Of a DNA stretch of 43,882 bases, positions 1-43,882 are shown one piece after another. Under the pieces are notes generated by a model that made no database searches, was not told the DNA's origin, and saw only the letters and a list, made by a program, of their open reading frames with translations. The position numbers and the translations under genes are program-made. Location: assembly GCA_024400935.1 (NCBI GenBank), contig JAKSLZ010000017.1:1-43882 (forward strand), written 5' to 3'. How positions within the stretch are numbered: position 1 is the stretch's first letter; each line of letters begins with the position of its first letter. The stretch comes from Muribaculaceae bacterium (GTDB lineage: Bacteria > Bacteroidota > Bacteroidia > Bacteroidales > Muribaculaceae).

Positions 1-260
1 CCATAGTTCTGCTTTGAGCAGAAGTAGATGTTATTAGCATCCTTAGCGGCAAACTGTGTGGTGTTACCCAGAGTTCTGCCGTCATTCTCCTTCTGGAAGG
101 CGCGATAAGTCATCTCGCCAGTCTTGTAGGAGTAGAAATTCACTGTACTCGAGTTGTGACCGAACCAGTCCTCGTTAACGATGAACACACCGTCGGTGTA
201 CTGAGCATAAGAATTCGCTGCCATTAAGCCGGCAGCCAGCATCAACATTAAGTTTTTCAT
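1..260 (-). CDS. DUF5074 / BtuG-like secreted protein (3' end outside window)
   Basis: This is the N-terminal 86 codons of a secreted protein; the rest lies beyond the left window edge. It begins with a signal peptide (MKNLMLMLAAGLMAANSYAQ) and then shows the opening of a beta-propeller of the DUF5074/YncE-like type (VNEDWFGHNSSTVNF, then a strand with FYSYKTGEM). Established knowledge: in Bacteroidetes, DUF5074 propellers under B12 riboswitches include BtuG, a surface cobalamin-binding partner of the BtuB transporter. This copy has no lipobox cysteine, unlike classic BtuG lipoproteins, so it would be soluble, periplasmic or T9SS-sorted. It lies 67 bp downstream of the 328-1137 gene in the same riboswitch-controlled transcript. 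A role in corrinoid capture is inference from family and context. Confidence 0.7.
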   Translation of the reverse strand, partial: MKNLMLMLAAGLMAANSYAQYTDGVFIVNEDWFGHNSSTVNFYSYKTGEMTYRAFQKENDGRTLGNTTQFAAKDANNIYFCSKQNY

Positions 261-290
261 AAGTGTTGTTATTTAAATACGAATATTATT

Positions 291-317
291 AGGTGGGTCC
301 AGAAAACGAACCCACCT
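291..317 (-). terminator. Intergenic hairpin between two riboswitch-controlled genes
   Basis: AGGTGGGT (291-298) pairs perfectly with ACCCACCT (310-317) across an 11-nt loop. On the minus strand it follows the stop of the upstream gene by 10 nt and is followed by AU-rich sequence without a solid U-run. It may be a weak terminator, an attenuator or an mRNA-stabilising 3' hairpin that sets the ratio of the two proteins. The stem repeats the GGTGGGT core found at the ends of the palindromic element at 1459-1637. Confidence 0.45.
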
Positions 318-327
318 TTAGTGTAAA

Positions 328-1137
328 TTACTTGATAACCTTAACAGAAGACTTGCTGCCGTCGGTGTAAGTTGTGACCACAACGTTCACGCCATCGAAG
401 GGCTCAGCGCTCACCTGACCAGCGAGGTTAACATAGCTTACTGACGCTACGCTCTTGACTGCATCTACAGTTTCAACACTTGTGGGAGTGTCGGCGGGAA
501 CAGCCTTGAAGTCGCCCCATGTGTTGCTGCCACCGCTGAAGGGTGAGAACAGCCACATGTCCCAGCAGCCGTCGGTGAGCTTGCGACCAGTACAACCAGT
601 GCTTGCATAACTAATCTTTGTAGCGGGATCGTCGCTGAGGTTGTAGCTCCAGTAACCCTTGCTCATCCAGCCGCTGTTCCAGTAGTCGTCGCTGTCGCCA
701 GCAGTGTAGTCGTCAAAGTTTGTATTTGAAATCATGTACATACCGCTCTCACTTGGAGTCATCTCGTTGCCGTTCTTGTCGAGCAGGGTGAAGCCATCAC
801 CATCGGCGTCATAACCAAAGCCACCCACAGTGAGACCATAGCTGGTACCCGATGCCAAAGCATGGAAGTTGGGATTGTTGGCAACAATGGCCTGTATCAT
901 GTCAGCGCCGGTCTTGTCGGTACCATCAAACTTGTAACCAAGCACCCAAGTGTACTCGCTGCCAGTCCACTTGATAGCGAGAGCTGCACGGTTAGCGCCC
1001 TCGCCGCTCCAGTTCTCGATGTTGTCAAAGGTGAACTCGCCAGCATTGCCGGGAGCTGCATTAACCTGAACATTGTTTTGTGCAACCATTGTTGCTGCGC
1101 TCAAAAGCGCGAAAATAAACATGTAAGCTTTTTTCAT
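328..1137 (-). CDS. Cobalamin-riboswitch-controlled secreted protein with C-terminal sorting tail
   Basis: A 269-aa protein with a Sec signal peptide (residues 1-19, ending in MVAQ). The mature part is rich in W, Y, G and D: the segment around residues 40-115 (GANRAALAIKW, GYKFDG, GGFGYDADGDG) resembles small all-beta proteins found in B12 loci of Bacteroidales. A second segment has several W/Y motifs (DYWNSGW, GYWSYN). The last about 45 residues (YVNLAGQ, GVNVVVTTYTDGSKSSVKVIK split over two strands) look like the Por/T9SS-type tail common in this lineage. It is the first gene after the cobalamin riboswitch, so repression by cobalamin is expected. I do not recognise a named family with certainty. 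A surface role in corrinoid handling is inferred only from the riboswitch and the DUF5074 neighbour. Confidence 0.75.
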   Translation of the reverse strand: MKKAYMFIFALLSAATMVAQNNVQVNAAPGNAGEFTFDNIENWSGEGANRAALAIKWTGSEYTWVLGYKFDGTDKTGADMIQAIVANNPNFHALASGTSYGLTVGGFGYDADGDGFTLLDKNGNEMTPSESGMYMISNTNFDDYTAGDSDDYWNSGWMSKGYWSYNLSDDPATKISYASTGCTGRKLTDGCWDMWLFSPFSGGSNTWGDFKAVPADTPTSVETVDAVKSVASVSYVNLAGQVSAEPFDGVNVVVTTYTDGSKSSVKVIK

Positions 1138-1389
1138 TACGTTGTAAATTTAATATGTTAAACAAACAGTTGTTATTAAATCTTACAAGTTCGCGCAGTT
1201 ATGGCTGACACATCACCGCCGTGCCACATCACACCATCAAGCAGGGTGCAACGCACTCAACACATGCCTGAAGCATGGGCTCAGGCTCAGCGGTTGTTAC
1301 AATAAGTCGTGAAAAAAGGGTAATTCGCGACTACATCAATCTGTCATGTTCTGCCTCAGTTCATATCCACGTGAACTATTGCAAGGCAA
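1138..1389 (-). other. Long leader between riboswitch aptamer and first gene
   Basis: About 250 nt of untranslated leader on the minus strand. GTTCA/TGAAC forms a small hairpin just after the B12 box. Further down, ATTGATGTAGTCG (1328-1340 on the plus strand as its complement) can pair perfectly with CGACTACATCAAT (1442-1454), enclosing the B12 box. A run of six T follows this segment on the minus strand (1314-1319). The expression platform presumably lies here. No short ORF convinced me. Confidence 0.5.
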
Positions 1390-1770
1390 GTGTCGAGGCA
1401 GGTCTTCTGACTTTGCTCCGTCGCTTCACGCCTTCCCGGTCATTGATGTAGTCGTCTTAAGGTGGATTCTATTAATTCTGGGAAAAGTTTATTGATTATT
1501 TCGGTCGCTTTTGAGTCTGTTTTGGTATCTTTTTGACATTCATCGGTCACGAAGCTTGCTTCGCTCCCTCTTCATGCCAAAAATCTACCCAAAACACATC
1601 TCAAAATCGCCACGACATAATTAATAGAACCCACCTTGATTGAGAGCCGTTACTACCAGTGGCTGTGATGTGAAGCGATAGTGTCTTATAACGGGAGCTT
1701 ACAGCAGCGGGACTGTCCAGGATTTTCACCTGATTCCCTATTAATCTCTGCGGTAGAGAACCCCTACACA
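1390..1770 (-). promoter_or_regulatory. Cobalamin riboswitch (interrupted by a palindromic element)
   Basis: Read on the minus strand, the hallmark blocks occur in order: the AGGGAATCAGGTGAAAATCC core (near 1743-1724), the ACAGTCCCGCTGCTGTAAG block, the GCCACTG motif (1664-1658), then CCGGGAAGGCG and the B12 box AGTCAGAAGACCTGCC (1412-1397). These are the conserved segments of the cobalamin aptamer (Rfam RF00174 type). Normally GCCACTG and the B12 box are separated by a few dozen nucleotides; here 245 nt separate them because a 179-bp inverted-repeat element sits in between. A consensus promoter lies just upstream at 1795-1826. It is expected to control the two secreted proteins downstream. 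Whether the interrupted aptamer still folds cannot be told by eye, but all core blocks are intact. Confidence 0.93.
1459..1637. repeat. 179-bp palindromic (MITE/REP-like) element inside the cobalamin riboswitch
   Basis: The element begins AAGGTGGATTCTATTAATT (1459-1477) and ends with the inverted copy (1619-1637), with one mismatch in 19 bp. Homology continues through both arms: blocks such as TTTTGAG, GTTTTGG, TTTTTG and CAT recur in the same order when the right arm is read in reverse complement. The apex is CGAAGC-TT-GCTTCG (1550-1563). The left arm carries about 16 extra nucleotides. There is no coding capacity and no clear target-site duplication. In RNA it would form one long imperfect hairpin projecting from the aptamer's peripheral region. 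It looks like a non-autonomous inverted-repeat element, but no second copy exists in this window. Confidence 0.75.
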
Positions 1771-1794
1771 ATTGCTTTTTCAAAATTTGCGCTG

Positions 1795-1826
1795 CAAAGT
1801 TAGTGATAATTTTCATAACAAGCAAA
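1795..1826 (-). promoter_or_regulatory. Bacteroidetes promoter of the riboswitch transcript
   Basis: On the minus strand, TTTG (1826-1823), a 20-nt spacer and TAACTTTG (1802-1795) match the Bacteroidetes -33/-7 consensus exactly. Transcription would start near 1788, about 20 nt before the first recognisable part of the aptamer. Confidence 0.8.
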
Positions 1827-1958
1827 AAAAGAGCTAAACACTTTTTGTAAATGTAGAATCTATATTTCTTCATAATGTTACCTATAAATATTATAGGATA
1901 ATTTTGTAGATTCAATAAAAAACATCACCCAGACATGGCTTATAATTGATATTTTGCT

Positions 1959-1966
1959 TAACTTTG
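1959..1966 (+). promoter_or_regulatory. -7 box upstream of the 870-aa secreted glycosidase
   Basis: TAACTTTG matches the Bacteroidetes -7 consensus and lies 44 nt before the ATG at 2011. No good TTTG is present at the -33 distance, so the promoter is probably weak or needs an activator. Confidence 0.55.
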
Positions 1967-2010
1967 CAACTGAAAGAAAAAAAACTACTCTAACCATAAT
2001 ATAGACCATT

Positions 2011-4623
2011 ATGAAGTTCAGAACCCTATTGCTCGCGTTTGTTGCTAACATATGCGCAGTAGCATATGCCGACAAGGCACAGAACATAACCAACTACATC
2101 GCTACGACCTATCCGTGCCAGGTGACCAATGTTGAAGTGGGTGCCGACAAAGTTACCATTACAGGCAACTGCCCTGCCGACGGACAGTTTGCCATCGTAG
2201 ACATCACCCCTGCCGACGATCCTACCGAAACCACAACATGGCGCACCCAAGAGCCTGTCACGGGACAGCAGTTCAGCATTACTGTCGACCGCAAGGTGAA
2301 ATATGACGGCATAGGCTATGACCGCATCTTCTCGCGCTGGGCTGTCGTGGAAACAACCACGGGTGCAACAACGCTGGCATCACATGCGCGCTATGCCGAC
2401 AAGACCCCTATCCTATCATCTCCGGCCGAGCTTGTCCCCACCACCAAGAAAGGCGTGGGCGCAGGCCTGGGACAAGTGTATATGGACGACCTCGTGGAAC
2501 TTGGAGCCAAGAACATCACCTGCAACATGGTGATGAACTGGTACATTGCCAAGTCGCCCATCTATGCCCGCAACATCGAGTATACCTACAACGGACAGAA
2601 GTATTACCTCAACGGCGATGAGATTGCATCGTGGGACTGGCACCTCAAGTTCTATGAAGACCACGGCATCGCGGTGAGCGCCATCGTGCTCATCACGCCC
2701 AACTCGGTAGATCCCGCGCTTAGCAAGGTATTCTGCCACCCCGACAACAACGGCGGTCACTACACCATGCCAAACATGACCAACATGGAGAGCATCAACG
2801 CCTATGCCGCTGTACTTGAATACTTTGCCAGCCGCTACAACGGCACCGGACACGGACGCATCAACCACTGGATCATGCACAACGAGGTGGACATGGGCTC
2901 AACATGGACCAACATGGGCACTCAGCCCGAGATGGTTTACACTAACGAGTACATGAAGTCTATGCGCCTGTGCTACAACATCGTGCGCCAGTATGACCAG
3001 CATGCGTCAATCATGGGTTCTTTCACCCACAACTGGACCACAACCAGCGGCGGCAACTTCCCCTCCAAGACGATGCTCGAGCACATGGTGGAGATGAGCA
3101 AATGCGAGAACGACTTCCTGTGGGGCGTGGCACAGCACCCCTACCCGCAGAACCTCACTCGTCCCAAGTTCTGGATTGACGACTCACAGGCCACAGGCGA
3201 CATGGACACCAAGTACATCACCTTCAAGAACCTCGAGGTGCTCAACCAGTGGATTCTCATGCCTGAGAACATGATAAACGGAAAAATCAAGCGCAAACTA
3301 TTCCTCTCAGAGAACGGAACTAACTCTCCTTCTTACAGCGAACTTGACCTCAAGAACCAGGCTGCCGGCGGAGCATGGGCATGGAAAAAGACAAAAGCAC
3401 TGCCCGGCATCGACGCCTTCATGTGGCACAACTGGATGGACAACCGCGTGGAAGACGGCTTGCGCATAGGCCTTCACTTCTATCCCGACGACGAGACTAA
3501 TCCCGGTGGAAAGAAACCCGTGTGGTATGTGTGGCAAGCAGCCGACAGCGATCAAGAAAGCGAAGTGCTTGACCCCTATCTCGAAACATTGGGCGTGAAG
3601 GAATGGAAGGAAATCTTCCTGCTCATCAAGGGCGAAGGCAACAAACTAGAAAATGGACACACCTATAACATTGAAGCCGAGGACTATGACCTGGGCGGCA
3701 AAGGCATTGCCTATGACTCACACAACACCACAGGCGGAAGCGACTACCGCGCCGACAACGACGGCGTGAACTTGACCGCTTATTCCTTACTCGAGAACGG
3801 CTGGGGAATATATGACATGGGGGGTAGCTGGCAAACCTATAACGGACGTTTCATTGACGATTCACAACACACCATCAGCCACGAGATGGCAGAAGAGAAC
3901 TGGGGTAGCTGGTTCACCTATACCATCGAAGCGCTGGAGGACGTCACTGCCAACATCTTTGTCAAGCACGCCGCACTGTGGCGCGACTATGGCAACGCAG
4001 CAGCTACAGGATGTGCTCCCGGCCCCGACACCTATATCGTGGAGGACGCCCCCGCTCTCAACTGGCCCAAGCACTATGCCGGAGCAATGGTGATTTCGCT
4101 CGACGGCGAGAACCTTTACACCACACAGGTGGCACGCCCCATTGCTCCAGACGAATACCAGAGCCGCGGCACCAATTTCAACCAAATCACCACCCACCCC
4201 GACCGCTGGACCAGCACGCTCAACGGCAAGGAGAAGACCGACACGCTGTGGGTGTGGTCTAGAGCAGGTGGCAACAACTCGCAGTCATCATTCTGTCACG
4301 ACGACCCCGACTACCGCAATATCTTTATCCCCAAGGGTAAACACGTCATCAAAGTCAAGTCAATCAGTTCGCCCTGGAACTTTGACTGTCTGCGCTTTGA
4401 CTGCTACGCTCCCACATCAGGAATAACCGCACTGGACGCCACAGCACCGGTAATCATCACCGCAGGCCACGGCTGCATCAACGTTGCAGGAGCAAATACC
4501 GACGTATCCATCTACTCGCTCAACGGCATGCTCATGGGACACACCCGTGACACGATGTCGTTGCCCGCCGGCATCTACATAGCCCGCCACGGCAGCAACG
4601 CCACCAAGGTAAAGGTGAACTGA
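2011..4623 (+). CDS. Secreted DUF5722-like putative glycoside hydrolase with CBM and T9SS tail
   Basis: An 870-aa secreted protein with a signal peptide (1-20, ending AYA). Residues about 130-530 look like a TIM-barrel hydrolase of the DUF5722 type. Two glutamates sit in clan-A-like contexts: E292 in WIMHNEVD (candidate acid/base) and E434 in LFLSENGTN (candidate nucleophile). From about residue 550 a CBM6-like module begins (IEAEDYDLGGKGIAYD, then YRADNDGVNL). The last about 50 residues (VSIYSLNGML, LPAGIYIAR, TKVKVN) are a typical type-A T9SS sorting domain, which predicts export across the outer membrane and surface attachment or release. It is monocistronic with its own -7 box, divergent from the riboswitch transcript. 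The substrate is unknown; a host or dietary polysaccharide is likely. The DUF5722 assignment is from memory of the family pattern; the CBM and tail are firmer. Confidence 0.75.
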   Translation: MKFRTLLLAFVANICAVAYADKAQNITNYIATTYPCQVTNVEVGADKVTITGNCPADGQFAIVDITPADDPTETTTWRTQEPVTGQQFSITVDRKVKYDGIGYDRIFSRWAVVETTTGATTLASHARYADKTPILSSPAELVPTTKKGVGAGLGQVYMDDLVELGAKNITCNMVMNWYIAKSPIYARNIEYTYNGQKYYLNGDEIASWDWHLKFYEDHGIAVSAIVLITPNSVDPALSKVFCHPDNNGGHYTMPNMTNMESINAYAAVLEYFASRYNGTGHGRINHWIMHNEVDMGSTWTNMGTQPEMVYTNEYMKSMRLCYNIVRQYDQHASIMGSFTHNWTTTSGGNFPSKTMLEHMVEMSKCENDFLWGVAQHPYPQNLTRPKFWIDDSQATGDMDTKYITFKNLEVLNQWILMPENMINGKIKRKLFLSENGTNSPSYSELDLKNQAAGGAWAWKKTKALPGIDAFMWHNWMDNRVEDGLRIGLHFYPDDETNPGGKKPVWYVWQAADSDQESEVLDPYLETLGVKEWKEIFLLIKGEGNKLENGHTYNIEAEDYDLGGKGIAYDSHNTTGGSDYRADNDGVNLTAYSLLENGWGIYDMGGSWQTYNGRFIDDSQHTISHEMAEENWGSWFTYTIEALEDVTANIFVKHAALWRDYGNAAATGCAPGPDTYIVEDAPALNWPKHYAGAMVISLDGENLYTTQVARPIAPDEYQSRGTNFNQITTHPDRWTSTLNGKEKTDTLWVWSRAGGNNSQSSFCHDDPDYRNIFIPKGKHVIKVKSISSPWNFDCLRFDCYAPTSGITALDATAPVIITAGHGCINVAGANTDVSIYSLNGMLMGHTRDTMSLPAGIYIARHGSNATKVKVN

Positions 4624-5148
4624 ACAAGAGACCCCACAGAATGTAGCAAAATGCCCTTTGCCCGAGATCGGGCAATGATGTAGGGATGGCGCTCTCGTGC
4701 CGTCCTATTGCTCGTCATGTGCATTATTCTCTATGGCAAGCTGTGTTACAGCGCCCTGCGGTCGCTACGAACGACACGGGGGTGTCGTCCCTGCTGCCCA
4801 TGACCTGATAAATTGATTTTTGCGATACCTGCGCCGTTTATTCTCGCATCATGACACACCCCCACCTGCTGCCCATGACCTGGGCAAAACGTTGTTATAG
4901 ACTTTTTGCAACACCTCCTTTTTTTACTTCAATTTGAATCGTATTCTTCTTTTACCGGACAGCAATAATTGTAAAAAAAGCTCTAAAAGGGAGTAAAATT
5001 GCAAAAAATGGAGCTTATTTACAAAAAATTGCAAAAAATATTCCTAAATCCACAACAGCGAAAGAAACCGTTAGATATAACTTTGTGGCAAATAAAACAA
5101 TTCACAAAATTATTCATATAATAATTATATATTCTCTGAAAAAAACAG
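4624..5148. other. Non-coding spacer with short direct repeats and hairpins
   Basis: I see no gene in this stretch. It holds a perfect inverted repeat ACGACAC/GTGTCGT (about 4771-4787), which may terminate the 870-aa gene. CTGCTGCCCATGACCTG occurs twice (4791-4807 and 4866-4882). Further on is an A-rich tract in which AAAATTGCAAAAAAT occurs twice (about 4996-5010 and 5024-5038), just before the NRPS-locus promoter. The first half is much more GC-rich than the second, suggesting remnants of dispersed repeats next to an AT-rich promoter region. Confidence 0.5.
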
Positions 5149-5156
5149 TAACTTTG
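5149..5156 (+). promoter_or_regulatory. -7 box of the STAS-NRPS operon
   Basis: TAACTTTG lies 48 nt upstream of the STAS start codon in a strongly AT-rich region. The -33 region (about 5125) reads TTAT rather than TTTG, so an activator or alternative sigma factor is possible. No other promoter was seen before the NRPS, so it probably drives both genes. Confidence 0.55.
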
Positions 5157-5204
5157 CACAAGACACTTAATCATATAAATACAAATAAAAACAAATAAAA
5201 ATTC

Positions 5205-5507
5205 ATGAATATCGAAGTAACAAAAAACGGTGACATGGCCCAAGTGGTACTCACTGGAAGTCTTGACACAGTAGCAGCTACTCAAGCAATGGAACAGTTT
5301 CAAAACATAGTTCATGGCGAGGTGACTAACGTGACCATCGACTGCACCGGTGTGGACTATATAGCCAGTTCAGGCCTACGCCTGCTGCTGATGGTGCGCA
5401 AAGCATGCAAGGCTGCTGGTGGCGAGACCACGCTCACAGGCGTACAGACTAACGTGATGGAAGTTCTCACCATCACCCATTTCGACAAATTATTCAATAT
5501 CATCTAA
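5205..5507 (+). CDS. STAS-domain anti-sigma factor antagonist (SpoIIAA/RsbV-like)
   Basis: A 100-aa single-domain STAS protein, the usual length for SpoIIAA/RsbV. It shows the family pattern: an N-terminal strand with a GSLDT turn (residues 19-23), VTIDCTGVDYI, then SSG at 55-57 and the helix LRLLLMVRKACKAAGG. The serine of SSG is the position phosphorylated by RsbW-type kinases and dephosphorylated by RsbU/SpoIIE phosphatases, so the switch residue is present. It is 13 nt upstream of the NRPS and almost certainly co-transcribed. The PP2C phosphatase at 12282-13952 is the obvious candidate to dephosphorylate it. No RsbW-like kinase is encoded in the window, so the partner must lie elsewhere, or the STAS protein contacts the NRPS or another protein directly (inference). 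Confidence 0.93.
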   Translation: MNIEVTKNGDMAQVVLTGSLDTVAATQAMEQFQNIVHGEVTNVTIDCTGVDYIASSGLRLLLMVRKACKAAGGETTLTGVQTNVMEVLTITHFDKLFNII

Positions 5508-5520
5508 AGACTTACTAACA

Positions 5521-8500
5521 GTGAATACAGACATAAAAACCTGGTATGAAACCAAAGTGGGTGCAGCAACCGAAGTAAATTCAGCGCCCATAGCCGACGT
5601 ATATGACGGCACAGCATCAGCTTTAAGGCGTGCCGTACACATCATTCCCGAGAGTTCAAAACAGGCTGATCAGGCACACATGGTGACTGCACTGGCCTAT
5701 GCACTTGCAACCTTCACTGCCGACGAGGAATCTCTGCTGGCAACCACCGTTGACGGCCGCCTGGTACCCGTGTACTGCAACATGCAGGAGACACATGATA
5801 TCGCCAAGCTGGTAGCTACAACACGGGAAACCCTTGACGGCATGCTACAGCACGTAGCCCCCTACGACGAGATAACAACCGAGCTTGGTATCTCTCCCCA
5901 AGTGGCCCTGCTACTCGAAGAGGTCGAAGTACCTGCCGAAGTCAAAATAGCTATCCATGTAGCCGACGGCAAGCTGGCAGTGGAATGGGATGCTGCACTT
6001 CACAGCGAGGCTATCATCAATCAGTTTATAGACTGTTTCCTCACCGTCATGGACGAGTTTAACACACGCTCTGAACTCAAGGACGTTATCCTCACCACGG
6101 CCGGGCAGCGCGCACAGCTTGACTCGTTCAACGCAGGCACGCTCAACACCACCGTCGATGATGGCGAGACCATCGTTTCCCTGTTCAAGAAAACAGTTAC
6201 CCAATATCCCGACAACGTGGCAGTGGTATTCGGCGACAAGCGCATCACCTACCGCGAGCTCGACGAGATGACCGACCGCATAGCATCTCACATCACAGCC
6301 CCCGTGGTAAGCATTATCATAGGCCGCAGCGAGAACATGATTGTTTGTGCCCTGGCAGCCACCAAGGCCGGAGCCGTATATCAGCCACTCGACCCGAGTT
6401 ATCCACAGGAGCGACTCAACTTCATGGTTAAGGACAGCAAAGCAACCCTGCTCATCGCTGACCGCAACCTGCGTGAGCTTGTAAACGAGTTTGAAGGCGA
6501 GGTCATGTTCACCGACGAGTTTGCCGGCATGACACTCAACGAAAACACCCCTCAACACGACATCAAGCCCGAGGATGCCTTCATCCTGCTCTATACTTCA
6601 GGTTCTACCGGCGTGCCCAAGGGAGTAATACTTGAGCACCGCAACATTGTGACATTCTGTAACTTCTATCGCCGTTACATGCAACTCGACCCTGACAGTC
6701 GCCTGTCAGCTTACGCATCGTTTGGCTTTGATGCTAACATGATGGACACCTACCCCGCCCTTAGCGCAGGCTCGTCAGTTTATATCATCCCCGAGGACAT
6801 GCGCCTCAACCTTGACGAGATCAACGACTACTTTGCTGCCAACGGCGTCACACACGCATTCTTCACCACACAAGTGGGCCAGCAATTCTGCATCGCTTAT
6901 CCCGAGCACCCCACACTCAAGCATGTGTCGATGGGTGGCGAGAAGATGGCAAGCATCGAGCCCCCTGTGAATTACAAGATGCACAATCTGTATGGTCCCA
7001 CCGAGTGTACTATCTTTGTCACCATCTGTAAAGTAGAAAAGAAAGAGCCCAACATCCCCATCGGCCCCAGCAACGACACTGCACCCTGTACCATCGTCAA
7101 CAAGTATGGCCAGCAGGTTCCTGCCGGAGCAGCAGGCGAGCTCATCATCCACGGAGCCCAGGTGGGCCGTGGTTACCTCAACCGTCCCGAGAAGACCGCC
7201 GAGGTCTTTGGTGTATTTGGCCCCAACTCTTACCGCACCGGCGACATTGTGCGCTACCGCGAGGACAGCAAGATCGAGTTCGTGGGACGCAAGGACGGCC
7301 AGGTGAAGATACGCGGTTTCAGAGTTGAGCTCAAGGAGGTCGAGGCAATCGTGCGCGAGTATCCCGGTATCAAAGACGCAACCATACAGGCATTTGACCT
7401 CGAGAGCGGCGGCAAGTATATCGCAGCTTACATCGTGAGCGATGAGCAAGTCGACATCAACGCTCTCAACAACTTCATCTTGGAGCAAAAGCCCCCCTAC
7501 ATGGTTCCCGCAGTAACAATGCAGATCGACGCGATACCCCTTAACGTGAACCAAAAAGTGGACAAGAAGAAACTGCCCAAGCCCAGCGACGTGCAGGCAC
7601 AAGACACCATCGCCGACGAAGCACCCCACGCACTCAATGTGCTGGAACAGCGCTTAGTGGACATCGTGGGCAAGCTGGTGGGCAACACATCCATCCCCGT
7701 TGCCACACCGCTCAAGCTGTGCGGCCTGTCGTCAATCCTGGCAATGCGACTCGCTGTCATGCTCAAGAAGCAGTTTGCACTGACAATGACCAGCAAGGAG
7801 ATACTTGCAGGAGCTTCGATACTCGACATCGAGAACGCTATCATGGACCAACTGCTCAGCGGCGGCATGACTGCCAAAGAAAACAAGGCCGAGGAGCCTG
7901 CAGCAAATGTGACATGCACTCCGCTCACCTATGCACAGCAAGGTGTATACATCGACTGCCTGCGCAATGCCGACACTACGCTTTATAACATACCTGTGGA
8001 GCTTGACTTCCCCGAGGGCACTGACCCCGACAGCATCATAGCCGCAATTAAAGCCACTGTTGAGGCTCACCCCAGCTTGTCATTTACATTTGACTCAATA
8101 GACGGCATCCCCAGCCAGATATTCACTCCGTTTGACCTCAACATTGAGCCCAAGAATATCGAGAACAGCAACTGGGAAACATTTAAGCAAGACTTCATAC
8201 GTCCGTTTGACCTCAAGGAAGGTCCTCTTGCACGTTTTGAGGTAGCGACCTGCGACGACCAGGTGCGCCTGCTCTTTGACATACACCACCTCGTGGCCGA
8301 CGGCATGTCGATAGACCTCTTCATCAACGATTTGCTCAAGAGCATCGAAGGAGGCGAAGTCGAGGCCGAAGGTATGACCTACCTGCAGTATGCACTCAAG
8401 CAGAAGGCCGATGAGCAAACTCCGGCATTTGCCCAAAGCAAAGCATTCTTTGCCGAGCAACTCAAGGACTTCCAGAACAGCACCGAGATACCTGCCGACA

Positions 8501-11500
8501 AGAACGGAGAGGCTTCTGACGGCAACCTTGCAGGCGTAACAGTTCCCGTCAACTTTGAGGCTGTAAACCAATACGCCACACGATTGGGAGTAACACCCGC
8601 AGCCGTATTCCTTGCAGCAACCTACTACACCGCTGCCCGTTTCACCAATAGCAAGCAGGTTTACCTGGGCACGATTTCAAACGGCCGCAGCAACCTCGAC
8701 ATCTCCAACACGACAGGTATGTTTGTGGGCACCTTACCACTGGCAAGCCTCATAGGCGACCAGAAGGTGGACGAGTATGTCAAGCAGTGTGGCGAAAACT
8801 TCGCACTCACACTGGAGAACGAGAATTATCCGTTCCTGCAGATCTCGGCCGACTACGGCTTCTCGCCCAACCTCATGTATGAGTACCAGCGCGGAGTCCT
8901 CGAGGAGTATCTGCTCAACGGCAAAAAGGTGGAGCAACAATTACTCTCGCTCGACAAGCCCCGCTTCAAGACAACAGTCAAGATCGAAGACGAAGGCGTT
9001 AGAGTGGAATACAACGACGCATTCTACAACGAGACCACTATGCTCAGGCTGGCACAGTGCATCAGCACCGTAGCCGAACGCTTTGCCGCTAATACCGGTA
9101 CACCCGTTAAGAACACGAGTATCCTCACTGCCGAACAGGATGCCGAGCTGCAATCGCTGCGCCACACATGCATGGACGACAACGCCATCAGCTTCAACCT
9201 ATTCCACGAGAGCGTTGAGCACTGGGCACAGGAGACACCTGATGCAACAGCACTTATTGCAACAAACGAGACTCTCACCTACAAGCAGTTTAACGAGAAG
9301 GCTAACCTGCTGGCTCACGCACTGATAAGCCGTGGAGTTGAAGCCCACGACCGCGTGTGCCTGTTGCTGCCGCGCCGCAGCTGGCACATGATTGCCATGT
9401 TCGGTGTGATGAAAGCCGGAGCTGCCTATATACCTTGCGACCCCGAGTATCCCGCTGAGCGCATCAACCTTATCACAGACGACAGCCATGCCAAGTTTGT
9501 CATCACAACCAAGGACAAGATGGAGCCCTACGGAGAACGCGCGCTTGACGTTGAAGCATTGCTTGCCGAGGACCATCCCGTCAGCAATCCTGGCGTCAAG
9601 ATCGACTCGTCATCTCTGGCCTACCTCATTTACACCTCAGGTTCAACAGGTCGTCCCAAGGGCGTGATGCTGCACCACCGCGGCATATGCAACTATCTCA
9701 CACCGCACCCCGAGAACCGCCACATCTATGCATTTGTCAATGAGTGCAAAGCAATGATGGGTATCACGACAGTTTCATTTGACCTCTCGCTCAAGGAGCT
9801 GGGCGCTACGCTCTACAACGGCAAAACACTTGTGCTGGCCAACGAGCAGGAAATCATGGATCCGCAGATGCTCGCTGATCTGTATAACCGCACCGGTTGC
9901 GACGGCTTCAACGGCACTCCGTCACGTCTCAAGACATTCCTTGAGCTACCTGCATTCCAGGAGGTTGTGAGCCGCCTCAAGGTCATCATCCTGGGTGGTG
10001 AGAAGTATCCGGCAACACTGCTGCCTCAACTGCGCGAAATAAGCAAGGCACGCCTGTTCAACACTTATGGTCCCACTGAAATCACAGTGAGCAGTAACGT
10101 GGGAGAACTCACTAACAGCGAAGCAGTTACCGTAGGTCCTCCCTTGCTCAACTATCATGAGTATGTGGTAGACAACGACCTCAACGAGCTCCCCGTGGGC
10201 GTCGTGGGCGAACTCCTCATTGGCGGTTTAGCTGTGGGTAAGGGTTACAACGACCTGCCCGAGAAAACTGCCGAGGCTTTCATCGAGTACAACGGCATGC
10301 GCTGCTACAAGAGCGGTGACTACGCACGCTGGAATCCCGACGGACAGGTAGTGATCCTGGGCCGCAAGGACCACCAGATCAAGCTCAACGGTCTGCGCAT
10401 CGAACTCGGTGAGGTTGAGACCGTACTCAACAAACAGCCACAGGTCAAGGAAGGCGTGGTGATGATCAAGAACCTCGAAGGACACGATCACCTCGTTGCT
10501 TACTTTACATCGCCCGAGGCCGACACTGACACTACCGTGCTTAAGCAACAGATGGGCAAGAGCCTCACCCACTACATGGTTCCCACCATCTTTGTCCAAC
10601 TCGACAAGATGCCCATCTCGCCCAACGGCAAGACCGACCTCAAGGCACTCCCCGAGCCGTCACTGGGCGACCGAGAATACGTTGAACCCGCCAATGACCT
10701 GGAACGCTTCTTCTGCGACACGTTTGCTTCAGTGCTCGAGCGCGAACAAGTAGGTGCCACCGACAATTTCTTCGAGATAGGCGGTACTTCACTCGTGGCA
10801 ATACGCATCGTGATGGCCGCAATGCAGGCGGGACACAAAATTGTATACAAAAACGTCTTTGACTGTCCCACTCCGCGCGCACTGGCTACATTGCTGGGCG
10901 CAGAGGCTCCCGCCGATGCTACTGCTCCCAAGAAGAAAGCAGCCGAAGCTACTCCCGGTGTTATCGAGAACAACGACGATCCCGAGGCAAGCAACTATGA
11001 CTACACTCGCATCAACGAGGTGCTGAGTCACAACAATGCCGAAAACTTCAAGATGGGCGAGCTGAGAGCTCTGGGCACCTGCATCGTGACCGGTGCAACA
11101 GGATTCCTGGGCATCCATGTAGTCAAGGAACTCATCGAGCGCGATGATGTTGACGCCATCTACTGCATGGTGCGCAGCAACAAGCGCCAAACAGCCGACA
11201 GCCGACTGCGCACACAGTTGTTCTACTACTTTGGCAACACCTACGCCGAGCTTATGGGAACACGTGTCCACATCATCGACGGCGACGTCACCAAGCCCGA
11301 GTGCCTCGACGTGGTTCCCGTTAACGACATCAAGGGCAACATCACCGTGATCAACTGTGCGGCTAACGTGAAACACTTCTCGGCAGGTACCGACATCGAA
11401 GACATCAACATAGGCGGATGCCAAACTTGCATAGAATTCTGTCTCAAGCATGGAGCACGCTTCATCCAGACATCTACCCACAGCATCGCCGGTAACACAG

Positions 11501-12198
11501 TGAGCGACATCCCCGGCCAGTCGCACATCCTCACCGAGGATCAACTCTACTGGGGACAGGAACTCAACAACCAGTACACCCACTCTAAATTCATAGCCGA
11601 GCGCAACGTGCTCGAGGCCGTGGCCGAGCGAGGACTGGACGGTAAGATCGTTCGCCTGGGTAACCTGAGCGCACGCAGCACCGATGGTGAATTCCAGATC
11701 AACTTCACCAGCAACTCATTCATGGGTCGATTGCGCGCACTGCAAACTGTGGGATGCATGCCTTACTCAATGTGCTCAGGCACTGTGGAGTTCTCGCCCA
11801 TCAACGAGGTAGCTCGTGCCGTGGTACTCCTGGCAACACTGCCCAGCGAATACACAGTGTTCCACCCCGTGTGTGCACAGCGTCAGTTGTTTGACAACGT
11901 CATCGTGTGCCTCAACCGCCTGGGCATCAACATCAAGACCGTTGAGGATAGCGTCTATCAGCAAGCCCTCATGGATGCGATGAACGATCCTACCAAGGCT
12001 CCCATCCTGCAGAGTCTCATGGCATATGATGCCAGCGGCGACAAGTATGTGGTTGAGAATAGCGACAACAACAGCTACACCTTCCAGGTGCTCATCAGGC
12101 TGGGATTCCGCTGGAACTTCACCACATGGGACTACATGGAACAGTTCATCAAGGCAATCCAGGAACTCGGATTCTTTGATGACGACTACCAACGTTAA
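5521..12198 (+). CDS. Dimodular NRPS with terminal reductase (remnant C-A-T-C-A-T-R)
   Basis: 2225 aa, GTG start 13 nt after the STAS stop. Domains by residue: 1-215, a shrunken condensation-like region without HHxxxDG; A1 about 220-715 with YTSGSTGVPKG at 358-368; T1 with the likely phosphopantetheine serine S738 in CGLSSI; C about 800-1225 with intact HHLVADG at 922-928; A2 about 1240-1725 with YTSGSTGRPKG at 1371-1381; T2 with S1757 in EIGGTSL; and a thioester reductase with TGATGFLG at 1857-1864 and Y2019-x3-K2023. Both A domains keep the substrate-anchoring Asp (FDA, FDL), so two alpha-amino acids are expected; the side chains cannot be assigned. With no thioesterase, the reductase should release an aldehyde, an alcohol or a product that cyclises to a pyrazinone. 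This architecture resembles gut NRPSs known to make dipeptide aldehydes and pyrazinones. No PPTase is encoded in the window. Confidence 0.95.
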   Translation: MNTDIKTWYETKVGAATEVNSAPIADVYDGTASALRRAVHIIPESSKQADQAHMVTALAYALATFTADEESLLATTVDGRLVPVYCNMQETHDIAKLVATTRETLDGMLQHVAPYDEITTELGISPQVALLLEEVEVPAEVKIAIHVADGKLAVEWDAALHSEAIINQFIDCFLTVMDEFNTRSELKDVILTTAGQRAQLDSFNAGTLNTTVDDGETIVSLFKKTVTQYPDNVAVVFGDKRITYRELDEMTDRIASHITAPVVSIIIGRSENMIVCALAATKAGAVYQPLDPSYPQERLNFMVKDSKATLLIADRNLRELVNEFEGEVMFTDEFAGMTLNENTPQHDIKPEDAFILLYTSGSTGVPKGVILEHRNIVTFCNFYRRYMQLDPDSRLSAYASFGFDANMMDTYPALSAGSSVYIIPEDMRLNLDEINDYFAANGVTHAFFTTQVGQQFCIAYPEHPTLKHVSMGGEKMASIEPPVNYKMHNLYGPTECTIFVTICKVEKKEPNIPIGPSNDTAPCTIVNKYGQQVPAGAAGELIIHGAQVGRGYLNRPEKTAEVFGVFGPNSYRTGDIVRYREDSKIEFVGRKDGQVKIRGFRVELKEVEAIVREYPGIKDATIQAFDLESGGKYIAAYIVSDEQVDINALNNFILEQKPPYMVPAVTMQIDAIPLNVNQKVDKKKLPKPSDVQAQDTIADEAPHALNVLEQRLVDIVGKLVGNTSIPVATPLKLCGLSSILAMRLAVMLKKQFALTMTSKEILAGASILDIENAIMDQLLSGGMTAKENKAEEPAANVTCTPLTYAQQGVYIDCLRNADTTLYNIPVELDFPEGTDPDSIIAAIKATVEAHPSLSFTFDSIDGIPSQIFTPFDLNIEPKNIENSNWETFKQDFIRPFDLKEGPLARFEVATCDDQVRLLFDIHHLVADGMSIDLFINDLLKSIEGGEVEAEGMTYLQYALKQKADEQTPAFAQSKAFFAEQLKDFQNSTEIPADKNGEASDGNLAGVTVPVNFEAVNQYATRLGVTPAAVFLAATYYTAARFTNSKQVYLGTISNGRSNLDISNTTGMFVGTLPLASLIGDQKVDEYVKQCGENFALTLENENYPFLQISADYGFSPNLMYEYQRGVLEEYLLNGKKVEQQLLSLDKPRFKTTVKIEDEGVRVEYNDAFYNETTMLRLAQCISTVAERFAANTGTPVKNTSILTAEQDAELQSLRHTCMDDNAISFNLFHESVEHWAQETPDATALIATNETLTYKQFNEKANLLAHALISRGVEAHDRVCLLLPRRSWHMIAMFGVMKAGAAYIPCDPEYPAERINLITDDSHAKFVITTKDKMEPYGERALDVEALLAEDHPVSNPGVKIDSSSLAYLIYTSGSTGRPKGVMLHHRGICNYLTPHPENRHIYAFVNECKAMMGITTVSFDLSLKELGATLYNGKTLVLANEQEIMDPQMLADLYNRTGCDGFNGTPSRLKTFLELPAFQEVVSRLKVIILGGEKYPATLLPQLREISKARLFNTYGPTEITVSSNVGELTNSEAVTVGPPLLNYHEYVVDNDLNELPVGVVGELLIGGLAVGKGYNDLPEKTAEAFIEYNGMRCYKSGDYARWNPDGQVVILGRKDHQIKLNGLRIELGEVETVLNKQPQVKEGVVMIKNLEGHDHLVAYFTSPEADTDTTVLKQQMGKSLTHYMVPTIFVQLDKMPISPNGKTDLKALPEPSLGDREYVEPANDLERFFCDTFASVLEREQVGATDNFFEIGGTSLVAIRIVMAAMQAGHKIVYKNVFDCPTPRALATLLGAEAPADATAPKKKAAEATPGVIENNDDPEASNYDYTRINEVLSHNNAENFKMGELRALGTCIVTGATGFLGIHVVKELIERDDVDAIYCMVRSNKRQTADSRLRTQLFYYFGNTYAELMGTRVHIIDGDVTKPECLDVVPVNDIKGNITVINCAANVKHFSAGTDIEDINIGGCQTCIEFCLKHGARFIQTSTHSIAGNTVSDIPGQSHILTEDQLYWGQELNNQYTHSKFIAERNVLEAVAERGLDGKIVRLGNLSARSTDGEFQINFTSNSFMGRLRALQTVGCMPYSMCSGTVEFSPINEVARAVVLLATLPSEYTVFHPVCAQRQLFDNVIVCLNRLGINIKTVEDSVYQQALMDAMNDPTKAPILQSLMAYDASGDKYVVENSDNNSYTFQVLIRLGFRWNFTTWDYMEQFIKAIQELGFFDDDYQR

Positions 12199-12223
12199 TA
12201 ACAACATTTAATCATCCCCCCAG

Positions 12224-12254
12224 TGCCTCCCGCCCTCATCAGGGCGAGGAGGCA
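12224..12254 (+). terminator. Strong hairpin between NRPS and phosphatase genes
   Basis: TGCCTCC-CGCCCT pairs with AGGGCG-A-GGAGGCA around a CATC loop, giving a 13-bp stem with one bulged base. Flanking CCCC and GGGG can extend it. It starts 25 nt after the NRPS stop. The downstream sequence is only moderately U-rich (GGTTATTATT), so partial termination or mRNA 3'-end protection is as likely as full termination. Confidence 0.6.
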
Positions 12255-12281
12255 TTATGGGGTTATTATTAAGACTGCGAG

Positions 12282-13952
12282 ATGAACAGACTAACGCAAT
12301 TACTCAAAACTGCAAAATACGGGCTCGAGGCGAGGATGACGCTGCACATCGTCTCCTCGGTGGTTATTGTGTCGCTGATAATGACGGCGGTAGCGGCATC
12401 TATGTTCCACATGGAATATGAAAAAAGGCTTAACCATGAACTTGACGACACCATCGATGAAACCCAGAGGATCATCGATGAACAGTTGCTGCAGATTGAG
12501 GTAAGTGCTAATACTGCAGCCGAGTTATTCGACTATGAGGGAAACGAGAAAATCGATATCGACAGCATTCTGTTCCACTCACTTAAAGGCAACCCTGTGC
12601 AGGTAGCTTCGACTGTCATTCTCGACAAGGAGTCGAACAACAAAGAAAAGCTATATGCTGTAGTTTCTATTGACGGTATAATTGACACCCTGAACATCTC
12701 ACAACCCAAACTGAAATCAAGCGAAGACGATAGCTGGAATAATTCATTTATTAATGAAAAAAAATATTGGTCTCTTCCCTACGAATACAACTTCAAAGGA
12801 GGGAAAAAACTCGACCTGGTGACATATAGTCTTCCCATATATAACAAGAAAGGGGAAAAATGCGGCATCTACTGTTCAAGCATCACCCTGGGATGGCTCA
12901 CCAAGACGGTAATCAACTCAAAGCTATCTGACGACATTGATGTTGCTATCAAAGCCGATAACGGCAAATATCTCGTGGAGCCCGGTCCCATCGTCAAGTC
13001 CAACCGGCAGGAAGACCTCATCGTGAAGGAGCACAGCATCGACCGCCTGGGATGGAACTTCATCATTTCAACACCACGCAGCACAATCACACACTGTGTG
13101 TGGAGTGCCGTGTGGAAGATTGTTGCCTTTGCCACACTGCTCATCCTGGTGCTATGCATCTCGGTAATCTACAACGTGCGCCACATTGCGAGGCCCTATG
13201 TCCGCGAGAATGCTCTCATCGCTCAGGGCAAAGCTGCCGTTGACAAGGAACTGTCTATCGCTGCCAACCTGCAGCGCGAATTACTTCCCGAACCAGCTAA
13301 ACAAAATGACAAAGTCGAGATAAAAGCATTTCTGAAACCAGCCAAGGACATCGGCGGCGACCTCTATGACTACACCGTGCGTGACAACTCGGTATTCTTC
13401 TGCATAGGCGACGTGTCGGGCAAAGGTGTCCCTGCGTCGTTGTTCATGGCAATGACCACAGTGCTATTTCGCCACACCATCAACGAGGAACACCTCACCC
13501 AGCCCAACATCATCGCCAAGCGCATCAACGACACCCTGTCGCTTGAGAACAAGCAGTGCATGTTTGTCACCTTCTTTGTGGGACGTCTTGACCTCACAAC
13601 CGGCGAACTACAATACTGCAACGCCGGCCACAACAGCCCCGTGCTCAACGGCAAGTTCCTGCCGCAAAGCGACGGCATGCCACTGGCAATAATGCAGGAG
13701 TCAGAATATGAAAATGAGACCATCAACTTAGAGCATGGCAGCACACTACTGCTCTACACTGACGGTGTAACCGAGGCAACCGATACAAGAGGCAGCTTTT
13801 ATGGCGACAACAAATTGCTGGAACTACTAAAGCAAAAGAGCCACGCATCGGCCAAGGACACATTGCAAACCGTGGCACACTCGGTCGACCAGTTTGCCAC
13901 AGGTGCTACACAGCACGACGACATCACATTACTATCTATTCATTTCAAATAA
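12282..13952 (+). CDS. Membrane-anchored PP2C/SpoIIE (RsbU-like) serine phosphatase with extracytoplasmic sensor
   Basis: A 556-aa phosphatase. TM1 spans about 20-41 and TM2 about 272-295. The roughly 230 residues between them lie outside the membrane and look like a dCache-type sensor (charged helix, then beta-rich). A short linker helix (ENALIAQGKAAVDKELSIA) leads into the catalytic domain (about 325-556). The metal-binding motifs are intact: GGDLYDY at 358-364, GDVSGKGVPASLFM at 376-389, CNAGHNSP, and the C-terminal LLYTDGVTEA and QHDDIT. The family dephosphorylates STAS proteins in partner-switching cascades, and the STAS gene at 5205-5507 is the obvious substrate. It lies 83 bp after the NRPS behind a strong hairpin and 17 bp before the beta-barrel gene. 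The signal sensed is unknown; product feedback is one possibility (inference). Confidence 0.92.
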   Translation: MNRLTQLLKTAKYGLEARMTLHIVSSVVIVSLIMTAVAASMFHMEYEKRLNHELDDTIDETQRIIDEQLLQIEVSANTAAELFDYEGNEKIDIDSILFHSLKGNPVQVASTVILDKESNNKEKLYAVVSIDGIIDTLNISQPKLKSSEDDSWNNSFINEKKYWSLPYEYNFKGGKKLDLVTYSLPIYNKKGEKCGIYCSSITLGWLTKTVINSKLSDDIDVAIKADNGKYLVEPGPIVKSNRQEDLIVKEHSIDRLGWNFIISTPRSTITHCVWSAVWKIVAFATLLILVLCISVIYNVRHIARPYVRENALIAQGKAAVDKELSIAANLQRELLPEPAKQNDKVEIKAFLKPAKDIGGDLYDYTVRDNSVFFCIGDVSGKGVPASLFMAMTTVLFRHTINEEHLTQPNIIAKRINDTLSLENKQCMFVTFFVGRLDLTTGELQYCNAGHNSPVLNGKFLPQSDGMPLAIMQESEYENETINLEHGSTLLLYTDGVTEATDTRGSFYGDNKLLELLKQKSHASAKDTLQTVAHSVDQFATGATQHDDITLLSIHFK

Positions 13953-13969
13953 TTAGATAACTTATCATT

Positions 13970-15970
13970 ATGAGGAAAGCAACGGTACTGGCCATACTGG
14001 CATTGGCGCTAAGCTCAGGCAACATCTGCGCTACAACACACGAGCGTGTAGTTGAAGTGGCAGGCACTTCATTACAGCACATGCACACAGCATTTGATGT
14101 GCTAACCCATGTCCCTGGTGTGACATATGCCAACGAGGTTTTCCATGTAACAGCTTACGGCAAACCCGATATTTACATAGGGCAACGCAAACTCAACAAC
14201 TACAACGAACTCAAGCAGATGCCCGCTAACTATGTGAAGAATGTCAAGGTGATCACATCACCAGGCGCACAGTATGGCAAAAATGTGCAAGCAGTGATGG
14301 TAATAGAACTTATCGACGAGCAGGCCGAGCGATTGAGCCTCAACAACAACCTCGGCTTCACTATGAGCCATTTCTTCGCCCCTAGCGACGAACTCACTCT
14401 CACCTACAAACGCAGCACCTATAGCCTGGGAGCAATGGTAGGAATCACTGAAGAGCGAAGTCGCACACATGAAGAATCTTTTACTAACAGCTACGACAAG
14501 ACACCCACAGGTTACAAACTATACAGCAGGCAACATGAGCTAGATAATCCCTATAAGCATGCACAGACGCTCTCGGGAAAGCTCTTCGCCGAATACCTGT
14601 TCAGCCCTGACCACAAGCTCGCATTCCACTATTATATTGACTGGAAACGACGCAACGACAACAACAAATACTATGATATCACTAACACCTATGACGCTAA
14701 CGAGCAAGGCGTCATCGTGCAGGATACTCCCACCACGAGCGACTCAGTGATGTCATTTCAAACTGGTGCCGTGAGACGCAACGAGCTCAACTTTGAGTAC
14801 ACAGGAAAAGTGGGCAAGGTATCGCTCTATGCAGGTAATAACACTACATGGAACACAACATTCTCAAACACCAGCAAATATCACGTGGTGAATTTGGAGC
14901 AAGGAACACAATTCTCGCAAACAACCGAACCCAAAAGCGAAACTCTGTCTCGAAGCTACCTTGCAGCTTCGCTACCACTGGGACACGGCACCGTGAGCGC
15001 GGGTAGTGAACTGACACTGCGCAACACCGACATTAAGTTTGACGACTCAATGCAAAAGCGCGACTGCACACATGGCGACATCAACGAGGACAACTATGCA
15101 GTCTATGCCCAAGCACAACAGACCTTTGGCAACTGGACAGTGGCAGCCGGCGTGCGCTATGAGATGTCTAAATTCAGCTACAAAGCACAAGATGACGACG
15201 ACGGTGCTCGCCTAGTATTTCCCCAGGGATTCAAGTTTAACCGCGATTATGACCACGTCTACCCCAATGCTATGGTTGCCTATACAATGGGTGACAACAA
15301 GTTCACCCTGTCATACGACCGCAGTTACAACCGCTTCAACATGGCTAATATACGCATTCGCATCATGCCTTCGTTCACTATTGAGAACTATATGCTACAC
15401 ACCGAGCGCATTAGCACCACTACGCTGTCATGGGCCCGTAAATGGATGAGCGCCAGCATCAACTACCGTCATTACGACGATCCGTTGTGCCACACTACCA
15501 GCGGCAGCGTTGACTACAACGGCAACAGCTATGATGCCCTTGATGTCAACCTAAACCTGTCACCCACAGTGGGATTGTGGACACCCGCGTTTACCGCCAA
15601 CCTCCACAAGCAATGGTTTGAAATGCTCATGAGCAACGGCAACACAAAGCTCAATACCCCCATGCTCACCATGCAGCTCAACAACACGTTCGCTCTGCCG
15701 CAAGGATGGTTCCTCCATGTTAACGGCAACTGGCACAGCAAGGGATATGACCGCAATGTGAGATATTACTCTAACAACTTCCAGCTTGACGCATCGGTAC
15801 AAAAGAACTTCCTGGACAACAAACTCTCGGTAGAGTTTATCGGAACAAATCTACTGAGAAACTCATGGGATGACGTGACAATCTATACCGACCACACAAA
15901 CGGAGCTAACAAAGGCCACAAGAACCTGATTCAGCGAGTGGTAGCATTATCAATGAGATATACCCTGTAA
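13970..15970 (+). CDS. Plug-containing outer-membrane beta-barrel protein (TonB-receptor-like)
   Basis: A 666-aa protein with a signal peptide (1-22, ending ICAT). Residues about 28-120 resemble a TonB plug (FDVLTHVPGVTY, YIGQRKLNNYNELKQMPAN, VKVITSPGAQYGKN). The rest is alternating aromatic/polar beta strands ending in a strand with a C-terminal leucine (VVALSMRYTL), as in the outer-membrane beta-barrel family 3 of Bacteroidetes. The N-terminal carboxypeptidase-regulatory-like domain common in that family is absent, and there is no SusD partner. It starts 17 bp after the phosphatase, so the two are likely co-transcribed. It could import a ligand, export the NRPS product or serve as an outer-membrane sensor input; the sequence does not decide this. 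Confidence 0.8.
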   Translation: MRKATVLAILALALSSGNICATTHERVVEVAGTSLQHMHTAFDVLTHVPGVTYANEVFHVTAYGKPDIYIGQRKLNNYNELKQMPANYVKNVKVITSPGAQYGKNVQAVMVIELIDEQAERLSLNNNLGFTMSHFFAPSDELTLTYKRSTYSLGAMVGITEERSRTHEESFTNSYDKTPTGYKLYSRQHELDNPYKHAQTLSGKLFAEYLFSPDHKLAFHYYIDWKRRNDNNKYYDITNTYDANEQGVIVQDTPTTSDSVMSFQTGAVRRNELNFEYTGKVGKVSLYAGNNTTWNTTFSNTSKYHVVNLEQGTQFSQTTEPKSETLSRSYLAASLPLGHGTVSAGSELTLRNTDIKFDDSMQKRDCTHGDINEDNYAVYAQAQQTFGNWTVAAGVRYEMSKFSYKAQDDDDGARLVFPQGFKFNRDYDHVYPNAMVAYTMGDNKFTLSYDRSYNRFNMANIRIRIMPSFTIENYMLHTERISTTTLSWARKWMSASINYRHYDDPLCHTTSGSVDYNGNSYDALDVNLNLSPTVGLWTPAFTANLHKQWFEMLMSNGNTKLNTPMLTMQLNNTFALPQGWFLHVNGNWHSKGYDRNVRYYSNNFQLDASVQKNFLDNKLSVEFIGTNLLRNSWDDVTIYTDHTNGANKGHKNLIQRVVALSMRYTL

Positions 15971-16002
15971 CAGCATTCCAGCTAAGCTTTCACCTTAAAA
16001 AT

Positions 16003-16083
16003 CCTAGAGAGCTTAGTGACCTTAGAGAGTTTAGAGAGTTTAGAGAGCCTAAAGAGCCTAGTGAGCCTAGTGAGCCTAGAAAG
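16003..16083. repeat. Nine tandem copies of a 9-bp repeat
   Basis: Nine consecutive 9-bp units with consensus YYTAGWGAG (for example CCTAGTGAG, TTTAGAGAG) fill the gap between two convergent genes. Units drift from TTAGAGAG to CCTAGTGAG along the array. It lies in the shared 3' regions and contains no gene. Slippage-generated length polymorphism is likely. Confidence 0.85.
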
Positions 16084-16094
16084 CTTGCCGTTGA

Positions 16095-18314
16095 TCAGTT
16101 ATTCATGCGTTTCAGCACGTTATAGCTAGGCAGGACGCCCAGTTCGCCAGCCTTGCTCAAATCAGCCACGCCACGCTCTCTGTTACCCGTGCGCAGATAC
16201 ATGAGTCCACGGTTATAATAGGCCGCTGCAAAGTCGGGCTTATACTCGATAGCCTTAGTGAAACAGTCTATGGCTTGTGTGTAGTCGTTGAGCAAAATGT
16301 ATACATTGCCCTTGTTGTAGATAGCATATACATTCTTGGGCGAATACTTGAGCACATTATCGAGCGAGGTCTGAACCTCCTTGAGCAAATTAGCAGTTTC
16401 CTGCTGGCGCAACATCGCATCGGCCTTAGCGTCACCGCCTTTTTCGTCATCGTCTTCAGCACCCTTAATGAGCATCATATACTTGACATAGTAGGCATTA
16501 GACAGCAAGAAGTGGGCCATTGCGAAGTTCTCGTTCAGTTCAACAGCTGATTTTGCATCATTGATGGCAGCATCTATATTGCGCACCAGCATGTGGTCAA
16601 GTCCCCGACCCAGATAGTCTATGGCACGAGGACGCGACGACGCCATCAATCCGTCATAATACTCGATACTGCCAAAGTGGTAGTCGATAGTTTCCTCATC
16701 CAGAGGCTCTTCACCGGCAACCATCGACAGTTGTCCCGGCAGCAGGCGAGTGTCATTAATCTCAGCAATCTCCTTTACATAATAGGTGTTGCCGTTGAGC
16801 TGGTTGTCCTGTGCATAATAAGACAGCATGAACATGGGTTCAGGCTCAATGTCGTAGTTATTGTTCTGGATGCGGCCACGCTGGCGGTTGGCATATTCGG
16901 GCTTAATGGGATTCTCGGGGGCAACGGTGAGCATTGTGTTAAACTTGTTTATCACATCCTCGGCAGTCTCCTCGGCCTCGGCAGCCTCATTGCGTTTCTT
17001 AGCTTCCCTAGCCTCCTCGGCCTGCAGTTCAGCCTGTTTCTTCTCCATGGTCTTGCGCATCTTTGACACTTCGATAGTCATGGGGTTGAACGTGCTCATG
17101 TGCACACCTTTCTTGTTAAACACGGCAATGGCTCGCTTATAGTCGGCCTCACATCCCGCATTGTCGCCTATGCGTTTCTTTGCCTCGGCACGGGCCATGT
17201 ATCCGCTCTCATACTGAGGATATTTTTTCAGTATCACATCAAAGTCGGCAATGGCATTGCGGTATTGCCCTGTCTGGAAGTACATTATGGCACGTGTGTA
17301 CCTGGCCACAAAGTTACCGGGCTCCTGCTGAAGCACGGCGCTATAGTCCCCTATGGCTCCCTTGATATTGCCCAGTTCAGTATACAACGAGGCACGGTTA
17401 TATCGTGCCAGCACATTGTTAGGCTTTACCTTGAGGATGAACCCGAAATCTTCTATTGCCTTATTTTTCTCGCCCACCTCGGCCATAAGCATGGCACGGT
17501 TGTAGTGGGCCTCATAGCTATCAGGATCAATTTTGATTACATAGTCGAAGTCTTCCTTGGCGCCGACATAGTCATCAAGTTTATACCTGATGAAGGCACG
17601 GTTAATCAACAGACCGGTGTTGCGGGGATCAAGCTCGATAGCCGAGTCCAAAGCTTTGAGAGCACCCTCATAGTCCTTTTTCTCACCACGCATCAAGATG
17701 TCAGCTTTAATGAGATAAGCATTGCCATTCTTGGTTGACATTTCAATGCTCTTGTCAATCCACTCCAGAGCTTGCACCGAGTCCTTCTGTTCCAGATAGA
17801 GCTGGGCCAGTCCCAAATATATCCTCTCGTTTTTAGGCTCCGTCACAAGCAAAGCCCTGAACATACTGTCGGCTTCATGATATCTCTTGAGTTCAAATAA
17901 ACATGCAGCGCGGTTAAACTGGTAGGAATTATCGTGAGGGTTAAGGCTCAAACTCTTCTCATAGTCATCATAAGCTCCCTGGAAATCCCGAATGTTTTGT
18001 CTTGCAACGGCACGCAACTGATAAGCACCCACAATAAACGGGTTGCGCTCAATTGCCTGCGTAGCATCTTCCTCGGCTCCGTTATAGTCCTCCAGATATA
18101 TCTTTGCTATCGAACGATAATAATAAGGATCAGCAAGAAACGGCTTGGCCTTGATCACTTGGTTAAAATACTGTATCGACAAGATATAGTCCTCATAATA
18201 CAGCGAGTTGCGGCCAATGCGCATCACCTGGTCAGTGTTAATCTGAGCCCAACCACCAGCTGTGCCCAGCAGCATCACAAGAATCAATATAATATGTCTA
18301 ATTGCAGTATTCAT
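16095..18314 (-). CDS. Secreted or periplasmic TPR-repeat protein
   Basis: 739 aa from the ATG at 18314; an upstream TTG would overlap the -7 box, so the ATG is preferred. A signal peptide (MNTAIRHIILILVML, ending GGWA) is followed by about ten TPR units covering roughly residues 25-390 (repeated signatures such as A-x-YNRA, AIxDFxxxL, KPNNVLARYNRA). A charged coiled-coil stretch rich in E, A and K lies near 420-460, then a non-repetitive region. Another block of TPRs runs to the C-terminus (AIYNKGNVY, AAYYNRGLMYL). TPR arrays are protein-interaction scaffolds. Proteins of this length and layout are common in Bacteroidales as envelope scaffolds; no specific partner can be named. It is transcribed alone from its own promoter. 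Confidence 0.85.
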   Translation of the reverse strand: MNTAIRHIILILVMLLGTAGGWAQINTDQVMRIGRNSLYYEDYILSIQYFNQVIKAKPFLADPYYYRSIAKIYLEDYNGAEEDATQAIERNPFIVGAYQLRAVARQNIRDFQGAYDDYEKSLSLNPHDNSYQFNRAACLFELKRYHEADSMFRALLVTEPKNERIYLGLAQLYLEQKDSVQALEWIDKSIEMSTKNGNAYLIKADILMRGEKKDYEGALKALDSAIELDPRNTGLLINRAFIRYKLDDYVGAKEDFDYVIKIDPDSYEAHYNRAMLMAEVGEKNKAIEDFGFILKVKPNNVLARYNRASLYTELGNIKGAIGDYSAVLQQEPGNFVARYTRAIMYFQTGQYRNAIADFDVILKKYPQYESGYMARAEAKKRIGDNAGCEADYKRAIAVFNKKGVHMSTFNPMTIEVSKMRKTMEKKQAELQAEEAREAKKRNEAAEAEETAEDVINKFNTMLTVAPENPIKPEYANRQRGRIQNNNYDIEPEPMFMLSYYAQDNQLNGNTYYVKEIAEINDTRLLPGQLSMVAGEEPLDEETIDYHFGSIEYYDGLMASSRPRAIDYLGRGLDHMLVRNIDAAINDAKSAVELNENFAMAHFLLSNAYYVKYMMLIKGAEDDDEKGGDAKADAMLRQQETANLLKEVQTSLDNVLKYSPKNVYAIYNKGNVYILLNDYTQAIDCFTKAIEYKPDFAAAYYNRGLMYLRTGNRERGVADLSKAGELGVLPSYNVLKRMNN

Positions 18315-18326
18315 AAAAAGATTATG

Positions 18327-18357
18327 CAAAAGTACTAATTTCTACTCAAGCCACAAC
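18327..18357 (-). promoter_or_regulatory. Promoter of the TPR gene
   Basis: On the minus strand, a TTG-type -33 box (18356-18354) lies about 20 nt before TACTTTTG (18334-18327). The start site would fall only a few nucleotides before the ATG at 18314, giving a very short leader. Confidence 0.6.
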
Positions 18358-18394
18358 ACAAAATATTTAATTAAATATTAAAAGTACTAAACTA

Positions 18395-18426
18395 TTTGGT
18401 CATTTACTGAAAAATAACGAAATTTG
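18395..18426 (+). promoter_or_regulatory. Promoter of the META-domain gene
   Basis: TTTG (18395-18398), a 20-nt spacer and GAAATTTG (18419-18426) match the Bacteroidetes promoter with one deviation in the -7 box. It lies 27 nt before the start codon and diverges from the TPR promoter. Confidence 0.6.
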
Positions 18427-18453
18427 TAACTCAATATCTACAATACACAGTAA

Positions 18454-19353
18454 ATGAAAAAATTTCTACTCATTACCATATCGATGCTTGCTGTAGCAGG
18501 ATTATATGCTCAAGACAGGCAAAAGTATTCTCCTGACCAGGCCAAAGAAAAGGCAGCCGAGAAAGTTGTGCAAATCACCGACCATGAGCGTCAACTAGGC
18601 GGTGAGTGGCTCATTGACTCAATATATAACGATGAAGTATATGCCAATGCCGAGAACTACAGCAACTTTTACTTTGACTTCCGCCACAAGATGTTCATTT
18701 GCAACAATGCGTGCAACACCATCAACGGCACATTCAACATAAATACCAAGGAGCCCAATATGGTGAGTTTTATAGTTAATGGATTCACCGACAACACCTG
18801 TGCTCTCGCTAATAAAGTCATACTCAAAGCCGTTGAGCAGGCCCATAGGTTCACGCTTGTATCTAACGGCGACGAGGACCGGCTGTTTATTTATGATCAG
18901 CACAACAGACCTGCCATCATCATGACCCGCAACAACATCAAAAACCTTAGCGGCATATGGGAGGTCAAGGAATTATATGGCGAGAACTATCACGAGGCCG
19001 ACAGCCTCATTTTCATCGCTGATACCGAGCTGCTCAGGGTGACTTGCAAAACCGGCAAGAACTACATCAACGGTAAAATCTTTATCGACCACAGCAAGAA
19101 GCACTCAATACAGTTTGAAGAACTTAAAGCCCTGATAAATAAAGACGAAATCACCGACAGCTACTATGAATACAAGAACGAACTGGAAGCCAAAGAAGCT
19201 ACCTATAATTCTTTTGAAACTAAAATGCTACTGGCACTAGAAGATGCAATGCAATATCAGCGCATCAACGACAATGAATTTTACCTCCTTGACAACGACG
19301 GAAACAAGGTAATGAGAATCAAGAAAGTGCCACCCCGCCGCATCAAGAAGTAA
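18454..19353 (+). CDS. Secreted protein with two META/HslJ-like domains
   Basis: A 299-aa protein with a signal peptide (1-19, ending LYAQ). Two similar halves each begin with a G-x-W motif: LGGEWLIDSIYNDEVYA near residue 49 and LSGIWEVKELYGENYHEA near 169. Each is followed by a strand with a cysteine-containing turn (FICNNACNTINGTF in the first half, LLRVTCKTGKNYINGKIF in the second). This is the pattern of META (HslJ) domains, small beta proteins with roles in stress tolerance or adhesion in other bacteria. It is monocistronic between its own promoter and a strong bidirectional terminator. No lipobox is present, so it is probably periplasmic. A precise function cannot be given. Confidence 0.75.
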   Translation: MKKFLLITISMLAVAGLYAQDRQKYSPDQAKEKAAEKVVQITDHERQLGGEWLIDSIYNDEVYANAENYSNFYFDFRHKMFICNNACNTINGTFNINTKEPNMVSFIVNGFTDNTCALANKVILKAVEQAHRFTLVSNGDEDRLFIYDQHNRPAIIMTRNNIKNLSGIWEVKELYGENYHEADSLIFIADTELLRVTCKTGKNYINGKIFIDHSKKHSIQFEELKALINKDEITDSYYEYKNELEAKEATYNSFETKMLLALEDAMQYQRINDNEFYLLDNDGNKVMRIKKVPPRRIKK

Positions 19354-19391
19354 TTGATTGTCACTTCACATAATCAACTTTGAATGTCATA

Positions 19392-19425
19392 AAAAATAGA
19401 GAGACCCGCGGGTCCCTCTATTTTT
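19392..19425. terminator. Bidirectional terminator between convergent genes
   Basis: AAAAATAGAG-A-GACCC and GGGTC-C-CTCTATTTTT form a long GC-cored stem with A-tract and T-tract arms, so it works on both strands. It separates the META gene (plus) from the M13 peptidase gene (minus). Confidence 0.85.
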
Positions 19426-19448
19426 CATTTTATGTAGTTTGGAAATTG

Positions 19449-21461
19449 TTACCAGATTGCCACACGGTCTTCAGGAGCACGGAACATCTTGTCGCCTGCC
19501 TTGATGTCAAATGCCTTGAAGAAAGGCTCAAGGTTACGGATGGCCACGTTTACACGGTTAACGCCCAGTGAGTGGGGATCAACCTTAGTGCGGCGCAGGA
19601 TTTCTTCCTTGGTGATGTTAGCAGCCCACACGTTGGCATAGCTGAGGAAGAAACGCTGGTCAGGAGTGAATCCATCAATCTTCACATTACCCTTGCCCTG
19701 CTCGGTCTTCTTGAATGCGCTGTAAGACACGCGCAGGCCACCATGGTCGGCAATGTTCTCACCCATAGTGAAGTTACCGTTAGCATGAACGTCATCAGCA
19801 ACAATTTCAGCACTGTACTGTGCACCCAGTTTGTCGGCAAGAACCTTAAACTGCTCAGCATCTTCCTCGGTCCACCAGTCAACCATGTCACCGTTGTGGT
19901 CAAAGCTGCGGCCCTGGTCGTCAAAGCCATGAGTCATTTCATGACCAATAACCACACCTATAGCACCGTAGTTGCAAGCATCGTCAGCATTAGGATCAAA
20001 GTAAGGAGCCTGAAGGATAGCAGCGGGGAAACAAATCTCATTGCTTGAAGGCTCATAATAAGCATTAACAGTTTGGGGAGTCATCCACCAGCGGTCCTTA
20101 TCTACAGGCTGTCCCAGCTGGCTGTACTCATAGCGGGCAGCGCTCTGCTTGCATGCCATCACGTTAGTCCAGTAAGGCTTAGCCATGTCAATATTGATAT
20201 CACTATAGTCACGCCATTTGTCGGGATAACCAATCTTGACAGTGAAGCTGTTGAGCTTAACAAGCGCATTGACCTTGGTCTTGGGGCTCATCCATGTGAG
20301 CGATGCAATGTGTTCGCCCAGTGCAACCTTAAGGTTATCAATGAGTTTCTGCATCTTCTCTTTGCTCTCGGGAGGGAAGTACTTAGCAACATACAGCTGA
20401 CCCACAGCCTCGCCCAGCAAGGTGTTGGGAACATTGAGAGCGCGTTTCCAGCGGGGCTGCATCACCTGCTTGCCCGACATGGCTTTGCTATACATGTCGA
20501 AGTGAGCCTGAACGAAGTTGTCGCTGAGATATTCGGCGGCAGCATCGATGAGACGGAACTGCAGGTAATCCTTGATAGCATCTTCCTTGAGAGTGCCCAG
20601 CAGTTCATTAACCTTAGCCAGAGACTTAAGCTGGAACACACACACCTTGTCCACATTCTTGAGTCCAAGTGTTGAGAAATATACATCCCAGTTGATGTTA
20701 GCATAATCTTTTTTAAGATCAGTCACGTTTACCAGGTTGTACAACCTGCTGTAATCGCGGGTTTCCTCGCGTGACATTGCCACCTGTGCCAGGGCAACTT
20801 CAATCGCCATCACATTCTTGGCCATCTTCTTGGCATCCTTGTTCTTATTACCCACAAGCTCAAATACCTTAACGATATAGTCATTATAAGCCTGACGAAT
20901 CTTCACTGTGGGAGCATCATTCTCTAGATAATAATCACGGTCACCCATACCTATTCCGCCTTGTGTAAAGTAAAGCAGATTCACGGTAGAGTGCTTGAGG
21001 TCAGCCATAATCTGTGAATCAAAGAAAGGACCGGCTATACCATTATGCATCCATGCGATAAGACCTGTAAAGTCTTCACGCTTAGCATTCTTGATGCGAG
21101 CCAGATCGCTCACAAGCGCCTGATAACCTTCAGCATTGAGGCGAACACTGTCCATACCCAGAGCATAGAGGTCGCCCACCTGCTGCTGGATTGTGCCATG
21201 CTTGTGACCGGTGCCCAGATTAGTGATGATGTCCTTCACCTGCTCACGGCTGTTCTCGGCCAGCTGGTCAAATGTACCGAAACGTGCATACTGCGGATCA
21301 AGAGGATGAGCCGTCATCCAGCCACCGCATGCATACTTGTAAAAATTCTCTCCCGGTGCTACCGATGTGTCAAGATTGGCAACATCCACACCCTTAGGCG
21401 TTCCTGCATTCATTGTCATTGATAATACACAAGCCAATGATAAAAATAAACCTTTTTTCAT
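19449..21461 (-). CDS. M13-family zinc metallopeptidase (neprilysin/PepO-like)
   Basis: A 670-aa endopeptidase, the normal length of bacterial M13 enzymes. It has a signal peptide (1-19) without a lipobox, so a periplasmic or secreted enzyme acting on oligopeptides is predicted. The zinc site is complete: HEMTH at 507-511 within VVIGHEMTHGFDDQG, and GENIADHGG at 567-575 carrying the third ligand and the supporting Asp. NAYYEPSSNEICFPAAIL is the substrate-binding segment typical of the family, and the C-terminal sequence ends in Trp. It lies 24 bp downstream of the ABC-F gene on the same strand, so it may be the last gene of the housekeeping operon, and it ends at a bidirectional terminator. 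Confidence 0.95.
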   Translation of the reverse strand: MKKGLFLSLACVLSMTMNAGTPKGVDVANLDTSVAPGENFYKYACGGWMTAHPLDPQYARFGTFDQLAENSREQVKDIITNLGTGHKHGTIQQQVGDLYALGMDSVRLNAEGYQALVSDLARIKNAKREDFTGLIAWMHNGIAGPFFDSQIMADLKHSTVNLLYFTQGGIGMGDRDYYLENDAPTVKIRQAYNDYIVKVFELVGNKNKDAKKMAKNVMAIEVALAQVAMSREETRDYSRLYNLVNVTDLKKDYANINWDVYFSTLGLKNVDKVCVFQLKSLAKVNELLGTLKEDAIKDYLQFRLIDAAAEYLSDNFVQAHFDMYSKAMSGKQVMQPRWKRALNVPNTLLGEAVGQLYVAKYFPPESKEKMQKLIDNLKVALGEHIASLTWMSPKTKVNALVKLNSFTVKIGYPDKWRDYSDINIDMAKPYWTNVMACKQSAARYEYSQLGQPVDKDRWWMTPQTVNAYYEPSSNEICFPAAILQAPYFDPNADDACNYGAIGVVIGHEMTHGFDDQGRSFDHNGDMVDWWTEEDAEQFKVLADKLGAQYSAEIVADDVHANGNFTMGENIADHGGLRVSYSAFKKTEQGKGNVKIDGFTPDQRFFLSYANVWAANITKEEILRRTKVDPHSLGVNRVNVAIRNLEPFFKAFDIKAGDKMFRAPEDRVAIW

Positions 21462-21485
21462 TGAGTTATAATAAATTGATTAGTT

Positions 21486-23399
21486 TTATTGTAAAAGTTC
21501 GCTGGCTTCTTCCCACTCCATCATGGTTTCTTCAAGTTTGGAGTTAAGTTCGGCGTGACGAGTATAAATTTCGGGGTCAGACGATGCACCGGTTGCCAGT
21601 TCGTCTTCTATTTCCTGGATTTGGCCTTCCAGCTGGTTGATGAGTTCTTCCAGTTGCTTCACCCGTTTAACAGCCTGTTTAGCCTTGCGGTCACGCTCCT
21701 TCTGTTCCAGATAACTCAGTTTGCCCGACGAGGGAGCCTGCTCCACAGTGTCCTTTTTCACAACAGCTTTAGCTTCGAGCTCTCGCAGTGAGTCAAGTTT
21801 CTTCTTCTCAAGAAACTCATAAATGCCGCACAAGTGTTCGCGCACTACCCCATCGCCAAACTCATACACCTTGTCAACAAGTCCGTCCAGGAAATAGCGG
21901 TCGTGTGACACAACAATCACCGTGCCGTCAAAGTCACGTATGGCTTCCTTAAGTATATCCTTGGTGCGCAGGTCAAGATGATTAGTAGGCTCATCGAGAA
22001 TAAGCAGGTTTACCGGCTCAAGCAAAAGCTTGATCATAGCCAGACGGCTCTTTTCGCCACCCGACAGCACTTTCACTTTCTTCTCGCTGGCTTTACCACC
22101 AAACATGAATGCACCCAGCAAATCATTGATGCGGGTGCGTATGTCACCCACAGCCACACGGTCAATAGTATCAAAGACGGTGATGTCACCATCCAGCAGT
22201 TGAGCCTGGTTCTGAGCAAAATAGCCTATCTTGACATTATGTCCCAGCTTGAGTTCGCCTGAGTAGTCCACCTCTTTCATGATGCACTTCACCAGCGTGG
22301 TCTTACCGGCACCGTTCTTACCCACAAAGGCAACCTTCTCGCCTCGCTTGATGGTGAACGTGACATTGTGGAAAACATTGTGCTCACCATAGTCCTTGCG
22401 CACCTCATCGGCAATTACGGGATAATCGCCCGATCGTGGAGCCGGAGGAAACTTGAGTCGCAATCGCGAATTGTCTACCTCGTCCACCTCGATACGTTCT
22501 ATCTTCTCAAGCTGCTTGATGCGGCTCTGCACCTGTACTGCCTTAGTAGCCTTATAGCGGAACTTCTCGATAAACTCCTCTGTGTCATGTATCAGCTTCT
22601 GCTGGTTATCATAGGCACGTCGTTGCTGTTCCAGTCGCTCCTTGCGCAACTCAAGAAAGTGGGAGTAATTGACCTGATAGTCATAAATACTGCCCAGCGA
22701 AATCTCGATGGTGCGGGTTGTCACATTGTCAATGAAAGCACGGTCGTGCGACACCAGTACGAGCGAACCCTTGCGAGTAGTCAGAAATGTCTCAAGCCAC
22801 TGTATAGACTCGATGTCGAGATGGTTAGTGGGCTCATCGAGCAACAGCACATCAGGATTGCGCAGCAATATCTTGGCAAGCTCTATGCGCATGCGCCATC
22901 CGCCACTGAACTCGTTGGTGGGACGGTCAAAGTCAGTGCGCAAGAATCCCAGGCCTATCAGAGTTTTCTCAATCTGGGCCTCAAAATTCTCGCTCTGCAT
23001 CATGGCACGGGTCTCGGTCTTGAGCGTGAGCACGTCTATCAGGTTTTGATAGGCCTCACTCTCATAGTCGGTGCGATTAGCCAGCTCATCATTGAGACGG
23101 TCAATGGTTTCATCGAGGGCATGCACGTGGTCAAATGCCTTGTTTACCTCCTCACGCACTGTCAGTGAGTCAGTGAGTTCCATCTGTTGGGGCAGATAGC
23201 CAATTGTGATGTCAACGGGACGGGCCACAACACCGCTCGAGGGTGACTGCAGGCCTGCAATAATCTTGAGCATAGTAGACTTGCCGGCACCGTTCTTGCC
23301 CACAAGAGCTATGCGGTCACGCTTGTTGATGACATAGTTGATGTCCTTCAACAGCACTTGACTGCCAAACTCTACATGCAATCCTTGAATAGAAATCAT
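21486..23399 (-). CDS. ABC-F family ATPase (ribosome-associated type)
   Basis: 637 aa with two ABC domains and no transmembrane segment. First domain: Walker A GKNGAGKS at 34-41, signature FSGGW at 164-168, Walker B VLLLDEPTNHLD near 184-195. A charged linker helix (about 240-300, with KATKAVQVQSRIKQLEK) is the P-site-tRNA-interaction motif region of ABC-F proteins. Second domain: GKNGAGKTT near 350, LSGGEKSRLAM and LILDEPTNHLD. The C-terminus (about 560-637) is a coiled coil rich in E, L and K, as in Uup-like members. ABC-F proteins act on ribosomes as translation factors or as antibiotic-resistance proteins; the conserved housekeeping context favours the former. It may be transcribed through from proS across a 23425-23452 hairpin. 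Confidence 0.95.
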   Translation of the reverse strand: MISIQGLHVEFGSQVLLKDINYVINKRDRIALVGKNGAGKSTMLKIIAGLQSPSSGVVARPVDITIGYLPQQMELTDSLTVREEVNKAFDHVHALDETIDRLNDELANRTDYESEAYQNLIDVLTLKTETRAMMQSENFEAQIEKTLIGLGFLRTDFDRPTNEFSGGWRMRIELAKILLRNPDVLLLDEPTNHLDIESIQWLETFLTTRKGSLVLVSHDRAFIDNVTTRTIEISLGSIYDYQVNYSHFLELRKERLEQQRRAYDNQQKLIHDTEEFIEKFRYKATKAVQVQSRIKQLEKIERIEVDEVDNSRLRLKFPPAPRSGDYPVIADEVRKDYGEHNVFHNVTFTIKRGEKVAFVGKNGAGKTTLVKCIMKEVDYSGELKLGHNVKIGYFAQNQAQLLDGDITVFDTIDRVAVGDIRTRINDLLGAFMFGGKASEKKVKVLSGGEKSRLAMIKLLLEPVNLLILDEPTNHLDLRTKDILKEAIRDFDGTVIVVSHDRYFLDGLVDKVYEFGDGVVREHLCGIYEFLEKKKLDSLRELEAKAVVKKDTVEQAPSSGKLSYLEQKERDRKAKQAVKRVKQLEELINQLEGQIQEIEDELATGASSDPEIYTRHAELNSKLEETMMEWEEASELLQ

Positions 23400-23424
23400 T
23401 TAGTATATTTAATTGTAGTGCAAA

Positions 23425-23452
23425 GTGCTTCGAGCACAATGACCCGAAGCAC
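23425..23452 (-). terminator. Hairpin between proS and ABC-F genes
   Basis: GTGCTTCG and CGAAGCAC form a perfect 8-bp stem with a 12-nt loop in the 80-bp gap. No U-tract follows, so it is more likely an attenuating or processing hairpin than a full terminator. CACTTTG immediately after it resembles a degenerate -7 box. Confidence 0.4.
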
Positions 23453-23479
23453 CTGTATATGCTATTGCAATTATGTTTA

Positions 23480-24961
23480 TTAATAGTTGCGCGCAAAGAT
23501 CACGCGGCGCTTGCTGGGCTTACCGGTGTAAATGCACTTGCCTTCTTCTTCCTCAGCGTCCATGGGGATGCAGCGAATGGTAGCCTTTGTTTCTTCCTTG
23601 ATCTTCTCTTCGGTCTCGGTAGTACCATCCCAGTGAGCAAGGATGAAGCCACCCTTCTCAATCTGCTCCTTGAACTCTTCCCAAGTGTCAACCTTGTGGG
23701 TCATTGACTCGCGATGGTTAAGGGCCTTAGTGAAGATGTTAGCCTGGATCTCGTCAAGCAAGTTCTTTACATATTCCTCAATACCCTCGAGCTGAGCAAC
23801 GTGCTTCTCCAGAGTATCGCGGCGCATAACCTCGACTGTACCGGCCTCAATGTCACGGGCACCCAGCACTAAGCGCACAGGCACACCCTTGAGCTCATAG
23901 TCAGCAAACTTGAATCCGGGACGCTTGTTGTCGGCATTGTCATATTTTACTGAAATGCCCATGCCACGCAGTTTAGCAACAATGGGATCAACCACAGCGT
24001 TAACCTGCTCGAGTTGCTCGTCGTTCTTGTAGATGGGAACGATGACAACCTGGATGGGAGCCAATTTGGGAGGCAGCACAAGGCCGTTGTCATCGCTATG
24101 GGTCATGATGAGAGCACCCATGAGACGGGTTGATACACCCCATGATGTAGCCCAAACGTGCTCGAGCTGATTCTCCTTATTGATGAACTTAACGTCAAAT
24201 GCCTTTGCAAAGTTCTGGCCCAGGAAGTGAGATGTACCGCTCTGCAGTGCCTTACCGTCTTGCATCATTGCCTCGATAGTGTAAGTCTCGAGTGCACCGG
24301 CAAAACGCTCGTTGGCAGTCTTGACACCCTTCACTACAGGAAGTGCCATGAACTTCTCAGCAAAGTCGCCATACACGTTAAGCATCTCAATAGCCTTGTC
24401 CTGCGCCTCGTCCTTAGTAGCGTGAGCGGTGTGACCCTCTTGCCACAGGAACTCAGCGGTGCGCAGGAAGAGACGTGTGCGCATCTCCCAACGGAACACG
24501 TTAGCCCACTGGTTAACGAGTAAGGGGAGGTCGCGGTATGAGTTGATCCAGTTGCGATAAGTATTCCAGATGATGGTCTCGCTTGTGGGACGAATGATGA
24601 GTTCCTCTTCAAGGCGCGCCGAGGGGTCTACAACCACACCCTTGCCGTTGGGGTCATTCATCAAGCGGTAATGGGTAACCACTGCACACTCCTTTGCAAA
24701 ACCCTCTACGTGGTCGGCTTCCTTGCTAAGGAATGACTTGGGAATCAGCAATGGGAAGTAAGCGTTTTGCACACCGCTCTGCTTGAACATGCTGTCGAGC
24801 TCGTGCTGCATCTTTTCCCATATAGCGTAGCCATAAGGCTTGATGACCATGCAACCACGCACTGCCGACTGCTCAGCGAGATCGGCTTTTACAACTAATT
24901 CATTGTACCATTGAGAGTAATTATCGGCTCTCTTAGTTAAGTTTTTTAGTTCTTTTGCCAT
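23480..24961 (-). CDS. proS: Prolyl-tRNA synthetase (archaeal/eukaryotic-type)
   Basis: A 493-aa class II synthetase that charges tRNA-Pro. It is of the short type without the editing insertion found in long bacterial ProRS. The class II motifs are visible: RPTSETIIW and the motif 2 segment [25 protein letters not shown], and a motif 3 region near [22 protein letters not shown]. The anticodon-binding domain follows ([13 protein letters not shown]) and then the C-terminal domain typical of this type, ending in FARNY. It follows the OmpA-like gene by 10 bp in an apparent operon. Bacteroidetes normally carry this type, so it is not a sign of recent transfer. Confidence 0.97.
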
Positions 24962-24971
24962 TATTAATATA

Positions 24972-25649
24972 TTATTTTTTTATTGGTTTCTTTGAGAAAA
25001 CGTCTCCGCCTTTTATCTTGTCTTTCTTGGCAAGCTCCAGGAGTTCGTCATCAGGCACAAGATATATCTCCAGGCGACGATTGAGTTTACGGGCCTCGAT
25101 AGAGTTATTGTCTACTCCATCGCGTGACTCGGCATTACCCACAGCATAAGGCACAACATAGTCAACCGATGCCTTCTCGGCAAACCAGTCAAACACCGCG
25201 TTTACCCTTGATTGTGAAATGCTATAGGCATAAGCGTCACTGCCCAAATTTGCACAATGATGCATCACAAGCATCATCTTGTACATGCCGGGAATCTTGA
25301 TGAACGGCAGGAGGGGATAAAACATCTCACCCGCTGTCTTGGTAAGCGTTGTGTCATTGTTGTCAAACAGCTTCGAAGCGAGTATGGTGATCACAATCAC
25401 CTCACGGTCACGCATCATCTCAACCTCATAATTGGGGTTGTTGTTGAGTATGCCGGCCTGTTTGTCCTGGAACTCAACCAAGTGCTCTGCGGCAACAGCG
25501 TTTTCGGGTTCAGGTGTGGCAAGATTCTCGCCCAGCGACAAATCATAAATGTCCACCTCTACAGCCTTTTTCTTTGCATCGGCACTGAATGCCATTGCAA
25601 AGCTGGCCACGACTGCCACCGCAATAAATATTGAACGTAAATGTTTCAT
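24972..25649 (-). CDS. OmpA-like domain protein
   Basis: 225 aa from the ATG at 25649, chosen because it gives a clean signal peptide ([20 protein letters not shown]); the longer ORF would run into the upstream gene. The C-terminal half looks like an OmpA peptidoglycan-binding domain: a strand with [18 protein letters not shown], then [32 protein letters not shown] and [15 protein letters not shown], the last matching the conserved NRRVE motif. Likely periplasmic and associated with peptidoglycan. It lies 19 bp after the 92-aa gene and 10 bp before proS, in a same-strand run beginning at DUF4290. Confidence 0.8.
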
Positions 25650-25668
25650 TTCCGTCGAGTATTTATGG

Positions 25669-25947
25669 TTAGTCAAGCGTATCTTCATAGTCAAGCTCTG
25701 CCTCCACAATCGCGGGTACATCGGCAATAGCTATCTTGTTTTCGTCGTCTTTCTTGAGTTGCTTTGACACATATGCTGCAATGGCACTCACCTCAAATGC
25801 CTCGTCGGGGGCATCATCGCTCAGTGTCTCGTCATAGTCAAACATGGCGTCAATCACCAGCAGCAGGTCGTCATCACTGTATGCCTCACACTGGGGCACT
25901 GCTTTGCGAATGAACTTAATCGCATTATTATCATCAAATTCCATCAT
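25669..25947 (-). CDS. Small acidic conserved-looking protein
   Basis: 92 aa, or 91 if the second Met is used. It is strongly acidic and cytoplasmic, with helical segments and clusters such as YSDDDLLLVIDAMFDYDE and a C-terminal ELDYEDTLD. There is no signal peptide or cysteine pair. It sits tightly between rimM (36-bp gap) and the OmpA-like gene (19-bp gap), so it is probably expressed with them. I do not recognise a named family; similar short acidic proteins occur near this locus in other Bacteroidales. Function unknown. Confidence 0.7.
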   Translation of the reverse strand: MMEFDDNNAIKFIRKAVPQCEAYSDDDLLLVIDAMFDYDETLSDDAPDEAFEVSAIAAYVSKQLKKDDENKIAIADVPAIVEAELDYEDTLD

Positions 25948-25983
25948 GATTTTCTATCATTTATTTTGTTTATATCCATTAGT

Positions 25984-26517
25984 TTACAATTCCAGCAGAC
26001 CCATAGGCAGGTTCATCTCCATCACCTTGGCGTCTATGTCGAGCGAGACAATGAAGTCATCGGCGGCAGGTATCTGCACCTCATCCCCGTCGGGACGCTC
26101 GACGATGAACAGCACGTTCTCAGTGGCATCGTCCACATCAGCGATAGTACCTATCTCGGTCCCGTCATCGGCTACCATCTTGAACCCTATGAAGTAATCG
26201 ATGGGCAGCTCGTCGCAATCTTCCTCATCGCTCAGCGACTCATACTCGCTCTTGAGCACATAGATGTCCTTGTTGACGAGCAGTGCGGCTTCTACCTCAC
26301 TGGCAATGCCGTCGATGGTGAGCAGTGCGGTTGACGCTCCCTTGGGACGCATCGCCTCCACAAAGAATGGGACAAAGATGCCGTCAATGTCGCTCACGAG
26401 ACAAGAGAATGAGCCCAAGACGTCAATGTCGACATCTATTGATGCCGATATCTCACCGTTAACCCCATGGGGCTTGTTGTAGCGACCTATCTCTATTATA
26501 TCGTCTCTGAGTATCAT
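25984..26517 (-). CDS. rimM: Ribosome maturation factor RimM
   Basis: A 177-aa protein needed for late 30S maturation (16S rRNA head domain, S19 partner). The N-terminal beta-barrel begins with EIGRYNKPHGVNGEISASI, the standard RimM opening (G-x-PHG-x-x-G). The C-terminal PRC-barrel contains DYFIGFKMVADDGTEIGTIADVDD and a segment matching the usual IPA motif (VQIPAADDFIVSLD). The start overlaps the DUF4290 stop by 4 nt (ATGA), indicating translational coupling. It is more acidic than most RimM proteins but has the normal length. Confidence 0.95.
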   Translation of the reverse strand: MILRDDIIEIGRYNKPHGVNGEISASIDVDIDVLGSFSCLVSDIDGIFVPFFVEAMRPKGASTALLTIDGIASEVEAALLVNKDIYVLKSEYESLSDEEDCDELPIDYFIGFKMVADDGTEIGTIADVDDATENVLFIVERPDGDEVQIPAADDFIVSLDIDAKVMEMNLPMGLLEL

Positions 26518-27107
26518 TTCTTCTTTTTCTTCTTGCCGCCATTGTTTTGCTGCGGAGCCTCTTTGAACTCGTGCAGCGAGTGGGTGTCGACATGCAGGTT
26601 GATGCGACCCCTTGAATAGTTATAGAGGTCCTTGAAGATCTTGCCGTCTTCCACATCCTCTTTATTGATTTGGAAGATGAGCTTCTTCATGTGGTTGGCC
26701 AGCAGCATCACCAGCGCGTCACGTTCCTCTCCCTCGGGATACTCGGCAGCACGGTCGATCATGCGCTCTATGATTTTACCATAATGGCGATACTTGATGG
26801 GCTCGAGCTGATACTTGAGCATCTCGGGCTTGCTGTCAAGGTTGTCCTGCTTCACCACCTCATAGGGGTAGTCGATGTCAAGCTTAAAGTCGCTCATGAT
26901 GGCAAGGTGGTCCCACAGCTTGCGCTTGTAGCCCTCCTCGGTGCGGTTCTCAGGAAACATGTTGTCCATTATGGAAACGATGGTGAAGGCGCAGCGGTTG
27001 CGCTCTTCGCGATCAGCAATTTCCATGCAGTGGTCTACCATCTGCTGCACATTGCGGCCATATTCGGGTAACAACAGTTGCTTGAGTTGTGAGTTGTATG
27101 TTAACAT
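26514..27107 (-). CDS. DUF4290 domain protein
   Basis: 197 aa from the ATG at 27107 (MLTYNSQLKQLLLPEYGRN). The upstream in-frame ATG would overlap the promoter and lacks conservation with the family's usual start. The sequence fits DUF4290, a Bacteroidetes-specific family of unknown function that regularly precedes rimM or murA-like genes. It is largely helical with conserved RNRCAFTIV and NMFPENR-type motifs, and ends in a lysine-rich tail (GGKKKKKK) that could bind RNA or ribosomes (inference). First gene of the operon, coupled to rimM by an ATGA overlap. Confidence 0.9.
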   Translation of the reverse strand: MLTYNSQLKQLLLPEYGRNVQQMVDHCMEIADREERNRCAFTIVSIMDNMFPENRTEEGYKRKLWDHLAIMSDFKLDIDYPYEVVKQDNLDSKPEMLKYQLEPIKYRHYGKIIERMIDRAAEYPEGEERDALVMLLANHMKKLIFQINKEDVEDGKIFKDLYNYSRGRINLHVDTHSLHEFKEAPQQNNGGKKKKKK

Positions 27108-27134
27108 AAAGTCTTTTTCCTTAAATACAAAATG

Positions 27135-27165
27135 CAAAGTTAGTCATTTTTTTGTTATAATGAAA
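27135..27165 (-). promoter_or_regulatory. Promoter of the DUF4290-rimM operon
   Basis: On the minus strand, TTTC (27165-27162), a 19-nt spacer and TAACTTTG (27142-27135). It gives a leader of about 20 nt before the ATG at 27107 and supports that start. Confidence 0.7.
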
Positions 27166-27188
27166 CCCATTTAAGGTTTCGGGCGGTG

Positions 27189-27884
27189 TCACAACACCTT
27201 TTTCTTGGGGGTTGTGGCCTGAAACTCCTTGAGATAAAGCGGAGTCGAGTAAGCCACGTCGATAAACCTCGATTCTCTGAAGGCTTTCTCGGCCAGTGCC
27301 GTCATCTCCAGTGCAACAGGCTTTACGCCATCAATGAAGATGGCATTGGGATGCTTGATCACGTCTTTAGCCTTAGTCGAGCCATTGCCCATGAACACCA
27401 CTTTGTGGCTGTCGAGCAACGATGCAAACGACTGCTCGTCGAGTATCATGGCCTGGGGCTCTACCACCGCCTCCAAAGCGGGGTTATAGGCGGCAGTGTA
27501 CACCTCCATGCGGCGGGCATCTATCATGGGGACATAGATCAAGTCGTCCTCATCAAAGAAATTATTGAACATGGCGCTCACAACCAGCAGCTGCAACGTG
27601 TTGATGCCAATGAGGGGGACATCCATGCCGAAGGCAAGTCCCTTGGCTTCGCTCAGCCCTATGCGCAGTCCTGTATAGCTGCCGGGCCCCATGCTCACCG
27701 CGATGGCATCCAACTTGAGCTCACGGGTGCGCACATAGTCGAGCGCATCCTTTACATAAGCACTGAGAAGCGTAGCGTGGGTGGGACCGTCATAATTCTC
27801 GTGGTGTTCAAGAATCTGTCCTTCGCTGCTCAATGCCACTGAGCACACCTCGGTTGATGTTTCTATACTGAGTATTGTTGCCAT
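27189..27884 (-). CDS. tsaB: tRNA threonylcarbamoyladenosine biosynthesis protein TsaB
   Basis: 231 aa, normal TsaB length. The ASKHA fold is evident from ILSIETSTEVCSVAL at the N-terminus and SMGPGSYTGLRIGLSEAKGLAFG near residues 65-87, the family signature. TsaB pairs with TsaD (and TsaE) to form t6A37 on ANN-decoding tRNAs in the cytoplasm. It is transcribed from its own -7 box and ends 47 bp before the promoter of the DUF4290 operon. Confidence 0.96.
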   Translation of the reverse strand: MATILSIETSTEVCSVALSSEGQILEHHENYDGPTHATLLSAYVKDALDYVRTRELKLDAIAVSMGPGSYTGLRIGLSEAKGLAFGMDVPLIGINTLQLLVVSAMFNNFFDEDDLIYVPMIDARRMEVYTAAYNPALEAVVEPQAMILDEQSFASLLDSHKVVFMGNGSTKAKDVIKHPNAIFIDGVKPVALEMTALAEKAFRESRFIDVAYSTPLYLKEFQATTPKKKVL

Positions 27885-27913
27885 ATTTCAATATTTCCTT
27901 TTGTTCCAAAATG

Positions 27914-27921
27914 CAAAGTTA
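27914..27921 (-). promoter_or_regulatory. -7 box of tsaB
   Basis: TAACTTTG on the minus strand, 29 nt before the start codon. A TTTC at 27947-27944 is 22 nt upstream, slightly beyond the usual spacing. Confidence 0.6.
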
Positions 27922-27994
27922 CTCATAAGTATCTAACTAACGGGAAAATTACACATAAAAAACGTCAAAACTTATACATTATTAACAACTTTGG

Positions 27995-28377
27995 ACTATC
28001 TTTGCAACTATACACCAATAGGACTATCTCGTGCAAATCTCGCTCTAACTGACAGAAATTAAAAGAAATTTGAAGAAATTTTTTTACTTCGTATTCTTAT
28101 TCAGACTAAAAGAACATAAAAGACACGAATTTTAATTTTAATTTCTTTAAATTTCTGTAAGTTTTAAGCCTGGTTTTGCCCATTGGAACCCATTGGTGTA
28201 TAGTTACACTATCTTTGCAACTATACACCAATACTCCTTTTTGCATAATCGCCGCACGGATCTCACAGATTTCATGGATTAATCATATAATTACTTATTT
28301 TCTCAGATTAAAAATCAGCGAGTTCTGCGAGTTCTGCGAGTTCTGCGCGAGATAATCCCCACTGGTGTATAGTTACT
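27995..28377. repeat. Repeat-structured intergenic region between tsaB and lepA
   Basis: A block beginning ACTATCTTTGCAACTATACA and ending CCAATA occurs twice in direct orientation (27995-28020 and 28207-28232). Its GTGTATAGTT core also appears inverted at 28195-28204 and 28364-28373. Between the direct copies is a large inverted repeat: ACAGAAATTAAAAGAAATT (28051-28069) pairs with its near-complement at 28141-28159, one mismatch in 19. Each direct copy carries a TATCTTTG that matches the -7 promoter consensus. No gene is visible. Confidence 0.7.
28320..28346. repeat. Three tandem copies of a 9-bp repeat
   Basis: GAGTTCTGC is repeated three times without interruption, followed by a partial GCGAG. 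It lies inside the repeat-rich tsaB-lepA spacer. The unit length (9 bp) is the same as in the array at 16003-16083, with unrelated sequence. Confidence 0.75.
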
Positions 28378-28392
28378 CTTCTGTCTAAAAAC

Positions 28393-28428
28393 ACACTGGC
28401 TGCACAGAGGTTTCCATGCAGCCAGTGT
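28393..28428 (-). terminator. Rho-independent terminator of lepA
   Basis: ACACTGGCTGCA (28393-28404) pairs perfectly with TGCAGCCAGTGT (28417-28428), a 12-bp stem with a 12-nt loop. On the minus strand it is followed by TGTTTTTA. It lies 20 nt after the lepA stop. Confidence 0.9.
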
Positions 28429-28448
28429 TGTATCTGGAATCTAACGAT

Positions 28449-30236
28449 TTAGTCAAGCTTGAGAACGGCGAGGAATGCCTTCTGGGGCACCTGCACGTTG
28501 CCTATCTGTTTCATGCGCTTCTTACCGGCCTTCTGTTTCTCGAGCAGCTTGCGTTTACGGCTCACGTCACCACCATAACACTTGGCAGTCACGTCCTTGC
28601 GCACCTGCTTCACAGTCTCGCGGGCCACAATCTTGCCGCCTATGGCAGCCTGGATGGCGATGTCATATTGCTGGCGGGGCAACAGTTCCTTGAGTTTCTC
28701 GCACATGCGGCGACCAAGCGACACAGCGTTGTCCACGTGTGTGAGCGCACTCAGCGCATCCACCGGCTGGCCGTTAAGAAGGATATCGAGTTTGATGAGC
28801 CTTGAGTCACGATAGCCGCTGATGAAGTAGTCAAACGACGCATATCCCTTGCTGATGCTCTTGAGTTTGTCATAGAAGTCAATCACAATTTCTCCCAGGG
28901 GGATGTCAAATGTGAGCTCCAGACGGTTACCAGAGATATATTCCTGCTTCACCAGTTCACCGCGTTTAGCCAGACACAGGGTGATGATGGGACCCATGAA
29001 GTCGGCAAGCGTGATGATTGACGCGCGTATGTAAGGCTCTTCGATGTGCTCTATCAGCGTGATGTCGGGCAGTCCGGCCGGGTTGTGCACCTCGGTCATC
29101 TCACCCTTCTTGTCATACACCTTGTAAGACACGTTGGGCACGGTGGTAATCACCTCCATGTTGAATTCACGGCTGAGGCGTTCCTGCACAATCTCCATAT
29201 GCAGCAGACCCAGGAAGCCGCAGCGGAAACCAAAGCCCAACGCTACCGACGACTCGGGAGTGAACGTCAACGCAGCATCGTTGAGCTGCAGTTTCTCGAG
29301 CGACGCACGCAGGTTCTCAAAGTCTTCGGGCTCAATGGGATAAACACCGGCAAACACCATGGGCTTAACCTCCTGGAAACCCTCGATGGCCTTGTCACAT
29401 GGCGTATCAACATGCGTGATGGTATCGCCCACACGCACCTCAACCGAGTTCTTGATACCCGAGATGATATATCCCACATTACCAGCACTGAGTTCCTGGC
29501 GGGGAGCAAGCTGCAACTTGAGCACACCCATCTCGTCCACATGATATTCCTTCTCAGTGTTGACAAACTTCACAAAGTCGTTCTTCTTGATGCAACCGTT
29601 GAGTATCTTGAAATACACGATGATGCCACGGAAGGGGTTAAACACCGAGTCAAAGATAAGAGCCTGCAGCGGAGCCTTGGGGTCACCCTTGGGAGCAGGT
29701 ATGCGCTTCACTATGGCCTCCATAATCTCAGGAATACCCACACCAGTGCGTGCACTGCAACGAATGATGTCCTCGGGATCGCAGCCCAGCAGTTCCACGA
29801 TTTCGTCCTCAACCTCGTCAGGATGAGCGCTATCCATGTCAATCTTGTTGATAACAGGGATAATCTCCAGTCCATTGTCAATGGCCATATAGAGGTTAGA
29901 GATGGTCTGAGCCTGAACACCTTGTGTAGCATCCACAACCAGCACGGCACCCTCGCAGGCGGCGATAGAGCGCGACACCTCATACGAGAAGTCGACGTGT
30001 CCCGGAGTGTCAATCAGGTTGAGAGTATATTTAGTGCCGTCGAGCATATAGTCCATCTGGATGGCATGGCTCTTGATAGTGATGCCACGCTCGCGCTCAA
30101 GGTCCATATCGTCAAGCACCTGAGCCTGCAAGTCCTTGCCCGAAACCGTGTTTGTGTACTCAAGCAGACGGTCGGCAAGCGTACTCTTACCATGGTCAAT
30201 GTGTGCAACGATGCAGAAGTTTCTTATCTTATCCAT
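28449..30236 (-). CDS. lepA: Elongation factor 4 (LepA)
   Basis: A 595-aa translational GTPase of normal length. G1 is AHIDHGKST (residues 11-19), DTPGHVDF is G3 and NKIDMDSA is G4. The C-terminal LepA-specific domain ends in [13 protein letters not shown], and [23 protein letters not shown] is the EF-G-like domain V segment. It binds the ribosome and influences initiation and translocation. It is monocistronic, with a perfect consensus promoter and a strong terminator. Long antisense ORFs across it are by-products of codon bias. Confidence 0.98.
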
Positions 30237-30258
30237 AAATCAATAGTCAATATTTTTG

Positions 30259-30289
30259 CAAAGTTACTGAAATTAATTGACTCTACAAA
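30259..30289 (-). promoter_or_regulatory. Promoter of lepA
   Basis: TTTG (30289-30286), exactly 19 nt, then TAACTTTG (30266-30259) on the minus strand: a full match to the Bacteroidetes consensus, 22 nt before the start codon. Confidence 0.85.
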
Positions 30290-30398
30290 ATCAACAGTGA
30301 TGTTAAACAAACAAGTGCCTGACACCAAATCAAAGCCAAATTCAATAGTCATAACCGATTCCAAGCAATACATAGAGACTCTTGCTGAAACAAAAGAA

Positions 30399-30425
30399 GC
30401 CGAACGCAAAGTCTAAGCATTCGGC
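30399..30425 (-). terminator. Terminator of the small lipoprotein gene
   Basis: GCCGAACGC and GCATTCGGC form a 9-bp stem (one G-U pair) with a 9-nt loop. On the minus strand it is followed by TTCTTTTGTTT. It lies 41 nt after the lipoprotein stop and upstream of the lepA promoter. Confidence 0.8.
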
Positions 30426-30465
30426 ATTACTAGATGAATTATACAACACCTATGTATCCTATCTA

Positions 30466-31008
30466 TTACGGTACAACATCTGTTTCATCCCTTGCATTCA
30501 CAAAATGTTTATCACTAAAAATGATGGAATAATACTTGGTATATTTGTTATCGCTAGGGATTAACAGCGAAATATTCGACAACTTGTCTTTAGTCATGCC
30601 TGTGTACTCATTGCCAAAGTGTTGATTATAAATGCGCATGTCATTCAAACAAAGACTTTGTACATAGGCCAACAACTCGTCCTGGCTCACCTGATCCATG
30701 GGCACATAAACCGATACCTTGTAAAAACCAAGTGGATCAAAATCGTCTGCCAAACGCTGCTTAGTTGTGTAATATTGGTATATCACATTATTGAGTCCAT
30801 AAACCGTAGTTTTAGTCGCTTCAGGAAAAAAATCACTATCTTCCATCTTAACATCTCCTAAAGCAGATTTAAGAGTATTGATATCAGCATACCACTTCAT
30901 GTACGGAAGTTCGAAAACTTTCTTTGGTTCTGGTTCGTTGTCACCACAAGAGCCCAACACCACAGCAAGTATAAGCGACAATGTCGCTAGAATCCAATTT
31001 CGTTTCAT
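30466..31008 (-). CDS. Small lipoprotein of unknown function
   Basis: 180 aa with a lipoprotein signal peptide: MKRNWILATLSLILAVVLGS followed by the lipidated C21. After a short D/E/P linker comes a compact alpha/beta domain (WYADINTLKSALG, VIYQYYTTKQRLADDFDPLGFY, a strand with VSVYVPMDQVSQDELLAYV). There is no membrane segment besides the signal. I do not recognise the family. It has its own strong promoter and terminator, so it is an independent unit. It is more AT-rich than neighbouring genes, which could indicate a lineage-specific gene. Confidence 0.75.
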   Translation of the reverse strand: MKRNWILATLSLILAVVLGSCGDNEPEPKKVFELPYMKWYADINTLKSALGDVKMEDSDFFPEATKTTVYGLNNVIYQYYTTKQRLADDFDPLGFYKVSVYVPMDQVSQDELLAYVQSLCLNDMRIYNQHFGNEYTGMTKDKLSNISLLIPSDNKYTKYYSIIFSDKHFVNARDETDVVP

Positions 31009-31033
31009 AATCTATTAATTTTTATATGTTTTG

Positions 31034-31064
31034 CAAAATTAAAAAAATTACTTGTAAAATCAAA
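31034..31064 (-). promoter_or_regulatory. Promoter of the lipoprotein gene
   Basis: TTTG (31064-31061), 19 nt, TAATTTTG (31041-31034) on the minus strand, 26 nt before the start codon: a full consensus match. Confidence 0.8.
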
Positions 31065-31655
31065 CACACAATCTACCCCCCCCATTTTTTAACACAAATT
31101 AAATTTTATTTTTAATATATGTTAAGACTAACATCACATTAAAAAGGTTGACAGTATTAGAGCGGTTAAGTTTACAAGTTAACTAAAAAAGTTTACAACG
31201 TTACTGCAGGGGTTGTCATGAAGTTTTGGAACAATTTGCAGTAGCATAGGTTTCGTCAGTTCCTTGGAGCCCAAGGAACTCGGCGCAAGTTACATCATTT
31301 CTTATTACCGTGCAATTATCCCGTCGTGATTTACCTCGCCTTCGGCTCCCTGCCGTGGTGCGAAAGTGCGCTTCTTCCACTTCTGCGCCACTTTGCCCAG
31401 AACAGGCATCGTGGACGACACGCCACCCAAGGCAAAACCTCGGAGAGGTCAAGAGCCTCGGATGAGCCTCCGACGTCCACCCTCCCATCGCAGCCGCCCC
31501 GTGCCCGTGATCGTGCAAAAAGGGGTGGCTTCTTGCTCAAAATAATGCTTACTAAGAACTGCAAGAATGAGCAGAGTTTTCATTCCAGAAGCTGACTTCG
31601 TCTTCTCGGCCAAAAGCAAGAAAGCTCACTATGGCTCTCGCTGCTCCATCGGGTG
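31065..31655. other. Non-coding region with composition break and hairpin
   Basis: The right-to-left upstream part (31065-31200) is very AT-rich with a C8 run near 31076-31083. From about 31256 the sequence becomes GC-rich. It begins with a perfect hairpin GTTCCTTGG-AGC-CCAAGGAAC (31259-31279) and continues to about 31655. Short overlapping ORFs occur on both strands here, but none has codon structure or a recognisable product. It looks like a decayed gene or a dispersed repeat copy next to the kinase 3' end. Confidence 0.4.
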
Positions 31656-33536
31656 TTACTTAGAGAGGCCGAGGCGCAAGCCAAGGTAATTGCGGTTGAA
31701 GTCGGACGAACGCCAGTAGCGATTAGTCAAACGGCTACTCCACTTGCCAGTGTACCAGCACCCGCCGCGATCTATTCGGCGAGAGCCACTGTTGGGACCT
31801 GTTGGATTGACCTGTGATGTGCTGCTATAGAGACCTTCCCTATCCTGGCACCACTCCGCCACATTGCCACTCATGTCATAAATGCCAAGTTCGTTGGACG
31901 ACATTTGAGCCACAGGCTGTGTCATGCCGCCGCTGTTACCGTCATACCATGCCACGTCATCGATATTGTTACTTCCACTATACTGGTAGTGGTTGCTTTT
32001 ATTGCCACCACGGGCAGCAAATTCCCACTCGGCCTCGGAGGGGAGACGGAACTGCTCACCAGTCAACTCATTTAATTTCATAATGAATTCCTGACAGTCA
32101 TTCCATGAAACGCACTCCACAGGCAGGGCACCTCCTCTGAAATGGGATGGATTGCTGCCCATGACTGCCTGCCATAGATTTTGGGTCACCTCGGTTTTGC
32201 CAATATAATAGTCGTTTGTCAATGTAACCTCGTGAGCAGGAATTTCTCTTTCATCCGGTTTATCTTGTTCGGGAGTTGCGCCCATTTCAAATGTACCGCC
32301 CTTGACAAGAACCATATCAAACGACACGCCATTAACGTTATATTTCTTTATAGGCTCAGGTTCCTCTTGAGAGGTGTTTTCTTCAACATTTTCTATTACA
32401 TTCTCTACAACTTCACCTTCATCTTCTGCTAACGACCGTGTGTCACCTTCTCTGGCATATACCAGTATAACGGCTAATGCAACACAAACTACTCCCATCA
32501 GAGCCCACAGCCATGCATTGTTTTCCTTCTTCACCGGCTGCGTTGTTTTCCTGACTTTTTCTCTTTCCTGTCGATTAACCCACATCTTTTCAATAGGTTT
32601 ATCTACCTCCACTACCGTTGCCTCTACCAGGGTGTCATCTTTCACATTACTCACAGTAGTATCGCGACTCAGGGCAGCAATGAATGCCCAGGCGGTCTTG
32701 AGGCGGTCGCGCTTGCGGCTCTTCATCGCCTGGCAGATGGCAGCGATAGCCTGCTGGCTCACTCCGCGGGCAACGAGTTGATCAACGGGGATGCCGTTGT
32801 TGTCAATAAAAGAGGCATTAGGCGGTGTGTTGCCTGTGAGTAGTTTAAAGAAAGTTGCTCCTAGGGCATAGACGTCAGTCTCGGGAGAGAATGTGCCCAC
32901 ACCGCCCAGCATGTACTGCTCTGTCGGTGCATACCCTTCGCTAATGCCCACAGGGGTGGAGCTGGTCTGGCCTCCTGACTTGGAGTCATACTGCTTGGCT
33001 AGGCCGAAGTCGATGAGCACGGTCTCGCCTTTCTCATTGAGCATGATGTTGCTGGGCTTCACGTCCAGATGGGTCATCTTGTGCCGGTGGATATAGTCGA
33101 GCGCCGAGGCTATCTGCTTGATGTAGCGAGTGGCGACTGGCTCAGACAGATACCCTTCTTTCTTCACCTTGTCGCTGAGCGATCCGCATGGGGCATACTC
33201 CATCACGTAGTAGGCAGTGCCGTTCTCCTCAAACACGTCGATAGTGCGCACAATATTGGGATGGTTGAAACGGGCAATGTTGCGGGCTTCCTTGAGGAAC
33301 TTCTCACGGTAGCGCTCCACAGTTTCTCGTGCTCCTTCGGTACCCAGCGTGACATGGCTTGAGCTCTCTTCACGGCTGCACATCTCCTTCATGAAAAACT
33401 CCTTGACGGCAACCTTGCGCATAAGGCCGCTCTGCATCGCCAGGTAGGTGATGCCGAAACCACCCTGCCCCAGCACACTCAGTATCTTGTAGCGTCCTCC
33501 CTGCAACAGAGAACCATTATTCAATGTTTGTCCCAT
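31656..33536 (-). CDS. Membrane Ser/Thr protein kinase with extracytoplasmic FGE-like domain
   Basis: 626 aa. Residues about 15-290 are a Hanks-type kinase: GQGGFG at 23-28, K45 in VAVKEF, catalytic HLDVKPSN at 156-163, DFG at 176-178 and a P+1-type GYAPTEQY. All catalytic residues are present. One TM segment (341-361) separates it from an outside domain (about 400-626) of the formylglycine-generating-enzyme/sulfatase-modifying type (GGTFEMGA, KTEVTQNLWQAVMG, LPSEAEWEFAARGG, YDMSGNVAEWC, NYLGLRL). The C-terminal catalytic cysteine pair of true FGE is not seen: GGCWYTGKWSSRLTNRYW has one displaced Cys. The outside domain therefore probably binds a ligand. The gene lies 48 bp downstream of the 954-aa secreted protein gene and may be co-transcribed. 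Substrates are unknown. Confidence 0.93.
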   Translation of the reverse strand: MGQTLNNGSLLQGGRYKILSVLGQGGFGITYLAMQSGLMRKVAVKEFFMKEMCSREESSSHVTLGTEGARETVERYREKFLKEARNIARFNHPNIVRTIDVFEENGTAYYVMEYAPCGSLSDKVKKEGYLSEPVATRYIKQIASALDYIHRHKMTHLDVKPSNIMLNEKGETVLIDFGLAKQYDSKSGGQTSSTPVGISEGYAPTEQYMLGGVGTFSPETDVYALGATFFKLLTGNTPPNASFIDNNGIPVDQLVARGVSQQAIAAICQAMKSRKRDRLKTAWAFIAALSRDTTVSNVKDDTLVEATVVEVDKPIEKMWVNRQEREKVRKTTQPVKKENNAWLWALMGVVCVALAVILVYAREGDTRSLAEDEGEVVENVIENVEENTSQEEPEPIKKYNVNGVSFDMVLVKGGTFEMGATPEQDKPDEREIPAHEVTLTNDYYIGKTEVTQNLWQAVMGSNPSHFRGGALPVECVSWNDCQEFIMKLNELTGEQFRLPSEAEWEFAARGGNKSNHYQYSGSNNIDDVAWYDGNSGGMTQPVAQMSSNELGIYDMSGNVAEWCQDREGLYSSTSQVNPTGPNSGSRRIDRGGCWYTGKWSSRLTNRYWRSSDFNRNYLGLRLGLSK

Positions 33537-33559
33537 AATTATTTCTTTTTCATCGACAG

Positions 33560-33588
33560 CAAAAGTGTGGGCGAAACGACCTGGTCAA
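33560..33588 (-). promoter_or_regulatory. Possible promoter of the kinase gene
   Basis: On the minus strand, TTG (33588-33586) and 18 nt later CACTTTTG (33567-33560), one deviation from the -7 consensus. It overlaps the stop region of the upstream gene. Read-through from that gene is an alternative. Confidence 0.35.
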
Positions 33589-36449
33589 CGGACACCTCGA
33601 TTTACACCCTTGGTGACTTGAGTTGTGCCATCGCTATACTGTGTGACGATGATGTTAAACCCGCTGAATGGTGTGTCCGAAACCACTCCCTGTGCGTTAA
33701 TATACTTGGTTGCTACAGGCTTGCTATCAACGTCACAAGCAGTTACAGCGGTGTGAATGCCATGTTCAAAGAGGACGTCAACACGTGCCTCGGCTATGTA
33801 GTAGCGTTGATTCTCATCATCTTTGAGACGAGAGACTTGTTGCATGTCTTGGGCCTCGGCATAGACACGTGCAATGTAAGTAACTTTTGCCTTTTGCCCC
33901 ATGCTGAGTGGCTTGCCAGCGAAACAGTCTTGAAGCAGAAGATGCTCGTTATCGTCGCTGATAGTGCGGTAACCCAACTCTAATTCAGAAGCTTTGCCTA
34001 CAAAGGTTTGTTTCTCTCCATTGATGGCTGTCTCTTTGCCATCATAAATACGCCAGAGGCGGAAATTAGGAATACCACTGTTATCAGCGTTCACTTTAAG
34101 TGTCTCGCTGAGAATAGCATTGAGGTCAAGGTTTGCGCAGTAGATAGAGATTTTTTCGCCCTGTTTGTTTTCGATAGGTTCAGTCACAACATACCCCTTA
34201 GAGCCCAATATCGGGTCATTCAGATAATTGATGTCAATGCTAAGGTGTGCCAACGCAACACGCTTGATGTCGCAACCATACGTGCTGATGGTGGTTTCAT
34301 CAATATCATTCTTGGTGTATGCTTCAACGATACCCACATAGCTAGTAAGTCCGTCTTGAGCATTGGTCACGTCGCGGTTGTCGTCACTAACACCCATGTC
34401 CATGAACGTTTCGTTAGCGTCAAAACCACGTGTTTCAACAACTGTGTTGAGACCTGTGTTGTCGCGCTTGAACGAGGTGTAGGTACCGTCTTGGTTCTTC
34501 TGGATGCGTGCCACGTCGGTCTTAGCATCGCGGCGCAAGAGAATGTCGCGTGTGGCCGAGTAGTTGTTCACGCGCACGTCGATGTTGGTTGCATTGCCCA
34601 CATCCAGATTGTGGTCAGCATCGGCCATGATTTCATCACGAGAATAAGTAACAGCTTCCACTTCAACGTTAGTCTTGAGAATGGGCACACGCACCACGTT
34701 ACTGTAAGCATCACGGCTTGTGGTTTCGCCATCGGGGTGAAGGATGTCGATTGCCGATACAAATTTCACCTGATAGTCGTAGTGAGCTGCATGGTCGTTG
34801 TGTGCCGTTGAAACAGCAAATGCGTCAAGCAGCTGCAAGCCGTGTTCACCAAGTGATATCTCGCCATCAGGAGTTTCGCTTGTGAAGTGCCCTGTTATCG
34901 AGGGATAGGAAATATTGCTTACACGGTTATCATAAGTCACAGTATAGGGATATTCATAGAGACCGGTGGTTCCATTTTTTGATTTTTCACCCATTTTCAC
35001 CGTTGCTACATGCTCGAGTGGTGCTCCTGCGGCCTCTGAGTCAAAGCGATAGAGGTCAAAGGTTGTGTTGCCGTCTATCATATTACCCCTTAACGCCGTG
35101 CTGGGGTCGGCGTTGTTGTTGGTCATGGTGATAAGGTTCTCATAGTTGTTAACCTCGAGAGCTTGGTCATAAGTACTCTTGTAGTTGCCTGTGATTGAGA
35201 GGTTGAGGCGCTCAAATGGGTCATAGCCGGGGATTGTCACCACATCGGTGTTGGACCACGCCTTGTTGAACTCCGTGTTGATGGGCCGGCCTGAAATCTG
35301 GTAGGTGATGTCGTAGCCCTTGAGTTCCTGGGGAACCTCGTAGGTATAAGTATTGGCAGTGATGCCCGTGGCAATGGGCATGGGCTGACGGACTCCATTC
35401 ACCACAATGTAGATGTCATACTCCTGCACGAGGTCGCTATTAGGGGCAATCTTGTTGAGCGATGACGTCCAGTCCAGTGTCACACTATACTTGCGAGAGT
35501 CATCGGTGGTTTCAACGCGGTTTTCACTACGTGTGGCCGTGAGTTGAATGGTGTACATCAGCGTCTTGGGAGCGTATGACGGGTTGTACCACGTGAGGGT
35601 GGAGTTTTTGTCTCGGTAATTATTGTTGTCAATTCTCCAGTTCTCAAAGCGATAGTCGCCTATGTAGAACACCAGACCGGTCACTTGTTTTGATTCGGTA
35701 CCATTGCGGCCTGTCATTGAGAAATAGTGGGCGGCCGATTCCACCGAGCCGCAGTCGTGCACCACGCTATAGATTTGACCATCAAGCATTTTCTTGTAGA
35801 AGTCGGTAGTCTCAATACCTTCGGCATCGGTTGTGGGGCTGAAAAGCTCAAACATGTTGAGGAAAGGCATCTCGGTGTATTTGCGGTAGCGGCCCTTACT
35901 GATGAAGTAAAAGCGGTTCAGGGTCTCATCAATGTTGAAGATCACACCGCTGTTGTTGGGACCGTCACCGGTTTCTGAAATGTGCACACCATTGGGAACA
36001 AGTTTAACCCACTTGATGGCTTCGGTGATATAGTCTCTCACGTTAGAGAATTGCGACGACAGCTTGTTAGTCCATGAGTCTTTCACTGCTACCAGGAGCA
36101 GGGTATAACCCTCGCGGTTAGGCTTGTTGCCGGTTACGTTCCACCCAAAAGACTTATTATTGCCATAAGGTATTTCATGATCCCTGCGTGCGGGCTCGCC
36201 ATACCATGAGCCGGGAATGTTAGGGTTGCTATATACTTCCTTGATGAGTGCCATGATCTGCTCGGTAGACTCAGCCTTCTCGGTGAGTTTGGTGTCGGGA
36301 TGAACAACGCCGTTGGCATCGGTCCAGTCATAGGTGAATTGCTCGTATTCGGCCTCGGTAAGCAACACAGGATTAAATGTCTCTTGCGCTTGCATGTGCA
36401 CACAACTCAAAGCAAGCGTTAAAAACAATATATTAAGCAACCTTTTCAT
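33585..36449 (-). CDS. Large secreted protein of unknown function with sorting tail
   Basis: 954 aa with a signal peptide (1-21, ending MQAQ). The N-terminal about 290 residues contain an acidic/aromatic region (YEQFTYDWTDANG, IPGSWYGEP, TGRNGTESK). The middle is a series of beta-sandwich-like modules with recurrent strands such as YTIQLTATRSEN, YDIYIVVNG and YTYEVPQELKGYDITY, suggestive of fibronectin-like repeats but without clear family matches by eye. The last about 45 residues (KYINAQGVVSDTPFSGFNII, VTQYSDGTTQ) closely parallel the tail of the 269-aa protein at 328-1137, pointing to a shared export signal. Related large, poorly characterised proteins are frequent in Muribaculaceae-type genomes. 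It precedes the kinase with the extracytoplasmic domain and may be part of the same unit. Confidence 0.7.
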   Translation of the reverse strand: MKRLLNILFLTLALSCVHMQAQETFNPVLLTEAEYEQFTYDWTDANGVVHPDTKLTEKAESTEQIMALIKEVYSNPNIPGSWYGEPARRDHEIPYGNNKSFGWNVTGNKPNREGYTLLLVAVKDSWTNKLSSQFSNVRDYITEAIKWVKLVPNGVHISETGDGPNNSGVIFNIDETLNRFYFISKGRYRKYTEMPFLNMFELFSPTTDAEGIETTDFYKKMLDGQIYSVVHDCGSVESAAHYFSMTGRNGTESKQVTGLVFYIGDYRFENWRIDNNNYRDKNSTLTWYNPSYAPKTLMYTIQLTATRSENRVETTDDSRKYSVTLDWTSSLNKIAPNSDLVQEYDIYIVVNGVRQPMPIATGITANTYTYEVPQELKGYDITYQISGRPINTEFNKAWSNTDVVTIPGYDPFERLNLSITGNYKSTYDQALEVNNYENLITMTNNNADPSTALRGNMIDGNTTFDLYRFDSEAAGAPLEHVATVKMGEKSKNGTTGLYEYPYTVTYDNRVSNISYPSITGHFTSETPDGEISLGEHGLQLLDAFAVSTAHNDHAAHYDYQVKFVSAIDILHPDGETTSRDAYSNVVRVPILKTNVEVEAVTYSRDEIMADADHNLDVGNATNIDVRVNNYSATRDILLRRDAKTDVARIQKNQDGTYTSFKRDNTGLNTVVETRGFDANETFMDMGVSDDNRDVTNAQDGLTSYVGIVEAYTKNDIDETTISTYGCDIKRVALAHLSIDINYLNDPILGSKGYVVTEPIENKQGEKISIYCANLDLNAILSETLKVNADNSGIPNFRLWRIYDGKETAINGEKQTFVGKASELELGYRTISDDNEHLLLQDCFAGKPLSMGQKAKVTYIARVYAEAQDMQQVSRLKDDENQRYYIAEARVDVLFEHGIHTAVTACDVDSKPVATKYINAQGVVSDTPFSGFNIIVTQYSDGTTQVTKGVNRGVR

Positions 36450-36707
36450 TACGTAAATAAATTTGTGACCGCTATCAAATATCGCTAGTCAATAAAATAA
36501 CCAACTAAAAAATTAATATAGAAGTTGAAACAGCGCAGTGTTCTAAACAAATGCCTTATAAGTAGAGATCATTAGACGCACCGCCATACTAAAAAGCAAA
36601 GTTACAAATTTAATTTTATAAATGGCACATATTTTACAGAAAATATTACTGTTAAGCCATCGGGCTATCATCCCTAGAGTCAAATGGGATGAGTTATATA
36701 ACACACA
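36450..36707 (-). other. Leader and spacer upstream of the 954-aa gene
   Basis: About 150 nt of leader follow a -7 box at 36597-36604. No gene, riboswitch or strong hairpin is apparent in it. The remainder up to the tpiA terminator is AT-rich and featureless to my eye. Confidence 0.4.
36597..36604 (-). promoter_or_regulatory. -7 box upstream of the 954-aa gene
   Basis: TAACTTTG on the minus strand, about 148 nt before the start codon. The -33 region is poor (no TTTG at 19-21 nt). The leader is unusually long compared with the 20-40 nt leaders elsewhere in the window. Confidence 0.55.
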
Positions 36708-36739
36708 AGAGGCCGCGCCATTGTTGTGGCACAGCCTCT
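36708..36739 (-). terminator. Terminator of tpiA
   Basis: AGAGGCCGCGCCA and TGGCACAGCCTCT form a 13-bp stem with one mismatch and a 6-nt loop. On the minus strand TTGTGTGTTATAT follows. It lies 28 nt after the tpiA stop. Confidence 0.8.
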
Positions 36740-36767
36740 ATGCTTGAGTCAATGATTATGCTTTTAA

Positions 36768-37526
36768 TCAGAAAGCAGTCACGATGCCCATGAAGTCAGC
36801 AGCCTTGAGTGAAGCGCCACCGATGAGACCACCGTCGATGTTGGGCTTAGCAAACAGCTCGGGAGCGTTGCTGGGCTTGCAAGAACCACCATAGAGGATA
36901 GTGGTGTCGTCAGCTACCTGTGCACCATACTTCTCAGTGAGGAAACCACGGATGAATGCGTGGATCTCTTCAGCCTGGTCGCTGGTTGCAGTCTCGCCTG
37001 TACCGATAGCCCAGATGGGTTCGTAAGCGATAACGATCTTGCCAAAGTCCTCAGCGCTGAGGTGGAAGAGCGAACCCTCGATTTCTTTCTTGATAACGTC
37101 GAAGTAAGAACCGTCCTTGCGCTGTGCAAGTGTCTCACCGCAGCAGAAGATGATCTTGAGACCGTTAGCCAGAGCCAGGTCAACCTTCTCCTTCAGAACC
37201 TCGATGGTCTCGTTGTAGTACTCGCGACGCTCGCTGTGACCCAGGATAACATACTGAGCACCAGTTGAAGCAACCATAGAAGCAGCAACCTCGCCGGTGT
37301 AAGCACCCTTAGCGTGGTCAGCGCAGTTCTCAGCCGATACAGCTACCTTGCCGCCTTCAACAGCAGCAACAACGCTTGTGAGGTGTGTGAAAGGAACACC
37401 TACAACTACGTCACACTTGAGGTCAGCTACAGCTGCTACAGCCTCGTTTACTTCCTTTGCCAACTGAACACCCTCCTGAACGGTTGTGTTCATTTTCCAG
37501 TTACCTGCTACAATATTTTTTCTCAT
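36768..37526 (-). CDS. tpiA: Triosephosphate isomerase
   Basis: A 252-aa glycolytic TIM-barrel enzyme interconverting dihydroxyacetone phosphate and glyceraldehyde 3-phosphate. Active-site residues are in place: K11 in AGNWKMN, H97 in ILGHSERR, E169 in [11 protein letters not shown], with the flexible loop following. The phosphate-binding segment is [12 protein letters not shown] and [14 protein letters not shown]. It has its own promoter (37570-37599) and terminator. It follows the DUF1599 and DoxX-like genes, as in Bacteroides, but the SPOR-domain and folE genes that usually come next in Bacteroides are absent here. Codon use is strongly biased, as for a highly expressed gene. Confidence 0.98.
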
Positions 37527-37569
37527 TTTACTATAAAATATTTAATTTATAAATATATTTTTCTCACTA

Positions 37570-37599
37570 CAAAGTTAGTGTAAAATTTCAAATTATCAA
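37570..37599 (-). promoter_or_regulatory. Promoter of tpiA
   Basis: TTG (37599-37597), a 19-nt spacer and TAACTTTG (37577-37570) on the minus strand, 43 nt before the start codon. tpiA can therefore be expressed independently of the two genes upstream. Confidence 0.65.
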
Positions 37600-37660
37600 C
37601 TATAAAGACTCACTTTTTTCGCTAACCGCCATAATGCGATAGGATTAAGCGCCATGCCGG

Positions 37661-39124
37661 TCAGTCTTTGTCGTGGGTAGTTGCGTCAGTAATCTCCTCA
37701 ATGACAATGCCGTCATCGTCATCCTTCCTGCCGCGCTTGAACAGGCCGATGATAAATTTAGTAATCTTCCACAACAGCACATGGGTGCGGTTGAATGCGA
37801 GCAGCAAGCCCATCGCCACCAGGTAGGCGGCACACATCTTGGCCAATGTGGGATAAGGCAAATACTCCTGGTTAAACTTGTCAACGGGGAACGAGCGGTC
37901 GCGTATCAAGTCAGGGTCAATCGACACCAGTGTGCGTTTCCACTCCACCTTGCCACTGTTAAGCAGCACTATTGCGGGGTTGCCTCGCGCTATCATCTTG
38001 AGCTCGCTGTCATCCTCGGTATAGATGGGATAACGAGCCACGGTCATCTCGTTCCAAGCTGCTATCGCCTCTTCACTAGCCGCTGTGATGGCTGCAACAT
38101 GATATCCTGCATGTGCCGCATTGTCATTGAGATCGTTAAGCAAGAATGAGTAAGCCCGGTTCACTTTTTCGAGTTCGGGAAGCAAGATAAGTATCTGATG
38201 CTCACGAGACAGCAGTTCGTCGCTCACGTCATCACCATTGTCCCACACGGCAATCGAGGGGGTATCGTGCGCTACAGAATCCTGGGCAACGCCGCGACGG
38301 TCCACATAGCTCCATCCCGAGTCGTCATCAGGGACGCTGTCAAGCGCAAATTCCTTCTGCACTCCATCCTTCTCATAGATAAAGACATAACTGTCGTCGC
38401 TCACAGGTGCCGACTTGCTACTCAGCTGAGTCCCCACCTTGTAAGGACGGAAGTCGAGCAGGGGCTGGGTAAAATATCCGTAGACGCTCAAGCCCAGACA
38501 CAACACGCACGACAGCACCATGGTTACCCACTGCACCGCAGGGCCATAAAGCGACGGAATCTTCTTGTTAAGGAAAACAAGGTACAAGCTACCGGCAAGC
38601 AGCATCACGTTCTTGTAAAAAGTCTGCCAATTGTCCAGAACGAGCAAGTCGCCGAAACAGCCACAGTCAGGGATGGCATTAGTGCGTGCCAGCCAGAACG
38701 TGAGGGGTGTCATGAACAGTAAAAACAATACTGAAACTATAGGGCCTCCCCTGCGACAAGAACCCGTAGCAATGACCACGCCCAATGTAAATTCCATGGC
38801 AGCCAGGACAAACGCACCAACGATGCTGAGACTCAGCAGTTCTTCCCAGCCAAAGGCCATCAAATATTCATTGAACTTGTAATAGCTGCCCCACGGGTCT
38901 ATAGCCTTAGCAAACCCCGACAGCATGAAAACGCCGCCCACGACAATGCGCATGAGCAGAACCACAGCTCCCAAAAACCAGTTAAACACCGGCGAGGAGC
39001 CATGTTTTTTATTATCTGTTTCAAGAGTTTCGGGATCAGTGTCAACACTATAGTCCAATTGAGCGTCAACCTGATTGTCCTCGACTACTTGAACGGCGTC
39101 GTTATTGTTTGGTTTCTTCGTCAT
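37661..39124 (-). CDS. DoxX/MauE-like membrane protein (BT_3928 family)
   Basis: 487 aa. An acidic cytoplasmic N-terminus (1-45) leads into about four TM helices (roughly 48-205: WFLGAVVLLMRIVVGGVFML, ALSIVGAF-type, VSVLFLLFMTPLTFWL, and a fourth), typical of DoxX/MauE proteins. The CGCFG motif (IPDCGCFGD) between helices supplies a redox cysteine pair. Residues about 320-400 resemble a thioredoxin fold without a CxxC motif (ILILLPELEKVNRAYSFL, NPAIVLLNSGKVEWKR). A further TM segment and a basic-acidic C-terminus follow. The family is conserved in Bacteroidetes beside tpiA; a role in envelope redox chemistry is inferred. Its start overlaps the DUF1599 gene by 23 nt, so the two are translationally coupled. 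Confidence 0.88.
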   Translation of the reverse strand: MTKKPNNNDAVQVVEDNQVDAQLDYSVDTDPETLETDNKKHGSSPVFNWFLGAVVLLMRIVVGGVFMLSGFAKAIDPWGSYYKFNEYLMAFGWEELLSLSIVGAFVLAAMEFTLGVVIATGSCRRGGPIVSVLFLLFMTPLTFWLARTNAIPDCGCFGDLLVLDNWQTFYKNVMLLAGSLYLVFLNKKIPSLYGPAVQWVTMVLSCVLCLGLSVYGYFTQPLLDFRPYKVGTQLSSKSAPVSDDSYVFIYEKDGVQKEFALDSVPDDDSGWSYVDRRGVAQDSVAHDTPSIAVWDNGDDVSDELLSREHQILILLPELEKVNRAYSFLLNDLNDNAAHAGYHVAAITAASEEAIAAWNEMTVARYPIYTEDDSELKMIARGNPAIVLLNSGKVEWKRTLVSIDPDLIRDRSFPVDKFNQEYLPYPTLAKMCAAYLVAMGLLLAFNRTHVLLWKITKFIIGLFKRGRKDDDDGIVIEEITDATTHDKD

Positions 39125-39650
39125 GTTTGATCAAGGCAAAAACTGAATAGTTTATCATGTCCTGATAATTGGCATCGATTCCCTCGCTCACAAGGGTGTT
39201 GCCATTATTGTTCTCTATCTCCTTAGTGCGCTGTATCTTAGACAATATCAAATCAGTGTAGCTCGACACACGCATGTCGCGCCATGCCTCGCCATAGTCG
39301 GCATTCTTAGCCATCATCAGGTTTTTAGTGGCCAGGATGTGCTCGTCATACAGTGCCAGGGCCTCATCGGCAGTCATGTCAACGGTGTCGCTGTAGCCGC
39401 GCTCAAGCTGCACCAGTCCCATCACGCCATAGTTGATAATGCCCACAAACTCGGGCCAGATGTCCTCGCCCACCTTGCTCACGCCATTAACTTCAAGAGT
39501 GCGAATTCGCTTAGCCTTGATAAAGATCTGATCAGTCACGCTCTGCGGACGCAATATGCGCCATGCAGGGCCATAATCAGCCATTTTCTTGATGAACAAG
39601 TCGCGGCAACGAGCTATCACCGCATCATATTGTTTGCTAGTATTGTTCAT
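39102..39650 (-). CDS. DUF1599 protein with internal duplication
   Basis: 182 aa made of two copies of the DUF1599 unit. The first has KMADYGPAWRILRPQSVTDQ and IINYGVMGLVQLERG; the second has KNADYGEAWRDMRVSSYTDL and MINYSVFALIKHDEE. Both keep the DYG-x-AWR motif, which suggests a symmetric nucleotide-binding fold; a role in nucleotide or base modification has been proposed for the family but is not established. Cytoplasmic, no signal. First gene of the DUF1599-DoxX-tpiA group, with a -7 box 28 nt upstream. Confidence 0.9.
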   Translation of the reverse strand: MNNTSKQYDAVIARCRDLFIKKMADYGPAWRILRPQSVTDQIFIKAKRIRTLEVNGVSKVGEDIWPEFVGIINYGVMGLVQLERGYSDTVDMTADEALALYDEHILATKNLMMAKNADYGEAWRDMRVSSYTDLILSKIQRTKEIENNNGNTLVSEGIDANYQDMINYSVFALIKHDEETKQ

Positions 39651-39677
39651 GTTTTGGTTGTCTTGTATTTCAACCTA

Positions 39678-39685
39678 CAAAGTTA
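39678..39685 (-). promoter_or_regulatory. -7 box of the DUF1599 operon
   Basis: TAACTTTG on the minus strand, 28 nt before the start codon, preceded by an AT-rich region without a clear TTTG at the -33 position. Confidence 0.6.
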
Positions 39686-39762
39686 CAAAAAAATGTTTAA
39701 TATTTAAACATTCAGCATAATCTTTTGCAACACAAGCCACACATTGCCCACTAAATTGTGTA

Positions 39763-40479
39763 TCAGCACTGTTTCTTGACTAATTTGCCCAGATAATCGT
39801 AGTGCTCTCCGTGACTAATTATTGTAAACTCATAGCCATGCTGCTGAGCCGCCTCGGCCATGGTGTCGGCATCGATGTAAAGCCACTTGAACGAGTCGCC
39901 CTTGACGCTGCCATACTGCATCTGATACTCTATCTCGCCATAATATCCTGGGGTAGCCGGCAACTCTATGATACCGTCCTCTCCCTCAAACACATAGCAA
40001 ATGTCGCTTGAGTCAAACAGCACACAACCTCCAGGGGCCAAGATGCGGTCAAGCTGGGCAAAGAACCGGGGCATGTTGTCAAGTGTACCCACAATGCCTA
40101 TGCCGTTCATCAGCATCAGCACGGTATCATACTGGTCCTCAACCTCATAGAAGTCTTGAAGCAAAGCATGGGCCACACCACGCTTGCGCATGGTCTCGAC
40201 CGACGCAGGCGATATATCAATAGCTGTGACATGAGCACTACGGCGCTGCAACTCAAGAGTGTGGCATCCGGCACCAGCACCCACATCCAGGATGCGTCCC
40301 GATGCACTCTCAATAGCCTTTTGTTCCAACACAGGCATGTCCTTAAATTCCCTGAACAACGTGGGAACAGGAAACTCGTCCTCATAAAACATGGGAGAGA
40401 ACAACCTTAACTTGCTAGCCCTACCCTTCTCGTGAAATTGGGCAATGGCCAGTCCCATTGGGTCTTTATCTTTTTTCAT
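39763..40479 (-). CDS. Class I SAM-dependent methyltransferase
   Basis: 238 aa from the ATG at 40479 (MKKDKDPMGLAI); the longer start four codons upstream is possible. The Rossmann motif I is ILDVGAGAGCHTLEL, motif II has VTAIDISPASVE, and an acidic post-motif (YDTVLMLMNGIGIVGTL) and RILAPGGCVLFDSSD follow, as in Methyltransf_25/11 enzymes. The substrate is unknown; the N-terminal FHEKGRASKLRLFSPMFYEDEFP region probably covers the active site. No promoter is visible immediately upstream: the terminator of the ncRNA at 40487-40752 ends only a few bases before the start. Expression may therefore depend on read-through. Confidence 0.9.
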   Translation of the reverse strand: MKKDKDPMGLAIAQFHEKGRASKLRLFSPMFYEDEFPVPTLFREFKDMPVLEQKAIESASGRILDVGAGAGCHTLELQRRSAHVTAIDISPASVETMRKRGVAHALLQDFYEVEDQYDTVLMLMNGIGIVGTLDNMPRFFAQLDRILAPGGCVLFDSSDICYVFEGEDGIIELPATPGYYGEIEYQMQYGSVKGDSFKWLYIDADTMAEAAQQHGYEFTIISHGEHYDYLGKLVKKQC

Positions 40480-40486
40480 AATATAT

Positions 40487-40752
40487 AACATAAATAAAGT
40501 CGCCGCCCGTCATAATGCAAGCAGCGACTTCTATGATAAAATCCACACCAAAGGGATGTGATGAAACTCCGATAAAAACAGGATTTGAGGGCTCCATACC
40601 TTTGTAATCCTCCGGTCGCGAAGACACCCATTGCTGGGTCGAGGCCCGCCATTGGCATGAATGCTTGCTCGGCATTTCATAATAATTTGAAGAGTATCCC
40701 AATCAGCTTTGATGTGGACTGTTTTTTCAATGATCTCAACAACCTCTTGTTG
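40487..40752 (-). ncRNA. Probable structured ncRNA (6S-like shape), minus strand
   Basis: This 375-bp gap between coaE and the methyltransferase has a promoter (40759-40790) and an intrinsic terminator (40497-40530) but no convincing ORF. The predicted transcript is about 265 nt. TCCACATCAAAG (complement of 40707-40718) pairs along its length with CTTTGGTGTGGA (complement of 40542-40553) using one G-U pair, closing a core of 177 nt. Inside, GGGAT/ATCCC and ACTC/GAGT extend the helix around an asymmetric bulge. A hairpin GACCCA-GCAA-TGGGT and a GGATT/AATCC pairing form the apical part. A long hairpin with an internal bubble and a length near 180 nt is reminiscent of 6S RNA, but I cannot assign it by eye. 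A leader regulating the downstream methyltransferase is the alternative. Confidence 0.6.
40497..40530 (-). terminator. Terminator of the ncRNA, just before the methyltransferase
   Basis: AAGTCGCTGCTTG and CGGGCGGCGACTT (minus strand) form a 13-bp stem with three G-U pairs, followed by TTATTTATG. Only 17 nt separate the stem from the methyltransferase start. Confidence 0.8.
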
Positions 40753-40758
40753 TCAATG

Positions 40759-40790
40759 CAAATTTACAAACATTCTTTCAAATCAGCAAG
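40759..40790 (-). promoter_or_regulatory. Promoter of the ncRNA
   Basis: On the minus strand, CTTG (40790-40787), a 20-nt spacer and TAAATTTG (40766-40759). It lies directly after the coaE terminator, so the RNA is an independent unit. Confidence 0.65.
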
Positions 40791-40810
40791 AATTTGCACA
40801 TCTTTTTCTA

Positions 40811-40849
40811 TAAAAAATAATACTGCCTGCACAATAGTGCTGACAGCAT
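40811..40849 (-). terminator. Terminator of the nusB-yajC-ybbR-coaE group
   Basis: ATGCTGTCAGCAC and GTGCAGGCAGTAT (minus strand) pair with a few mismatches around a TATT loop, followed by TATTTTTTAT. It begins 6 nt after the coaE stop codon. Confidence 0.8.
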
Positions 40850-40854
40850 CTTTT

Positions 40855-41421
40855 CTATAGATTTAAAAGTTCCATGACACGTGGTAGCAATGGTGTCGCA
40901 CCGTCATTGACGATGACCTTGTCACTCAATTCCATAACGTCATCGGTCTGCTTATCAATGCGGGCACACACCTGCTCTCGCGTCAAGTGGCTGCGCACAG
41001 CCACTCTTGAGATGCGCAGTTCGCGAGGCGCCGTCACCACCCACACGTCGTCAAGTATCGTTGCCATGTTGCTCTCTCTGAGCAATGCAGTCTCAACAAA
41101 ATTCAGCTCGCTGCCAGTGGCTGACGCCCATCGTTCTATATCCTTGAGCACCGCAGGATGGACCAAGGCATTCATAGCCTCAACGAGCGACTTGTCGGCA
41201 AAGATGCGCGATGACATGTAATCCTTGTTCAAACTACCGTCGTGCGAGTAAGCCTCATCGCCCAGCAGCGACTTGATGCCGTCGATGAGTTCCGCGCTTG
41301 TCACCATGAGTCTCTTAGCTTCGCTGTCACAGTCATACACAGGGTATCCCATGACCCTCAGCAGATGCGACACAACACTTTTTCCCGACCCTATTCCTCC
41401 AGTGATGGCAATGAGTTTCAT
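40855..41421 (-). CDS. coaE: Dephospho-CoA kinase
   Basis: A 188-aa P-loop kinase catalysing the last step of coenzyme A synthesis. Walker A is GGIGSGKS at residues 8-15, followed by the CoA-binding region YDCDSEAKRLM and the LID-type segment SRVAVRSHLTREQV. The length is normal. Its ATG overlaps the stop of the YbbR-like gene (TGATG), so the two are translationally coupled. CoA feeds phosphopantetheine supply generally, including for NRPS activation, but the link to the NRPS locus 29 kb away is only general metabolism. Confidence 0.97.
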   Translation of the reverse strand: MKLIAITGGIGSGKSVVSHLLRVMGYPVYDCDSEAKRLMVTSAELIDGIKSLLGDEAYSHDGSLNKDYMSSRIFADKSLVEAMNALVHPAVLKDIERWASATGSELNFVETALLRESNMATILDDVWVVTAPRELRISRVAVRSHLTREQVCARIDKQTDDVMELSDKVIVNDGATPLLPRVMELLNL

Positions 41422-42398
41422 CAGTGTTTCTCAATTATATACTCAACGCTGTCCATCGACAGGTTGACATCCACAAAGTAACCGGGCACCTCTCCCACAA
41501 GCACTTCCACCTTGTTGCCAGGTGTTTCAAGGTTAATGGAGTTATAGTCAACGACAGCCGTGATGGTGCCGATGTTGGGATCCCTCAGCATACTGAAGGG
41601 AACTAGGAACGAAGCATCTACAGTCGACGGGAACAATATCACATTGACGTTGCTGGGAGCATTGCACACCTCAATCTGCACCTTTTGGGTCTTTGTCACA
41701 AGATTTTCCACAGGTATCTTCACCTGCACAGCACGTGGCTCGATGAGAACACCCTTGATTCCGGCTATAGTCACGGTGCGCACAAGTGTGTCGGTGAGTC
41801 CGTCTACCTTGACGTGATAGCTGTAGACCTCATTAACCTCCTTAAGACGGTCGGCATCACCATATACGACCACCGAGTCAGGAATACACTCTATACTGCC
41901 CGAGAATGCGTAGGACGGAGCCGGCTTAGCGTCAACATCCAGCATCACAGGGACTTTCTTGCCAGGGCGATCAGTATAAGGGATGGTAATGTGGCTAGGC
42001 AGCACATTGGTGACGTTGAGTTTGATGATGCTATTCACCGCACTCACAAGTTGAGCATTGTCAACCTTGAAGTAGCCATTGGCGTCCTTGTAGTCGGCAA
42101 AGCGCAACTTGAGATGCGGTCTAGCACTAAAGTAATATTTTAAAAATGTGGAGCTTCTGCCTGTAACACTGACGGTAATTTCTTTAGGAGCAGGAGCCAG
42201 CAAGTGCACATTGGCCGGTATGTCTACAATAGTAACAGGAATATCAAGCTTATACCTGTCGTCATTGCTCATGGTCACGACACTCCACAGAATGCACGAG
42301 ATAAGCAAGAACAGCAAGTACAAAAGCACCGAGTGAGAGCGGGGACTCCGCTCTTTCACCGCCTTAAACACCCTTGATATGCCTTCAATTACATTCAT
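41421..42398 (-). CDS. YbbR-like (CdaR-type) membrane-anchored protein
   Basis: 325 aa. A cytoplasmic N-terminus is followed by one TM segment (about 24-44, LLYLLFLLISCILWSVV) and then repeated YbbR-like beta domains in the periplasm. The repeats contain LDIPVTIVDIP near 52, a second unit with VPVMLDVDAKPAPSY near 168, and further strands such as VQVKIPVENLV. In Firmicutes, CdaR (a YbbR protein) modulates the c-di-AMP cyclase CdaA; in Bacteroidetes a YbbR protein is commonly found between yajC and coaE. No cyclase is adjacent here, so its partner is unknown. Confidence 0.85.
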   Translation of the reverse strand: MNVIEGISRVFKAVKERSPRSHSVLLYLLFLLISCILWSVVTMSNDDRYKLDIPVTIVDIPANVHLLAPAPKEITVSVTGRSSTFLKYYFSARPHLKLRFADYKDANGYFKVDNAQLVSAVNSIIKLNVTNVLPSHITIPYTDRPGKKVPVMLDVDAKPAPSYAFSGSIECIPDSVVVYGDADRLKEVNEVYSYHVKVDGLTDTLVRTVTIAGIKGVLIEPRAVQVKIPVENLVTKTQKVQIEVCNAPSNVNVILFPSTVDASFLVPFSMLRDPNIGTITAVVDYNSINLETPGNKVEVLVGEVPGYFVDVNLSMDSVEYIIEKH

Positions 42399-42456
42399 GA
42401 CTAGACCTTAGATACCGCTATTGTTCACTTAGCATTAAGATTTCAATTCAAATCAA

Positions 42457-42822
42457 TTACTTTGCATTTTCGATTGTCTGGGGATCAGCGCCCACCTCAG
42501 CAACCTGTGAGTAAGATTCGTAAACCATACCTTTCTCAATCACAATGCACACATTCTTATCAACTTCAAGCTGCACTGTAGTGTCACTCACTTTGCGAAT
42601 CTTGCCATGAATGCCACCAGCGGTCATCACCTTCAAGCCAGGCTTGAGCGATTTCTGGAAATCGCGCACCTTCTTTTGGCGTTGGCTCTGAGGACGAATC
42701 ATGAATAAGTAAAAGATAGCAATGAGGGCTACAATCATAATGAGAGAGCCCCAGCCGTTACCTTGCTGTGCACCACCCTGTTGTGCAGCACCGCCAGCAA
42801 ACAATAAAATTGAGTTAAGCAT
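42457..42822 (-). CDS. yajC: Preprotein translocase subunit YajC
   Basis: 121 aa. One TM segment (about 26-42, SLIMIVALIAIFYLFMI) is followed by the family motif RPQSQRQKKVRDFQKSLKPG and GGIHGKIRKV-type strands. YajC associates with SecDF at the inner membrane. The N-terminal region contains a glycine/glutamine-rich linker (GGAAQQGGAQQGNGWG) before the TM, typical in Bacteroidetes. It lies between nusB and the YbbR-like gene. Confidence 0.96.
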   Translation of the reverse strand: MLNSILLFAGGAAQQGGAQQGNGWGSLIMIVALIAIFYLFMIRPQSQRQKKVRDFQKSLKPGLKVMTAGGIHGKIRKVSDTTVQLEVDKNVCIVIEKGMVYESYSQVAEVGADPQTIENAK

Positions 42823-42901
42823 AATCGTGTTATAATTTTTTTGTTAATAAATTCGTTAGGTAAATCCTATATGTAGATTCTATATTTTACTGAACACCCC
42901 G

Positions 42902-43834
42902 TTAGGGCTTGGCAATGATGCCGCGCTCGCGCAGGTTCTTGCACACGGCATGGAGTATGCCGTTTACAAACTGACCGCTGTTAGGGGTACTGAATTCCTT
43001 GGCCAGCTCAATATACTCGTTGAGAGTAACCGTTGTGGGAATTGACTCGAAGTATTTGAGCTCAGTGACGGCAACGCACATGATGAGACGGTCCATGAGT
43101 GCCACACGGTTCTTGTCCCAGCGCTCTGACTTGATGAATGAGTCTATCAGGATATTGTTCTCGTCCATAATCTGCACTGAGCGAGAGAATAACTTCTCAC
43201 CAAATGCACGGTCCTCATCGTCCTTGAACATGGGCATGATAGGATTATCGTTACCTTCGAGGATGCGACGTATGGTCTTGATGACAAACTGACCCATTGT
43301 GTCGATGTCTTCAACACTCCAGAACAATGACATGGTTTCAAGTTTATCCTCAACATCCTCGTCGTTGAGAATGATTTGCTTGAGGATTTGTTTCCATATC
43401 TCACAGTCAGTGGCATTGTCGGTCTTCTCATATGACATATATTCCTTATAAATGTCGCTGTTGAGAATCTTGTCGAGCGTGAGGCGCTTGAATATGATTT
43501 CATCCTGCCAGCTCACCAGCTTGTCCTTGAAGAAGACGTTCAACTCCTCGTTCTCTCTCAACTGCTTCACCAGCCAGTTGTCGATAAAACGTGTGTTGGG
43601 ATTCAAGTCCTCCTCGGTGGGAAGATACTTATTGCGTGCATCATCGATGGCACGGTCCTGCAGGTCGGTAAGTTCAATTATGAGCTTTAACAGATACATG
43701 TAAAGTTCATAAGACTTTTCAAAACTCAACTGCAAGTCATTCTTGGCTTGCTCATAAGTGCGGTCGGGACGAGTGAGCACATAGCTATACAAAGCCTGTA
43801 CCACCTTAACCCTTATCAGTACTCTATTAATCAT
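42902..43834 (-). CDS. nusB: Transcription antitermination factor NusB
   Basis: 310 aa, about twice the length of enterobacterial NusB, as is normal for Bacteroidetes, which add an N-terminal helical extension. The N-terminus (MINRVLIRVKVVQALYSYV) already looks like the NusB start, and the C-terminal part (WDKNRVALMDRLIMCVAVTE, PTTVTLNEYIELAKEFSTPN, QFVNGILHAV) carries the canonical NusB helices. It acts with NusE on boxA RNA in rRNA antitermination. It is the first gene of the nusB-yajC-ybbR-coaE group in this window; the sequence upstream runs off the right edge. Confidence 0.95.
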   Translation of the reverse strand: MINRVLIRVKVVQALYSYVLTRPDRTYEQAKNDLQLSFEKSYELYMYLLKLIIELTDLQDRAIDDARNKYLPTEEDLNPNTRFIDNWLVKQLRENEELNVFFKDKLVSWQDEIIFKRLTLDKILNSDIYKEYMSYEKTDNATDCEIWKQILKQIILNDEDVEDKLETMSLFWSVEDIDTMGQFVIKTIRRILEGNDNPIMPMFKDDEDRAFGEKLFSRSVQIMDENNILIDSFIKSERWDKNRVALMDRLIMCVAVTELKYFESIPTTVTLNEYIELAKEFSTPNSGQFVNGILHAVCKNLRERGIIAKP

Positions 43835-43882
43835 TATATTATAATATTATTAATTTCTAGTTTATTGTACAGCCTGGTTGTC

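Follow-up and report, generated by a model that had tools for sequence, protein, structure and literature searches.

A partner-switching module beside reductase-terminated NRPS genes of gut bacteria and archaea that may work without a sigma factor

The locus presented here lies on a 43,882-nucleotide stretch of DNA from a Muribaculaceae bacterium (the window, meaning the whole stretch analysed) and joins genes for a STAS protein, a reductase-terminated NRPS, a SpoIIE/RsbU-type phosphatase and an outer-membrane β-barrel. We propose, with a probability of about 0.55, that it forms one spoke of a partner-switching circuit that works without a sigma factor and is dedicated to the reductase-terminated NRPS pathway. 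The parts of this proposal differ in strength. Judged from sequence, a real phospho-switch that serves the NRPS pathway is highly likely, and we are almost as confident that this switch works other than through a sigma factor. That it acts directly on the NRPS or exporter, and not on another regulator, is a step that we regard as slightly more doubtful than probable.

The four genes lie on one strand in the order STAS, NRPS, phosphatase and barrel, with intergenic gaps of 13, 83 and 17 nt (Table 1); the sequence-only reading had given this arrangement and its coordinates, and both are confirmed. The window STAS protein matches PF01740 (67.3 bits) and TIGR00377 (above cut-off). Its Ser55 (codon 5367–5369) aligns with the SpoIIAA phosphoserine and does not vary among the 20 STAS proteins aligned. 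A phosphorylatable-Ser motif is present in 96 of the 97 STAS ORFs shorter than 215 aa and, judged by eye, the Ser of the 97th is kept. The 20 compared STAS proteins (96–140 aa, net charge 0 to −10) are mostly acidic and single-domain. Neither of the two scanned by Pfam, those of the window and of locus L051, has a second domain, and no NRPS–STAS fusion was found among the ORFs scanned. Upstream, TAACTTTG, a candidate −7 element of a housekeeping Bacteroidetes promoter, occurs on its own twice ahead of the STAS gene and 12 times in the window, where 1.67 copies are expected; the two-box −33/−7 Bacteroidetes pattern had no match upstream of that gene.

Table 1 Features of the locus and their coordinates in the window.
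Feature	Position	Strand	Basis
Candidate −7 element TAACTTTG	5078..5085	+	Motif count in window
Second TAACTTTG	5149..5156	+	48 nt upstream of STAS start
STAS protein, 100 aa, single domain	5205..5507	+	PF01740, TIGR00377
NRPS, 2225 aa, A-T-C-A-T-R	5521..12198	+	Pfam domains, motifs
NRPS N-terminal stretch, probable starter condensation domain remnant	5521..6165	+	Alignment to congeneric NRPSs
Condensation domain, residues 800-1210, HHxxADG at residue 922	7918..9150	+	Pfam, motif
Terminal reductase NAD_binding_4, residues 1856-2101	11086..11823	+	Pfam; TGATGF, YxxSK motifs
SpoIIE/RsbU-type phosphatase, 556 aa	12282..13952	+	PF07228, PDC sensor; no HATPase domain
PDC sensor of phosphatase	12426-12995	+	Pfam
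Phosphatase catalytic part	13383-13946	+	Pfam
Outer-membrane β-barrel protein, 666 aa, lineage-specific	13970..15970	+	PF14905

The NRPS contains two AMP-binding, two PP-binding, one condensation and one NAD_binding_4 domain, with active-site motifs present. No Pfam family, and no C domain, matched its residues 1–215. Residues ~143–205 correspond to the last part of the first C domain in NRPSs of the same genus, and the only match to residues 1–142 is in the nearest relative; the protein thus appears to begin with a starter condensation domain that has been truncated. Against the NCBIfam AusA model the protein scores 915.8 bits, below the equivalog cut-off of 2500. Its reductase domain and AusA-like layout suggest that the pathway probably makes a dipeptide aldehyde or a pyrazinone formed from one.

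The phosphatase matches PF07228 (167.8 bits, residues 368–555) and carries a PDC sensor (34.9 bits, above cut-off). The catalytic metal-binding Asp residues are present and are invariant in 24 of 24 aligned proteins, and the chains returned by a PDB sequence search include those of SpoIIE, Cache and RsbW/SpoIIAB. In the accessible portion of PMC9540692, dCache serine phosphatases are proposed as AI-2 receptors in the rumen; because dCache_1 reaches 31.1 bits in the window protein, under its cut-off of 45, this reading was not applied. The fourth gene had been described as a plugged β-barrel. The barrel stands (PF14905, 106.9 bits, residues 287–664); the plug is a reading of the sequence to which no plug family matched. 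The barrel lies outside the conserved core, being found in 3 of 80 loci (the window, L012 and L060).

Of 49 well-flanked relatives (at least 3.5 kb on either side of the NRPS), 39 have a STAS gene no more than 3 kb from the NRPS, 33 a SpoIIE gene and 32 both. The own genome has three STAS genes in 2.84 Mb, which sets the chance expectation for STAS proximity at ~1.4%, with the relatives being non-independent; the proximity is not due to chance. STAS is missing within 3 kb in 10 and SpoIIE in 16 of the 49, and L050 and L059 have no switch part at all. In the genus, 30 genomes (own included) have the NRPS or pieces of it, with SpoIIE within 5 kb in 25 and STAS in 27; 25 of the 38 genus SpoIIE genes listed sit within 5 kb of an NRPS, and in 20 of the 30 genomes the sole SpoIIE adjoins it. 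The synteny to which the sequence-only reading had looked for support is thus widely kept. In each of the STAS, SpoIIE and NRPS trees the window and L012 group with one and the same sister clade from horse faeces (support 92, 92 and 100, respectively); the three genes thus have a common history, and their synteny is kept in Bacteroidota, Bacillota and Methanomassiliicoccaceae. The loci of that sister clade carry a MATE–HATPase, and the MATE–HATPase on contig C69 of the own genome falls in the wider horse-faeces clade (support 97). Where stretches around other NRPS kinds were read, the switch was found in 0 of 4 loci of 1434–1453-aa NRPSs, 0 of 2 order-level NRPSs and 0 of 4 giant archaeal NRPSs. 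An ABC protein cluster near the NRPS was judged to be chance, its distances scattering from 124 to 9288 nt.

The locus had also been called self-contained, which fails on the kinase: no GHKL kinase is present in the window, and the own genome has its HATPase_c_2 kinases on contigs C5 and C69 and a borderline match on C71. Both forms of fusion occur there, to a phosphatase on C5 and to a MATE exporter on C69. Contig C5 (8.6 kb, no NRPS) has a STAS gene with its own phosphatase–kinase beside a RelA-like gene; its neighbours are unlike those of the genus locus, and we do not claim it as a former NRPS home. Contig C69 carries STAS, a second NRPS and the MATE–HATPase fusion. The sequence-only reading had held that a distinct cognate STAS elsewhere in the genome, coupled with a phosphatase inactive on this one, would speak against it; of these two, other STAS genes do exist, with their own phosphatase–kinase (C5) and beside the second NRPS (C69).

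MatE is absent from the window, and NRPS, STAS, SpoIIE and MatE occur together in many relatives. A HATPase domain sits on the MATE exporter in 26 of 79 loci (Pfam-checked in L009, L021, L075 and C69). In an alignment of 26 such proteins the N-box Glu is invariant and the ATP-site Asn, Asp and Gly are at least 90% conserved; a PDB sequence search with the fusion returned mainly MATE transporters. Of 33 MATE–HATPases searched with simple motif patterns, 28 showed the N-box and 24 the G1 box, so some may be degenerate. Across the 39 loci with both phosphatase and exporter genes somewhere in the fetched stretch, the kinase domain is on the phosphatase in 23, the exporter in 12, both in 3 and neither in 1 (Fisher 1.4e-6, uncorrected for kinship); with the genus left out, the 21 remaining loci divide 6, 12, 3 and 0 (p 0.0015, likewise uncorrected). 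Action in trans is favoured by three genomes: in G014 and G034 the only STAS detected accompanies the NRPS and the only SpoIIE detected lies on a different contig, and the one SpoIIE detected in G008 is of the window type, without a kinase.

The module extends to archaea. At Methanomassiliicoccaceae reductase-NRPS loci, a phosphatase–kinase fusion lies beside 12 of 13 and a STAS gene beside 11 of 13. A search for sigma70_r2 found it in 0 of 14 archaeal genomes, 13 of them with a reductase NRPS; of 14 control genomes ten had it, each of these a bacterium. At L175, where NCBIfam named 1 of 7 flanking proteins, archaeal identity relies on a 1.66-Mb contig without sigma70. Because the 13 reductase-NRPS genomes lack a sigma-70 region, a sigma factor is ruled out as the output of the switch in archaeal owners. 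Bacterial owners do have sigma factors, and it is for archaea alone that the absence is shown; Sigma70_r3 was not found in the own genome, a weak result in an incomplete assembly in which even the housekeeping sigma was missed. As similar pairings occur in archaea without sigma factors, the switch probably controls the NRPS or its exporter by a non-sigma route.

In the mechanism that we propose, the PDC sensor of the phosphatase would take up an extracytoplasmic signal, and the phosphatase would then dephosphorylate STAS at Ser55. The phosphate would be put back by a GHKL kinase encoded elsewhere in the genome, for which the MATE-fused domain of C69 is the likeliest candidate, followed by the phosphatase–kinase of C5. 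Unphosphorylated STAS would bind a pathway protein, either the NRPS or the kinase domain of the exporter, and synthesis and export would thereby be switched together, post-translationally. Tentatively, we extend this to a general scheme of direct post-translational gating of NRPS and exporter, in which the kinase resides in the MATE protein or the sensor phosphatase, STAS acts as a shuttle between exporter and synthetase, and the module, having moved among Bacteroidota, Bacillota and archaea, functions where there is no sigma factor. Such a circuit would offer a testable account of the function of STAS and SpoIIE genes in those gut bacteria and archaea that have no apparent sigma partner, and would connect small-molecule production by gut microbes to a signal from outside. 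Export would be coupled to synthesis in an unusual way if a transporter carried its own serine kinase domain, and kinase-dead or Ser55 variants would be a handle for waking silent gut NRPS clusters.

The system may, though this is rather unlikely, have been described already, as the bacterial counterpart of a Methanobrevibacter-type arrangement reported for M. ruminantium M1, in which phosphatase and STAS control expression of an NRPS. In the available text of Leahy 2010 (PMC2812497), mru0066–mru0071 comprise an NRPS among two serine phosphatases, an anti-sigma factor antagonist and MatE, for which sensing, NRPS regulation and export were proposed, a role like the one suggested here; a further cluster holds a phosphatase, STAS, kinase and PPTase. 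That account overturns the sequence-only statement that no such small-molecule system was known. The likeness, as far as M1 can be compared by description, lies in the NRPS with serine phosphatases and a STAS-type antagonist, with MatE present there. However, control of expression was inferred for one archaeon without a test, and the same portion of the source mentions no conservation survey, kinase–exporter fusion or trans kinase. Within the accessible parts of the open-licence literature, NRPS, STAS and serine phosphatase were found together in Leahy 2010 only, and a MATE–HATPase fusion was not found. A review of STAS-only proteins (PMC8256260) lacks the words 'nonribosomal', 'efflux' and 'archaea', and the main text of a rumen BGC survey (PMC8241843) lacks 'STAS', 'anti-sigma' and 'phosphatase'. 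The NRPS–switch pairing is already described; its breadth, the exporter-fused kinase and the cross-locus wiring were not found in that literature.

Sigma-free control of transcription, with STAS or a partner acting on a DNA-binding regulator of the operon, is improbable. Its precedent, in the accessible part of PMC13373217, is CapK/CapS, where a GHKL kinase and a STAS protein govern an adjacent operon with no sigma factor; CapS, which includes a wHTH domain, represses by binding DNA. Unlike CapS, the window STAS is a STAS domain alone, without wHTH, and CapS-like DNA binding by STAS itself was rejected on this anatomy (short proteins of 96–140 aa across the 20 compared, no second domain in the two scanned by Pfam, the net charge given above). 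A LytTR response regulator does lie within 4 kb of the NRPS in three loci, all Bacillota (L042, L047 and L071), but LytTR is the only named DNA-binding family among neighbour clusters in at least 3 of 80 loci.

More improbable still is that the switch serves an outer-membrane protein or an envelope response and merely co-travels with the NRPS. Four congeners keep the switch and an outer-membrane protein gene (X) without an adjacent NRPS: G011, G015 and G023 retain phosphatase–kinase, STAS and X with no adjacent dimodular NRPS, and in G009 STAS is beside the phosphatase and X, with the NRPS alone. The switch thus outlives the NRPS in some congeners, and therefore X or something else may be its target in the genus; the C5 switch beside the RelA-like gene points the same way. 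Against this, the NRPS association extends, with differing gene order, to archaea and to phyla that lack an outer membrane, and the sole SpoIIE is beside the NRPS in two-thirds of the genus NRPS genomes (20/30). Classical partner switching, in which STAS would make an RsbW-like anti-sigma kinase release its sigma factor, which would then transcribe the operon, is equally improbable: TIGR00377 and SpoIIE are the RsbV and RsbU families and bacterial owners have sigma70 proteins, but the same module occurs in the sigma70_r2-free archaea, its kinase domain is often transporter-fused, the elements upstream of the STAS gene are of housekeeping type, and no sigma family is among the recurrent neighbour clusters with a Pfam name (seven clusters checked; those of 420 and 650 aa matched nothing, and clustering can miss distant small proteins).

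The sigma-free circuit that we prefer shares with SpoIIAA–SpoIIAB–SpoIIE and RsbV–RsbW–RsbU a STAS protein with a phospho-Ser site, a GHKL kinase and a SpoIIE phosphatase; it differs in having archaeal owners without a sigma factor, a kinase fused to phosphatase or MATE, and an NRPS as neighbour. The aureusimine synthetase AusA is a dimodular A-T-C-A-T-R enzyme with reductase release, beside which no switch is known; the window NRPS has the same domains and falls under the AusA equivalog cut-off. In Vogesella indigofera, an RsbW-like domain governs production of indigoidine, an NRPS product, through TciK/TciR, which differs in being a receiver–RsbW fusion for which the available part of PMC12826045 finds no RsbV. 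In SiaABCD of Pseudomonas aeruginosa, SiaC works by binding an enzyme, with no sigma factor (PMC8457831, in the portion available); the target there is a diguanylate cyclase, and the window phosphatase reaches 71 bits of 700 with the SiaA model.

The four genes of the window locus follow one another on the forward strand with gaps of 13, 83 and 17 nt, in order, on a contig (C50) that the window spans entirely; the genome is 2.84 Mb in size and 77% complete, and its relatives place it among Bacteroidales in or close to the genus Sodaliphilus. In the NRPS, Pfam places the condensation domain at residues 800–1210 and the reductase at residues 1856–2101. Judged from sequence, residues 1–215 look like a remnant of a starter condensation domain, which is whole in both other NRPSs scanned (loci L118 and L129). 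The nearest relative is locus L012 of Candidatus Sodaliphilus limicaballi, counted as a single record with G008:C432. Amino-acid identities to it are 60.0% (STAS), 80.0% (NRPS), 57.2% (phosphatase) and 49.5% (barrel), and the dN/dS values of 0.21 (STAS), 0.11 (NRPS) and 0.14 (barrel) indicate purifying selection on three of the four genes; the phosphatase value is not estimable owing to saturated dS.

Features of the window and of related contigs
Feature	Location	Strand	Content
STAS	5205-5507	+	Pfam STAS
NRPS	5521-12198	+	Pfam A-T-C-A-T-R
SpoIIE phosphatase	12282-13952	+	Pfam PDC sensor and SpoIIE catalytic domain
Barrel	13970-15970	+	Pfam OMP_b-brl_3
DUF5722 protein	2011-4623		upstream of the operon
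Kinase-FGE-sulfatase protein	31656-33536	-	protein kinase and FGE-sulfatase domains, fused
Adjoining gene	33585-36449	-	954 aa; no Pfam family match
Second NRPS locus (C69)	L118:78-9540		STAS, C-A-T-C-A-T-R NRPS, MATE exporter-HATPase_c_2 fusion
C5 switch	L119:2733-6603		RelA-like gene, PDC-SpoIIE-HATPase fusion, STAS, 168-aa membrane protein
G008 protein	L120:12334-15000		start like that of the DUF5722 protein
LytTR response regulator	L042:448-1176		Pfam-checked

The DUF5722 protein shows no sign of membership in the switch; its G008 counterpart lies at an equivalent place. The motif TAACTTTG, found 12 times in the window against 1.67 expected, lies no more than 150 nt before the start of a same-strand ORF in 8 of the 12 copies, and is probably the housekeeping -7 promoter element.

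A single scan of genome contigs, queried with the NRPS only, gave 104 relatives, the best of which were kept as 79 loci, and their flanks were searched with iterated profiles built from the window proteins. Within 3 kb of the NRPS, STAS was found in 49, SpoIIE in 42 and MATE in 33 of the 79 loci, and in 39, 33 and 26, respectively, of the 49 loci flanked on each side by 3.5 kb or more. STAS and SpoIIE occur jointly in 32 of these 49, bearing out the association proposed in the sequence-only reading; 10 lack STAS and 16 lack SpoIIE within that distance, and two (L050 and L059) have no switch part at all. Flanking STAS matches are mostly close to the NRPS (37 of 59 share its strand and are under 500 nt away), usually before it in Bacteroidota and often after it in Bacillota. 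Gene order varies among relatives, and the locus is thus not one frozen block. The barrel is not a core part, contrary to the sequence-only reading, and is present in 3 of 80 loci. Clusters recurring in at least three loci no more than 4 kb from the NRPS comprise the NRPS itself, SpoIIE, STAS, MATE, PPTase, outer-membrane protein gene X, the window-type barrel, a beta-lactamase-fold protein, an HI0933-like protein, chorismate synthase and a LytTR response regulator, together with two that match no family; no sigma factor is among the named clusters. The LytTR gene occurs in three Bacillota loci (L042, L047 and L071), where separate transcriptional control is possible.

Whole or in pieces, the dimodular reductase NRPS was found in 30 of 37 genomes of the genus, the window's own included, with SpoIIE within 5 kb in 25 and STAS in 27 of the 30. 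Among 38 of the 42 genus SpoIIE matches (G006, G020, G024 and G036 each have a further, weaker one that is left out), 25 adjoin the NRPS. In 23 genomes the sole SpoIIE among these 38 lies beside the NRPS, or strictly in 20, as three have a second, weaker match. The common layout is phosphatase-kinase fusion, STAS, X (Alginate_exp in L129, 28.5 bits), NRPS, MATE and then PPTase (Pfam-checked in L121). Loci of other NRPS kinds (L146–L149, L152 and L153) have a switch in none of six in the stretch read, and the dimodular NRPS of L141 (G009) has no switch gene within 19.9 kb. In L146–L149 the genus has a further type of NRPS, 1434–1453 aa long (C-A-T-R by Pfam in L146). In L194 (G011) and L193 (G023) the switch, X and PPTase are kept, and the NRPS and MATE are missing between X and PPTase, as if excised.

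The window locus had been read as self-contained. However, it holds no kinase, and the HATPase_c_2 domains of its genome lie elsewhere. That on C5 is part of a fusion protein with the genome's second SpoIIE phosphatase, adjoined by a STAS gene of its own and a RelA-like gene; that on C69 is part of a MATE exporter fusion encoded after the second NRPS and third STAS of the genome; C71 carries a borderline one. Locus L189 of G008 has the C5 gene order, but with a 144-aa kinase and no phosphatase. In the 39 loci whose fetched stretch includes both phosphatase and exporter, the phosphatase carries the kinase domain in 23, the exporter in 12, both in 3 and neither in 1 (L126, where it occupies a separate frame overlapping the phosphatase); for the 21 loci outside the genus the counts are 6, 12, 3 and 0. 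The exporter-borne domain retains its ATP-site residues across an alignment of 26 proteins, although matching by simple patterns found no N-box in 5 and no G1 box in 9 of 33. The following genomes, although drafts, point to circuits spanning loci. The sole SpoIIE found in G008 is the window-type phosphatase without kinase, and its kinase domains lie on C406 (alone, STAS adjoining) and C33 (on MATE). One STAS and one SpoIIE were found in each of G014 and G034: the STAS accompanies the NRPS, and the SpoIIE is next to X on a different contig, its far side occupied by other genes. G009 shows the opposite split, with STAS kept with the phosphatase.

Trees were built for the catalytic domain of the phosphatase (65 of 92 rows, after thinning of near-duplicates from the genus and the archaea), for STAS (74 rows of few columns) and for NRPS module 2/reductase (44 rows passing a length filter; FastTree). 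In all three, the window and L012 adjoin those present of L021, L024, L063, L064, L065 and L067 (support 92, 92 and 100, respectively), loci with a kinase-less phosphatase, STAS and a MATE-HATPase fusion in the flank. The C69 fusion falls within the wider clade of their exporters (support 97). On the simplest reading of these trees, the window phosphatase and STAS would derive from a locus whose kinase was exporter-borne. The C69-type fusion is 91% identical between the window's genome and G008 (L118 versus L145), the window STAS, phosphatase and barrel only 60, 57 and 50%.

L051 is a Methanomassiliicoccaceae contig, and its NRPS was used to search 100 genomes of that family, a sample of a larger group. 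A phosphatase-kinase adjoins the NRPS in 12 and STAS in 11 of the 13 archaeal reductase-NRPS loci read, two of which are incomplete (L156 stops 586 nt past the NRPS and L177 within the phosphatase); giant archaeal NRPS loci have a switch in none of four. Mis-binning does not explain L175, which lies on a 1.66-Mb contig. The archaeal phosphatases group among those of Bacillota, a position that suggests transfer. Sigma70 region 2 was found in none of 14 archaeal genomes (the 13 and G100, of which the giant NRPS alone was read); three bacterial genomes gave 20, 7 and 8 matches. Archaea have no sigma factors, and the target of the switch there must therefore be something else.

We take the switch to be real, dedicated to the pathway and sigma-free. 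The favoured target is the NRPS or the exporter, on which STAS would act directly: fusion of the kinase to the exporter is frequent, two of the three split genomes have kept the STAS gene with the NRPS, STAS itself consists of a lone acidic domain, and SiaC is a precedent for enzyme activation through binding (PMC8457831). Against direct action stand the lack of any STAS–NRPS fusion among the ORFs scanned, the third split genome (G009), and three genomes (G011, G015 and G023) that keep the switch and X with no adjacent dimodular NRPS, G023 having an NRPS fragment at the end of another contig.

Searches of open-licence literature turned up neither the MATE-HATPase fusion nor the switch–NRPS breadth described here. 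The arrangement itself has a precedent, contrary to what had been supposed: Leahy et al. 2010 describe a Methanobrevibacter ruminantium NRPS accompanied by serine phosphatases, an anti-sigma factor antagonist and a MatE protein, proposing sensing, expression regulation and export for the cluster (PMC2812497). RsbW/STAS-like parts are used sigma-free in CapK/CapS (PMC13373217), and Vogesella TciKR may be another such use (PMC12826045).
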